DNA of 45,684 nt from a virus: IMG/VR virus record IMGVR_UViG_3300046516_000095, positions 1-45,684 of that record. One strand, given 5' to 3'. The notes beneath the pieces were generated by a model, which saw only the letters and a program-made list of their open reading frames with translations, searched no databases and was not told where the DNA came from. Every line of letters starts with the position of its first letter. The stretch's first letter is position 1. The translations under genes and the position numbers were made by a program. Below are positions 1-45,684 of this stretch, piece after piece.

Positions 1-265
1 CGAGGTTCTCGTTCTTGAGCTTCGCCACGGTCTTCTTGATCGGCTCCTGGAACACGTCATATCCATCGCGGTACCACTTGTCTACGAGGGCCGCAGGGAT
101 GGAGGCTACGTGCATCATTTCGCGCTCCCGCACGTTGTGGGAGGCAAGGCGCTTGTCGGCCAGTGATTGCAGGAGGGAGTCGGGGATTACTTGATGCGTC
201 TCGATGATGTGGCCGTCCACGTTGGACTGGACCGACACGTTGACGCCATTGTCGAGTTGGATCAT
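1..265 (-). CDS. Small virion-operon protein, partial (allele A)
   Basis: First 88 residues of the protein seen complete at 44911-45207; the C-terminal ~10 residues run off the left edge. It lies directly downstream of the capsid gene, so it is probably a minor head or head-tail protein, but I recognise no family. The first ~35 residues differ from the other allele at about a third of positions (MIQLDNGVNV here, MLKLDNGVSV there). The segment around VREREMMHVASIPAALVD is almost identical in both, so that part is probably the functional core. Confidence 0.7.
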   Translation of the reverse strand, partial: MIQLDNGVNVSVQSNVDGHIIETHQVIPDSLLQSLADKRLASHNVREREMMHVASIPAALVDKWYRDGYDVFQEPIKKTVAKLKNENL

Positions 266-759
266 GGGGAAGAAAAAGGCCGATGCGCGGCGAGAGTGGA
301 CCGGCACCGGCTGTAAAGGAATTTGGAGAGGCCGCGAGTGGGCCTCAGAAGGGAACTACAGGGGCGGAAGGAGGCACACGTCCTCTCCCCTCTTACCCGT
401 CACGGACGGACCCCAGGGCCATTACTGGCCGATGGTGACGTTCGAACCCGTCAGGCCACGGATTGCAGCCGACGCCTTCTGGTTCAGGTGCTTCAGCGAG
501 AACTCGCCAATCAACTGCGTGCGGTTCGCATCGCCGGTCACTGCGAGCGGGATACGGGTCCACGGACGCAGCACAGCGATCTTCCAGTACTCCGGAGCGA
601 ACAGGAGTGCCGAGTCGGCCTTCATGAAGCGGTTCAGCACGACCTTCTGCTCACCGAACGGCGAGACGTACAGATCGACCACGTTGACGACCGTCTTGTC
701 TGCCGAGCCATCGAAGAAGCGCGTACGGCCAGCAGCAGCCGTGAAGCCTGCCACGGTGA
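1..759. repeat. Left copy of end redundancy (allele A)
   Basis: This stretch matches 44943-45684 as a diverged copy. Both contain the 98-aa gene and the C-terminal part of the capsid gene in the same order. The intergenic part is 17 bases longer here (265 to 422 versus 45207 to 45347) and the small gene differs at many residues. From base 633 to 759 it is identical to the last 127 bases of the window. This is best explained by circularity or terminal redundancy plus strain variation, not by two capsid genes. Confidence 0.85.
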
Positions 760-1366
760 GCGAGTCACCCGGCTTGATCATCATGATCTTCGCTTCGCCG
801 CCGCCTTCATACAGCTTCTGGTTCGCGGTCAGGATGTCGTTTTCCGACAGAGCAACCGGGGTTGCCGTGTGGTCGATCACGTTGCCCGCGTCGATCAGCG
901 CTGCACCCGTGGCACCCGTGCCGAACACGTTGCCGAACTTGCGGGCCGTGGTCTCGTTACCGACCGCAGCGTTCTGCGCCGTACCGATGAGTGCGTACTC
1001 GAGTTCACGCTTCAGTTCTGCCGACTTCTTCGAGAGTTGCAGTGCCGTTTCCTTGGCGCGACCGTAGGTGCTGATCTTGTCAGCCGTGTTGGACACGCGG
1101 ACCGTCTTCGTGAGGATCTGCGTGTAGTTCGACAGCATCGTGGTAGCGTTCATTGCGCTATCCGAAGCATCTGCGCCTTCAACTGCAGCGTTCGAACCGA
1201 CTGCCGCGAGGCTGTCTTCTTGCCACTGGAACAACGTGTTGTGGACCGATTCGGTCTTCACCAACGTCTGGAAGGGGGTATTCGTCGGGCTGATGTTCGA
1301 GATCACGTCCGAAATATCTTCCTTCACGCCGACCATATCGTACGTCTTGAATGCAGTGCTGCTCAT
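422..1366 (-). CDS. Major capsid protein, SU10/DUF5309-like
   Basis: 314-aa protein predicted to form the HK97-fold shell. The N-terminus has the pattern of the SU10-type major head protein family: a VGVKEDISDVISNISPTNTPF segment, meaning an early 'EDxSD...ISPTxTPF' motif. The C-terminal half is rich in beta structure (e.g. VDLYVSPFGEQKVVLNRFM). It follows the scaffold gene and precedes a small gene and the adaptor, the usual head-gene order. An AGGA ribosome site precedes the ATG at 1366, and a 7-bp hairpin lies just upstream at 1391-1421. Assignment rests on recognised sequence style and gene order. Confidence 0.88.
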   Translation of the reverse strand: MSSTAFKTYDMVGVKEDISDVISNISPTNTPFQTLVKTESVHNTLFQWQEDSLAAVGSNAAVEGADASDSAMNATTMLSNYTQILTKTVRVSNTADKISTYGRAKETALQLSKKSAELKRELEYALIGTAQNAAVGNETTARKFGNVFGTGATGAALIDAGNVIDHTATPVALSENDILTANQKLYEGGGEAKIMMIKPGDSLTVAGFTAAAGRTRFFDGSADKTVVNVVDLYVSPFGEQKVVLNRFMKADSALLFAPEYWKIAVLRPWTRIPLAVTGDANRTQLIGEFSLKHLNQKASAAIRGLTGSNVTIGQ

Positions 1367-1390
1367 TGTGTGTATTCCTAAAGATGGAGT

Positions 1391-1421
1391 GAGGGCCGCG
1401 AGGATGTGTGTGCGGCCCTTG
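1391..1421 (-). other. Hairpin between scaffold and capsid genes
   Basis: GGGCCGC and GCGGCCC form a perfect 7-bp stem with a ~12-nt loop in the leftward transcript, just upstream of the capsid ribosome site. There is no T-tract, so it is not a normal terminator. It could be an RNA processing or stabilising element that raises capsid expression relative to upstream genes. Confidence 0.4.
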
Positions 1422-1441
1422 GGGTACTTGAGAGTGTTGGG

Positions 1442-2479
1442 TTAAGACCAGCGAGCCATGAACAAGTCCGCAGCGTCCTCGGTGGATCCCGACTTCGCCA
1501 GGCGCTGCTTGAGCTTCGTGGTGGTGTCGACCTTGTTGGCCGACGAGGAGACAACCTTGTTGGGCTTGAGGACCTTGGCGGGAGTCTTGTTGACCTTCTT
1601 GGTCACTACCGACTTCGCCTGGTCAAACTTCATTGCCTTGTACATCATCTCGAGAGCGAACTGATCGACCACTCCGTTGACTACGTGCTCGGGCATTCCC
1701 TTGGAGACCGCATACGACCGCACCTCTTCATACGTCTTCGGGTTCCACCCATTGACGTTCTTCGAGAGGTACTCGACGGCCTTGGTCGCCGCTTCCTTGA
1801 CTTGCTTCTGGCGTTGATCGTTCGCAGTTGCAACGAACTGGTCAACTTCCTGGGTGATGAAACGCACTTCCTCGTAGGCTGCCTGGGCCTCGGCGCGAAG
1901 GGCTGCGAAAGAATCAGCGTCCAGTTGCTTGCTTGCGACCAGCATGTCGATCTTCGCGTAAGGCTCCCATCGGGCCAGGGCCTTCTGGTGGAGGCGATCA
2001 AGCTGTGCTGCTGCCTTCTGGTTTGCTTCTTCCACTACCTTGCGCTGGGCCGCGACTTGCTGCGACTTCTGCGTCAGTGCCGCCTCTTGACCATAAAGGC
2101 GCTTCAGATCCTTCACGGATACCTCGAGGTCCTTGTCGTCGACCTTGAGCTTGACCACAGCATCGTCGTCGAGAACCTTGCCCTTCTTGGGCTTGGCTTC
2201 CTCGGCTTCTTCGCCTTCGTCTTGCTCTTCGTCCGACTCCTCGGCCTCTTGAGGGTCCTCTTCGGCTTCCTCTGCTTCTTCGGGGTCTTCTTCGGCTTCC
2301 TCCCGCTCGACTGGTTCATCATCCTCGTCGCTCGGGTCTTCGTCCTCAGGGTCTTCGGATGCCGTTGCCGGGTCCTCTTCACTCCATCGGTTCAGAAATT
2401 CGTTGGCTGCGTCAGCTTCGTCTAATGCTTCGAATGACGGCGCAGCATCAGCCACGCCCGATTGGGTGGTGGTCGTCAT
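1442..2479 (-). CDS. Scaffolding / capsid assembly protein
   Basis: 345-aa protein. Residues ~30-95 are an extreme Glu/Asp-rich, disordered stretch. A central segment (VVKLKVDDKDLEVSVKDL, then KRLYGQEAALTQKSQQVAAQ) and long Gln/Ala-rich helices follow, and the C-terminus is basic and Lys-rich (residues ~280-330). An acidic N-terminus, helical middle and basic coat-binding tail are typical of podovirus scaffolds. It sits immediately before the capsid gene, the canonical place. No protease domain is visible. Confidence 0.82.
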   Translation of the reverse strand: MTTTTQSGVADAAPSFEALDEADAANEFLNRWSEEDPATASEDPEDEDPSDEDDEPVEREEAEEDPEEAEEAEEDPQEAEESDEEQDEGEEAEEAKPKKGKVLDDDAVVKLKVDDKDLEVSVKDLKRLYGQEAALTQKSQQVAAQRKVVEEANQKAAAQLDRLHQKALARWEPYAKIDMLVASKQLDADSFAALRAEAQAAYEEVRFITQEVDQFVATANDQRQKQVKEAATKAVEYLSKNVNGWNPKTYEEVRSYAVSKGMPEHVVNGVVDQFALEMMYKAMKFDQAKSVVTKKVNKTPAKVLKPNKVVSSSANKVDTTTKLKQRLAKSGSTEDAADLFMARWS

Positions 2480-2484
2480 GTGTT

Positions 2485-2730
2485 TTACTCTTCAGTGGGG
2501 GAAAGGAGCGAGTCTTTTTGCGTGACCCAACTCCGAAGTTCGTTCGTGATGTCCTGCAGCGCCCGAAGCTGGAAGAAGCGGTTCTCTCGCAACTCCTTGG
2601 CGTTCAGGTCGCTTGCAGTGATCTCGGCGAAATATTGGTTGTAGAGTTCGTTCACCGAAGTGATGAACGCCTCGTTTGCTAGAAGCTCCTCTGCAGCAGT
2701 GCCGCGTTGGAGCATTAGGGTTTGGTCCAT
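2485..2730 (-). CDS. Small protein between portal and scaffold
   Basis: 81-aa, predominantly helical protein (MDQTLMLQRGTAAEELLANE...). The ATG at 2730 directly follows the portal stop, so the two are translationally coupled. Similar small helical proteins occur at this place in related podoviruses, but I cannot name a function. It may help portal incorporation or head assembly. Confidence 0.7.
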   Translation of the reverse strand: MDQTLMLQRGTAAEELLANEAFITSVNELYNQYFAEITASDLNAKELRENRFFQLRALQDITNELRSWVTQKDSLLSPTEE

Positions 2731-4785
2731 TTAGGTCCTGAGAACCGCTTGGGTTTGCGGCGGGTTCTTCTCCATCTCCTTCTCGGCCAGGTGAAGCTCT
2801 TGCGTGTGCAGTGCTGCTGTGGACTCGGCCACGAACTGCTTCACATCTACCTCGCGACCCTTGATGACCTGCTCCATCTGCATCTGCATCTTCTCCAGTT
2901 GGAGCTTGAGCATCTCGATCTGAGCGTGTTGGTCGGTCTTCTTCGCGGAGGTTTGAGCCACGGACTCCTGGACTTGGACCTTGCGCTGCTCCAACTGCAT
3001 CTCCTGTACCTTGAACGGGTCAGGCTGCGGGGGCGGCAGGGTCTTCGGATCCGTGAGGAACTGGTTGACTTGTTTGATGCCTGTCTTCTCGAGGGCAGTC
3101 TTGAACACGGCGTATCGGTTGGCCTCGGTGTAGAGGCGTGCGTTACCCGGGTCAGCGGCAAGCGTCGAGTGGATCGTGAGGAACTTCATCGCCTCTTGCT
3201 GTTGCTCGTTGTACCCGAGCTTCAGTTCGACGGTACATGTCACCTCTTCCGACCATTCCGTCGGATCGACCTGCACGAAGTTGCCAGCGATGCGGACCAC
3301 CTTCGTCTGCTTCTCGTTCAGAAGGACCAGGCGGTACACCTCGAGGTACAACTCCTTGACGAAGTGGTTCGCGAAGTTCCGAGCGATGATCTTCTCGCGC
3401 TGCTGCGACAGGCTGACCATGTCGTTCAGGGATGCCTGCGAGTTCTGCTTCGAGATGGCGTCCTTGTTCAGGCCTTGGGACAGCCGCGACACACCTGTAA
3501 CCTCTTCCTTGTCCTCGTCCAACATCTGGATCGTTTGGAATACGAAGGGATTCAGGCCCGACTGCGGCATCGGGAGGATGCCATCGGGGCGCGACACGTT
3601 GACCAGGCCGCCGACGCGGTTCTCCAAGAGTTCCTTGGGGTTCTGCACGGCACCCTTGACCACCATGAGGCGGGGGTTGTTGGTGATGACCGTGTGATCC
3701 AGGATGCCTCGGACGAGCACCGTGCGGGCGTTCTGCGTCGGGATGACGCGGGCCGCATAGTTGCCACCATAGAATGCATGGGGGAGCGGCAGCGGCGTGA
3801 AGCAGATGAACGGCTTGCGGTCGACTTGCTCCTTGTCGAGCAGGACGTCCGTACCGGCCAGCGTGATCTTCCACAGCTTCGCCTGCCCCGTGCCATCCAT
3901 GTCGATTGGCATGTAGGCTTCGGTGATGAGAACGTGTTCAGTCTGCTCCTGGTCCTGATCCTCCTCGAGGTTGGTCACTCCGGTGCCAATGTCTTCGAAG
4001 CGGGCGAGCCGTTCGGGGGACATGGACAACTCGTCGTCATCGTTCGTTCCGACGCTGTAGACCAGTTCCTTGTCGTAGCCCATGGCGATCAACTCGGACT
4101 TCGTCTTGCGGGTCCGGTGGGCCACGAAGTGGGCCTCCTCGATGCTGGGGGCCGTCGAGGTGATGAGGAATTCCTCGGGTGCTATGGGGACGTAGCGGAC
4201 CTGGGACTTGTCGATCAAGCGCGTGATGGTGCCGCTGAACAGGCCCGTATCAGGGTCGTGCTCGGCCTTCACTTCCTTAACGTCTTCCTGGGACTGGAGC
4301 ATCTCGAGGGAGTCGACGTCTACATCACTGAACTCCTCTTCCTGCTCTTCCTCACGCTTGTCCCAGAACACCTTGACGATGCCCGTGCGGGCCATGAGGC
4401 CGTCTTGGATCACCGAGGCGAACGTGCCGTAGCTGTCGTTCTGACGGTGGATCACGTAGTCCGCGTACTCCGTTGCGATCCGCATGGGTTCGACGTCATT
4501 GTCGGTCTGCGGGTCGAACGATACGATTTTGTTGCCTGCGCTGAAGGTCTCCAAGAGCACAGCCTTGAGGGACTCCACCGCATCGAACACGTCCATTGAG
4601 ACGTACTTCGAATTACCTGCGTGGGAAGGAGCGGGCTTTTCGCCATGGTAGTACTCCATGACCTTCTTGCGCTCGTCGGACAGCTTCGATGAGTAGTACT
4701 CGACACTGGAGGTGGAGTACTTCTCGACGAGAGCCTTGAGTTCCGATTCCGACACAGGCTTGAACTTCTTGGAAGCCTTAGCCAT
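2731..4785 (-). CDS. Portal protein (P22-like podovirus portal)
   Basis: 684-aa protein predicted to form the dodecameric portal through which DNA is packaged and ejected. The N-terminus (YYSSKLSDERKKVMEYYHGE, later DPQTDNDVEPMRIATEYADY) matches the podovirus portal family with long C-terminal extensions. Residues from ~560 are helical, Gln/Glu-rich and coiled-coil-like, as expected for a barrel domain. It overlaps the terminase large subunit start by one base (4785). Confidence 0.88.
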   Translation of the reverse strand: MAKASKKFKPVSESELKALVEKYSTSSVEYYSSKLSDERKKVMEYYHGEKPAPSHAGNSKYVSMDVFDAVESLKAVLLETFSAGNKIVSFDPQTDNDVEPMRIATEYADYVIHRQNDSYGTFASVIQDGLMARTGIVKVFWDKREEEQEEEFSDVDVDSLEMLQSQEDVKEVKAEHDPDTGLFSGTITRLIDKSQVRYVPIAPEEFLITSTAPSIEEAHFVAHRTRKTKSELIAMGYDKELVYSVGTNDDDELSMSPERLARFEDIGTGVTNLEEDQDQEQTEHVLITEAYMPIDMDGTGQAKLWKITLAGTDVLLDKEQVDRKPFICFTPLPLPHAFYGGNYAARVIPTQNARTVLVRGILDHTVITNNPRLMVVKGAVQNPKELLENRVGGLVNVSRPDGILPMPQSGLNPFVFQTIQMLDEDKEEVTGVSRLSQGLNKDAISKQNSQASLNDMVSLSQQREKIIARNFANHFVKELYLEVYRLVLLNEKQTKVVRIAGNFVQVDPTEWSEEVTCTVELKLGYNEQQQEAMKFLTIHSTLAADPGNARLYTEANRYAVFKTALEKTGIKQVNQFLTDPKTLPPPQPDPFKVQEMQLEQRKVQVQESVAQTSAKKTDQHAQIEMLKLQLEKMQMQMEQVIKGREVDVKQFVAESTAALHTQELHLAEKEMEKNPPQTQAVLRT

Positions 4786-6350
4786 TAAATCATTTCGATG
4801 TAGAAGTCATCTGTACTCTCAACAGGAGTAAAGCGACCTTCGTGGATGAAATTCGCGATTGCGAGGGACATTACGCAGTCGTCAAAGCACCCGGGTTCCG
4901 CTTGCATCTTCCCCTCGTCGGTCACCACGTAAGTGATGAGTTCCCTGAGGGTCACCTTGTCGTTGACCTCGATGTCCTTCTCACGGAACGAAGCGCGGAG
5001 CTTGTCGATGATGAGAGGCTTGGTCTTGACGGTGGTGCGGAAGCCATAGACGACCGTCTCATCCTCTGTCTCTTTGTCGACGTGCGTCTCAAAGTACAAA
5101 TTAGGATAGGAGAGGTCTTTGCCTAGGCGGGTTGCTGTGAGAATGCCGTGGTTGTTGTTTTCCACGCCGATCTTGGCCGTGTTGAAGAACTGGCCGATCT
5201 TGTCCAACACTGTTGCGAAGTAGTCGGGGTGTACCTGGGATCGGTAGACGCCGACCTGTCGTTTCTGCGAGTCGAGGATCTGTGCTACAGACCAGTCCCC
5301 GCCCTTGTAGCCCATAGCCACGTCCGCACCGATGTAGTACGTCTCGCCGGGATCGTGGAGGCGGTAGAGAAGGAGGTCGCCGCGAGGGGCTTCCTCGAGG
5401 GACTCGCCGATCAACTCCATGCGGACCTTGATGTCCGGAGCTTTCTGGATGAGTCCGTTGATCTGCTGCGTGTGGAAGACTGGGCGGCCCGAGGTCAGGA
5501 AGGCTTCATCGGCGTGGCAGGGATACTCCTGCATGAACATCTCTTCGCCGTTGTCTGCGATCTTGTGCCGACGGAACATCAGTTGCTCGTCGTCGAGGCC
5601 GTAGAGCTTGACCAACTTGTCTTCTGCAGGGGTCCTTTCGAATCCCTTGGACACCGGCTTGCGATATTCCCGCTGGACGAACCAGGGGATGAACACAGCC
5701 TCGTATTCCGACCGGCCTTCGACCGCTGCCGTCCAGATGTTGTGGAACGGGTTGCCGATACCGTTGGCCGTGCTCTCGACGAACACGAACGTGCCGGGGT
5801 TGTTCGGGATGGCCTGCATGAGGCCGTTGATGTTGTCCTTGGACGTGGCGGGCGGGTAGAACGCTGCCTCGGACAGGTGGGCCAACTGAATGGTTTCGCC
5901 TCGACCGACACCCTCACCGCCTGCCGTAGCCACCATGTAGGAGCTATCGAGCAGGTCGAAGGAGAGTTCGCGGCGGGACGAGTATTTCGTATGGGGACGG
6001 AGGATCTCGGGGACGTTCTCGTGATACCGCTTGGCCATGTCGAACAGGGCCTTCGTGGATTCCCCGAGGTGGGTCATAACGATGGACTTGACGGCCTTGT
6101 GTTGGCTCGTCCACCAGTAGATGATCCCCTCGATGATGGTCGACAGGCCCTGCTGGCGTCCCTTGAGGACCACCACGCGGACCTTGCCGGTTGTCTGAAG
6201 CTGTCGGATGACAGTCTTCATGAAAATCTTTTGGGCGTCGTTGAGGACAAGGGGAACGACCGTCCCCTCCTTCGTTCGAATCTTGAGCGCGTGCTTGGCG
6301 TAGTACTCGAAGTCCTCGAATAGCCGCTTTCGCACGGCGTCAATACTCAT
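4785..6350 (-). CDS. Terminase large subunit
   Basis: 521-aa DNA-packaging ATPase/nuclease. A Walker A-like KGRQQGLST lies at residues ~63-71 and an FVFVESTANG ATPase segment at ~188-197. A C-terminal RNase H-like nuclease begins near residue 340 (YYIGADVAMGYKGGDWS, first acidic residue visible). The start at 6350 overlaps the small subunit stop as ATGA. Order (small subunit, large subunit, portal) and length fit the family. Confidence 0.93.
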   Translation of the reverse strand: MSIDAVRKRLFEDFEYYAKHALKIRTKEGTVVPLVLNDAQKIFMKTVIRQLQTTGKVRVVVLKGRQQGLSTIIEGIIYWWTSQHKAVKSIVMTHLGESTKALFDMAKRYHENVPEILRPHTKYSSRRELSFDLLDSSYMVATAGGEGVGRGETIQLAHLSEAAFYPPATSKDNINGLMQAIPNNPGTFVFVESTANGIGNPFHNIWTAAVEGRSEYEAVFIPWFVQREYRKPVSKGFERTPAEDKLVKLYGLDDEQLMFRRHKIADNGEEMFMQEYPCHADEAFLTSGRPVFHTQQINGLIQKAPDIKVRMELIGESLEEAPRGDLLLYRLHDPGETYYIGADVAMGYKGGDWSVAQILDSQKRQVGVYRSQVHPDYFATVLDKIGQFFNTAKIGVENNNHGILTATRLGKDLSYPNLYFETHVDKETEDETVVYGFRTTVKTKPLIIDKLRASFREKDIEVNDKVTLRELITYVVTDEGKMQAEPGCFDDCVMSLAIANFIHEGRFTPVESTDDFYIEMI

Positions 6351-6763
6351 TCGGTGTCCATATCTTTCGCCAGGTCAGCGAGGAAATCCTCGGCCTTCTT
6401 AACGTTCAGGTTGGTGTCGGTGGCGGGTTTCGCCATCGTGAAGTCGAGGAGCGTGCGGGCCGCAGCAAGGCGGTCCTTGGGACTGATGTCCGTCAGACGC
6501 ACCATGGCTACCACTGCTTCGATACCTTCACGGGCGTACTCGTCCTTGGGGATGTTGTAGCCTTTCTGTTCCATGATGTTCACTAGTTGCTTGGCTTCAG
6601 CCATGGCGTGTGCCATAACCTTCTGGCGCATGTGTTTGGTCCACCCCGCCTTGGCCCCGAAGGGCCGTTTGGGGGTAGTCTTTCTCCGGGAACGCCACTC
6701 AGCTAACTGAGCGCGCCCCTCAGGCGTCTGACTCAGCTTCGCGAAGTGACTTCCCGGGTTTTT
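6347..6763 (-). CDS. Terminase small subunit (start unresolved)
   Basis: The conserved part reads ...PFGAKAGWTKHMRQKVMAHA... with the helical segment EGIEAVVAMVRLTDISPKDR, typical of phage small terminase subunits that bind pac DNA. It ends in an ATGA overlap with the large subunit. The likely conserved frame extends upstream of the first good ATG (6631) with no ATG, GTG or TTG between 6631 and ~6763. There it meets the 3' part of the gene at 6720-7007 in the neighbouring frame, at a run of six A residues on the coding strand. So either the ATG at 6631 is used, or a +1 frameshift (programmed or an assembly indel) fuses both frames into one ~219-aa protein. An ORF in the same frame reaches 6976, but its first part looks like a shadow. 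Confidence 0.72.
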   Translation of the reverse strand, partial: KNPGSHFAKLSQTPEGRAQLAEWRSRRKTTPKRPFGAKAGWTKHMRQKVMAHAMAEAKQLVNIMEQKGYNIPKDEYAREGIEAVVAMVRLTDISPKDRLAAARTLLDFTMAKPATDTNLNVKKAEDFLADLAKDMDTE

Positions 6764-7007
6764 TCGGCCCTTTCGAGCGTCCGGTTTCGGTGCTTGCGAC
6801 ACTGGGTTTCTCGATGGTGTCCAGGCGAGTCCGTATGGACTTCTGAGCGGCCAAAAGGGTCGCCTGGGTGGTTGGGACGAGGTGGGAATGGGGGAGTTGG
6901 AAGAGGACCTCCTCCCCACATGCCAGTTTTTCCTCGTTTGTGAGCGCTGCGTCTTCCCACACACGGTCGAAGGCACGCAGCAAGTGGATAATGTCGATGA
7001 GTTTCAA
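6720..7007 (-). CDS. N-terminal piece of small terminase or small upstream protein
   Basis: 95-aa reading frame beginning MKLIDIIHLLRAFDRVWEDA, with codon use like its neighbours, so the frame is real for at least its first ~80 residues. It overlaps the terminase small subunit frame and ends shortly after a six-base homopolymer (6759-6764). It could be a separate protein. It could also be the true N-terminal domain of the small terminase if a +1 shift occurs at AAAAAAC. Confidence 0.65.
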   Translation of the reverse strand: MKLIDIIHLLRAFDRVWEDAALTNEEKLACGEEVLFQLPHSHLVPTTQATLLAAQKSIRTRLDTIEKPSVASTETGRSKGPKKPGKSLREAESDA

Positions 7008-7010
7008 GGG

Positions 7011-10000
7011 TTATTTTCCGTAGCGGATTAAAGTTTCGGCAACGCGCTTCGCTTCAATCTGCTGGTCGGTAGACGCACCCTTCATGAAGTCATCGAATGC
7101 CTTTTGGCGGGCCTCGTTGGGGTCCTTAGCACCCTTCACGTTCTTCGTGTCGATGAGTTTTGCCACCAGCTTCTTCACTTCGGAATCCTGAGCGGTCTCG
7201 AGAGCGTTCTTCTGGATGATCTGGCGCGACTCCTTGGCGGAAGTCCAGGCCTTCGGGTGCATGACGTCGTCGAGGGCCGGTGTAGCGGCTGCGGGGGCCT
7301 CGGCGGGCAGCGAGCGGCCCATAATCGCGGCCTTCTCTGCTTCCGACGGTGTCCGACTGCCAATTTCCGGCATGGCCCGCAGTGCATCCTGCAGACCGTA
7401 GTAACGGAACTTCTGGCCGCTCGAGGAGAGCATCATTGCCGCCACCTTGCCGTGGGTATCCGGGGATTCCGTAGCGAGCTTCGCGATTCCGGCCTTAACG
7501 GCTGCGGGGTCGCTGTTGCCGAGGTGGGCGAGCATCATCTTCGCGGCAGGGCTTTCGAACGTGAGACCATCGAAGTTGCCTGCGCCGATTCGACCGACCG
7601 TGTCCGACAGGTTTTGCGCTGCCACGGCCTTCGCGGCCTTCTTGGCGGTCGTTGCCTGGACGGCCTCGAGACCCTGTGCGGGCACCTGGGGACCCACTGC
7701 TGCTGCTGCTTCGGCCTGCTGGCGCATGACCTTGGCGAACTCCGACATCTGGTCCGCATTGCGCGGCGGGCCGAACTGGTTCGACATTCCGAGGAGGAAC
7801 GACGGGTCGCTGGCCTGCTGGTCCGCAAGGGCCTGCTTCTGGGCCAGTTGGGTCTTCAGGTTCGCCTGGGACGCTGCTTGAGCCTGGGCCTGTTGGGCCT
7901 CGAGGGCCGCACGCTGCGCCGGGGAGATCTGAGGACCCATGCGGGCCGCAAGCTGCTCGGCCTGCTGCTTGGCGTAAGCCTGTGCTGCCTTGGCCTGGGT
8001 TGCGTTCATCTGTGGACCCACCGAAGCCTCTGCTTGCGCGGCTTGCTGGGACTGTTGAGCCATACCAGCACGGTTCGCCTGTCCAGATTGTTGAGCGCGG
8101 AACATGTAGTCCCTTGCTGCCGCTTGGGCCTCTGGGGTGAACGGGTTTGCGGCTTGGGCTTGCTGGCGTGCCTGCTGGGCAGCTGCTTGGGCACGTTGGA
8201 AAGCGCTGTCGCCCTGCTTGAATCCTCGGGCGTCCTGGCCTGCCGTATGGGCTGCTGCACGGGCTGCTTGGGCCGCTTGCGCAGCTTGGGCGAGACCTTG
8301 GGCGCTCTGGTTAGCGGTGCCCTGCCCGAAGCGCTTGAGGAACGCCTGGGCCATGGGGCCTTGCTGCAGAGCCGACTCGATGTTCGCTGTACGGTTCGTA
8401 CGCCCACCGAGCAGCGCACCCATCACGTAGTGACGTACCGGGGCTAGCGTGAGAAGACTTCCACCAGGGACCACATGGGAGACCGCGTGCAGAGCACCGT
8501 TGTCGACCAACATGCGGGCGAGGCTGGCCACCTTCCCCAGGTTCGCAGGGGTCGGTGCAGTCAGCGCAAGGGTCCGCTGGTGCATCTGGATCGCATCTGC
8601 CACCGCATCGCCGTTAGGGAGTTGGCGCAGGGCGCTGATCTGGTCGTCGCTGAGCCCTCGGGCACGGTTGAGGGCGTTCAGGAGAGTCTGTCGGTCCTCC
8701 GTCTTCGGCATCTGGCGAAGCTGGTCGGCAGCTTCCTGAGTGTAGCGGCGAGCAAGTGCATTGGCATCGGCTGGGACTAGCTTCGCGCCCTCCTGCGTCG
8801 CGCGACTGTTCATCGCCTGGAGATCAGAGAGGATCTGGGCGTCGCGCTGCCCCCCCTCTACGCTGCCTGCCTTCAGCAGGAACGAGTTTGAGAGTTGGTT
8901 GTCGGTAGCCTTCGTGAAGGCACCACCAAGCCCGCCTCCGACCGCTCCGAGGCCCATGCCAGTTGCAAGCTGCCCTGGGGTGACGTCGTCGAGGTAGTTT
9001 GCGTGGCCGAGGACCTGTGCGGCACCCTCGGTCATCCCTGCGGCACCACCGGCCATCACTCGGGCAGCACGGGAGGCCGTGGGAACGGCTTCGATGGCCT
9101 TGTTGACCAAGGAGATGTCACCCGCACCAGGCACGAAGGCCGAGCCGATCTGGCCAGTTAGGAACGCCGGAGACTTGTCCTCGTAGTCCTGCACTTGGCC
9201 AAGGACGTTATGGTAGCGATCCGAGAACGACCCGCCATCTTGGTAGTTGACAGCCGCGTTGAGGGCTGCACCGGCCTTGTCGGCCATACCAAACGTGAGG
9301 CCATCGACCGCACCGTGTGCTGCGTTACCGAGGGCTTCGATGGGTGAGTCGGTGATCTCGTCCGCAGCACGTTGGAACCACCCCTTCTGCGGCTGTTGGG
9401 CTGCTTGCTCAGCTGCGATCTGCGCCGGGGACTTCTGGCCTGGGAGAGCGAACTGGGTGTTGTCGCTCGGGGGAGGTGCGCCGTATCCGTTAGGGTCCGG
9501 GTTCGCGGGGGCGGAAGCGGCTTGAGCGGACTGTCCAGAGGGCGCTCCTTGGGCCTGTACTGCACCTGAGGCTACCTGGGAATTGCCTGCGTCTTGCGGG
9601 GCCTGCTGGGGCGCTGTGGACGCGTCAGAAGAGGCATCAGCGAGCGGGAAGTTGTCCCACCAGTTCCCCTTCTCGATCCGACCAGCGACCTGTTGGCCAT
9701 ACTGGAGGGTCGTTGGGGCGTTGGGGTTCCGGGGATCACTAACTGCGATGCCCTTCTGTGCTTTGTCGATTGCGCCAGGGCCACCGTAGTAGCCTGCGGC
9801 TGTCAGCGCGGGGTCACCCCCGGCCTTCTCCGACAACTGCTTGATGTACCGGACACCTGCTCTAGCATTGTCGACAGGGTTATTGATGTCCCATCCTTTG
9901 TCGGCAACGGAGTGAAACGTCGCGGGGATAATCTGCATCCCGCCGTGGGCGTCCGCGTTGGACGTCTTCGTGTTCTTGCCGCTTCCGGACTCTTGCTGAT

Positions 10001-10103
10001 AGATGCTGCGGGCAACTGCGGCGTCCTGGGGACTCGCACCCTCTGCGTCCAATGCAATGTCCATCGGGCTTGCGATCGGGAACGAGTCCCAGGAATCTGC
10101 CAT
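7011..10103 (-). CDS. Internal virion protein with lytic transglycosylase domain
   Basis: 1030-aa ejection protein comparable to T7 gp16. Residues ~22-115 form a soluble lytic transglycosylase (SLT) domain: ARSIYQQESGSGKNT with catalytic Glu ~38, then GGMQIIP, then AGVRYIKQL and AAGYYGGPGAI. The rest is very Ala/Gln-rich and helical, with repeated AQQARQQAQ-type blocks at ~600-800. Such proteins sit inside the capsid and are ejected, where the SLT domain cuts peptidoglycan for DNA entry. It is the last of three consecutive internal-protein genes. Confidence 0.87.
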   Translation of the reverse strand: MADSWDSFPIASPMDIALDAEGASPQDAAVARSIYQQESGSGKNTKTSNADAHGGMQIIPATFHSVADKGWDINNPVDNARAGVRYIKQLSEKAGGDPALTAAGYYGGPGAIDKAQKGIAVSDPRNPNAPTTLQYGQQVAGRIEKGNWWDNFPLADASSDASTAPQQAPQDAGNSQVASGAVQAQGAPSGQSAQAASAPANPDPNGYGAPPPSDNTQFALPGQKSPAQIAAEQAAQQPQKGWFQRAADEITDSPIEALGNAAHGAVDGLTFGMADKAGAALNAAVNYQDGGSFSDRYHNVLGQVQDYEDKSPAFLTGQIGSAFVPGAGDISLVNKAIEAVPTASRAARVMAGGAAGMTEGAAQVLGHANYLDDVTPGQLATGMGLGAVGGGLGGAFTKATDNQLSNSFLLKAGSVEGGQRDAQILSDLQAMNSRATQEGAKLVPADANALARRYTQEAADQLRQMPKTEDRQTLLNALNRARGLSDDQISALRQLPNGDAVADAIQMHQRTLALTAPTPANLGKVASLARMLVDNGALHAVSHVVPGGSLLTLAPVRHYVMGALLGGRTNRTANIESALQQGPMAQAFLKRFGQGTANQSAQGLAQAAQAAQAARAAAHTAGQDARGFKQGDSAFQRAQAAAQQARQQAQAANPFTPEAQAAARDYMFRAQQSGQANRAGMAQQSQQAAQAEASVGPQMNATQAKAAQAYAKQQAEQLAARMGPQISPAQRAALEAQQAQAQAASQANLKTQLAQKQALADQQASDPSFLLGMSNQFGPPRNADQMSEFAKVMRQQAEAAAAVGPQVPAQGLEAVQATTAKKAAKAVAAQNLSDTVGRIGAGNFDGLTFESPAAKMMLAHLGNSDPAAVKAGIAKLATESPDTHGKVAAMMLSSSGQKFRYYGLQDALRAMPEIGSRTPSEAEKAAIMGRSLPAEAPAAATPALDDVMHPKAWTSAKESRQIIQKNALETAQDSEVKKLVAKLIDTKNVKGAKDPNEARQKAFDDFMKGASTDQQIEAKRVAETLIRYGK

Positions 10104-10106
10104 GGT

Positions 10107-11435
10107 TTAAGGAACCTTTCTTGGTTTACCGTTGGGGTCAATGAAGATCGTGCCGCTCGGGAGCTTGGCTGCTTCCGCGAAGCTAGAGACCTGGACGGGT
10201 TGGTTGCCAGAGCCGGTGGACGGCCTGGTAGGGGTTGCTTGAGGCGCTGCAGGGGCCTGCGGGACACCGAGGTCCTGACGACCGTTAGAGCCGTACGGGT
10301 TGATGGGGCGGTTTGCCGCTTCACTACCCCGCTTGACGACTCCTGTGTAGAAGTCCATGCGGCTCTTGAGGATCGGGTTGGCACGCTCGTAATACGCATC
10401 CCAGACAGCCGGGGAATCCGAGGGACTCGGGACCGAACCAACTGCGCGGGTCCACTCGTCATTACTGAGTGAGCCGTTGAGGCCTGCAACTTCCATCTTC
10501 GCGCCGTCAATCTTGGCGTTATTCAGAGTGTTGTAGTCCGCAGCCGCTTGCGCCATCGAGCCTCCACCCACCGCCGCTGCAGCACGCTGGGCCATCGAAG
10601 GGAGCGCTGAGTAAGCCTTGAGGTACCCAGCGCGGCTCGAGTCGGTCTTGAGCGTCTCCGTGAGGTTCCGCGCAGCGTCCATTCCCGCCTGAGACTGCTG
10701 GAGGTTCGTGAGCACCGGGATCGCAGCATTACCGTTCGTCTGGTCTTGCTTCATGGCGGCCCGTTGCGCCTCCATGGTGTTCTCACCGATCTTGTTGTTC
10801 ATCTCGAGCATCTTCTGCGCTCTAACCTTGCCCAGGACGTAGTCTTGTACCTGGCTGTTCGGCAGAACCTGCGGCTGCTGGCCAGGCATCTGGACCATCG
10901 AGAACGCGCCGTCCTGGCCCACCGGGGTGACCCTGGGCGTGTTCAGTTCGCGTTGCTGGTTGAGCGTCGAGTCGAAGTTGTCATTGAACGCCTTACCTGC
11001 GTCAGCCATGCCCGTCTTGAAGTCCTTGCCACCCATCATCGCGGAACCTGCTGCAATTAGGCCGTTGTCCATCGACAGGGACGGGTTCGTCGCCTGGTTT
11101 GCGAACATCGCCTGGATGGCATCGGAGTTAGGGTAGCCGCCCATGGCCTGGGTGATCGGCGTCTGCGGGGCCTGCGGATCCATGGCTTGCGCCACAGGAG
11201 TCTGCGGGGCCTGCTGCGGAGCCATGGCCTGCGCCACGGGGGGCTGCATGGGAGCACCACCGCCGAACATCGACTGTCCGGCCTGGTTGTTCATCGGGTA
11301 GCTGTAGGAATACGGCAGGTCCGTGGACTTGTCGGTACCGTAGAACTGCAGCGCCTGCCCCAGGTACGCCGGGAGACTGTGGGACCCATCATCGCGCGGG
11401 TCAATGCCCGGAGGCATGTCAAACGAGTAAGCCAT
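10107..11435 (-). CDS. Internal virion protein (ejection core, middle)
   Basis: 442-aa, Gln/Ala/Pro-rich protein with three near-repeats around residues 70-110 (APQTPVAQAMDPQAPQTP, APQTPITQAM). A helical middle and a Pro-rich C-terminus follow. Position between the SLT ejection protein and a small hydrophobic-start internal protein parallels T7 genes 14-15-16. No enzymatic motif is visible, so the function is inferred from composition and context. Confidence 0.72.
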   Translation of the reverse strand: MAYSFDMPPGIDPRDDGSHSLPAYLGQALQFYGTDKSTDLPYSYSYPMNNQAGQSMFGGGAPMQPPVAQAMAPQQAPQTPVAQAMDPQAPQTPITQAMGGYPNSDAIQAMFANQATNPSLSMDNGLIAAGSAMMGGKDFKTGMADAGKAFNDNFDSTLNQQRELNTPRVTPVGQDGAFSMVQMPGQQPQVLPNSQVQDYVLGKVRAQKMLEMNNKIGENTMEAQRAAMKQDQTNGNAAIPVLTNLQQSQAGMDAARNLTETLKTDSSRAGYLKAYSALPSMAQRAAAAVGGGSMAQAAADYNTLNNAKIDGAKMEVAGLNGSLSNDEWTRAVGSVPSPSDSPAVWDAYYERANPILKSRMDFYTGVVKRGSEAANRPINPYGSNGRQDLGVPQAPAAPQATPTRPSTGSGNQPVQVSSFAEAAKLPSGTIFIDPNGKPRKVP

Positions 11436-11445
11436 TGGGGCCTCC

Positions 11446-12654
11446 TTAGTAGCCGAACGCGCTGAGACCTGCGGGGGCCTGTGATGCGTTCATGGCCGTG
11501 GTGGCCTGTGTGGTGTAGTCATTGCCGCCAGGCATCGTGAAGCCGCTATTGTTGAAGTTGGTGCCACCTGTGTTGCTGTATCCACCGAGCTTGTCCGCGA
11601 TGCCGTAACCCATGAGACCACCACCGGCAGCGCCTTGGAGCGCACCCGCAGCCGTCGAAGGGCCTACCGACGACACTGGCTGACCGCCCCATTTCCCGTT
11701 AATCACGTTCATGTACTGACCGTAGAGGTTCAGCGGCGTCGACTGCTGCTCTTGGAACTGCTGCATCGCGGCGTTGTTCTGCGCCTGCTCCTGGCCCTGG
11801 TAGAGACCGCCTGCAGCGTTGAGTTGGTCGAAGTTGTTGCCGTTCGCCTGTTGGCCGTTGAGGAGACCCGAGGACCCAATCTGATACGCGTTGCCGAGTT
11901 GGTTGTTCGCCGTGAGCGCCCGATCCGAGTTGGCGTTGTACTGCGACTGCGCCGTCTGGAGGCCCGTGTTGAAAAGCTGGCCTCGGATCTGTGCCGCTGT
12001 GTCAGCCATCTGCTCCGAGGCGTTGCGTTGGAGGATCGCTTGGGTCACCCCGGTACGTGTGGAGTCTGTGTTACCGTTTCCTGCAGCCGTTACAGCCAGC
12101 GAGGGAAGCTGCGACTCGTTCAGGTTCCGTGAAGCATCTCGGTTGGCTGCGTTGACCATCTGCGTGGCCATATCACTGTTCGCCAGTCCGTTTGCGTAGT
12201 TCATGAACCCTTGGGTCGGGTCCTGCTGTGCCTGCGCTAGGAGTCCTTGGGCGTTGGTGCCATACTGCGAACCCGTCTGCGTGAGGCCCATACCAGTGTT
12301 GTAGAACTGGTTTGCCGTATTGATGCCGTTACCGTTCGCGTAGGATGCGGTCTGATCGGCTCCTTGGGTCTGGTAGGGATTCAGACCAGCTACGCGTGGT
12401 CCGCTGTACGTTCCCATGCCCAGGGCATTGTGGAGCGCGTCTTGGGACCCTTGGAACTCGCCGCTGATATACGGCTGCGCTGCGGACCAGGGGGAATTGG
12501 CAGCCTGGGCTGCGGACTTTTGGGCATCGGCGGCATTGCTCGAGGCGATACCACTACCGACCGCGCCGACTGCTGCTGCCCCTACTGCCGCTGCGGCCAC
12601 ATGCGAGCGCATGAAGATCGCGGGGGCGAGGAGCTTGAGGATTGACTTGATCAT
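11446..12654 (-). CDS. Internal virion protein with N-terminal hydrophobic segment
   Basis: 402 aa from the ATG at 12654, chosen because it overlaps the preceding stop as ATGA; an in-frame upstream codon at 12690 lies inside the neighbour. Residues ~8-45 are hydrophobic and Ala/Gly-rich (LLAPAIF, AAAAVGAAAVGAVGSGIAS), compatible with membrane insertion. The rest is Gln/Asn/Gly-rich (e.g. NQFYNTGMGLTQTGSQYGTN). A gp14-like ejection protein forming an outer-membrane pore is the likeliest role. Confidence 0.72.
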   Translation of the reverse strand: MIKSILKLLAPAIFMRSHVAAAAVGAAAVGAVGSGIASSNAADAQKSAAQAANSPWSAAQPYISGEFQGSQDALHNALGMGTYSGPRVAGLNPYQTQGADQTASYANGNGINTANQFYNTGMGLTQTGSQYGTNAQGLLAQAQQDPTQGFMNYANGLANSDMATQMVNAANRDASRNLNESQLPSLAVTAAGNGNTDSTRTGVTQAILQRNASEQMADTAAQIRGQLFNTGLQTAQSQYNANSDRALTANNQLGNAYQIGSSGLLNGQQANGNNFDQLNAAGGLYQGQEQAQNNAAMQQFQEQQSTPLNLYGQYMNVINGKWGGQPVSSVGPSTAAGALQGAAGGGLMGYGIADKLGGYSNTGGTNFNNSGFTMPGGNDYTTQATTAMNASQAPAGLSAFGY

Positions 12655-13100
12655 AGGACCTTGGAAAAGAGGCGCTCGGTTTCCCGCCAACCCATCCGCT
12701 CAAAGATCGGTCCCATGTCTAGGTGCAACTTGGTCCCGGAGAACACCTTCTTGACCCCACGGGCCTTGAGGGTCTTCTCCACGTACTTGAAGAGCTTTAC
12801 GCCTGTCCACCCCTGCCGATGCTCCGGGGAGATGTAATAGACGTCAGTAAAGCCGTGGAGGTCGTTCTTGTAATGGAGGTGCGGACGGACGATGCTGATG
12901 TGGTAGCCAACGATCTTTCCGGCCTCGCGGGCCGTGACGATGTGTAGCGCCCCAGAATCACAAAATGCTTCGTACTGCCGATAGTCGGGGGCCAGCTTAA
13001 TGGTGTCGTGGTCGATTGCGACCTCTTGCCAATGAGCGGGCCACAGGGCCTCCATTTCAGACACGATGTCCCGCCACTTCTCTACTGAATAGGTAATCAC
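12651..13100 (-). CDS. GNAT-family N-acetyltransferase
   Basis: 149-aa protein with the GNAT layout: an early strand-helix, HIVTAREAGKIVGYHISIVRP (beta3-beta4), then YYISPEHRQGWTGVKLFKYVEKTLKARG. The last segment contains the acetyl-CoA pyrophosphate-binding loop (RQGWTG) and following helix; IFERMGWRETE is the usual C-terminal element. GNATs inside podovirus structural operons are common and their substrates are unknown. It overlaps the beta-hydroxylase gene upstream and the internal-protein gene downstream by 4 bases each. Confidence 0.85.
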   Translation of the reverse strand: MITYSVEKWRDIVSEMEALWPAHWQEVAIDHDTIKLAPDYRQYEAFCDSGALHIVTAREAGKIVGYHISIVRPHLHYKNDLHGFTDVYYISPEHRQGWTGVKLFKYVEKTLKARGVKKVFSGTKLHLDMGPIFERMGWRETERLFSKVL

Positions 13101-13669
13101 GGCTTGGATGTCCGAATGTCAACGACCATGTGGATGCGGTCGCAGGGGGAGTTGTTGATCACTTCATGCTCTTCGGCGTTCTGGAACCACCAGGTCTCGC
13201 CTGGGGCCATGTAGACGTCCTCGTCGCCCGTGCGGAAGTACACTCCCGGGGCGCTTTGGAGCACCACATGGAAGCGATCCCAGTATTGGGCATGTTCCGG
13301 AGTATCCGCGTGCGGGAAGATGCGACCACCAGGGGCGATCTTGTTGACGATCACGCGCCCTAGGCGTTCGCCGCCCACGCGGGCCATGAGGCCCATGACG
13401 ATGGGACGGGCTTCCGGGAGGGCCTTGTATGCCTCCTGGTCAACGCACTCGTGCTGGTCGAAGTTCTCGAGGTGCTTCTTGAGGGCTTCTTCGGTTTCAT
13501 GCACGGAGCGCGGCGGGAAGCGCAGGATGATCGACTCGATCTGCCCGAACGGCCCCTGGGGGTAGTCGCGCAGGTACGTGTCGGCCTTCCAGATCTCCGG
13601 ACGGCGTTGGATTGCGAGGTTGAGCGGCACTGTGTCCAGGCCTACTCCGATTCGCATGAAGTTTTTCAT
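13097..13669 (-). CDS. Aspartyl/asparaginyl beta-hydroxylase-like 2OG-Fe(II) enzyme
   Basis: 190-aa protein with the double-stranded beta-helix signature: GGRIFPHADTPEHAQYWDRFHVVL (His and Asp of the Fe site, facial-triad first half), GVYFRTGDEDVYMAPGETWWFQN, then EHEVINNSPCDRIHMVVDIR (distal His and the Arg that binds 2-oxoglutarate). These residues place it in the aspartyl/asparaginyl beta-hydroxylase family. The substrate is unknown; it may hydroxylate a virion protein or host factor, since it lies inside the structural operon beside a GNAT. Confidence 0.82.
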   Translation of the reverse strand: MKNFMRIGVGLDTVPLNLAIQRRPEIWKADTYLRDYPQGPFGQIESIILRFPPRSVHETEEALKKHLENFDQHECVDQEAYKALPEARPIVMGLMARVGGERLGRVIVNKIAPGGRIFPHADTPEHAQYWDRFHVVLQSAPGVYFRTGDEDVYMAPGETWWFQNAEEHEVINNSPCDRIHMVVDIRTSKP

Positions 13670-13690
13670 TGCTCTCTCGATTTAAAAGGG

Positions 13691-13855
13691 TTACGTGACC
13701 CGCGCAGCAAGTTGCGTCAGTGCCGAGTTGATAGCGGCTACCGAACGCTCGAGCTTCTTTAGCTCTTCCTGAAGCCATTGGGCTTCGGATCCCTTTAATG
13801 GGGGCTGTGCTGCGCGGACGTAGTTCTGAAGTGGCGTGGTGTACGTGATGGCCAT
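13691..13855 (-). CDS. Small helical tail-operon protein
   Basis: 54-aa gene starting MAITYTTPLQNYVRAQPPLK with a heptad-like C-terminal half (LEELKKLERSVAAINSALTQL-type spacing). An excellent AGGAGG ribosome site embedded in the end of the upstream gene (13859-13868) supports it. Length and coiled-coil character suggest a small virion or chaperone protein; no family recognised. Confidence 0.7.
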   Translation of the reverse strand: MAITYTTPLQNYVRAAQPPLKGSEAQWLQEELKKLERSVAAINSALTQLAARVT

Positions 13856-13857
13856 GG

Positions 13858-15567
13858 TTACCTCCTGGAGAGGGACTTGACCTCAACGTCCATGCCGGAT
13901 AGCTGGAAGTTAGAGATCGAGGCAGTGCTGACCTTGTAGGACAGGTAGCGCCCTGAGACCATCATGTCCAGCTTGTAATCCGTCGCCGGGTTGAAGGTTG
14001 CTTTGGACCGATAGTTCGGCGTCTGCTCCGGGAGATCCGAGGAGCCAAATTCGAACGTGAACGTCCCTGTGCTGTCGTCGAAGAACGACTCCGGGACCGC
14101 GCACTGCACCGTCTTGTAAGACCGCAGCGGGAGGCCCTGGGTATCCAGGGAGATCCCCACGCGTTCCACATAGGCGGGCTTGAGCGTCTCGGTGTTGGCC
14201 GGGAGATTGACCAGGCCGACCGTTGGCAGGTCGACGGCGTAGACGCAGGAGTCCGAGAGGCCCTTGGTCTGGTCGTACACCCCGAGCATGATCGACAGCT
14301 TCGGCGTTCCACCACCCGAGAAGCTCGAATAGGCCGTGTTGAACAGGGTGTAGCTGTTCGTGACGTCCGGGAACGAGTTCTTGACGAGCGAAGCATTGGC
14401 CTCTGCCCCACCGACGATGTTCGGCAGGTCCATGAACGACCAGGTGTCCGACTTGTAGTTGTACGTGGCTGCTTGGTTGCAGAATTGGGTGCCTGCGAAG
14501 GGCGCTTCGTCCTGCAAGGTCGCGTAGCAGAAGTGCAGTAGCTTCGACACGGAGTCGTGGGCCACGAAGCAGAACTGCTGCTTGTTGCGGTCCAGTGTGC
14601 TGAAGATGCGGCGACGGACGCGGCCATCTGCAATCGACTGGCGGCTGATGCCGTCATGGACGTAGATGTCGTTGTCGCCAAATACAAAGTGTTTGCTTTC
14701 GACCTCGACCACACAGTTCGTGTTGACGATGCCGCCCTCGAAGGGGAGCCTGCGGAAGTTGAAGACGTTCAGGTCGCCCGAGTACTCCATGAGCCACAAC
14801 TGGTTCTGGGAGTAGATGATGAAGGCCTCGCCAAGGGAGAGACCATCACGGATCGGGTTCTTCATATCACCGATGACATTCTCACCGGCCACGTAGTTCG
14901 TGTTGCTCGGGTCCCACTGGAGACCGGAGACTGCGGTCGAGTACTGGAGCGGATTCGACCACTTGACCATGGTCGGGTAGTCCACGCCTGCCTTGTTCAT
15001 ACCGAGGCAGATGCAGTATCCCTTGAAGCCCCGAACGATGCTCGCCTGGTCCCCTGCGACCCAATCGCCTCCCATGAGGGAGTAGTTGGAATCGTGCTTG
15101 ATGTTCCGAGCGTAGGGCACCATGCCCTTGCGGGCTAGGAACGAGAGACCAGCGACCTGGGCGTGGCTCCATGCATTGTCGTTCGTCACAGTCCCCGAGG
15201 TGGGGGTCTGGAAGGACATCACGTTGCCAGGGTAGGCACGGATTGTTCCATCGTTGTCGGCAACGAATACCGTCTCACCAGCAGTGGGGTCGGTGTAGCT
15301 ACCGACAAAGCGAGAAGCGTTAGAGCTACCGCCCTCCGCAGAGTTGTAGACGGATGTGTTTGCATCGTAGGTCCCTGCTGCCGCATCGTACGAGAGCGTC
15401 GAGCGGATCGGGGTGAAGAGTTGCTTGAAGACCGGGGCACGCTGCACGCGGCCTTCGGAGAAGATGACGTTGTTCGCCGCCGAGTAAGCACTGGGCGGAA
15501 GGTCATACGGGCTGGCGTCGGTGATTACCCCCACGCCCCCCAATTGGCGAAGCGGGAGGTTGGCCAT
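13858..15567 (-). CDS. Tail nozzle / tail tubular protein B-like structural protein
   Basis: 569-aa protein starting MANLPLRQLGGVGVITDASP, followed by PYDLPPSAYSAANNVIFSEG. This opening is shared by a large family of podovirus tail structural proteins. The body is beta-rich with WSM/FGxNDIYVHDG-type blades (e.g. HFVFGDNDIYVHDGISRQ), fitting a beta-propeller nozzle. It sits upstream of the internal virion proteins and downstream of the collar-domain genes. Confidence 0.7.
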   Translation of the reverse strand: MANLPLRQLGGVGVITDASPYDLPPSAYSAANNVIFSEGRVQRAPVFKQLFTPIRSTLSYDAAAGTYDANTSVYNSAEGGSSNASRFVGSYTDPTAGETVFVADNDGTIRAYPGNVMSFQTPTSGTVTNDNAWSHAQVAGLSFLARKGMVPYARNIKHDSNYSLMGGDWVAGDQASIVRGFKGYCICLGMNKAGVDYPTMVKWSNPLQYSTAVSGLQWDPSNTNYVAGENVIGDMKNPIRDGLSLGEAFIIYSQNQLWLMEYSGDLNVFNFRRLPFEGGIVNTNCVVEVESKHFVFGDNDIYVHDGISRQSIADGRVRRRIFSTLDRNKQQFCFVAHDSVSKLLHFCYATLQDEAPFAGTQFCNQAATYNYKSDTWSFMDLPNIVGGAEANASLVKNSFPDVTNSYTLFNTAYSSFSGGGTPKLSIMLGVYDQTKGLSDSCVYAVDLPTVGLVNLPANTETLKPAYVERVGISLDTQGLPLRSYKTVQCAVPESFFDDSTGTFTFEFGSSDLPEQTPNYRSKATFNPATDYKLDMMVSGRYLSYKVSTASISNFQLSGMDVEVKSLSRR

Positions 15568-16112
15568 TACAGTTTCATGATGTAGGCGAGAGCCAGGTAC
15601 GGAGGAAGGCAGGAGTGCGTGTGATCGCCCACCTGGTTGATCGTGTGGACGTGACCTTGGGACACCACGGACGAGACCACGGACTGCCCAGCACCCGCAG
15701 CGACTGCGAGAGAGGAGACCTGCAGGTTTGCCGTGGACTGGTTCTCAGTGTGCGTGTGAGCACCACTGAAGCCCGTAGAAACATCTCCACCGATTGCGGA
15801 GACCGCGTACTGGTCCCCTGCCCCGATGACGAACTTGTTCCGGAGATCCGGGGTCCCTTGGGTCCCATCGCACAGCGCGTAGCCCGTGGGGATCGCTGTT
15901 AGCGCCCCCGACCACAGGATCACGGCCCCTTGGGGCACCGGGTTGTTCAGTTGCTTTGGGGTTGCGGTGACCGCGCTGTCCAGGTTCGGGAACGTGGAGA
16001 GGAGTACTGACTTGATCATCCGGAGATGGTCGTCAGCCTGGGACACGGAGTCGGTCGACAGCGGGTTCGCCGCGACGAGTTGGTTGAGGTACTGAGCGGA
16101 TTCGATGGCCAT
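15567..16112 (-). CDS. Tail collar-domain fibre protein, paralog 2
   Basis: 181-aa protein of the phage tail collar type: an N-terminal helix (YLNQLVAANPLSTDSVSQAD), then the collar core PTGYALCDGTQGTPDLRNKF with VIGAGDQY. The C-terminal region carries paired histidines (GAHTHTEN, GHVHTINQVGDHTHS) and ends PPYLALAYIMKL. His pairs in such tips can bind metal in known tail-fibre families. It is a clear tandem paralog of the next gene and overlaps the nozzle gene by one base. Confidence 0.85.
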   Translation of the reverse strand: MAIESAQYLNQLVAANPLSTDSVSQADDHLRMIKSVLLSTFPNLDSAVTATPKQLNNPVPQGAVILWSGALTAIPTGYALCDGTQGTPDLRNKFVIGAGDQYAVSAIGGDVSTGFSGAHTHTENQSTANLQVSSLAVAAGAGQSVVSSVVSQGHVHTINQVGDHTHSCLPPYLALAYIMKL

Positions 16113-16115
16113 GGC

Positions 16116-16835
16116 TTAGATCTTCATGATGAACGCCAGGGCGTAGTAAGGAGGACGGTTCTCATGCGCCGCTCCGGAGCCTGCATTGCCGATCCCCACG
16201 TTGTGGGCATGAGCGCCTGCGACCGATGTGTCGAAGCCGTGGGAGTGGCCGCCTGCGGGATCCGTGGGGGACATGTAGCGGCTGGAGCCGTAGCCCGTGG
16301 AGACCGGGACGTTCGCGCCTCCATTGTCCGAGCCAGCCTGCACCGAGCCGAGGTTCGGGAGTGTGTGCTGGTGGTCGCCTATGGCGTACGTGGTCCCGTT
16401 GTGTGCGTGGGACCCCTGGGTATCCGTCCAGGCCGTATGGTTGTGTACGGGCATCTGGGCGGCTGTGAGGGCCACGGTGGTCGCACCACCCGTGTTACCG
16501 ACCCCATAGGAACCCCCGGTACCGACGATGAATCGGTCACGGAGATCAGGCGTGGTGATGTTGCCGGTGCCATCTGCCTTGGCCACCGTTTGGCCATTAC
16601 AGAGTGCCCAGCCTGCCGGGATCGAGCCACCCGACCACATGGCGATGAGACCCACCGGGGTCCCGTTGGACAGGTTTTCGTGTGTAGCGGAGACCGCTCC
16701 CTTGACATTGGGGAAGGTAGCCAGGAGCGACGACTTGATGAGACGGAGGTGATCGTCTGCGTACGCAATGGGATCGGAGCCAACCGGGTTGGTGGCTACC
16801 AGGTCCGAGATGTATGTGCCAGTTTCGAGTGCCAT
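16116..16835 (-). CDS. Tail collar-domain fibre protein, paralog 1
   Basis: 239-aa paralog of the neighbouring 181-aa protein, aligned from the N-terminus (YISDLVATNPVGSDPIAYAD) through PAGWALCNGQ and TPDLRDRFIVGTGGSYGVGN to PPYYALAFIMKI. It has an enlarged His-rich insert with several HxH pairs (HNHTAW, GSHAHNG, GDHQHT, GGHSHGFD, GAHAHNV). The two copies probably form short tail fibres or decoration tips. Confidence 0.85.
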   Translation of the reverse strand: MALETGTYISDLVATNPVGSDPIAYADDHLRLIKSSLLATFPNVKGAVSATHENLSNGTPVGLIAMWSGGSIPAGWALCNGQTVAKADGTGNITTPDLRDRFIVGTGGSYGVGNTGGATTVALTAAQMPVHNHTAWTDTQGSHAHNGTTYAIGDHQHTLPNLGSVQAGSDNGGANVPVSTGYGSSRYMSPTDPAGGHSHGFDTSVAGAHAHNVGIGNAGSGAAHENRPPYYALAFIMKI

Positions 16836-16843
16836 GGGGGTAT

Positions 16844-16858
16844 GTGCCCCAGGGGCAC
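16844..16858 (-). other. Perfect 7-bp hairpin at start of collar gene
   Basis: GTGCCCC-A-GGGGCAC is a perfect inverted repeat in the 24-base gap between the first leftward gene and the collar gene start at 16835. It occupies the place where a ribosome site would be expected and no clear Shine-Dalgarno is visible, so it may control translation. Confidence 0.4.
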
Positions 16859-16859
16859 G

Positions 16860-17204
16860 TTAGGAGTTCTGAGGGGGGATGAGGTGGGGAGCGAACTGTT
16901 CAATCATTCGCTGGAGCGTGTAGCACATGGGTTCACCATTGGCGTGGGCCGGGTTCATGCCTGCGTAGTCCAGGATGTCCAGGGCCGCATGGCAGCACTC
17001 ATGGACAAGCACGGACACATCGGACCCAGGCCGCACCCAGATGACGATCACCCGGGTCGAGGTACCCCAGCAGAGGCCGAGGGACCCCTCGAGGTCGAGG
17101 TTGAGATCGAACTTCTTCCCAAGGGCCTTGAGGGCCGTGTCGTCCTGTGTGAACCACACCTCGCGGCCCCAGGGGTGGGCCTGGTACTTGAGGACGTTCT
17201 TCAT
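16860..17204 (-). CDS. HExxH metallopeptidase-like protein
   Basis: 114 aa from the ATG at 17204. The frame continues upstream to 17333, but that part runs through a C-rich stretch and looks non-coding. VLVHECCHAALDILDYAGM contains a zincin-type HExxH motif (HECCH), followed ~20 residues later by GEPMCYTLQRMIEQ with a possible third zinc ligand Glu. Small proteins of this type occur in phage structural operons. It is the first gene of the leftward block. Confidence 0.7.
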   Translation of the reverse strand: MKNVLKYQAHPWGREVWFTQDDTALKALGKKFDLNLDLEGSLGLCWGTSTRVIVIWVRPGSDVSVLVHECCHAALDILDYAGMNPAHANGEPMCYTLQRMIEQFAPHLIPPQNS

Positions 17205-17213
17205 GGGGCTAGG

Positions 17214-17222
17214 TTGTACAAC
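17214..17222. promoter_or_regulatory. TTGTACAAC palindrome before leftward operon
   Basis: One copy of a 9-bp element (palindromic core TTGTACAA), seen also at 17699-17707, 18892, 21776, 24359 and 24510. It lies 10 bases upstream of the first leftward ATG. It is probably an operator or a leader element for the structural operon. Confidence 0.5.
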
Positions 17223-17225
17223 TTT

Positions 17226-17274
17226 GGGGGCACCCCGGGGGTACCGGGGGTACTTGGGGAAATTGGGGACGGGG
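17226..17274 (+). other. G-quadruplex-like G-run cluster
   Basis: Six runs of four or five G (17226-30, 17237-41, 17246-50, 17256-59, 17265-68, 17271-74) at ~6-11-base spacing on the + strand, which is the template strand for leftward transcription into the structural operon. This meets the usual pattern for an intramolecular G-quadruplex with extra runs. Confidence 0.5.
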
Positions 17275-17690
17275 TCACTTGAGGACCCGGCGGGGACCCT
17301 AGGGGGGTCTGTGTTTTGGGCGGAAGCCACCACTCAGCAATCCTCAACAACAACAACAACGGCTGAGGCTTTACCGGAGTTTTGGAAAGGCCTCCAAAAG
17401 GCGCATGGGGGGTACTGTCTGGCGGGGGATTCGAGCCGCGCCGTGTGCCTTGCCCTTGCAACCCATTGATTCTTAACGGATTCGATCAGATGGGCTATCT
17501 GACGGGCATGGAATAAGGCGTGATCCGCAGGCGTTTAGGGCCTGTGGTGATCCAGTGGTGCGATGGTGCCTGTGGTGATCCCTCTAGTGATGCGTGCGTG
17601 GTGTGGGGGATACAGGGGCACCGAGGGTTAAAAATGGTTGCCTGGGAATGACCGTTGCGTGTTTTCGACAGGCAGACGAATCTTTTTGCT
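17275..17690. other. Non-coding divergent control region
   Basis: No gene is supported between the leftward operon start and the early promoter. The region contains a CAA-repeat tract (17345-17361), a CAGAT/ATCTG hairpin (17486-17500) and a 13-bp direct repeat CCTGTGGTGATCC at 17541 and 17569. A third GTGATCC lies at 17520. The ~27-28-bp spacing of these copies suggests protein binding sites or a regulatory leader. Confidence 0.4.
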
Positions 17691-17727
17691 GTACCTACTT
17701 GTACAACTCAAAACGCTTTGCTATAGT
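17691..17727 (+). promoter_or_regulatory. Early sigma70 promoter with operators
   Basis: TTGTAC (17699-17704) and TATAGT (17722-17727) with a 17-bp spacer. The -35 overlaps a TTGTACAAC palindrome and GTACCTACTTGTAC (17691-17704). The latter is the exact reverse complement of a 14-bp element inside the integrase promoter (35383-35396). It drives the early genes from 17765 and is probably repressed in lysogens. Confidence 0.75.
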
Positions 17728-17764
17728 TCATCCATCGCAGCAACGAACACAAAGGAGTAACGAG

Positions 17765-18160
17765 ATGACGAACCAAACCAACCCGATGCGCGTAGGTCAG
17801 CGCGTAGTGTTCGACCGGATCGAATGCACAGTGGAATCCCTGCAGGGTTCGATGCACATCGACCTGCGTCTGCCTAGTGGTGATGTACTGTGTGATGTGT
17901 CGGTCAACGATGAAAAGCTCGCGACCAATGCAACCAAGGAGCAAAAGATGGGACAAGCTAAACCCGTAGTCTTCGGTGATCTCTCAGTCGGACATACGTT
18001 CGATTGGATCGACCCGGATAACCGCGCACATAATAGTTTCTTCGCACGGTGCATCAAGATTTCAGCGCGTAAGTACGCTGAGGTTGCCTGTCGCGACAAG
18101 GTGTACTCTGTCGGGACTATCAAGGCAAAGGTGTTTCATGTTGCGTACGCTGGAGAATGA
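17765..18160 (+). CDS. Early protein of unknown function (131 aa)
   Basis: 131 aa from the ATG at 17765, chosen because AAAGGAG stands 8 bases upstream and it follows the early promoter by 37 bases; an open frame continues upstream to 17594. The N-terminal half resembles a small beta-barrel (VGQRVVFDRIECTVESLQG). The C-terminal half has FGDLSVGHTFDWIDPDNRAH and KISARKYAEVACRDKVYSVG. No family recognised; the first early gene of such phages is often a host takeover factor. Confidence 0.72.
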   Translation: MTNQTNPMRVGQRVVFDRIECTVESLQGSMHIDLRLPSGDVLCDVSVNDEKLATNATKEQKMGQAKPVVFGDLSVGHTFDWIDPDNRAHNSFFARCIKISARKYAEVACRDKVYSVGTIKAKVFHVAYAGE

Positions 18161-18162
18161 AC

Positions 18163-18291
18163 ATGAGCCAGACAGCAACCAAGCTTAACGAAGTGCGCAG
18201 CCGCCACGCAGCTAATGAACTGTGCGAAGTGATCCAGTGGGAAACCTTGCGAATCCTCGCCGCACGCATCTTCAGTGGCATGTACTTCTAA
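18163..18291 (+). CDS. Early small protein (42 aa)
   Basis: MSQTATKLNEVRSRHAANEL..., a mostly helical 42-aa peptide starting 2 bases after the previous stop, in the early operon. Function unknown. Confidence 0.55.
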   Translation: MSQTATKLNEVRSRHAANELCEVIQWETLRILAARIFSGMYF

Positions 18292-18338
18292 GCAGCAACG
18301 AACACTAACGAATCTCAACGAATCCAAGGGAAAACAAA

Positions 18339-18875
18339 ATGAACGCAACGATCAACAGACTCTTCGCTAACCCGTACAACATGGATGCATCTGGTTTCTA
18401 CTTCGAGACCTTCGAAGAGTTCACGGAAAAGTCAGCAGCCCTGCGTGATGCCCACGGTGCGCCCGTGGAAGAGTTCATGATCGACTTCATCGACGGTCCG
18501 GACGCTCAACTGTTCGCAGCGTGCAAGGTTGACCAATCGAACCTGGAATTCTGGTTTGATGAGGTGGAAGGCTTGAAATACTGGGAGAAGGTGGCGTTGT
18601 TCTACCTGGTCAGCGTGAATGGACAGGACCTTGAAGAGGCCTTGTCGACCTGTGGCGGTGGCGTACGTAATATCGATGATGTCAGCCTGTTCAAAGGCGA
18701 ACTGAAAGAGGCTGCGGAAGACCTCTTCGACGAACTCTACCTGTCGGACGTTCCTGAGCGCGTTCGCGCTTACATCGACTATGACTCTTTCGCCCAAGAC
18801 TGTCGCCTGAATGGGGACATGTACGAATTCGAGTTCAATGGGGAAACGTGGACGTGTACTAACGCCAACTCGTGA
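18339..18875 (+). CDS. ardA: ArdA-like antirestriction protein
   Basis: 178-aa, strongly acidic protein. The C-terminal part (VPERVRAYIDYDSFAQDCRL, then NGDMYEFEFNG) matches the end of ArdA proteins, and the middle (LEFWFDEVEGLKYWEKVALF, DLEEALSTCGGGVRNIDDVS) fits the same fold. ArdA is a DNA mimic that blocks type I restriction enzymes. An early position right after infection is what such a function needs, as with T7 Ocr. AAGGG precedes the ATG. Confidence 0.82.
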   Translation: MNATINRLFANPYNMDASGFYFETFEEFTEKSAALRDAHGAPVEEFMIDFIDGPDAQLFAACKVDQSNLEFWFDEVEGLKYWEKVALFYLVSVNGQDLEEALSTCGGGVRNIDDVSLFKGELKEAAEDLFDELYLSDVPERVRAYIDYDSFAQDCRLNGDMYEFEFNGETWTCTNANS

Positions 18876-18891
18876 GCGTTTTTGTACAACA

Positions 18892-18919
18892 CCATACCCT
18901 GTGGTACAGGAGCAACCAT
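18892..18919 (+). promoter_or_regulatory. Possible promoter/operator before the ribozyme region
   Basis: TTGTACAAC at 18892-18900 with a TACAGG hexamer 17 bases after TTGTAC, and a second GTAC (GGTACAGG). This resembles the early promoter but the -10 is poor. It may be an operator or a weak promoter for the hammerhead cassette. Confidence 0.35.
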
Positions 18920-18970
18920 GAATAGAAGAGTCATCCGCCGGTCATCGTGATTGGTGATCGGCACTCAAAG

Positions 18971-19018
18971 CCCTACTGATGAGACATGAGACGTCGAAAC
19001 CCCGCAAGGGGTCTAGGG
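18971..19018 (+). ncRNA. Type I hammerhead ribozyme HHR1
   Basis: All conserved elements are present in order: stem I CCCTA (18971-75), core CTGATGA (18976-82), and stem II GAC/GTC with closing G-C. Then come GAAA (18996-99), stem III CCCC-GCAA-GGGG (19000-19011), TC, and stem I partner TAGGG (19014-18). Predicted self-cleavage is after C19013 (GUC site). The open helix is stem I, so it is type I. It lies 33 bases before a small gene. Confidence 0.93.
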
Positions 19019-19046
19019 ATAACCAAACGAACCAAGGGGAAACAGA

Positions 19047-19175
19047 ATGTTTATCGCTACCACATACAAGGGTAAACCGGCTGTATTGGATACAAAGACC
19101 CGCGTTTATTACTTTGGCTATAAGTCGATGAAAGAAGCACGGGACAAAGCCACAGAGTTAAACAAGCCCTACTGA
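19047..19175 (+). CDS. Small basic protein between two ribozymes (42 aa)
   Basis: MFIATTYKGKPAVLDTKTRV... 42 aa, beta strands followed by a basic helix (YKSMKEARDKATELNK). AAGGGGAAA serves as ribosome site. The TGA stop (19173-75) is part of the CTGAAGA core of the second ribozyme, so gene end and ribozyme are physically merged. Predicted cleavage on both sides would release a 196-nt RNA (19014-19209) carrying only this gene. Confidence 0.65.
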   Translation: MFIATTYKGKPAVLDTKTRVYYFGYKSMKEARDKATELNKPY

Positions 19176-19214
19176 AGAGCCCTAAGAGGGCGAAACCCCG
19201 CAAGGGGTCTAGGG
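19167..19214 (+). ncRNA. Type I hammerhead ribozyme HHR2
   Basis: Stem I CCCTA (19167-71)/TAGGG (19210-14), core CTGAAGA (19172-78; the variable N7 is A), and stem II GCCC/GGGC (19079+100, i.e. 19179-82/19188-91). GAAA (19192-95), stem III CCCC-GCAA-GGGG (19196-19207), and cleavage after C19209 complete it. Stem II differs completely from HHR1 yet still pairs, which is strong support. The 3' ~30 bases are identical to HHR1. It lies 25 bases before the next gene. Confidence 0.93.
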
Positions 19215-19234
19215 ATAACCAACAGAGAACCATC

Positions 19235-19594
19235 ATGCAAAGAAACATCGCTTTCATCACCCGTCATTACCTCGTCGCTGCTCTTTGGTCATCGACCGAT
19301 GAACATGGGGCACCCTTGGACGCAGTCTTCACGGTCGATGACGTTTCGCCTGAACTGCTCAAAGAGTCCACCGAGGATGTGCGGGACTTCGTGGAAGCGA
19401 ATGCTGCCCTGTTGGATTCTTCCGGACTGTCTGATGAACAGATTGGTCACTACTTCTGGCTGACCCGTCACGGGCATGGTGCGGGATTCTGGGACCGTGG
19501 ACTGGGTGTTGTTGGCGAAGCTCTGTCGGAAGCTTGCAAGCCCTACGGCGAAGTGTGCCTGTACGCGGGTGACGATGGCTGGGTGTACGCGTGA
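19235..19594 (+). CDS. Conserved phage early protein (119 aa)
   Basis: 119-aa protein with the recurrent phage motif SDEQIGHYFWLTRHGHGAGF followed by WDRGLGVVGEALSEACKPYG and LYAGDDGWVYA. Proteins with this HGHGAGFWDR-type signature are common in small-gene regions of phages; function unknown. The mRNA 5' end is predicted to be made by HHR2. Confidence 0.75.
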   Translation: MQRNIAFITRHYLVAALWSSTDEHGAPLDAVFTVDDVSPELLKESTEDVRDFVEANAALLDSSGLSDEQIGHYFWLTRHGHGAGFWDRGLGVVGEALSEACKPYGEVCLYAGDDGWVYA

Positions 19595-19692
19595 TCGCTA
19601 ATCGCATCGACCCTGCAGCCATCCTTTTCGGTTCGGCTGTTCTCTTGTGCCTTGCGGGATGCGCTGGGATTGTGCTGACTATCTTTCTGTGA
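19591..19692 (+). CDS. Tiny predicted membrane protein (33 aa)
   Basis: GTG start overlapping the previous stop (GTGA). Residues ~9-33 form one transmembrane segment (AAILFGSAVLLCLAGCAGIV, then LTIFL). An L-A-G-C sequence resembles a lipobox, but the peptide is too short for a lipoprotein. Could be an early toxin or membrane effector; no family recognised. Confidence 0.5.
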   Translation: MIANRIDPAAILFGSAVLLCLAGCAGIVLTIFL

Positions 19693-19699
19693 GCGTGCT

Positions 19700-19837
19700 A
19701 TGAAAACGTACAAAATCCTTCGTGCTGACTTCACCGTGTGGAAGCATCTTGCGTATCTGCCCTTGGCCCTTGCGGCTGTCGCGCGGGACACTGACGCAGC
19801 AAACCCTGTTCTGTTTGTCGTCGAGGTGTCAGCGTGA
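19700..19837 (+). CDS. Early small protein (45 aa)
   Basis: MKTYKILRADFTVWKHLAYL... 45 aa, mixed strand/helix with a hydrophobic middle (YLPLALAAVA). Short spacing to the previous gene and GTGA overlap with the next suggest a translationally coupled early operon. Function unknown. Confidence 0.5.
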   Translation: MKTYKILRADFTVWKHLAYLPLALAAVARDTDAANPVLFVVEVSA

Positions 19838-19953
19838 CCCTAGACCAAATCATCCACGCGTTGCAAGTGTTGCGGGTAACGTCCGGACTGCAAGGTGCGA
19901 GCTACTCTAACGGTACGTTCCAGACGTATGCACCGAATGCGACCCAGCGTTAA
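19834..19953 (+). CDS. Early small protein (39 aa)
   Basis: GTG start overlapping the previous TGA: VTLDQIIHALQVLRVTSGLQ... helical N-terminus. Its end overlaps the next gene in another frame. Function unknown. Confidence 0.4.
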   Translation: MTLDQIIHALQVLRVTSGLQGASYSNGTFQTYAPNATQR

Positions 19954-20125
19954 ACCCGTATCACAAGCCCTGGAGGCATACGCCAGGGCAATCCGTCCTA
20001 CGCCTGAGTTAGTCCACGCGCTGACCCAGGCGTTAGCATTGGAGCTATCGTCAACCATGGGAGGCAAAGTCACCATAGAACTACCTGGAAACATCCGGAT
20101 CATTCGCGGCCATGACGGTCAATAG
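19928..20125 (+). CDS. Early small protein (65 aa)
   Basis: 65 aa from the ATG at 19928 (a second ATG at 19937 is possible). The helical segment PELVHALTQALALELSSTMG is followed by a strand pair (KVTIELPGNIRIIRG). It overlaps the previous small gene by 26 bases and is the last gene before an intrinsic terminator. Confidence 0.55.
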   Translation: MHRMRPSVKPVSQALEAYARAIRPTPELVHALTQALALELSSTMGGKVTIELPGNIRIIRGHDGQ

Positions 20126-20130
20126 CTGAG

Positions 20131-20160
20131 GCCCTGCAATACGCGGGGCTTTTGCTATTT
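20131..20160 (+). terminator. Intrinsic terminator of early operon
   Basis: GCCCTGC (20131-37) pairs with GCGGGGC (20143-49) over a short loop, with one G-U pair, followed by TTTTGCTATTTG. It follows the last early gene by 6 bases. Confidence 0.7.
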
Positions 20161-20164
20161 GTCG

Positions 20165-20720
20165 ACGGTTTAGAAAGAAAGGCCCTATGCGGGCCTGTAG
20201 GCACTCGTCTGTACTCCTCAGACCCTGGGAATCCTCAGGGCTGTAGGAGTTCGTTCGTGCATACGTGATGCAGGGTATCTACAGGGCCGTTTAACGGGTT
20301 CGTGATGGTCTGGAGGTGCCGACATAGCTTGGCACACTGCGGGCCGTTCTACGGGCCTGTAGACAAGCGAGGAAGCGAATGGCGATTAAGCTTCACAGGC
20401 GTGCTTACAGCCATTCTGAGGGCCTGCCGATGGTTTGGCTACTACCCCACAGGCCACCCCCTAGCAGGGGCATGGCGGGCCATTGGAGGCATTGCAAACC
20501 CTATCCGTGCTTCGGAGGGTGCCTGACGCCTGCCGTGAGTCTCGGTGACGCTCGGTGCCGCACGACGAGGGGTGAATTCCGGTGATCTGAGGGGGTGTGC
20601 CCGAGGCGGGCTGAGAACTGGAAGGATAACCCCACGGTACCCCTGAGGGCAGAGCGTGAGGCCGTAGGGGAAAATCCAGAAATTTAGGGCTACGAAAGTA
20701 GGCCCCCGTAAAAATTCTTT
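20165..20720 (+). ncRNA. Candidate structured non-coding RNA region
   Basis: About 550 bases with no convincing gene but many consecutive hairpins. These are AGGCCC/GGGCCT (20180-20196), GTCTG/CAGAC (20207-20223), CCCTG/CAGGG (20223-20240), and CTGTAG/CTACAG (20241-20284) enclosing GCAT/ATGC. Further on come GTGCC/GGCAC (~20316-20335), CCCCT/AGGGG (~20459), and a bulged 8-bp stem CCCCACGG/CCGTAGGGG (~20631-20671). Last is CTAC-GAAA-GTAG with a GNRA tetraloop (~20690). The density and a GNRA loop suggest a folded RNA; single-sequence evidence only. Confidence 0.4.
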
Positions 20721-20917
20721 GGCCCTTTGGGAAAAGACCATTTTCACGTTGCTGGAAAATTGGCTTGAGGGTGCCCTCTCGGGAGCGAGAGAGAGTATCC
20801 GGTTACGGTGGATGGCCGAACAATCGAAAGGGCACGCTCGAGCCTACCTATTGCAGGTAGACGAGGCCATGGCGTTGCACCATGGTCTTGGGGACCCTCC
20901 CGGCTGGTATGGGAGGG
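20720..20917. other. Region without a convincing gene
   Basis: A short rightward open frame (20719-20979) has no ribosome site and an unconvincing composition. A 7-bp hairpin CCCTCCC/GGGAGGG (about 20897-20919) lies exactly at the end of the leftward gene that stops at 20918 and may end or stabilise that transcript; it has no T-tract. Confidence 0.35.
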
Positions 20918-21325
20918 CTAGGGTAGAAAGTGGAGCACAGCGAAGAACGCTGCGATACCTGCGGCCCCCAGGACCGTGAAGGCCAGGGCTACCCTCGGGA
21001 ACAACCCGAAGGCCAGGACGAGTAGAACGAAGCCGATGATGAAGTGCATGTTGGTCTCCCCAGTGACCTTTGGTGTTCCGTGGTGTACCAGGAGTTTACG
21101 GTATCTACTGAAGATTCTGTAGAGGAAACTGAAGTGGTTCGGGGCTTCCACCCGATGCGTGATGAAGGTGCCCGTGTCGTCACGCTGCAGCCACCACTCT
21201 GCCCTCGTTATTCCCGAGGGACTTCTCCACCGCACTTCAGGGTACCGCCCAGTTACGGACAGGTGATTTACGGTGTACGACACTGTGCTGTGTTGTACGA
21301 TGTAACACAGGAAAAAGGTCACCAC
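20918..21325 (-). CDS. Leftward small membrane protein
   Basis: The C-terminal 43 residues (from an ATG at about 21049 with GGGGAG ~7 bases upstream) form two hydrophobic segments: MHFIIGFVLLVLAFGLF and VALAFTVLGAAGIAAFFAVL. The frame extends to a GTG at 21325 with an AAGGGA-like site, giving 135 aa with a soluble N-terminal part (VRWRSPSGITRAEWWLQRDD). Either start is possible; the short form has the better ribosome site. It is the only leftward gene within the rightward half and lies just downstream of two leftward phage-type promoters. It may be a lysis or superinfection membrane protein. Confidence 0.5.
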   Translation of the reverse strand: MVTFFLCYIVQHSTVSYTVNHLSVTGRYPEVRWRSPSGITRAEWWLQRDDTGTFITHRVEAPNHFSFLYRIFSRYRKLLVHHGTPKVTGETNMHFIIGFVLLVLAFGLFPRVALAFTVLGAAGIAAFFAVLHFLP

Positions 21326-21557
21326 GGGAGTCCCTTAGTGTCCGAGGTGACCTTGTATGGGTCTGCTCTAGGCGCTGTGTCGCCTCGGTGTGTATAGGGT
21401 CCTGGGGACTCTCGTGGTGATCCAAAGGTACCCAAGGAACACCGAGGGATACCTAGAACAACAATCATATGAAAAACAACTCTCAGGTTCTATGGTCCTA
21501 AGAATAACCTTAGGATACTTAGGGTCTCTAAGGACCCCCTACCCCCATAACTGGGGT
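21326..21557. other. Intergenic region, repeated CCTAAG/CTTAGG
   Basis: No supported gene. It contains a 7-bp inverted repeat TCCTAAG/CTTAGGA (about 21498-21516) and further CTTAGGG/CTAAGGACC copies, similar to the 3' half of the phage-type promoters that follow. Confidence 0.35.
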
Positions 21558-21582
21558 CTTCTTAGGATGGTGGCGACTAATT
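21558..21582 (-). promoter_or_regulatory. Phage RNA polymerase promoter candidate, leftward 1
   Basis: Reverse complement reads TCGCCACCATCCTAAGAAG, matching the TCGACACCATCCTAAGA consensus with one change. Orientation is leftward, away from the RNA polymerase gene and toward the structural operon. Confidence 0.6.
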
Positions 21583-21651
21583 CAATCTGGTCTCCCCCGA
21601 AGGGGTTCCAAGGGGTCCCAAATGGTTCTGTGGTCTCCCCTGAGGGGGCCT

Positions 21652-21674
21652 TCTTAGGATGGTGTCGACTAATT
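21652..21674 (-). promoter_or_regulatory. Phage RNA polymerase promoter candidate, leftward 2
   Basis: Reverse complement contains TCGACACCATCCTAAGAAG preceded by GAATTAG, identical in the core to the rightward sites at 24409 and 24459. It lies 90-odd bases from leftward site 1. Confidence 0.65.
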
Positions 21675-21723
21675 CACTTTGGATGTTCTCCAAGAATTCC
21701 TTAGGAAAAACAAGGGGGTTGCA

Positions 21724-21747
21724 ATAACTCGACACCATCCTACGACA
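21724..21747 (+). promoter_or_regulatory. Phage RNA polymerase promoter candidate, rightward 1
   Basis: TCGACACCATCC at 21729-21740, followed by TACGACAGG (changed from TAAGAAAG). It would let the phage polymerase transcribe its own gene. Confidence 0.55.
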
Positions 21748-21775
21748 GGGGGCGCTGAGGCCCTTGTGTCTCTTT

Positions 21776-21819
21776 TTGTACAACCTCGTGTTGCATAACT
21801 CATACCGATGCGCTATATT
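21776..21819 (+). promoter_or_regulatory. Sigma70 promoter and operator of RNA polymerase gene
   Basis: TTGCAT (21791-96), 17-bp spacer, TATATT (21814-19). A TTGTACAAC palindrome (21776-84) sits directly upstream. Host RNA polymerase would start ~7 bases after the -10 and read the phage polymerase gene. Confidence 0.75.
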
Positions 21820-21854
21820 GTCATCTCTTTCAGCGCAACCACACGGAGCACCTC

Positions 21855-24353
21855 ATGAACCTGCAAGACCTCGACCTGAACTACGCCCGCCAGGCTGATC
21901 TCGAAGCGTCGATGATCGAGCGCGGCCAGCAACGCTACGCCGACCAGAACGAGCGTGCTCTGCGTGACGGTGACATCAGCCGCCCTCAAGGCAAACTGTT
22001 CGCCCAAGCATTCCAGAAGTCCGTGGTTGCCATCGGTCTCGCTGCGGCTGCCGAGGCTGCCAAGGGCCGTGGTCGCCCTGCTCCGCACGCTGCGGCGCTC
22101 AAGTCCATCGACCATGACCTCCTGGCGGCGATGGCCCTGAAGCTGATCTTCAATGGTGCCGCGAACGTGTACCCCATCGTCACCTCGGCGCAGGCCCTGG
22201 GCTTCGAGTGCGAGGCCGAGATGGCCGTGCAGAAGCTCGCGGAGCAGGCCAAGGCGACGAACAACGCCGAACTGAAGAAGCTGGTCGGTCGCAAGGTCAC
22301 CTCGGCGCGTGCCGGTAAGCAGAAGGGTGAGCAGATCCTGGCCGCTGCGGATGTGTGGGAGAACCACGACGACCTGATCAAGGTTGGCATGGGCATCATC
22401 AACATCATCCTGCCGGTGCTGGACATGTTCGACACGGTCGAGGGCAACTCGGCAGAAGGCTCGTCGATCCTCCAGTTCACCGAGTCGGCGCAGTCTGAGA
22501 TGGACAGCATGGCCGAGATCCAGCAGTGGATGCACCCGGTCTACCAACCCATGGTCACCCGCCCGAACCCGTGGACGGACTTCAACACGGGAGCCTACAA
22601 CGACCAGCGGGTTGCCCGCACGGTGCAGTTGATGGTCACCCCGAACCGCAAGCAGCGAAGCCTGGTCGACGCAGCCGCGAAGGCCAACGCGCCCTTCATC
22701 CGTGCCTTGAACGCAGTCCAGGACGTGCCCCTCATGATCAACCAGAAGGTCCTCGAGACCCTTGAACACTGCTTTGCCTCGGGCATCGCGGTCGGCAAGG
22801 TCCCTGGTCTCCCCCTGGCGATCCCGAAGGACCACGGCATGGAAGGCAAGGAAGTCTCCAAGCGCCTGAAGGACAACAGCGCTGTCCGTGCGAAGCGCAA
22901 CGCCATCCGTGCGGTGATTGCTGAGGCGAAGAACTACGTGGGCACCGCCTTCTTCCAGCCGCATGTTCTGGACTGGCGTGGTCGCGTGTATGCCAAGCCT
23001 GGCTTCAACCACCAGCGTGCGGACTTCGCCAAGGGCCTGTACGAACTGGCTCGCGGTGAGGTGCTGAACGCGGACGGCGTCTACTGGCTCAAGTGGCATG
23101 TGGCCACCACGGGTGCATTCAAGGTGGATGGTGTAGCTGTCGACAAGATGGCCCACGATGCCCGCGTTCAGTGGACCGATGCGAACCTGTGGATGGTCCG
23201 CGCCATCGCTGAGGACCCTATCGCCTCCCTGGAACTCTGGAAGGGTGCCGACAGCCCGTTCTGCTTCCTGGCTGCCTGCCTGGCGCTCCAGGGGTACTTC
23301 AACGACCCCACGGGCTACGTCTGCCATATCCCGGTCGCGGTCGACGGTTCGTGCTCGGGCCTGCAGCACTTCTCGGCGCTCCTTCGGGATCCGGAAGGTG
23401 GCTCGTACGTGAACCTGTTGCCCTCGGAACTGCCGCAGGACGTCTACCGCAAGGTGGCCTCCATCGTGCTGCCGCTGGTCCAGGCTGACCTCACGGATCC
23501 GGAGAAGGCCGAGTTCGCCCAGAAGTGGATCGCCTACGGCATCGACCGCAAGGTGGCCAAGCGTGCGACCATGACTTTTGTTTATGGGAGCAAGCAGAAG
23601 GGCTTCGCGGACCAGCTTGTCGAGGACATCATAGACGTGGAAGGCAAGGGCCGTGAGATCTTCGGCACCGAGTGGGCCACGCAAGTCCCGGCTGCGCACT
23701 ACCTCGCTGCGCACATCATGTTCGCGGTGAAGGAGACCGTGAAGGCTGCTGCTGATGCGATGGAATGGCTGCAGAAGGTTGCGGGCATCCTGGCGCGTCA
23801 CAACCTGCCGGTTCGCTGGATCACTCCCCTGGGTCTCCCCGTGGAGAACGCCTACTACAAGCCGAACACGAAGCGCGTGCAAACGACGCTGTGGAACCGT
23901 GCTTTGTCCGTGCCGACCACGTACACCCCCAAGATCACCGTGGGGATGTCCAAGGAACTGCTCGAGCACAAGCAGCGCAACTCCATCGCCCCGAACTTCG
24001 TCCACTCGCTGGACTCGGCTCACCTGATGGCCGTGGTGCTCAAGGCGGTCGACAACGACATCAACGACTTCCTGCTGATCCACGATAGCTTCGCTGCCCT
24101 GCCCAATCAGATGCCGAAGTTCAACGCACTGATCCGTGAAGCGTTCGTCGAACTGTACGAGCACAACGAGCCGCTCAACGAGGTATTGTCGAACGCGGTC
24201 GAGGACCTGATGGAGCTGGTCACCGCCTGCGAGTCTGCGGACGTGATGAAGAAGCTCCAGAAGTCCATGCAGGACCTGGGGAAGCTCGGGATCCCTGAGA
24301 AAGGCACGCTGAACCTCGACGACGTAAAGAGATCGGCCTACGCTTTTGCGTGA
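21855..24353 (+). CDS. T7-type single-subunit DNA-dependent RNA polymerase
   Basis: 832 aa (T7 enzyme 883). Recognisable landmarks are DWRGRVYAK at ~373 and motif A VAVDGSCSGLQHFSALLRD at ~494, with the first catalytic Asp. Motif B RKVAKRATMTFVYGSKQKGF lies at ~564 (Lys, Tyr and Gly as in T7), and motif C FLLIHDSFAALP at ~738 carries the second catalytic Asp. The C-terminus ends ..AYAFA with the terminal Phe-Ala typical of this family. It transcribes phage middle and late genes from its own promoter class. The ATG at 21855 follows CGGAGCACCTC. Confidence 0.97.
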   Translation: MNLQDLDLNYARQADLEASMIERGQQRYADQNERALRDGDISRPQGKLFAQAFQKSVVAIGLAAAAEAAKGRGRPAPHAAALKSIDHDLLAAMALKLIFNGAANVYPIVTSAQALGFECEAEMAVQKLAEQAKATNNAELKKLVGRKVTSARAGKQKGEQILAAADVWENHDDLIKVGMGIINIILPVLDMFDTVEGNSAEGSSILQFTESAQSEMDSMAEIQQWMHPVYQPMVTRPNPWTDFNTGAYNDQRVARTVQLMVTPNRKQRSLVDAAAKANAPFIRALNAVQDVPLMINQKVLETLEHCFASGIAVGKVPGLPLAIPKDHGMEGKEVSKRLKDNSAVRAKRNAIRAVIAEAKNYVGTAFFQPHVLDWRGRVYAKPGFNHQRADFAKGLYELARGEVLNADGVYWLKWHVATTGAFKVDGVAVDKMAHDARVQWTDANLWMVRAIAEDPIASLELWKGADSPFCFLAACLALQGYFNDPTGYVCHIPVAVDGSCSGLQHFSALLRDPEGGSYVNLLPSELPQDVYRKVASIVLPLVQADLTDPEKAEFAQKWIAYGIDRKVAKRATMTFVYGSKQKGFADQLVEDIIDVEGKGREIFGTEWATQVPAAHYLAAHIMFAVKETVKAAADAMEWLQKVAGILARHNLPVRWITPLGLPVENAYYKPNTKRVQTTLWNRALSVPTTYTPKITVGMSKELLEHKQRNSIAPNFVHSLDSAHLMAVVLKAVDNDINDFLLIHDSFAALPNQMPKFNALIREAFVELYEHNEPLNEVLSNAVEDLMELVTACESADVMKKLQKSMQDLGKLGIPEKGTLNLDDVKRSAYAFA

Positions 24354-24358
24354 TCCGG

Positions 24359-24367
24359 TTGTACAAC
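24359..24367. promoter_or_regulatory. TTGTACAAC palindrome
   Basis: One copy of the repeated element, immediately after the RNA polymerase stop and before its terminator. Function inferred as operator or boundary. Confidence 0.45.
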
Positions 24368-24378
24368 ACGACAGCACA

Positions 24379-24403
24379 CAGGGCCCTACGGGGCCTTTTT
24401 GTA
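24379..24403 (+). terminator. Terminator after RNA polymerase gene
   Basis: GGCCC-TACG-GGGCC stem followed by TTTTTG. It ends the early transcript just before the tandem phage-type promoters. Confidence 0.75.
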
Positions 24404-24428
24404 TTTAATCGACACCATCCTAAGAAAG
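24403..24428 (+). promoter_or_regulatory. Phage RNA polymerase promoter candidate, rightward 2
   Basis: TTTAATCGACACCATCCTAA plus GAAAG; its twin is exactly 50 bases downstream. The CGAC core at about -12 and A/G-rich start resemble T7-type promoters (T7: CGACTCACTATAGGGAGA). Confidence 0.7.
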
Positions 24429-24452
24429 GCCCCACTGGATTCGGCCCGGTTG

Positions 24453-24478
24453 ATTTAATCGACACCATCCTAAGAAAG
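24453..24478 (+). promoter_or_regulatory. Phage RNA polymerase promoter candidate, rightward 3
   Basis: Second tandem copy, TTTAATCGACACCATCCTAA plus GAAAG, upstream of the middle operon that begins at 24536. Confidence 0.7.
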
Positions 24479-24494
24479 CCTCTTCCCCTTTTTT

Positions 24495-24518
24495 CTGTAC
24501 AACACTATGTTGTACAAC
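24495..24518. promoter_or_regulatory. Double TTGTACAAC dyad operator
   Basis: CTGTACAAC and TTGTACAAC stand 15 bases apart and together form a larger dyad (TGTACAACA-CTATG-TTGTACA). It precedes the first middle gene by 18 bases. This is the densest copy of the element and a good candidate repressor site. Confidence 0.55.
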
Positions 24519-24535
24519 CTTTAACGGATAACACG

Positions 24536-24739
24536 ATGGATAACGACAACACCCTCCTCCGCTGCCTAGCGACAGCGTTCTGCACCCTCGTAGTGTCGGT
24601 AGCCAGTTGCACGGCTCACCAGAACTACCTCGAGACCTCTGTGGTGGCAAAGGCCGCTAACCCCGCTGCTGTTGAGTGCGCCTTCTCGGGCACCGACCGC
24701 CAGCACACGGCCTTCTGCATCGAAGCCGCCAAGCACTGA
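24536..24739 (+). CDS. Small predicted lipoprotein or secreted peptide
   Basis: 67 aa with an N-terminal hydrophobic segment (LRCLATAFCTLVVSVASC) ending in V-A-S-C, compatible with a lipobox. The charged region before it is unusual (MDNDNT). The mature part holds one more Cys pair. As the first gene after the phage promoters it may alter the host envelope, for example in superinfection exclusion; no family recognised. Confidence 0.55.
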   Translation: MDNDNTLLRCLATAFCTLVVSVASCTAHQNYLETSVVAKAANPAAVECAFSGTDRQHTAFCIEAAKH

Positions 24740-24752
24740 CAGGACACACACG

Positions 24753-24890
24753 ATGGACGCAGACCAGTTCGGCATGGATGACCCGATGCCGCTCGATGTA
24801 GCAGTCGGATTCATGTCGATTGGCTACGACCTCAACACCCTCGAGGGCTACAACGCCTTCGTCCCGCAAGACCCCTACTTCAACGACTGA
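24753..24890 (+). CDS. Small acidic protein (45 aa)
   Basis: MDADQFGMDDPMPLDVAVGF..., acidic 45-aa peptide with AGGACAC-type upstream sequence, 13 bases after the previous gene. Function unknown. Confidence 0.55.
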   Translation: MDADQFGMDDPMPLDVAVGFMSIGYDLNTLEGYNAFVPQDPYFND

Positions 24891-24902
24891 GAACCACACT
24901 TC

Positions 24903-25481
24903 ATGAAAAACTTCACGACGCCGAAGGGCGCTGCAGGCTATTCCAACCTCGTCACTCCGGACACCAAGTTCGATGCCGAGGGCAAGTACAAGACGAGCAT
25001 CACCATCCCGGCAGCGCAAGCCGAGTCCCTCATGGACCTGGCGCGTGAAGAAGCCAACGAACTGGCGGTGCTCGACAAGAAGACCAGGAAGGTCGTGATG
25101 CCGGAAGGTATCAAGATGCCGTTCGTCGAGAACGATGACGACACGGTCACCTTCACGTTCAAGAGCAAGAAGAAGCCGAAGCTCTTTGATGCGAAAGGGA
25201 ACCCGATCCGCAACACGGAAGGCCTGCAGCGCATCGCTGGCTCGACCATCAAGGTCAAGGGTGCCTTCTCGAGCTACGAGGGCTTCGGTGGTGGCGTTAC
25301 GGCCTACCTGAACGACGTCCAGATCATCAAGCTCGTCGAGGGCGGTGGTGGTGGCTTCGGTGACGAGTCGGTAGGCGACGATGACGGCTACGTGGCCGAC
25401 AATTCGGAACCGGCGAACTTCAACGACAGCGACTCGAGCGACGAATCCGGCGAGCAGTCGGAAGGCCCGGTCGACTTCTGA
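24903..25481 (+). CDS. Single-stranded DNA-binding protein (T7 gp2.5-like)
   Basis: 192 aa. The N-terminal OB-like region (FTTPKGAAGYSNLVTPDTKF, YKTSITIPAAQAESLMDLA) and KVKGAFSSYEGFGGGVTAYL match T7 gp2.5-type proteins. The C-terminus is a long Asp/Ser/Glu tail ending in Phe (EGPVDF). An acidic tail with terminal Phe is known to dock on the replisome. It is coupled to endonuclease I, as gene 2.5 precedes gene 3 in T7. Confidence 0.9.
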   Translation: MKNFTTPKGAAGYSNLVTPDTKFDAEGKYKTSITIPAAQAESLMDLAREEANELAVLDKKTRKVVMPEGIKMPFVENDDDTVTFTFKSKKKPKLFDAKGNPIRNTEGLQRIAGSTIKVKGAFSSYEGFGGGVTAYLNDVQIIKLVEGGGGGFGDESVGDDDGYVADNSEPANFNDSDSSDESGEQSEGPVDF

Positions 25482-25921
25482 TGAAGATCCGTGCCCGAGC
25501 CGCAAAGGCCAACTGGTTCTCCAAGAAGAATCAGGTGGTCAAGGTGAAGGCGAAGCTGCGCAGTGGTCTGGAAGACAAGATCGCTGCGCAACTTGAGGAG
25601 TTGGCTGTCGAGTACGAGTACGAGAAGCTCCGTCTGAAGTACCAGATCGAGCACGAGTACCGCCCAGACTTTCAACTCCCCAACGGGATCATCGTGGAGG
25701 GAAAGGGCCTTTTCACATCCGAGGACCGCAGCAAGCACCTAGCAGTCAAGAAGGCCCACCCGCACCTCGACGTACGCTTCGTCTTTACCCGAAGTTCCAG
25801 CCCGTTGTACAAGGGTTCCAAATCCACCTACGCATCCTGGTGCATTAAGAACGGCTACCCGTACGCGGATAAATTGATACCGCTCGAATGGTTAGCAGAA
25901 CCAAAGAGAGAGAGTAAATGA
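25481..25921 (+). CDS. Endonuclease I, Holliday junction resolvase (T7 gp3-like)
   Basis: 146 aa. LRSGLEDKIAAQLEEL, YRPDFQLPNGIIVEGKGLFT and KKAHPHLDVRFVF align with T7 endonuclease I; the acidic catalytic residues (Glu of SGLEDK, Asp of PDF, Glu-x-Lys of EGKG) are present. It resolves branched DNA and degrades host DNA. The C-terminus KLIPLEWLAEPKRE also matches. The ATG overlaps the SSB stop. Confidence 0.95.
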   Translation: MKIRARAAKANWFSKKNQVVKVKAKLRSGLEDKIAAQLEELAVEYEYEKLRLKYQIEHEYRPDFQLPNGIIVEGKGLFTSEDRSKHLAVKKAHPHLDVRFVFTRSSSPLYKGSKSTYASWCIKNGYPYADKLIPLEWLAEPKRESK

Positions 25922-26130
25922 CCCAGACCCAGCAACTGCTCAAACACCTGCGCACTGCAGGTTCGATCACCCAGCGCGAGGCCATTATGGACCACAGCAT
26001 TCAGTCCCTCACCCGCCGCGTCACGGAACTGCGCGACCACGGCTACAACATCCACTCGAGCCTGCGCAAGCACCCGGTGACCGGCCAGCGTTACTGCCGG
26101 TACGTGCTTGGGACCCCGGAGAAGTTCTGA
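25918..26130 (+). CDS. Winged-helix DNA-binding protein
   Basis: 70 aa, MTQTQQLLKHLRTAGSITQR then SLTRRVTELRDHGYNI and a wing (HPVTGQRYCRYVL). The pattern is the small phage helix-turn-helix family that reads 'GSITxxEA...IxxLxxRIxxLRxxGY'. It could act as a regulator of phage promoters. ATGA overlap with endonuclease I. Confidence 0.78.
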   Translation: MTQTQQLLKHLRTAGSITQREAIMDHSIQSLTRRVTELRDHGYNIHSSLRKHPVTGQRYCRYVLGTPEKF

Positions 26131-26294
26131 TGCCGTACCGCGTAGTCATCAACCACTGTCGCTGCCATCCCGAGACCTGCTGCTGCAATGACTACGCAGT
26201 CGTCGACGAGCTAGACAAGAAGTTGACCACATGCTTCCGCCGCGAGGCTGCGGAGGCAATAGTCGAGGCCCTGAACGCCAAGGAAAAGCAATGA
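26130..26294 (+). CDS. Cys/His-rich small protein
   Basis: 54 aa, MPYRVVINHCRCHPETCCCN: HC-C-H-CCC within 15 residues suggests a zinc site. A helical C-terminus (REAAEAIVEALNAK) follows. Overlaps neighbours on both sides (TGATG and ATGA). Confidence 0.6.
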   Translation: MPYRVVINHCRCHPETCCCNDYAVVDELDKKLTTCFRREAAEAIVEALNAKEKQ

Positions 26295-26497
26295 AAGTCA
26301 AACACACCAAGAACGGCAACGTGAAAGCCACGATGCCCCTGGACACCGCAGTCGTCCTGCGGGGGATCCTGCTGGACACGTACAAGCCGGAAGTGCGCGT
26401 AGCACTCAACCTGTCGGTCTTCGAAGCTCAGGTCCTCTGGGAACTCGAAGACGAACTCGACGAAGCAGGCATCCAGACACCCTGGAACCTCGACTGA
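26291..26497 (+). CDS. Hypothetical protein (68 aa)
   Basis: MKVKHTKNGNVKATMPLDTA..., beta strand start and an acidic helical C-terminus (FEAQVLWELEDELDEAGIQ). Four-base overlap with the previous gene. Function unknown. Confidence 0.65.
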   Translation: MKVKHTKNGNVKATMPLDTAVVLRGILLDTYKPEVRVALNLSVFEAQVLWELEDELDEAGIQTPWNLD

Positions 26498-26498
26498 C

Positions 26499-26759
26499 AT
26501 GAAGTTCTGCAAGGACTGCAAGCACTTCGACTCCTTCGACCCAGTGAGCGTGCCTTCCATGGGCGTGTACATAGGCGGCTGGAAGACCTGCTACTTCACT
26601 CCTGGACCCCAACTATGCGACCCGGTCTCAGGACGGGAAATAGGCATCTCTGGAGACCCCGCAGACCGTAGGAAAGACGCGACCCTGTGCGGCCTCGAGG
26701 CCCGCTGGTTCGTGCAAGCGAAACCCACCCTGAAAGAGAAGCTCTTCCCTAACCGATGA
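26499..26759 (+). CDS. Zinc-ribbon-like small protein
   Basis: 86 aa beginning MKFCKDCKHFDSF with CxxCxH, then a Cys in KTCYF and Cys in PQLCDPVSGRE, and TLCGLEARWF. This four-Cys layout matches a widespread phage family of unknown function. Overlaps the primase-helicase start. Confidence 0.7.
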   Translation: MKFCKDCKHFDSFDPVSVPSMGVYIGGWKTCYFTPGPQLCDPVSGREIGISGDPADRRKDATLCGLEARWFVQAKPTLKEKLFPNR

Positions 26760-28372
26760 ACCACGAAGAATCCACACTGATCCGCAAGGGGCCGTGCGAC
26801 GAGTGCGGCTCGAGCGATGCCAATGCTCTGTACTCCGATGGGCACTCCCACTGCTTTTCGTGTGGCCACTTCGAGCGCGGGGATGGCGAAACATTAACGA
26901 TAGGAAGGAAGAAAGTGGCAGACAACCTGGACTTCTATGCCAGAGCGGACGTAAGCGGGCTTCGTGCCCGTGGGATCAACGAAGATACCTGCCGGTTCTT
27001 CGGTGTCCGCGTAGGGGCATTAGGGGACCAGACGGTCCACATGTACCCGTACCTTCGTGATAACCAAGTAGTGGCAGTAAAGACCCGAGACTCCAGCAAG
27101 GACTTCAAGTTCCTCGGGGACGCCAAGCACCCGCCCATGTTCGGCCAGAACCTCTGGTCTAAGGGCAAGAAGCTGGTGGTGACCGAGGGCGAAATCGACT
27201 GCCTGACGGTCTCCCAACTACAGGGCAACAAGTGGCCCGTGGTCTCCGTGCCCAATGGCGCGAAGGCAGCAAAGAAAGACATCGCACGTCAGATGGACTT
27301 CTTCCAGCAGTTCGACGAAATCATCCTGATGTTTGACATGGACGAGCCGGGCCAGACCGCAGCGAAGGAAGTTGCGGAGATGTTCGGCCCTGGCAAGGCG
27401 AAGATCGCCTCCCTGCCCCACAAGGACGCCAACAAGTGTCTCGCGGAGGGCCAAGGTGCCGAAGTGATCCAGGCTATCTGGAACGCCAAGGCTTATAGGC
27501 CCGATGGTATCAAGTCGATCAGCGAAGTGGCTGCGGATGCGGCTGCGGACATCCCCGATGGTGCACCGTGGTGGGACGACCGGCTCACGAAGCTGACGTA
27601 CGGTCGCCGCGAGGGTGAGTGCTATGCCTTCGGGGCGGGGACTGGGATCGGCAAGACGGACTGGTTCACCCAAGGGATCGCATTCGACCTCCTGAAGCTG
27701 AAGCTGAACGTCGGCGTGATCTACCTCGAGCAGCCGATTAAAGAGACCGCCAGGCGGATCGCAGGCAAGGCGGTAGGTAAGGTGCTCCACGTACCCCGCA
27801 AGGCCACTGTGGAGGAACGTAGGGCCGCTCTCGAGGTTATCTCGGAGGGTGACCGCCTGCACCTCTATGACTCGTTCGGCGCTGCCGACTGGGAAGTGGT
27901 CAAGGCGAAGATCCGCTACATGGTCCACGGCCTCGGCTGCAAGTCGATCTACCTGGATCACCTGACTGCGCTAGCAGCGAACGTAGAGGACGAGCGACGC
28001 GGCCTGGACCAGATCATGGCCGAGCTTGCGGCACTCGCACTCGAGCTGAAGATTTACCTCCACTTCATCTCCCACTTGACGCGTCCCAAGGACGGCCCTC
28101 CGCACGAGGAAGGCGGTCGAGTGAAGCAGACGCAGTTCCGAGGCTCCAACGCCATCGGGATGTGGAGTCATTTTATGTTCGGCCTTGAACGAAATACGCA
28201 AGGAGAGGACGAGGAGAGTCGCATCACCACGTTCCGCGTCATCAAGGATCGCAACACCGGCCAGGCAACGGGTAAGACCCTGCCCCTGGGATACGACACC
28301 ACGACAGGTCTCCTCTTCGATACGGAGGCCTTCGCCCCCGAATCTACCCCCGAGGAAGCATATGGATTTTGA
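26756..28372 (+). CDS. DNA primase-helicase (T7 gp4-like)
   Basis: 538 aa. An N-terminal zinc finger lies at ~13-38 (CDECGSSDANAL then HCFSCG) and a Toprim primase core at ~138-215 (KLVVTEGEIDCLT, LMFDMDEPGQTA). A RecA-like DnaB-type helicase follows with Walker A FGAGTGIGKTDW at ~293, YLEQPIKET and IYLDHLTALAA (Walker B region). The C-terminus is acidic and ends in Phe (PEEAYGF), as in T7 gp4 where it contacts the polymerase. Confidence 0.95.
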   Translation: MNHEESTLIRKGPCDECGSSDANALYSDGHSHCFSCGHFERGDGETLTIGRKKVADNLDFYARADVSGLRARGINEDTCRFFGVRVGALGDQTVHMYPYLRDNQVVAVKTRDSSKDFKFLGDAKHPPMFGQNLWSKGKKLVVTEGEIDCLTVSQLQGNKWPVVSVPNGAKAAKKDIARQMDFFQQFDEIILMFDMDEPGQTAAKEVAEMFGPGKAKIASLPHKDANKCLAEGQGAEVIQAIWNAKAYRPDGIKSISEVAADAAADIPDGAPWWDDRLTKLTYGRREGECYAFGAGTGIGKTDWFTQGIAFDLLKLKLNVGVIYLEQPIKETARRIAGKAVGKVLHVPRKATVEERRAALEVISEGDRLHLYDSFGAADWEVVKAKIRYMVHGLGCKSIYLDHLTALAANVEDERRGLDQIMAELAALALELKIYLHFISHLTRPKDGPPHEEGGRVKQTQFRGSNAIGMWSHFMFGLERNTQGEDEESRITTFRVIKDRNTGQATGKTLPLGYDTTTGLLFDTEAFAPESTPEEAYGF

Positions 28373-28577
28373 ACCCCAACAACCCTTGGTCCTAATGCAC
28401 GCCGATACGGCTGCAGGGCCTGCACTTACTCGGGTAGTCCCCGGCTGCGTGGACGCCTCAGCGCTCGCGATCTACCAAAACGACCCTACTGACGATGACG
28501 AGTGGGACCTTGTGGTACTTGACGTCCCCACGCAGTACCAACTTTACCTGCTCCTTATCGAGCGCTTCGAGGGCTGA
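28362..28577 (+). CDS. Hypothetical protein (71 aa)
   Basis: 71 aa from the ATG at 28362, which overlaps the primase end by 11 bases. An acidic middle (QNDPTDDDEWDLVVLDV) is followed by a helix (YQLYLLLIERF). Function unknown. Confidence 0.6.
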   Translation: MDFEPQQPLVLMHADTAAGPALTRVVPGCVDASALAIYQNDPTDDDEWDLVVLDVPTQYQLYLLLIERFEG

Positions 28578-28578
28578 C

Positions 28579-28785
28579 ATGGCTTTTAACCAGATCACCA
28601 CGCAAGACTGTCCCAACCAGGTCACCCTGTACCAGGACGAGAACCTCCAGATCGGCAAGTTCGTCAACGAGGACCCGTACCTGTATCTGATCCAGGAAGA
28701 GTATTGCGACACGGTCGTCATCGAGTTGGACCGTGCGGCGCAGGTAGCCCTACTCGCAATCCTCAAGAACCGCCTCGAGGCCTGA
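28579..28785 (+). CDS. Hypothetical protein (68 aa)
   Basis: MAFNQITTQDCPNQVTLYQD... beta-rich with a helical end (AAQVALLAILKNRL). It resembles its neighbour at 28362 in size and C-terminal helix, so the two may be related. Function unknown. Confidence 0.65.
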   Translation: MAFNQITTQDCPNQVTLYQDENLQIGKFVNEDPYLYLIQEEYCDTVVIELDRAAQVALLAILKNRLEA

Positions 28786-28786
28786 C

Positions 28787-29275
28787 ATGACCGAACTGAC
28801 CGTCGAACGTCTGCGGGACCTCCTGCATTACGAGGTGGTCACCGGCAGGTTCTACTGGAAGATGTGGCGAGGCGGGTCTGCAAAGGCTGGGACCATTGCC
28901 GGATCCATTGACACCTGGGGACACAGGCAGATAAAGATCGACGGGGAAGTATATGGGGCGCATCGCCTGGCGTGGATGTGGGTCACAGGAGAAACCCCAC
29001 CTCCCCTGCTGGACCATGTTAATGGAGCTACGGACTGTAACGGGTTCCACAACATTCGCCCGGCAACATCCGCTCAAAACGCATTCAACAGTAAGGCCAA
29101 GTCTAGCTCTACCTCCGGCATCAAAGGCATCAGCAAGGTCAGAAGCGGCCGCTGGCGCTGGCGAGTGTATGTAGGACGCACACTGCTGACAGGGACGGTT
29201 GATACGGCTGAGGAGGCTGCGGCAGCAGTACAGAGTGCCAGAGAGAAACTACACGGTGAATTTGCTCGCCATTAA
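28787..29275 (+). CDS. Free-standing HNH homing endonuclease with AP2 domain
   Basis: 162 aa. HNH core: GAHRLAWMWV, then LLDHVNGATDCNGFHNIRPA and QNAFN, giving the H..DH.N..N pattern. A C-terminal AP2-like DNA-binding domain (TSGIKGISKVRSGRWRWRVY, AEEAAAAVQSAREKLHGEFA) follows. Such proteins cleave intron-less alleles of nearby genes. It stands directly before the DNA polymerase gene, whose group I intron contains no ORF, so it may mobilise that intron. Confidence 0.9.
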   Translation: MTELTVERLRDLLHYEVVTGRFYWKMWRGGSAKAGTIAGSIDTWGHRQIKIDGEVYGAHRLAWMWVTGETPPPLLDHVNGATDCNGFHNIRPATSAQNAFNSKAKSSSTSGIKGISKVRSGRWRWRVYVGRTLLTGTVDTAEEAAAAVQSAREKLHGEFARH

Positions 29276-29289
29276 CATTTAGGACTGCA

Positions 29290-31491
29290 ATGCGAACGAC
29301 TTTCTTTGACCTTGAAGCAGACGGCTTCTTGAATAATGCAACACAGATTCACTGCCTCTCGCTCAAGTGCCGCGAACTCGCGAAGAGGAAACTCTTCACG
29401 ACCGCTGCGGGGAACATCAAAGAAGGCGTTCGCCTGCTGATGAAGCTGGGCGAGGAAGGCAAGGTGGTCGGGCACAATGTGATCGACTACGACCTACCCC
29501 TCATCACCAAGTTCTTCCCGTGGTTCCAAGTGCCGCTTGCTAACGTAGTGGACACCCTTGTCCTCTCACGCCTTTTCTTCAGCGACATGTTCAACCGGGA
29601 CGGGGCTTTCATCAAAGCGGGGAAGCTACCGAGCAAGCGCATTGGTTCTCACGCCCTTGAGGCGTGGGGGATGCGGCTTGGACTTTTGAAGGGCGAATAC
29701 GCAGACGACTTCAAGCAGAAGTGGATCGACGACTTCGGCCCATCGGCGTGGCATGACTATTCGGAAGAACTCGCACACGACGAGCCGAAGAAGTTCGCCA
29801 AGCTCACCGACGAGGACAAGGCGAAGTGGATTGCGGCATGGGGCAAGGAGAACTACCCCGAGGGCCTCGAGTGGAAGGAGTACAGCCCCGAAATGGGGGC
29901 GTATTGTGAACTCGACGTAGATGTGACGGAGGCTCTGTATGACCACCTCATGAAGCTCGAGTACTCCGACCTTGCGGTAGAGATGGAGCACAAAGCACGC
30001 CACTACTGCTCCATGATGACCCGCAGCGGGTGGCCCTTTAATGTTGAAGCTGCGGTGTCCTTGTACGCGAAGCTGGCCCAAGAGCGGGACGCCATCCGCG
30101 CAAAGATGATGGCGACCTTCCCTCCCTTGGTGATCGAGAGGGTCTCTGAGAAGACAGGGAAGCCCCTGAAGCCCAAGGTCCTCGAGTTCAACCCAGGGAG
30201 CCGCGATCAGATCGCCCAACGCCTGAAGCTCAAGTACGGTTGGGAGCCTAAGGAGTTCACCGAGAGCGGCAAGGCCAAGATCGATGAAGACATCCTGAAG
30301 AAGTTGCCCTACGAGGAAGCGCAGATCCTGGCGGACTACTTCCTGCTCGAGAAGCGTGTCGGTCAGATCGCTGAAGGCGACCAGGCGTGGCTAAAGCTCG
30401 AGCGCAACGGGCACATCCACGGGTCGATCAACACGAACGGCGCGGTGACCGGACGATGCACCCACGCGGCCCCGAACATCTCTCAGGTACCAAGTGTCCG
30501 TGCGCTACACGGTAGGGAATGCCGGGCACTGTTCCACGTCCGAAAGGGCTTCAAGCAAGTCGGTGCTGACTTGTCGGGTATCGAGCTTCGGTGCCTTGCG
30601 CACTTCATGAGTCGCTGGGACGGCGGGGCCTACGGGAAGATCATTCTCGAAGGCGACATCCACACCGAGAACCAGAACGCTGCAGGCCTCCCGACCCGCG
30701 ACAACGCAAAAACCTTCATCTCATTGGGATGACTTGGGGGCAACCCCTCGATTAAAACTGTGTGAACTCAGGGAACATCTCATCGAGACAATCCTGAGCC
30801 AAGCCTTGTGAGCCTCCAGATCATGTTGAGGCTCACAAGGAAGGTGCAACGACTATCCCGAAAGGGAGTAGATCCAAGCGGATCGAAGCGCACAGCCCCT
30901 ACTACTGTAGGGTGAAGAGATAGTCTGGACTGCACGGTGACGTGTAGCTGCGCGTAGTGGCGCGGGGCAGGAGTAGCGAACCTGCCTGAACACTTCGATG
31001 CATTCCTTTACGGTGCGGGAGACGAGAAGATCGGCTCCATCATCGGTAAGGGCCGAGCAGCCGGTAAGGTGCTCAAAGAGAAGTTCCTCGCATCCCTCCC
31101 GGCCCTCGGGAAACTCAAGGACGCTGTGGAAAAGAAGGCGAAGACCGAAGGCTACATCTTGGGCCTGGACGGTCGACGCCTGACGATCCGCTCCGCACAC
31201 GCTGCGCTCAACACCCTCCTGCAGGGCGCTGGTGCTGCTATCGCGAAGCGGTGGGTCATCGAGGTCTTCGAGGAAGCCGAACGCCGTGGCTTGCGCTACG
31301 GGTGGGACGGTGACTGGACCCTCATGGGCTTCATCCACGATGAAATGCAGTTCGCAGTCCGCGAGGGCCTCGAGCAGCAGTTCGGAGAGATGGTCGTCGA
31401 GTGCGCAGCGCGTGCTGGCGAGTTCTTTAAATTTAGGTGTCCTGTCGGTGCCGAATTCAAGATCGGCAAGGACTGGGCGGAGTGCCACTGA
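29290..31491 (+). CDS. DNA polymerase I-type (T7 gp5-like), split by group I intron
   Basis: Exon 1 is 29290-30721 and exon 2 is 30998-31491; joined they give ~641 aa (T7 704). The 3'-5' exonuclease is visible as FFDLEADG (Asp7, Glu9), GHNVIDYDLP and YCELDVDVTE. Polymerase motif A is VGADLSGIELRCLAHFMSRW (~424). Motif B RDNAKTFI-YAFLYGAGDEKIG spans the splice junction, and motif C is MGFIHDEMQF. Without splicing the frame ends at a TGA (30730-32). The interrupted codon is a Tyr, equivalent to T7 Tyr526 in the O-helix. Confidence 0.93.
30722..30997 (+). ncRNA. Group I self-splicing intron, ORF-less
   Basis: The 276-nt intron follows a U and ends in G (G30997). P1: exon TCATCT pairs with GGATGA (30727-32), giving the U-G pair at the 5' splice site. 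P7: GACTA (30851-55) pairs with TAGTC (30921-25) inside the R-like GTGCAACGACTA and S-like AAGAGATAGTCT core sequences. P8 is TCCC-GAAA-GGGA (30856-67). A 12-bp stem CCTTGTGAGCCT/AGGCTCACAAGG (30804-15/30829-40) and a CCCTAC/GTAGGG hairpin follow. CAT (30722-24) can pair with ATG of exon 2 (P10). Exact splice points restore motif B. Confidence 0.92.
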
Positions 31492-31733
31492 TGGGGCAGA
31501 CAGATCTTATGCACGTCCTTCTGGAGTGCCGCAACGCACCGGTGTACGTCAAGGGCAACTTCGCCCGGGCGGCCGCCATCGACATTGCCATGGCCGCAAG
31601 CCTTGGCTTCATCACAACGATGGTCGAGTGGGCTGAGTTCACCAACCGGTGGCACCTCACGACCAAGGGCCTCGAGGTCCTCAACGCCGAGTCCAAGAGT
31701 CGGCAGAACCCCAAAAAGCGAGAGAGAAAATGA
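31491..31733 (+). CDS. Small helical, possibly winged-helix protein
   Basis: 80 aa from the ATG overlapping the polymerase stop. ARAAAIDIAMAASLGFITTM and RWHLTTKGLEVLNAES look like a winged-helix arrangement with a T-xxGxxxL wing end. Basic C-terminus. Function unknown. Confidence 0.65.
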   Translation: MGQTDLMHVLLECRNAPVYVKGNFARAAAIDIAMAASLGFITTMVEWAEFTNRWHLTTKGLEVLNAESKSRQNPKKRERK

Positions 31734-32329
31734 ACGCAAAGCAATTCAAAGTAGGCGACAAGCTGCGCCTGAAGGCCGAAGTCAAGGGCACTCACCCGAG
31801 CGCCTTCCATGACCGCCTGGTGGTCGACACCGAAGGCTACACCCATGCTGGCCGCGTGGGCGTAGAGGCTCCGAATGGTGCCCCGGGTGACTTCTACCCG
31901 GCGGAACTCGAGGCGGATGGGTTCCGCGTGGGTGACCGCGTGATTGCCCCGGAATACCAAGGCAATGGACGCCCTTTTGACGGCACGCTGACCGTGGACC
32001 AGGTGTGGGAAGACGGTGACCTCACCTGTGTTAGTGACGGGGGCATCAGGGGCATCTTCGGACCTACCGAACTGCAGCACGCTCCGGTAGAGGAAGTCCA
32101 GGAAGTCCAAGCGGTCGAGCAGGAACCCGAGGCACGCCCGGTGACCTATCGCATCTGCGTGGGCACCCAGATCGGCACCACGGAGTACCCGAGCGTGGCC
32201 GCAGCCGAGCAGGCAGCGATCCTGCATGGCAAGGACGGCGAGACGTTCTCCATCTGGGAAACCGTGCTGGTCGCTGACTACCGCGTGAAGGTCACGAAGA
32301 GCCTGGAGGCGGTCGATGCTGCTAATTGA
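31730..32329 (+). CDS. Hypothetical protein with repeated small barrel motifs (199 aa)
   Basis: 199 aa. Two KOW/SH3-like starts (FKVGDKLRLKAEVKG and FRVGDRVIAPEYQGN) each lead into strand-rich segments. An acidic linker with VEEVQEVQAVEQEPEA and a C-terminal strand/helix unit follow. I recognise no named family; a nucleic-acid-binding role would be guesswork. Confidence 0.65.
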   Translation: MNAKQFKVGDKLRLKAEVKGTHPSAFHDRLVVDTEGYTHAGRVGVEAPNGAPGDFYPAELEADGFRVGDRVIAPEYQGNGRPFDGTLTVDQVWEDGDLTCVSDGGIRGIFGPTELQHAPVEEVQEVQAVEQEPEARPVTYRICVGTQIGTTEYPSVAAAEQAAILHGKDGETFSIWETVLVADYRVKVTKSLEAVDAAN

Positions 32330-33038
32330 CGCGGACATCACGGCATTCTCGTCGTGCGCCAGTGCCCAGGAGGAGATCGAGTGGGACGAGGACACCTGGT
32401 CCTACTACTTCGACTTCGCCAAGGGCAAGCGGCGCTTCCAGGAGTGGTTGGACAAGGTCATCGAAGGCTCTGGCGTCTCGGACTTCAAGCTGTGCTTCAG
32501 CGGTCGCGACAACTACCGCAAGAAGCTCAACCCCCTGTACAAGTCGAAGCGTGGCCCGAAGCCGGTGGGCTACGGTGCCCTGAAGGACTGGGCCAAGGAA
32601 ACCTACCCCTTCTTCGAGAAGGACCAGCTCGAAGCTGACGACTGCATGGGGATCCTGGCGACCAAGTTCCACGGCAAGGCCTTCCCGGCCACCATGGACA
32701 AGGATCTCTTCACGATCCCCTGCCGCACCTACCACCTCAACCAGAAGCTCGAGGGCGAATGGGTCGAGTCGAACGAGGCCGAAGGCAACCGACAGTTCCT
32801 GATGCAGGCCCTGATGGGCGATGCCACGGACGGCTACGGTGGATGCCCCGGTATCGGCAAGGTGACCGCAACGAAGCTCCTGGACAAGCACGGTGCAGTT
32901 TGGAAGACCGTGGTCGACGCGTACCTCAAGGCTGGACTCACTGAGGAGGACGCAATCATGAACGCACGAATGGCCCGCATCCTCCGCGCTGAGGACTGGG
33001 ACTTCGAAAACAACGAGGTGAAACTTTGGACTCCGTAA
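32316..33038 (+). CDS. 5'-3' exonuclease / flap endonuclease (T7 gp6-like)
   Basis: 240 aa, FEN/PIN-type. MLLIDADITAF supplies the first acidic site, KLCFSGRDNYRKKLNPLYKS the basic arch, and QLEADDCMGILATK and ATMDKDLFTIP further acidic residues. GDATDGYGGCPGIGKVTATK is the last acidic residue plus helix-hairpin-helix. It removes primers and degrades host DNA; position after the polymerase parallels T7 genes 5-6. Confidence 0.93.
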   Translation: MLLIDADITAFSSCASAQEEIEWDEDTWSYYFDFAKGKRRFQEWLDKVIEGSGVSDFKLCFSGRDNYRKKLNPLYKSKRGPKPVGYGALKDWAKETYPFFEKDQLEADDCMGILATKFHGKAFPATMDKDLFTIPCRTYHLNQKLEGEWVESNEAEGNRQFLMQALMGDATDGYGGCPGIGKVTATKLLDKHGAVWKTVVDAYLKAGLTEEDAIMNARMARILRAEDWDFENNEVKLWTP

Positions 33039-33646
33039 AGCATCCAGGCTGGTACAACCCTCAACAGCCGTGGAATAACCCAGACCAGAGTTACTGGCAA
33101 AACCACACACATCAAAACGAGGGGTTCCAGAAGGCCATCGAGGAAGCCCTACTCAAGGGCATGGGCGTGGTTAAGGTCGAGCACGTCCCGGCTGCGGAAG
33201 TGGCGAAGCCTGCAAACCCCAAGCAACTCTACGGCGACAAGAAGCCGCCCCTGCACCTGATCCACATGATCGCCCAACTGCACGAATCGGCGGCGCTGCA
33301 TAGCGGGAAGCTCAAGTACGGCTGCAACAACTACCTCGAGACCGAAGTCGAGGCGATGACTTACGTAGGTGCCGTGCTTCGCCACCTCGGCCAGTGGGTC
33401 TCCGGGGAGCGTGTGGACTCCAAGGAACTGGTCCATCACCTCGGGGCCGTACGGGCCTGCACGAACATCCTGCTGACCGCTGAGGCCACTGGGATGCTGA
33501 TCGACAACCGCCCACTCTGCGGCTTCGACCCGGATCGCCGGTTAAACGAAGCGCCCAAGAGCTACCAGGGGGCGACCCGCATGGCCTTCGCTGAAGTCGA
33601 GGCGACCATCGAGCACCTGAACCAACTCTACCCGGTGAAAGCATGA
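33026..33646 (+). CDS. DUF5664-like predicted dNTP diphosphohydrolase
   Basis: 206 aa. KKPPLHLIHMIAQLHESAAL, KYGCNNYLETEVEAMTYVGA and VLRHLGQWVSGERVDSKELV, with HHLGAVRAC, match the DUF5664 pattern ('KPPLxLI...KYG..NW...A..RHL..W..GE..D....HL.H'). Some members hydrolyse dATP/dGTP. N-terminal ~60 residues are Trp/Asn/Gln-rich (WYNPQQPWNNPDQSYWQN). It may shape the nucleotide pool during phage replication. Confidence 0.72.
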   Translation: MDSVKHPGWYNPQQPWNNPDQSYWQNHTHQNEGFQKAIEEALLKGMGVVKVEHVPAAEVAKPANPKQLYGDKKPPLHLIHMIAQLHESAALHSGKLKYGCNNYLETEVEAMTYVGAVLRHLGQWVSGERVDSKELVHHLGAVRACTNILLTAEATGMLIDNRPLCGFDPDRRLNEAPKSYQGATRMAFAEVEATIEHLNQLYPVKA

Positions 33647-33786
33647 TCGAGTGTCCGTATTCGATCGGCTACGAGGAGGCCCTCATGGGATTCGAACTCT
33701 GTGACAACCCGTACGACTATGGGACCGATGCGTACGGCGAGTACCGGCGCGGGATGCTGGACGCTCTTAGCGATTGCGGCGAATAA
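33643..33786 (+). CDS. RMF/CrpP-like small protein
   Basis: 47 aa, MIECPYSIGYEEALMGFELC then DNPYDYGT and YRRGMLDAL. The spacing 'GYexaxxG....NPY......y..G...A' resembles ribosome modulation factor-like/CrpP small phage proteins. Role not known. Confidence 0.6.
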   Translation: MIECPYSIGYEEALMGFELCDNPYDYGTDAYGEYRRGMLDALSDCGE

Positions 33787-33807
33787 CAACCAACCTGGGG
33801 ACACCCA

Positions 33808-33990
33808 ATGAACAACCTGTACTACAAGGGCACGCGGGTGTCCCCCTCTAGCACCCTGGGCACCATGATGCTCTACCTGCGCGAGATGGGGCCGAAGCTG
33901 TCCGACGCAGCCCGCGCGGACCTGAAGATCCGCATCGAGAAGGCGCACCAAGAGTGTGACGCCGAGTATCGCAAGTGGGGGAACAAGTGA
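33808..33990 (+). CDS. Hypothetical protein (60 aa)
   Basis: MNNLYYKGTRVSPSSTLGTM... short strand followed by two helices (LSDAARADLKIRIEKAHQEC). Preceded by TGGGGACACCCA. Function unknown. Confidence 0.6.
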   Translation: MNNLYYKGTRVSPSSTLGTMMLYLREMGPKLSDAARADLKIRIEKAHQECDAEYRKWGNK

Positions 33991-34217
33991 GCACCGTATT
34001 CAAGCGGTTCGACGCCTACCACCAGGACGTCCACCCGGACTCCCAGGGAGAGTACGTGCTGGCCCAGGACGCCTACGACAAGGTGGCGGTCCTCGAGGCC
34101 CAGATTCAAATCCTGAAAGATCAACTCAAGACCGCCCGAGCGGAAGCGAAGAGCTTCGTCGAGGCTGGCGCGGCCATCCACGGCCAAATACTGTACGTAA
34201 AGCGAGAAGAGAAATGA
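33987..34217 (+). CDS. Coiled-coil protein (76 aa)
   Basis: GTG start overlapping the previous stop (GTGA). A heptad-rich helix (VLEAQIQILKDQLKTARAEA) occupies residues ~35-60. Function unknown. Confidence 0.6.
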   Translation: MSTVFKRFDAYHQDVHPDSQGEYVLAQDAYDKVAVLEAQIQILKDQLKTARAEAKSFVEAGAAIHGQILYVKREEK

Positions 34218-34438
34218 ATGCAACGAAAGTAATGCTGAAGGCCGTGGTCCTTACGGCCCTCATGCAGGCAGTGCAACAGCAGCGCCGCGAGCCGACCCGA
34301 GAAGAGCGCATCGTGGTCGACAGCTTCAACGAGGAACTCATGGTCCTCGAGGCCACGGGAGCAGTCCTGGACCGTCCGCTTGACGAGGTCTACCTGGACC
34401 TCCTCGCGGCCATCGACACTCTAGAGGAAGTGCTGTGA
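34214..34438 (+). CDS. Helical hypothetical protein (74 aa)
   Basis: MNATKVMLKAVVLTALMQAV... all-helical, with basic centre (QQQRREPTREER) and acidic end. Four-base overlaps on both sides. Function unknown. Confidence 0.6.
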   Translation: MNATKVMLKAVVLTALMQAVQQQRREPTREERIVVDSFNEELMVLEATGAVLDRPLDEVYLDLLAAIDTLEEVL

Positions 34439-34599
34439 GCAGTCTGAAGACATTCTACGGCGGCTACTTCTGCCAAGCGACACCCGAGGCCCGCAACAAC
34501 ATCCCGGGATACAAGGTCGTGATCCCTTCGTACAACAACCATGAGTCGTGGGTCCCTGCGGACTTCTTCGACCTGTTCTTCAAGGAACTCACGCAATGA
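34435..34599 (+). CDS. Hypothetical protein (54 aa)
   Basis: GTG start in the overlap GTGA. VSSLKTFYGGYFCQATPEAR, then VVIPSYNNHESWVPADFFDL. A mixed small fold; function unknown. Confidence 0.55.
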   Translation: MSSLKTFYGGYFCQATPEARNNIPGYKVVIPSYNNHESWVPADFFDLFFKELTQ

Positions 34600-34817
34600 A
34601 GCTCGAGAACCAAGAGTTCTATTGGGCGCTGGTCAAGACCACGGTCCCGAGCGGGCCTTACTCGCGCTACGAGGCAGCCCTGGGAACCTTCATGGGTGGT
34701 CCCTCGGGCACCTCGAGTGCGCCGCACCTCTACCGCTCCGAAGGCAAGGCCAAGGCCCGTGCTGGTAACGGGGGGCAGTGGCAGGTGGCCAAGGTGCGCC
34801 TGGAGATCGTCGAATAA
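34596..34817 (+). CDS. Hypothetical protein (73 aa)
   Basis: MKLENQEFYWALVKTTVPSG... with a LYRSEGKAKARAGNGGQWQV segment. Looks like a small beta protein; function unknown. Confidence 0.6.
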   Translation: MKLENQEFYWALVKTTVPSGPYSRYEAALGTFMGGPSGTSSAPHLYRSEGKAKARAGNGGQWQVAKVRLEIVE

Positions 34818-35131
34818 TGCCCAAGAAAGGTAGTTACCAAATACCGTTCGACAAGGACGGCAACCAGATGGGCTATGCGGCGAGGTGGCATGAGATCGAG
34901 TGGCGGGATAACACGCCCTTCATCGACACACTTACTTACGTAGGGTTCAGCAGGGGCCGTAGCGCCGCGACGCTTCACTTCGAGCGCTCGGACGGGACAG
35001 GGGTTGAGTTCTTCATGACGGACTTTGACGCTATTGTCCTGCTCCTGCGGGACGGTAAGCTGACCGGGACGTTCGCGTTCGTGAAGCGCGGCCAGAACTA
35101 CGGGTGCCACATGCTTCAGGAGGTCGAATGA
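34817..35131 (+). CDS. Hypothetical protein (104 aa)
   Basis: 104 aa, MPKKGSYQIPFDKDGNQMGY, then RWHEIEWRDNTPFIDTLTYV and a beta-rich body. ATG overlaps the previous stop (TAATG). Function unknown. Confidence 0.65.
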   Translation: MPKKGSYQIPFDKDGNQMGYAARWHEIEWRDNTPFIDTLTYVGFSRGRSAATLHFERSDGTGVEFFMTDFDAIVLLLRDGKLTGTFAFVKRGQNYGCHMLQEVE

Positions 35132-35310
35132 ACGCCCTGGACCCCTACACGTTCGGACCTACGGGGTTCAAGCGGGACCGTGCGAGCAGCGCGGATACCG
35201 TAACGATTCCCCTGGCCACCTACGAGGCCATGCAACGCAAGATCGAATACCTCGAGCGCCAGGCCTTCGTGGACTCATGGCGCACTAACCCCGACAGGAT
35301 GGGATCGTGA
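35128..35310 (+). CDS. Hypothetical protein (60 aa), last middle gene
   Basis: MNALDPYTFGPTGFKRDRAS, with helix TYEAMQRKIEYLERQAFVD. It overlaps the previous gene by 4 bases and has AGGAGG ~6 bases before its ATG. Ends the middle operon before a strong terminator. Confidence 0.6.
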   Translation: MNALDPYTFGPTGFKRDRASSADTVTIPLATYEAMQRKIEYLERQAFVDSWRTNPDRMGS

Positions 35311-35334
35311 CAACAGAGAACAACTAGTCCTCCT

Positions 35335-35361
35335 CCCCTCCCTCCGGAGGGTTTTTTTTCA
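35335..35361 (+). terminator. Intrinsic terminator of middle operon
   Basis: CCCTCC-CTCC-GGAGGG followed by eight T. Separates the DNA metabolism block from the lysogeny block. Confidence 0.85.
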
Positions 35362-35370
35362 CTGACCCTA

Positions 35371-35406
35371 TTGCATTAGGTAGTACAAGTAGGTACAGTA
35401 CAACCC
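35371..35406 (+). promoter_or_regulatory. Integrase promoter with shared operator
   Basis: TTGCAT (35371-76), 17-bp spacer, TACAGT (35394-99). The spacer contains GTACAAGTAGGTAC (35383-96), an exact inverted match to the early promoter element at 17691-17704, and GTACAGTACAAC follows. This implies a common regulator. Confidence 0.75.
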
Positions 35407-35456
35407 AAGCAGAGATACGTCTGAATAACAACCCTCATACGAATAAGGAGACCACC

Positions 35457-36266
35457 ATGAAGACCGCAGCCAAACAGAAGGCACCGACGAACCTCCACGA
35501 ACTCCTTCGGATCGCCGCCAAGGCCCTGTGGCGCGGTAAGGCCTACGAACTCACCGCTTACCGCAACGTCGAGCAGTTCATCAAGGTGGTCGGCAACCTG
35601 GCCCTCGAGGACGTCCGGACGACGACCATCGACGACTTCATCCTGGAGGTCCAAGGGACCATCGCGGACGCCACGGTCAACCGCAAGCTGGCCAACATCC
35701 ACACGGTCCTAAAGTACGGCTTCGAGCGCGAGTGGATCGCCAAGATGCCGAAGTTCGAATGGAAGGAAGAAACGGAGGGACGCACCCGCTGGTTGACAGA
35801 AGTCGAAGAAATTCAGATGTTCGCCCTCTTGGACACCTGGGGAGAGGCCGAGGTCGCTAGGTTCCTTACGGTCTCCATCGACACCGGAATGCGCCGCTCG
35901 GAGATCCTGAAGCTCGAGGCGAAGAACGTGGATGGACCGTGGGTTCGGCTGTGGGTCAACAAGACGAAGAAGCCCCGCTCGGTGCCCCTCAGCGTCCGCG
36001 CTCAGGAGGCGATTGCCCAGGGTCTGCCCTTCGCCCTGGACGAGGGGAAACTGCGGGCTGTATGGCTGCGCCTGAAGGTGGCCATGGGCCTCGAGGGGGA
36101 CGACGACTTCGTCCTTCACGCCCTGCGACATACCGCCGCAACCCGGACGCTGTCGAGGACTGGGAACATCGCGGTAGTCCAGAAGCTCCTCGGACACCGT
36201 AAGATACAGACGACGATGCGCTACGCCCACATCTCGGACGAGGACCTGCTGGCGGCTGTGCGGTAA
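35457..36266 (+). CDS. int: Tyrosine recombinase / integrase
   Basis: 269 aa with an N-terminal SAM-like core-binding domain (residues ~5-95) and C-terminal catalytic domain. Arg I lies in IDTGMRRSEILKL, a beta-hairpin Lys in VNKTKKPRSVPL, HxxR in LHALRHTAATRT, His in LLGHRKIQTT, and the Tyr nucleophile in MRYAHIS. All catalytic residues are visible. It could integrate the phage or resolve multimers of its plasmid form. AAGGAG precedes the ATG. Confidence 0.94.
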   Translation: MKTAAKQKAPTNLHELLRIAAKALWRGKAYELTAYRNVEQFIKVVGNLALEDVRTTTIDDFILEVQGTIADATVNRKLANIHTVLKYGFEREWIAKMPKFEWKEETEGRTRWLTEVEEIQMFALLDTWGEAEVARFLTVSIDTGMRRSEILKLEAKNVDGPWVRLWVNKTKKPRSVPLSVRAQEAIAQGLPFALDEGKLRAVWLRLKVAMGLEGDDDFVLHALRHTAATRTLSRTGNIAVVQKLLGHRKIQTTMRYAHISDEDLLAAVR

Positions 36267-36279
36267 TCCTCTAACTTAG

Positions 36280-36332
36280 GGAAAGTTTACTGTTGGGTTT
36301 TTGTCACATTCATCCTACTTGTAAACCTTTCC
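36280..36332. repeat. Imperfect inverted repeat after integrase
   Basis: GGAAAGTTTAC and GTAAACCTTTCC flank a ~29-base loop (one-base insertion in the right arm). It could be an arm/core of a recombination site or a regulatory element. Nothing else is visible between the integrase stop and 36407. Confidence 0.35.
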
Positions 36333-36406
36333 TTCAAATGCTACATTTAATGCCGCCGCGAAAGCGTTTGCAACAAGTTGTAACGAATCTTGACCCCTCA
36401 AAGAAC

Positions 36407-36706
36407 ATGCAACTGATCTCTGCCTATTTGTCTGATAATACTACGGTGTCCTTGGTCTCCGAAGGCACCGAGGAAGACCCCGAGTCGCACCAGCACCACC
36501 TGCTGATCGACGGGAATCTCGAGTGTTCCTATAGCACCTGGGACCACGCTTGGGAAGAGTTTGGCCTCTGTGTTAGATGTACCACACTAACAGAAGTGGT
36601 AAAGGTTGCTAGGGACTGCACGAACCTGTACAGTACAAGCACTGAAAACACAAACGAGGACCAGCCAAATGAACGCAGTATCGGGCAAGAGTGTAGCTCC
36701 TGCTAA
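36407..36706 (+). CDS. Hypothetical protein (99 aa), start uncertain
   Basis: The frame is open from 36293; the ATG at 36407 gives MQLISAYLSDNTTVSLVSEG, an acidic His-containing middle and a C-terminus (TLTEVVKVARDCTN). It overlaps the next gene start by 38 bases in another frame and holds the next gene's promoter in its 3' end. Ribosome sites are weak. Possibly a small regulator; low certainty. Confidence 0.4.
   Translation: MQLISAYLSDNTTVSLVSEGTEEDPESHQHHLLIDGNLECSYSTWDHAWEEFGLCVRCTTLTEVVKVARDCTNLYSTSTENTNEDQPNERSIGQECSSC
36571..36634 (+). promoter_or_regulatory. Promoter of the partition/replication operon
   Basis: TTGCTA (36606-11), 17-bp spacer, TACAGT (36629-34), the same -10 as the integrase promoter. 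A GTACAGTAC operator-like element overlaps the -10. A perfect inverted repeat TGTTAG-N10-CTAACA (36571-92) lies just upstream and may bind an autoregulator. Confidence 0.65.
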
Positions 36707-37025
36707 GGTAGCTTCAAAGGCAGCAGACAAAGCGGCGATGAGTGTTGAGGAGCAGTTGAGGGCGGCACAAGCGGAGATCGCCCGATTGCAGGAGTTAGCC
36801 CGCGAGGAGGCGACCAAGTCGGCCCGCTTCCCTTGGGAAAACCCAGACATAATCCAAGCGCAGCCGCGCATGGGGTACAACTTCAAGATGGAACCGGAGT
36901 TGTACCTCAAGGTCAAGTGGATCGTTGAGAACGTGGGTGGGATGAAGTCGATGCAGGTGTTTCTGGACCGTGCGGCAAACGAGATGGCCGATGCGGTGAT
37001 CGATAGGTTCACCAAGTTGAAGTGA
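36669..37025 (+). CDS. Ribbon-helix-helix-like DNA-binding regulator
   Basis: 118 aa. An Ala/Lys-rich N-terminus and a coiled-coil segment (VEEQLRAAQAEIARLQELAR) lead to an RHH-like end: GYNFKMEPELYLKVKWIVEN then MKSMQVFLDRAANEMADAVI. Located directly upstream of parA behind its own promoter, it is a candidate repressor or partition adaptor. The RHH call is by pattern only. Confidence 0.55.
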   Translation: MNAVSGKSVAPAKVASKAADKAAMSVEEQLRAAQAEIARLQELAREEATKSARFPWENPDIIQAQPRMGYNFKMEPELYLKVKWIVENVGGMKSMQVFLDRAANEMADAVIDRFTKLK

Positions 37026-37030
37026 TCAGT

Positions 37031-37053
37031 GCCCCGCTCTGTCGGGGCTTTGG
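37031..37053 (+). terminator. GC hairpin after the RHH gene (weak terminator/attenuator)
   Basis: GCCCCG-CTCTGT-CGGGGC followed by TTTGG. The short T-tract suggests partial termination between the regulator gene and parA. Confidence 0.5.
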
Positions 37054-37057
37054 TCTG

Positions 37058-37123
37058 CCAAGGAACCAAGTTTCCTTCCTTGGAAGTTTCCTTTATTCTT
37101 TCATTCGTTCCTTCCTACCTTGG
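37058..37123. repeat. parS-like repeat cluster upstream of parA
   Basis: CCAAGGAACCAAG (37058-70), TTCCTTGG (37076-83), TTCCTTTATT and CTTCCTACCTTGG (37111-23) are direct and inverted versions of the AACCAAGGAA unit. The same unit recurs three times inside the parB-like gene. Likely centromere/operator for the partition proteins. Confidence 0.6.
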
Positions 37124-37130
37124 AGCCAGA

Positions 37131-37775
37131 ATGAGGACCATCGTGTATTCGTGCCTGAAGGGTGGCAGCGGAAAGACCACGCACTCGGCTCACTTCGCGT
37201 GTGCTCTAGAGGACCTGGGGCACGGCCCCGTAGTGACCATGGACCTAGACCCCCAAGGGTCCCTCTCGGCATGGTGGAACGACAGGACCAAGGAGACCCC
37301 TGCGTTTGCACTGGTCGAAGACGTGGCGCACCTCCCCAGGAAACACGCAGAGCTTGCAAGCGCCGGGTACGCGTGGTGTGTAGTTGACACCCCTCCGCAG
37401 GACCACGCGATCAACGAGGAGGCCATAAAACTGGCCGACATGGTCATCATCCCTGTGAAGCACTCTCCGCATGACATACGCGCGGCGAAGACTACGGTCG
37501 CTATGTGTAAGGGCCTCGGAAAGCCTTTCTTCTTCCTGCTCAACGAGACGAACGGGAAGGCCGTAGCGCTCGACGCAACCCGCAATCTAGCCGCTATGGG
37601 TCCTGTGATCCCCCACAACGTACCGAAGCTCAATGGCTACTGGATGGCCATGATCCCCGGCGGCGTCTTTAAGGAGCACAACAAGGGCACCGGGGCCATC
37701 ATTATTGACCAAGTGGCGGACTTCGTCGTGAGCCAGTTCATCGCCCCACCCAAGCGGGAGAAGGCACATGTCTAA
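37131..37775 (+). CDS. parA: ParA-family partition ATPase
   Basis: 214 aa from the ATG at 37131 (GGAG 7 bases upstream). Deviant Walker A CLKGGSGKTT (residues 8-17), TMDLDPQGSLSAWWNDR (switch I region), VVDTPPQDH (Walker B-like, ~84-92) and KLADMVIIPVKHSP are all typical. No N-terminal HTH, so it resembles the small type Ib ParA class that works with RHH proteins. It segregates low-copy plasmids. Confidence 0.92.
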   Translation: MRTIVYSCLKGGSGKTTHSAHFACALEDLGHGPVVTMDLDPQGSLSAWWNDRTKETPAFALVEDVAHLPRKHAELASAGYAWCVVDTPPQDHAINEEAIKLADMVIIPVKHSPHDIRAAKTTVAMCKGLGKPFFFLLNETNGKAVALDATRNLAAMGPVIPHNVPKLNGYWMAMIPGGVFKEHNKGTGAIIIDQVADFVVSQFIAPPKREKAHV

Positions 37776-38115
37776 GTCGATCTCCTTGGGGGCCGTGGTG
37801 CAGAAAGGAGGAGCAGCGCCAGCGGCCCTGGAACCAAGGAAAGAAGGAAGTAACCAAGGAACCAAGGAACCTTCCTTTGAAGGAACGAAGGAAACTTCGA
37901 GGGAATCAAGGAAGGAAGCTATCCGCCGCCGAACGTGGGAGGGGCAGGACGAGGTGATCAAGGTAAACTTCGAGGTCCCCATGCGGATCCGGACGAAGCT
38001 AAACACACTGAAGAGCCTCGGGCGCATCAAGAGCGGCAAGGGGTTCGTGGCTGATGTCCTAGAGGCAGCCCTGGACGCGGAGATCGCCAAGGCAGAGGAG
38101 GAGGGCTTCCTATGA
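37768..38115 (+). CDS. Ribbon-helix-helix centromere-binding protein (ParB/ParG-like)
   Basis: 115 aa overlapping parA by 8 bases. A long flexible basic N-terminal tail (residues ~20-60) and C-terminal RHH-like domain KVNFEVPMRIRTKLNTLKSL then KGFVADVLEAALDAEIAKAE. Tail plus RHH is the architecture of ParG/ParR-like partners of type Ib ParA. The DNA coding for the tail contains three AACCAAGGAA repeats, so it may bind within its own gene. Confidence 0.75.
   Translation: MSKSISLGAVVQKGGAAPAALEPRKEGSNQGTKEPSFEGTKETSRESRKEAIRRRTWEGQDEVIKVNFEVPMRIRTKLNTLKSLGRIKSGKGFVADVLEAALDAEIAKAEEEGFL
37832..37917. repeat. Intragenic AACCAAGGAA repeats
   Basis: Exact AACCAAGGAA at 37832-41, 37852-61 and 37860-69, then TTCCTTTGAAGGAA and AAGGAA variants to 37917. 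They match the cluster upstream of parA and encode the low-complexity tail of the ParB-like protein. Confidence 0.65.
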
Positions 38116-38684
38116 ACGCGCCGGAACCGCAGCAGGCAGACATGTTCGCGGCTGAGACTGTGTGGTTCCACCTGTTCCGGGCGATGCTCGAGAACGGGGA
38201 CGCCGCGAAGATGGGCGGAAACGCCTTCCTCACTTACTGCTCCATTAAGTCCCATACCAACTTCAAGACAGGCAAGGCGTGGCCGGGAATTGACGTCCTC
38301 ATGACGAAGACAGGGCTGTCCAAGAGCCAGGTGCTCAGGGAACTGAAGACCCTGGAGGACATGGGGTACATCACCAGAGAGAAGAAAGGGCGGAACAACG
38401 TCTACACACTGCGGGAGCGCGTGGGGATCTCGGATGACCAGGGGAGGCCCGTAGCTGCCGCTACGTGGGACTACGTTCCGGATGGTGTGAAGAATGCTGT
38501 GGCAGAACTGAAGCGCGTGATGATGACCGGGGACTTCGCGGGGGCCAAGATCATCAGCATAGAGAACCTGACAGTGAACGTGTTCAACGACCACTCCGCG
38601 CAGTTCAACATGCAGAGCCTGCTGGAGAACATGGACAAGCTGGACCCTGCGATTCGGGAGAAGCTGCGGGACAAGTTGAAATAG
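38112..38684 (+). CDS. Candidate plasmid replication initiator (winged-helix)
   Basis: 190 aa overlapping parB-like gene as ATGA. Residues ~15-100 form a winged helix of the HTH_36 type: GGNAFLTYCSIKSHTNFKTG, KAWPGIDVLMTKTGLSKSQV and LRELKTLEDMGYITREKKGR. The C-terminal ~90 residues are helical (EKLRDKLK end). Its stop codon lies inside the first of three AATAGGTGTC repeats, the usual place for an initiator and its origin. Alternative: a lysogeny regulator. Confidence 0.68.
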   Translation: MNAPEPQQADMFAAETVWFHLFRAMLENGDAAKMGGNAFLTYCSIKSHTNFKTGKAWPGIDVLMTKTGLSKSQVLRELKTLEDMGYITREKKGRNNVYTLRERVGISDDQGRPVAAATWDYVPDGVKNAVAELKRVMMTGDFAGAKIISIENLTVNVFNDHSAQFNMQSLLENMDKLDPAIREKLRDKLK

Positions 38685-38860
38685 GTGTCATCGGTGACAC
38701 GTATCAGGGGTGCGACCTGTCACTAATTAATAGGTGTCTTCCAAGGCACCGATTCGCCGGGAATAGGTGTCACCCAAGACACCCTAACGAGAAAGATGTT
38801 TACCTTAACAATAGAGAAAAGTTATCCACAATGAAGACGCTCATCGCTACCTTATCCACA
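38680..38860. other. Putative iteron-type replication origin
   Basis: Three AATAGGTGTC repeats (38680-89, 38729-38, 38762-71) are each followed by an inverted half (GTGTCA-TCGG-TGACAC; GGTGTC-N6-GGCACC; GGTGTC-N6-GACACC). An AT-rich stretch (38791-38820) and two perfect DnaA boxes TTATCCACA (38822-30 and 38852-60) follow. This set directly after a winged-helix protein is the layout of a theta-type plasmid origin. Confidence 0.7.
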
Positions 38861-39058
38861 GCCCTGTCCCTTTCGGCCTGTGCGACCCCTGACTTCGACT
38901 GGCGCTACGCCGACCACTCGTGCTCCATGCACTGCTCGGACGCCTACAACGAGTGCCTGTCGTCCAATCCGCTGACCCCAGGGATCCAGAAGCTCCAGTG
39001 CAACTCGTCCCTGAAGCTCTGCGCGACGACCTGCGGAGCCACACTCGTCAACAATTGA
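38831..39058 (+). CDS. Cys-rich predicted lipoprotein
   Basis: 75 aa. Signal peptide MKTLIATLSTALSLSAC with lipobox L-S-A-C at ~14-17, then a short mature part with seven further Cys, in paired C-x3-C and CATTC spacing (HSCSMHCSDAYNECL, LQCNSSLKLCATTCG). Likely exported and disulfide-bonded. Expressed beside the replication genes, it could be a lysogenic surface factor such as superinfection exclusion. The second DnaA box lies within its signal-peptide codons. Confidence 0.75.
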   Translation: MKTLIATLSTALSLSACATPDFDWRYADHSCSMHCSDAYNECLSSNPLTPGIQKLQCNSSLKLCATTCGATLVNN

Positions 39059-39062
39059 CGTC

Positions 39063-39116
39063 AAAAAGACCCCCCTCAAGGTTCCCGTAATGGGTTCCCG
39101 AGGGGGTTATTTTTTT
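39063..39116. terminator. Bidirectional terminator between converging operons
   Basis: ACCCCCCTC and GAGGGGGT arms with an inner CCC/GGG pairing, followed by TATTTTTTT on the + strand and preceded by AAAAAGA (TTTTT on the other strand). It ends the rightward lysogeny block and can stop leftward transcription after the lysis genes. Confidence 0.8.
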
Positions 39117-39143
39117 CACTGCGGGCGCTATCCTGGCTATAAT
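39115..39143 (+). promoter_or_regulatory. Candidate sigma70 promoter of a small RNA
   Basis: A perfect TATAAT (39138-43) with TTCACT 17 bases upstream (weak -35). Start predicted near 39150, just after the bidirectional terminator. Confidence 0.55.
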
Positions 39144-39149
39144 GAGAGC

Positions 39150-39265
39150 GACACATGTGCCCTCCTCAAGTTCGCATGTGACGACCGCTCGAAGCTTCCT
39201 AGGGCCAGTGAGCGTAAGGGTTGGCTAGACACGCGGGAAAGCCCGCTTCGGCGGGACTTTTCTTT
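39150..39265 (+). ncRNA. Candidate small RNA (~115 nt)
   Basis: Bounded by the TATAAT promoter and a strong terminator. A CACATG/CATGTG stem (39152-57/39175-80) exposes a loop with CCCTCCTC, complementary to Shine-Dalgarno sequences. The 3' end is CCCGC-TTCG-GCGGG with AAAG/CTTT flanks (39238-60) and TCTTTT. No ribosome site or credible ORF is present. Could regulate copy number or immunity. Confidence 0.5.
39238..39265 (+). terminator. Intrinsic terminator with TTCG tetraloop
   Basis: AAAG-CCCGC-TTCG-GCGGG-(A)-CTTT followed by TCTTTT. Typical strong rho-independent terminator in the + direction; in the opposite direction the T-run is short. Confidence 0.85.
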
Positions 39266-39305
39266 TGGTCCGAAGAATTGATAAACTCTATTACGTCAAG
39301 TCGTA

Positions 39306-39533
39306 TCAGTGGAGGACGAGCTTCGTCACCACTTCCTTGAGGCCCAGGACGTTCACAGCGAACACCATGCCTCCGCCGTACAGTGCCCACTTGATCTGCA
39401 GCAGGACCTTCTCGATGGCCTTCAGGGATGTCCCAAAGTCCTCCTGTGAGTCCTCGAGGTCCTCGAGCTTCTCTTCCTGTGCGTCCATCCTGAACTCCAG
39501 CTTCGCTACTCGGCTGTCGATGTTGTCTTCCAT
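39306..39533 (-). CDS. Coiled-coil/TM protein, XhlA-like
   Basis: 75 aa: acidic coiled coil (SRVAKLEFRMDAQEEKLEDL, residues 6-40) then one transmembrane segment (LYGGGMVFAVNVLGL, ~50-66). This resembles XhlA-type lysis accessory proteins. It is the last gene of the leftward lysis cluster. Confidence 0.72.
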   Translation of the reverse strand: MEDNIDSRVAKLEFRMDAQEEKLEDLEDSQEDFGTSLKAIEKVLLQIKWALYGGGMVFAVNVLGLKEVVTKLVLH

Positions 39534-39538
39534 TTTCG

Positions 39539-40093
39539 TTACTCAATCGGCTGCGCTTTCGCGAGCAGCGTGGTCTTGTCGTTGCTCGAGTTCGTGTCGC
39601 CGAACCAGAAGTGAATGGTGGCCAGCCAGGCAGTGCCCAGCGAGCCGATGAGGCTGTACAGGATCGCCTTGTTGGCGTCCGGGGTGTTGAGGAACATCAT
39701 CCCCGCCACCAGGCCGAAGAAGCCGAGGGTGATGACCAGGGTAAGGATCGGGGGCACCCAGGAGCGGGTCGTCGACTGCATGGTGCGAGCACCGGCCACG
39801 TCCTGGACGCGGAGCGCCGCGAGGGCCTCGGCATCCTTGAACCCCAGCGTGGCCATGGCCACTTGGAAGTCCTGGTCGGCCTTTCGCACGGCTGCAAGCT
39901 GCTCCGGGGTGGCTCCAGAGATCGCCTGCGCCACAGCGTCCTGGCGCTGCTCCACGGGGTCGTTGGAACCCGGAGTGAGGCCGAAGACCTTCTCCAGGGC
40001 TGTGACCGCCGTACCTGCCAAGGGGCCACCGATGGCCGATGCGATAGTCGGGGCGAGGCTAGTTACGGCACCTGCGATAGCTGACCAACTCAT
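39539..40093 (-). CDS. Holin-like membrane protein
   Basis: 184 aa from the ATG at 40093 (AAGGAGG 6-7 bases upstream, overlapping the endolysin stop). An N-terminal Ala/Gly-rich segment (AIAGAVTSLAPTIASAIGGP), a helical cytoplasmic part, and two C-terminal transmembrane segments (VPPILTLVITLGFFGLVAG, AILYSLIGSLGTAWLATIHF) match 3TM-type phage holins. Confidence 0.82.
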   Translation of the reverse strand: MSWSAIAGAVTSLAPTIASAIGGPLAGTAVTALEKVFGLTPGSNDPVEQRQDAVAQAISGATPEQLAAVRKADQDFQVAMATLGFKDAEALAALRVQDVAGARTMQSTTRSWVPPILTLVITLGFFGLVAGMMFLNTPDANKAILYSLIGSLGTAWLATIHFWFGDTNSSNDKTTLLAKAQPIE

Positions 40094-40548
40094 GCTGCTA
40101 CCTCCTTGAGTCCGAGAAAAAACTCTGCCATCTCGCCAGAACGCCGGTTGACTAGGCCCGCGAGGACCTTGCCTGCCGCCTTGTTCCACTTCGGGAACTC
40201 GTGGCCTGCCTCTTCGACCCTGCCCTCGTTCAACAGGGAGAGCAGCGTCGAGTGATCGAAGTTTCCTGTGCCCACGTTGTACGAGAACGAGCACAAAGCG
40301 GCCTTCTCTTCGTCCGACAATTCGATCTTCACCACGGAGTCGATATGGGCACCAAGGGCCTCCACGCGATCCAGGAGATCCTGGTCAGCTTGGACTTGGG
40401 TCCATACCGTTGCTGGGCCGATCTTGGGTCCCGTTGCGCCGTATCCAATGGTCCATGGTGCGGCACCGGTCGCAGGGTCGGGGTATGCCTTGAGGCGGCA
40501 TCCTTCGAACTCCTTAATAAGTTTCAGTGCTTCGTCGCACCACGTCAT
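40090..40548 (-). CDS. Endolysin, GH24 lysozyme
   Basis: 152 aa from the ATG at 40548. KEFEGCRLKAYPDPATGAAP with WTIGYGATG contains the catalytic Glu, the Asp eight residues later and the Thr of the E-D-T triad of T4/P22-type lysozymes. LVNRRSGEMAEFFLGL is the usual C-terminal motif. No signal peptide or SAR segment, so it needs the adjacent holin. Confidence 0.94.
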   Translation of the reverse strand: MTWCDEALKLIKEFEGCRLKAYPDPATGAAPWTIGYGATGPKIGPATVWTQVQADQDLLDRVEALGAHIDSVVKIELSDEEKAALCSFSYNVGTGNFDHSTLLSLLNEGRVEEAGHEFPKWNKAAGKVLAGLVNRRSGEMAEFFLGLKEVAA

Positions 40549-40568
40549 GTTTAAATCCTTTGTGAGGC

Positions 40569-40790
40569 TTAATCGGGGATGATGGCCCTTGCGCCCTCGT
40601 CGGGTTCCAGGGATCTCTGGCAGTGGTCCTTCTGGATCCGGTTTAGGAGACCGCAGAGGATGCAGCCCCAACGCTTCCCCTCGGCCTCAGCTTTCGCTGC
40701 GCGACTCGAGATGGTTTCGTCGGGGTCTCCACCCGCTACGGTGTTCACGAACTGGTCCAGAGAGACCAGGAGGTTCCATAGGTATTGCAT
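40569..40790 (-). CDS. Small lysis-region protein (73 aa)
   Basis: MQYLWNLLVSLDQFVNTVAG then GDPDETISSRAAKAEAEGKR and WGCILCGLL. This 'LWNLLVSLDQ..N...GGDPDETISSR' opening is common in phage lysis cassettes upstream of the endolysin; function unknown. Confidence 0.75.
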   Translation of the reverse strand: MQYLWNLLVSLDQFVNTVAGGDPDETISSRAAKAEAEGKRWGCILCGLLNRIQKDHCQRSLEPDEGARAIIPD

Positions 40791-40805
40791 GGCGTTAGTC
40801 GAGGG

Positions 40806-41228
40806 TTAATCCAGAGGGAACGGAGGGAGAAGCCCCGGGACCTCAGAGACCGTGGGAAACCCTCGCGTCCCTGCCTGGACATCAGCCAAGATGCTGTAGG
40901 CCGTGTTCCATACCTGAGACCGCCACGCACGGAACGCTTGGCCTTCCTGTTGGAACTTAGGGACCGAGGGTTCGCCTGCGTAGGTCACAGCCGTGGTCAG
41001 GTCGTCGTAGTGATACGACTGGGCCTTGGCGTCCATGATCGACTGCACGGTGGACGTTAGGAGCGCCTGGAGTTCTGCCGGGGTGGGACCTGGGGGGACC
41101 GAGGGCGCGTTACCGGCGACTGCCCACTGGAGGTAGGCAACATAGTCGGTGTTCAGGGGGTCCTGGGGGATGAAGGATCCATCGGAGTCCCTAACGACAC
41201 CCCCAGTAGTGTTGAGTGTGTAGGTCAT
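40806..41228 (-). CDS. Tail fibre assembly-like protein
   Basis: 140 aa. The N-terminus (VVRDSDGSFIPQDPLNTDYV, AYLQWAVAGN) and C-terminus (AVTYAGEPSVPKFQQEGQAF, RAWRSQVWNTAYSILADV) follow the pattern of phage tail fibre chaperone/assembly proteins downstream of fibre genes. Confidence 0.75.
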   Translation of the reverse strand: MTYTLNTTGGVVRDSDGSFIPQDPLNTDYVAYLQWAVAGNAPSVPPGPTPAELQALLTSTVQSIMDAKAQSYHYDDLTTAVTYAGEPSVPKFQQEGQAFRAWRSQVWNTAYSILADVQAGTRGFPTVSEVPGLLPPFPLD

Positions 41229-41231
41229 CGT

Positions 41232-42071
41232 TTAGAGTTCCGCGCTTGCTGTCCAAGTACCTGCACCTGCCCACCCTTGCCATGTCACCACACTCAGCGC
41301 TTGCCAAGAGAAACGGTCTACAGTAGATGAGACGTTGGAGGGGGTGAAGGCCGTATCAGCACCATTGCTGTAATACCTAAAACCAGTTAGTGACATGGTC
41401 GGAGCAGTGCGCTTCGAAGTGGAGAAACGAACTTCGTCATATGCCGCAGTGATCCCGGACACTCCCGCCATGAACCGGATAGGTTGCACACCTGTCTCGT
41501 AATACCGCTGGCACAACGCGAGTTCCTGACCGTACGGACGGCGCTCGAAGGGGGTAGCTACGGAGCCTGCTTCGAGTTGAACGAGGCCCACGGTTCCCCC
41601 AGAGAACCTCACGGTTGCATTGGTGTTCGCCGGGAGAACTACCTGCCCCTTGTTCGCCACAGCAGACCCATTGACTGTAGCGGTAGCCGTGCCGGCCCAT
41701 GCGAGTGTGTAGGTCCCCCCTTCGAGGTTGATACCCTCGATCACTTGCTCCAGACCACCCGCAGGAGCCGTTACAAGGTTCCCGTTGGCTGAGGCCGCGA
41801 AGGTAGCAACCTGCCCGCTTACGACCACCCGCCAGCGGTCGAAGGTGTATTGGTTAGCTACGGTCGTTGCGGTCCCACTTGCGTAGGCCCGTTGGTTGAC
41901 TCGGAAGTCCCCGTTGATAATCCGGTTCTTTCCTGAGGGGGAACCCAGGGCAGTTACGGATGCTGAGGTTGCCAAGGGAGCTACGGCGGTGCTCAGTTGC
42001 GACTGGGTTACTATGGATGCCGAGGGGATGGCGACTGTGGAAGCCGCCTGTTCTGTTAATGGTGTAGTCAT
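41232..42071 (-). CDS. Tail fibre / receptor-binding protein
   Basis: 279 aa. Residues ~50-200 contain KNRIINGDFRVNQRAYASGT, GGTYTLAWAGTATATVNGSA and VGLVQLEAGSVATPFERRPY with GQELALCQRYYE. This is the jelly-roll type fibre/spike module found at the ends of many podovirus tail genes. It follows the tailspike gene. Confidence 0.82.
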   Translation of the reverse strand: MTTPLTEQAASTVAIPSASIVTQSQLSTAVAPLATSASVTALGSPSGKNRIINGDFRVNQRAYASGTATTVANQYTFDRWRVVVSGQVATFAASANGNLVTAPAGGLEQVIEGINLEGGTYTLAWAGTATATVNGSAVANKGQVVLPANTNATVRFSGGTVGLVQLEAGSVATPFERRPYGQELALCQRYYETGVQPIRFMAGVSGITAAYDEVRFSTSKRTAPTMSLTGFRYYSNGADTAFTPSNVSSTVDRFSWQALSVVTWQGWAGAGTWTASAEL

Positions 42072-42074
42072 GGA

Positions 42075-44288
42075 TTAATAGAGTCGATACCAGTTGGACG
42101 AGGTAGCACGCCAAATCCAGCAATGTCCCTCACCTGCTGCAAGGGCCGTGGGTGCGTTATTCATCGTCTGCCCTGTGTTACCGTTTAGGGTGAAGGCAGT
42201 AATGGCGCTCTTGGTGCCGATAGACACCTTCTGTCCATCGCGGGGATTAGGTGGCATGACTACCGTGAGGGAAGCTGTGGTAGCCCCGCTGGAAATGATG
42301 AGAGTTGGTTGGTTGTTCGCTATAGTTACCGTGGAGCCGCTAGAGGGAACCTGGGCAGAGTAGGCATCAGTACTAGGGGCGCTCGTACCACTGTAACCAA
42401 AGACGTTGACGTTTCCAAAAACACCACCACTGCCATCACTCCATTCACCTGTAACGTTGTCCTTGAGAGAGCCGCCGATCCAGTTACAGTCCGTAGCCCC
42501 AGAGGCAGCCTCAAAGCCATACTTCTGCATCTTTGTAACACCAGTGTTCAACCCGGTCTCACAACCAATGGCGTTGAACTTCACAGCAGAGGCACCGCAG
42601 TAGACGCCTGAATACTGGGCAGAACCAGCTTGGGAGTTACCACCAATCAACGTACCGAGTACCTTCACCCGTGAGCCGTTATTATTGATCCCGCACATAT
42701 AGTTACCGGTAATCTTCCCACCCTTGAAGGAAACGTTGTCAACACCTGCGGCAATCTTGACCCCATCCCCAAGCTTTGCACCGTGGAAGTACGGATCTGT
42801 GAAATGGACATCCGCACCCACATCCAACTGGACTTGGTAGTTGTTGGTCAGGTCCCCCTCGAAGTCAAAGACCCGTGCGAAGTTACCCACAGTAGTACTT
42901 GCACTGTTGGTCTGCCAGTACGCAATGTTGGTGCTCAACACAACAAGACCGAATGCCTGAACCGTGTTGAAGAAGCCATCAACCACAAACCCATTAGGGA
43001 GCGCGGTTGCATCCCCGGAGAGACTCATACCTTTGATGCGTACGATGTCGCTCCGTTGCGCTGTCCCATCGCAGAAGAAGCACGAAGTACCCCGCAGGCC
43101 CACGAAGCTGCACCCTTCGAACTCGACTGTGTTGATGCGAACGAGGCGGACACCATTGAAGCCGTTGATGCCGCGTACGTTCTTGATGGACACCTGGGTG
43201 GCCCAGTTGATAACTAACTGGTACCCGCCTGTCATCCCTGCGGAATCAATCTTCAGGTGCTCAAAGCCTCCACCGTTACCGCCAGAAGTCGCTAGGGTCA
43301 TGCAGTCGAAGTTGCCAACGAATTTCAACAGTGTTAGGCCCATTCCCATGCCTACACAACGCTGACCTGCAGTAGCCAAGGTAAAGCCCGCGTTCAGCAG
43401 GTAGATCTTGGGACCACATTGGATAGTTCGACCCGTAGCAGCCGCTTTGATAAAGGCCGCAGAGTCATCCGTAACACCATCCCCAACGGCCCCGAAGTCC
43501 TCAGGGGACACAGGGAGGCCAAGGAGCTTCGCCATGACGTTAAGGGCTACCGCACCGGTACCTGTCTGCTGGAAGCCTACAAGCCCTGCCCCCTTACCGG
43601 AGGCCGTGGACGCTAGCGCACTAACCGTAGTGGCCGTACCGTTGGCCCCGACGAACCCCACCATGTCCGCGCCCTTGGTACTCTGAGCGAGCGCAAGGTC
43701 GGCCACGGATGCCCCGGTAACCGGGAAGACCACCGTGTTGTTGAACAGGACTGTGACTTCGTATCCCATCGTCAGCGGGTTGACGAAGGTAATGCTGTTG
43801 CCAGTGGAGTCATCGTAGGACTCCGTGCGGTTGTATCGGATACCGTTGACGAAGACCTGAGAGGTCCCCGGTACGAACGTAGCGCCATTAGGGACAGCCC
43901 ACGTAGTCTGTCCTGCAGTAGCCGTGAAGATGTACTGGGCCTGAGGGGACAGGAAGGGGGCTACGGTGCTCGTAACGGCTGCAAGGGATGCCGCAGCGGA
44001 GTTGGCACTGGCAGTTGCTGAAGCCTCAGCGCCAATGATGGCGGTAGCCTGAGCCAGGGCGTTCGTGGCTGTATTAAGCGTGGTGTTCGCCTGCTGCGCC
44101 AGGGTCGAGACGTTGGCCTCGGAGATCTTTGCGTTGTTCGCGGAGGCTTCGGATTGCACTGCCGCCGCTTGGGCTTGGGAGTTCGCTGCGGTAACCGTGG
44201 CGACCTGAGACGTGAGGTTGTCGATCAGTGCGTTGGTCGAGTCAGCCTCCGGGGCCACGTTGGTGCCCGAAAAGAAGGAGGTGGTCAT
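42075..44288 (-). CDS. Tailspike with pectate-lyase-like beta-helix
   Basis: 737 aa. An N-terminal helical particle-binding part of Ala-rich heptads (residues 20-105) leads to a T7 gp17-like adaptor module (GQTTWAVPNGATFVPGTSQV, FVNGIRYNRTESYDDSTGNS; ~120-195). A right-handed beta-helix begins at SPEDFGAVGDGVTDDSAAF (~255). The C-terminal ~100 residues are beta-rich. Probably binds and depolymerises host surface polysaccharide. Confidence 0.88.
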   Translation of the reverse strand: MTTSFFSGTNVAPEADSTNALIDNLTSQVATVTAANSQAQAAAVQSEASANNAKISEANVSTLAQQANTTLNTATNALAQATAIIGAEASATASANSAAASLAAVTSTVAPFLSPQAQYIFTATAGQTTWAVPNGATFVPGTSQVFVNGIRYNRTESYDDSTGNSITFVNPLTMGYEVTVLFNNTVVFPVTGASVADLALAQSTKGADMVGFVGANGTATTVSALASTASGKGAGLVGFQQTGTGAVALNVMAKLLGLPVSPEDFGAVGDGVTDDSAAFIKAAATGRTIQCGPKIYLLNAGFTLATAGQRCVGMGMGLTLLKFVGNFDCMTLATSGGNGGGFEHLKIDSAGMTGGYQLVINWATQVSIKNVRGINGFNGVRLVRINTVEFEGCSFVGLRGTSCFFCDGTAQRSDIVRIKGMSLSGDATALPNGFVVDGFFNTVQAFGLVVLSTNIAYWQTNSASTTVGNFARVFDFEGDLTNNYQVQLDVGADVHFTDPYFHGAKLGDGVKIAAGVDNVSFKGGKITGNYMCGINNNGSRVKVLGTLIGGNSQAGSAQYSGVYCGASAVKFNAIGCETGLNTGVTKMQKYGFEAASGATDCNWIGGSLKDNVTGEWSDGSGGVFGNVNVFGYSGTSAPSTDAYSAQVPSSGSTVTIANNQPTLIISSGATTASLTVVMPPNPRDGQKVSIGTKSAITAFTLNGNTGQTMNNAPTALAAGEGHCWIWRATSSNWYRLY

Positions 44289-44295
44289 CTGTTGA

Positions 44296-44907
44296 TCAGT
44301 AGTCCGTGTTGTAGGCAGGAGAGACGGCCATTGCCGACTGCTCCATGTCAGTCATGCGGGCCTGCTCGTCCAGGTCGCCATAGAGTTGGTTGAAACGTCC
44401 TTCGAACGTGGCCGTGCGGTCGTCGACGAAGTAGTCGGTCGCATAGCTAAGGGCACCGTAGATCAGAAGGTCGGCAGCGATCTGGCCGAAGAGGTTCTCG
44501 TCCGTGTCCGCAACCATGGGAGGCTGCGCTGCGTGGTAGACCATCGTGGTCTGGTGGCCCGCAGGGAGAGTCGGCTTGATGAGGAGAGAGCCGCCCACAC
44601 GCACGTAGTACCGTGGGTCCCCTGGGGCCATTTGGAGCCTCAGGAAGTGCCCGAGGTCCTTGGTCTCCATGAGACCGCAGTCACTGTAGAGGTACTTGAG
44701 GCTGAGGAAATCGGGAGGGAGGACAATCTGGTCCGAGGGAACGTCTTGGGTCCCCTGGGTGATCATCATCTTCTCCATACCAGGAATGCGGAGCTTGCGC
44801 TCGATACGCGTCTGGGCCATTCCGAGGAACTCGTTCAGCAACTCCGTGGTTGCGTCGTTTCGGTTCAGGATCGCTGCGAGCTTCGTGCGGAGTTGTAGAA
44901 GGTTCAT
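44296..44907 (-). CDS. Head-tail adaptor (tail tubular A-like)
   Basis: 203 aa. MNLLQLRTKLAAILNRNDAT, AQTRIERKLRIPGMEKMMIT and VPSDQIVLPPDFLSLKYLYS form the start of the SU10/T7 gp11-type adaptor family. The C-terminal helical part (YGALSYATDYFVDDRTATF) binds the portal ring. Lies between the capsid-linked small gene and the tailspike. Confidence 0.85.
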   Translation of the reverse strand: MNLLQLRTKLAAILNRNDATTELLNEFLGMAQTRIERKLRIPGMEKMMITQGTQDVPSDQIVLPPDFLSLKYLYSDCGLMETKDLGHFLRLQMAPGDPRYYVRVGGSLLIKPTLPAGHQTTMVYHAAQPPMVADTDENLFGQIAADLLIYGALSYATDYFVDDRTATFEGRFNQLYGDLDEQARMTDMEQSAMAVSPAYNTDY

Positions 44908-44910
44908 TAC

Positions 44911-45207
44911 TTAGATGTCCTTGGCGGTAGCCAGAAAATACTCCAGCGATTCGTTCTTGAGCTTCGCTACCGTCTTCTTGATAGGCTCTTGGAACACGTC
45001 ATAACCAGCGCGATACCAGCGGTCCACAAGGGCTGCAGGGATGGAGGCGACGTGCATCATTTCGCGTTCTCGGACGTTGTGGGACGCCAGGCGCTTGTCA
45101 GCGAGTTCCTTGAGGAGTGAGTCAGGTATATCTTGATGCGTCTCGATGATGTGGCCGTCCGTGTTGGACGAGAGAGCCACAGAGACGCCGTTGTCGAGTT
45201 TCAGCAT
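44911..45207 (-). CDS. Small virion-operon protein, complete (allele B)
   Basis: 98 aa, MLKLDNGVSVALSSNTDGHI..., with conserved core ASHNVREREMMHVASIPAAL and a Lys-rich C-terminal helix. Full-length version of the partial gene at 1-265. Possibly a minor head or linker protein; not a recognised family. Confidence 0.75.
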   Translation of the reverse strand: MLKLDNGVSVALSSNTDGHIIETHQDIPDSLLKELADKRLASHNVREREMMHVASIPAALVDRWYRAGYDVFQEPIKKTVAKLKNESLEYFLATAKDI

Positions 45208-45235
45208 GGGGATCGTGGCTGATCGCCACTCGGGA

Positions 45236-45263
45236 AGAAAAAGGCCCCACTGCGCGAGAGTGG
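45236..45263 (-). terminator. Terminator downstream of capsid gene
   Basis: In the leftward transcript: CCACT-N7-AGTGG then GGCC and TTTTT. T7-like phages also have a terminator just after the capsid gene. The allele at the other end keeps the T-tract but has a weaker stem. Confidence 0.55.
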
Positions 45264-45346
45264 ACGCAGCAGGGCATAAAGGAATTGGGAGAGGCCGCGA
45301 GAGGGCCTCAGGAGGGTACTAAGGGGTCCTCGGGACCCCAGGGCCA

Positions 45347-45684
45347 TTACTGGCCGATCGTAACGTTGGACCCCGTCAGGCCACGGATTGCAGCCGATGC
45401 CTTCTGGTTCAGGTGCTTCAGCGAGAACTCGCCGATCAACTGCGTGCGGTTCGCATCGCCGGTCACTGCGAGCGGGATACGGGTCCACGGACGCAGCACA
45501 GCGATCTTCCAGTACTCCGGAGCGAACAGGAGTGCCGAGTCGGCCTTCATGAAGCGATTCAGCACGACCTTCTGCTCACCGAACGGCGAGACGTACAGAT
45601 CGACCACGTTGACGACCGTCTTGTCTGCCGAGCCATCGAAGAAGCGCGTACGGCCAGCAGCAGCCGTGAAGCCTGCCACGGTGA
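45347..45684 (-). CDS. Major capsid protein C-terminal part (second allele, partial)
   Basis: The last ~112 codons of the capsid gene again, running off the right edge, with only a few base changes near its 3' end relative to 422-760. The encoded residues read are the same. This is the wrapped copy of the gene at 422-1366 rather than a second capsid gene. Confidence 0.85.
   Translation of the reverse strand, partial: TVAGFTAAAGRTRFFDGSADKTVVNVVDLYVSPFGEQKVVLNRFMKADSALLFAPEYWKIAVLRPWTRIPLAVTGDANRTQLIGEFSLKHLNQKASAAIRGLTGSNVTIGQ

Follow-up and report, generated by a model that had tools for sequence, protein, structure and literature searches.

Tandem type I hammerhead ribozymes predicted to cleave at gene borders upstream of a T7-type RNA polymerase gene in a phage genome

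Multiple hammerhead ribozymes flanking individual small prophage genes were described by Perreault et al. (2011, PMC3088659). In Agrobacterium tumefaciens three of them form an array around ardA that was found to cleave both in vitro and in E. coli, and the ribozymes were proposed to divide long phage transcripts into single-gene mRNAs (PMC3088659). A related element, HHphage of the haloviruses HF1 and HF2, lies just upstream of an early gene, where a mapped transcript 5′ end is ≤3 nt from the cleavage site (PMC3088659). Different hammerheads are often found around ORFs that encode small, non-conserved proteins, and the role of these ribozymes is listed as open (PMC6155905). The locus described here, in a 45.7-kb virus record that was analysed over its whole length (the window), is an arrangement of the kind known in phages since 2011: a 42-aa ORF lies between two hammerheads of the same orientation that are spaced by 196 nt and, as in the published arrays, small phage genes are surrounded by several hammerheads with ardA adjacent. 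In contrast to the A. tumefaciens array, ardA is located upstream of the pair and not between the ribozymes, the phage carries a T7-type RNA polymerase, and the ribozyme sequences fall under the Rfam thresholds; the HF1/HF2 element, unlike the window pair, is single, has a variant core and belongs to an archaeal virus. A sequence-only reading of this DNA had regarded phage hammerheads as mostly single and near late genes, and two flanking one gene as unusual. This is contradicted by the published arrays (PMC3088659, PMC6155905) and by how common multi-copy loci are, as about a third of the fragments (99 of 281, viral and genomic, among the matches listed) hold two or more hammerheads, a count that is approximate because a few fragments overlap. 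What the window locus and its relatives show is how consistently this gene-flanking arrangement is built, and they make its role testable.

Judged by sequence and predicted structure, both window elements are genuine type I hammerhead ribozymes for which cleavage is predicted (Table 1). The invariant core (C3 U4 G5 A6 N7 G8 A9, G12 A13 A14, A15.1-U16.1, H17) is matched exactly in both copies, and stems II and III are closed by loops while stem I is open, in agreement with the class I assignment by our scanner. The sequence-only reading had claimed tandem type I hammerheads with a full core and helices flanking one small gene, and its coordinates, strand and predicted cleavage sites are all borne out by the anatomy, the scanner and an independent covariance model. 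Its observation that stem II differs between the copies also stands, although the stem of copy 1 is weak, with 3 bp followed by an A.C mismatch where the stem of the relative L006 is intact with 5 bp. Stems I and III are identical between the copies and variation is confined to stem II, so that relatives are needed for real covariation. The predicted minimum-energy fold of copy 2 is exactly the hammerhead (–21.5 kcal/mol), and the hammerhead fold of copy 1 lies 0.2 kcal/mol above its predicted minimum; given this non-optimal fold and the weak 3-bp stem II, copy 1 may be the slower of the two in cleavage. Outside the core, where hammerheads may make a tertiary contact between loop II and the region of stem I, the aligned phage sequences conserve an AG before stem I, a CAA after it and, in loop II, a U-N-A pattern; the window copies partly differ from these.

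Table 1. Positions of the ribozymes, their parts and the neighbouring features in the window.
Feature	Position	Strand	Remarks
TTGTACAA dyad copies	17214, 17699, 18882, 21776, 24359, 24510, 25805		
ArdA-like antirestriction gene	18339..18875	+	PF07275, 35.4 bits (cutoff 27); phrog_2059, anti-restriction; upstream of leader and copy 1
TTGTACAA dyad	18882..18889	+	opens the conserved leader; conserved in relatives
Leader mini-ORF MNRRVIRRSS	18918..18950	+	from translation
Leader hairpin	18937..18962	+	from folding; directly upstream of copy 1; conserved in relatives' alignment
Hammerhead copy 1	18971..19018	+	type I; predicted cleavage after C19013; R3 61.1 bits, E 1.3e-14
Copy 1 stem I	18971-18975/19014-19018	+	
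Copy 1 core	18976-18982; 18996-18999	+	CUGAUGA; GAAA
Copy 1 stem II	18983-18985/18993-18995	+	
Copy 1 stem III hairpin	18999-19012	+	C17 = 19013
Ribosome-binding site	19034-19039		AAGGGG, ahead of the 42-aa ORF
42-aa small ORF	19047..19175	+	from ORF list; between the ribozymes
Hammerhead copy 2	19167..19214	+	type I; predicted cleavage after C19209; R3 67.4 bits, E 2.4e-16
Copy 2 stem I	19167-19171/19210-19214	+	
Copy 2 core	19172-19178; 19192-19195	+	CUGAAGA; GAAA
Copy 2 stem II	19179-19183/19187-19191	+	
Copy 2 stem III	19195-19208	+	C17 = 19209
119-aa gene after copy 2	19235..19594	+	phrog_1915, E 7.1e-25
Small membrane protein gene (MIANRIDPAAILFG...)	19591..19692	+	closes the variable cassette slot
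T7-type single-subunit RNA polymerase gene	21855-24353		phrog_414, E 3.1e-195; ribozymes lie upstream
Integrase gene	35457-36266		
ParA-like gene	37029-37775		

A scanner for hammerhead types I, II and III that requires both core and helices finds the two copies and no others in the whole window, and 0 matches in 100 dinucleotide shuffles. As the bare core (CUGANGA, GAAA and UC with loose spacing) is expected ∼3 times per window by chance, the significance is carried by the helices. A covariance model (R3) was trained on 63 phage hammerheads after exclusion of the window phage and its known close relatives, and it likewise returns the two copies and nothing further up to E = 10. Scanning viral contigs with stem III as in the window gave 43 loci among the matches listed, and a second pattern with stem III free gave at least 120. 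Across 68 diverse phage sequences 97.6% of the helix cells are paired, a percentage that is partly built in because the core and part of stem III were fixed at collection and a helix-requiring scanner filter was then applied; in 13 of the 15 base pairs both partners vary, and covariation scores 0.743 compared to 0.149 for shuffled and ≤0.085 for slid alignments. The first scan placed no demand on stems I and II, and before any filtering each of its 39 unique sequences already has a stem I of 4–6 bp as well as a stem II (offset by one base in L022). The frequency of the core motif by itself might suggest that the elements are chance resemblances or plain hairpins, but the shuffles, the covariation and the E values of 1e-14 to 1e-16 from the independent model refute this explanation, to which we assign a negligible probability.

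The Rfam hammerhead families, proposed as a check with the sequence-only reading, miss both copies at gathering thresholds, and no match at these thresholds was obtained for the window, for 14 related loci or for a locus with ten ribozymes (L302). The best permissive matches of the window copies are Hammerhead_HH9 (RF02275, 24.5 bits versus a gathering score of 52) and the RAGATH-1 hammerhead (RF03152, 24.3 and 26.0 bits versus 56.3), far under the respective gathering scores. The type II hammerhead (RF02276) has the same catalytic core and occupies the same slot in the close relatives L063, L066 and L069; the window copies differ from it in that stem I and not stem II is open. Many phage hammerheads score under the Rfam thresholds and are therefore absent from routine annotation. 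One contig with a type I hammerhead match (L022) also holds a pistol ribozyme above the gathering score (1279-1355).

The ribozymes had also been assigned to the early operon of a T7-like phage, a claim that holds for the T7-type RNA polymerase, the position of the ribozymes upstream of it and the replication module (T7 primase/helicase, a gp2.5-like SSB and a family A DNA polymerase), that is, for the RNA polymerase and replication proteins expected of a phage of the Autographivirales type. It does not hold for a strictly lytic phage with its genes on one strand, as the structural genes are on the minus strand and integrase and ParA-like genes are present, so that this phage is no classic T7 relative. 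The presence of integrase and ParA beside a T7-type RNA polymerase suggests a temperate or plasmid-like lifestyle. The best named relative of the RNA polymerase is just 33% identical, named-phage relatives of the 119-aa gene are ∼40% identical, and searches among named phages found neither a relative of the ArdA gene nor, at the DNA level, a record similar to the ribozyme region. No match to the 42-aa ORF was found in PHROGs or Pfam. The TTGTACAA dyad at the start of the leader occurs 7 times in the window versus 0.25 expected, always within 17.2-25.8 kb and in one case (17699) overlapping a sigma-70-like promoter; it is probably a repressor operator or promoter element common to the relatives.

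The stop codon of the 42-aa ORF (UGA, 19173-19175) is the UGA within the CUGA core of copy 2. We compared 198 unique type I hammerheads to 990 random control sites, considering ORFs of ≥40 codons; a part of the hammerheads comes from related phages, and the counts are thus not independent events. An upstream stop codon is located within –14 to +4 of the core in 146 of the 198 (74%) but at only 77 control sites (8%), and in 32 it is inside the CUGA core as in copy 2. In 131 of 198 cases versus 259 of 990 controls, the next 80 nt contain a start codon with its ribosome-binding site, and the starts cluster ∼20–50 nt past the predicted cleavage site. Type II hammerheads dock their own 5′ edge at the upstream stop in 138 of 167 cases (83%, versus 94 of 835 or 11% for the controls). 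Such docking in two topologies argues that the gene-border position is what selection keeps. The 120 ORFs found after hammerheads are mostly without known function, with scattered single matches to ArdC-type antirestriction, RNA polymerase and recombinase, and they hence share no common function.

If the element were a translation-gated switch, a ribosome terminating at the stop codon would block folding of the ribozyme, and cleavage would report upstream translation and set the ratio of linked to separated mRNAs. The overlapping or abutting stop codons in most cases, including those 32 inside the core, and the like docking of type II are what such a switch would look like. However, little intergenic space would explain the same placement, and copy 1 is preceded by the leader mini-ORF, which ends 20 nt before it. 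We consider a switch of this kind unlikely as the function of the element; ribosome gating of cleavage is an attractive, if hypothetical, addition to transcript processing.

The largest array among the matches listed comprises ten hammerheads (L302/G016), a type III at the head and nine type II behind it, with one at each border of consecutive genes; it spans 8900-13998, and its last member precedes a gene that reads like the start of an integrase. Another fragment (G022) has nine type I hammerheads, the ninth of which is weak. Among the matches listed, 139 fragments contain type I only, 130 type II only and 3 both. Type III is mostly first in its array with the other members being type I or II (L075, L104, L133, L148, L150, L155, L186 and L302), and its numbers are a minimum because the patterns used for searching are biased towards types I and II. 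Four hammerheads with stem I alternating between GCACUA and GCACAU are found in L011 and in L017; with this alternation neighbours cannot cross-pair and every second one can.

In close relatives the pair occupies a slot of constant layout: a leader (TTGTACAAC, mini-ORF M-RRVIRR and hairpin) comes first, each cassette gene has a hammerhead of its own, and the series closes with the membrane protein gene, whose product starts with (M/V)IANRIDPAA or a close form. The window has two type I hammerheads and two genes in the slot, L058 one type I and one gene, L063 two type II and two genes, and L066 and L069 one type II and one gene each; the same membrane gene lies behind the cassettes of L058, L063, L066 and L069. 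L062 has no insert, and its leader ORF is continuous with the membrane protein. The gene ahead of the leader is 93% identical between L058 and L069, which carry type I and type II, respectively, and the RNA polymerases of L063, L066 and L069 are ∼99% identical while their cassette genes differ. The 119-aa gene is itself mobile among these phages, being preceded by type I in the window, by type II in L069 and L048-L050, and by no hammerhead in L052-L053, where a search of the ardA–119-aa junction of L052 for another ribozyme gave only noise. As the genes change too, exchange of ribozyme-gene cassettes is favoured over permutation of a ribozyme in place, and from these comparisons such exchange appears to have taken place.

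A tentative extension, which we hold to be possible but not the likelier case, is that the hammerhead is a standard 5′ part of an exchangeable cassette (ribozyme, ribosome-binding site and gene) swapped in a fixed slot next to antirestriction genes. Each gene would bring its own self-cutting border, possibly ribosome-gated, and topology would be irrelevant if the cut falls just after the preceding stop. If this is indeed the case, a new gene would require neither promoter nor terminator. The hammerheads could instead be passengers at a recombination seam, with conserved ribozyme sequence aiding cassette swapping and RNA cleavage of little use. Different cassette genes behind similar hammerheads in phages with ∼99% identical RNA polymerases would fit such a seam, but compensatory changes keep the helices while the primary sequence drifts, which points to selection for folding and not for DNA identity, and we regard the seam as very improbable. 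As the same slot, leader and following gene occur naturally in versions with a type I element, a type II element or none, these versions allow a direct comparison of expression and RNA ends. In the literature covered (most subscription journals excepted) we found no report of stop-codon docking, of one topology per fragment or of type I/II exchange at one slot.

Taken with the published cleavage of tandem hammerheads, the R3 matches, helices and covariation, the exact placement at stop and start codons of gene borders, the docking of type II, the arrays and the one hammerhead per cassette gene make it probable that the hammerheads are self-cleaving intercistronic processing sites on an early polycistronic transcript. 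If so, transcription would probably start at the leader (TTGTACAA, 18882), the cut in copy 1 after C19013 would remove the leader and leave the mRNA of the 42-aa gene downstream, and the cut in copy 2 after C19209 would separate this gene from the 119-aa gene. Cleavage in the cell would place each gene on its own mRNA with a short 5′-OH leader containing the ribosome-binding site, and the mRNA upstream of a ribozyme would end in a 2′,3′-cyclic phosphate and the GC-rich hairpin of stem III, which may protect the 3′ end. Because a stop codon lies inside the ribozyme, terminating ribosomes would be expected to interfere with it. In T7, RNase III sites cut the early polycistronic mRNA at gene borders; both systems act at gene borders of an early transcript, but T7 uses a host protein enzyme whereas RNA catalysis would do this job here by predicted self-cutting.

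Whichever topology cuts, the stem III hairpin would form the 3′ end of the upstream mRNA, and the downstream mRNA would open with a short leader and a ribosome-binding site; in type II, but not in type I, the latter mRNA would also keep stem I as a hairpin at its 5′ end. That the two types differ in this 5′ end yet serve the same slot makes what they have in common, cleavage at the gene border and a 3′ end closed by a hairpin, the likely function. The weak stem II and alternative fold predicted for copy 1 would speak against processing, and in L052-L053 no hammerhead was detected between ardA and the 119-aa gene behind it, so that processing is not essential there.

A further possible fate of the cleaved RNA is a circle, in which the 196-nt fragment 19014-19209 would be ligated and encode the 42-aa protein. 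Stem I is identical in both copies and, with UAGGG at the 5′ end of the fragment and CCCUA in copy 2, a hammerhead can re-form with the fragment's own ends; compatible stems I are also found in 47 of 81 adjacent hammerhead pairs versus ∼9.5% of pairs from different loci. However, duplication accounts for the shared stems and no circular or spliced product was seen in published tests (PMC3088659), which makes a circle a remote prospect for the window fragment. As a general function circularisation is rejected, since 34 of the 81 neighbouring pairs are without compatible stems.

Elsewhere in the window, a group I intron (30710-30947, 97.9 bits) is located where the first DNA polymerase ORF ends, and an HNH endonuclease ORF is present at 28787-29275.
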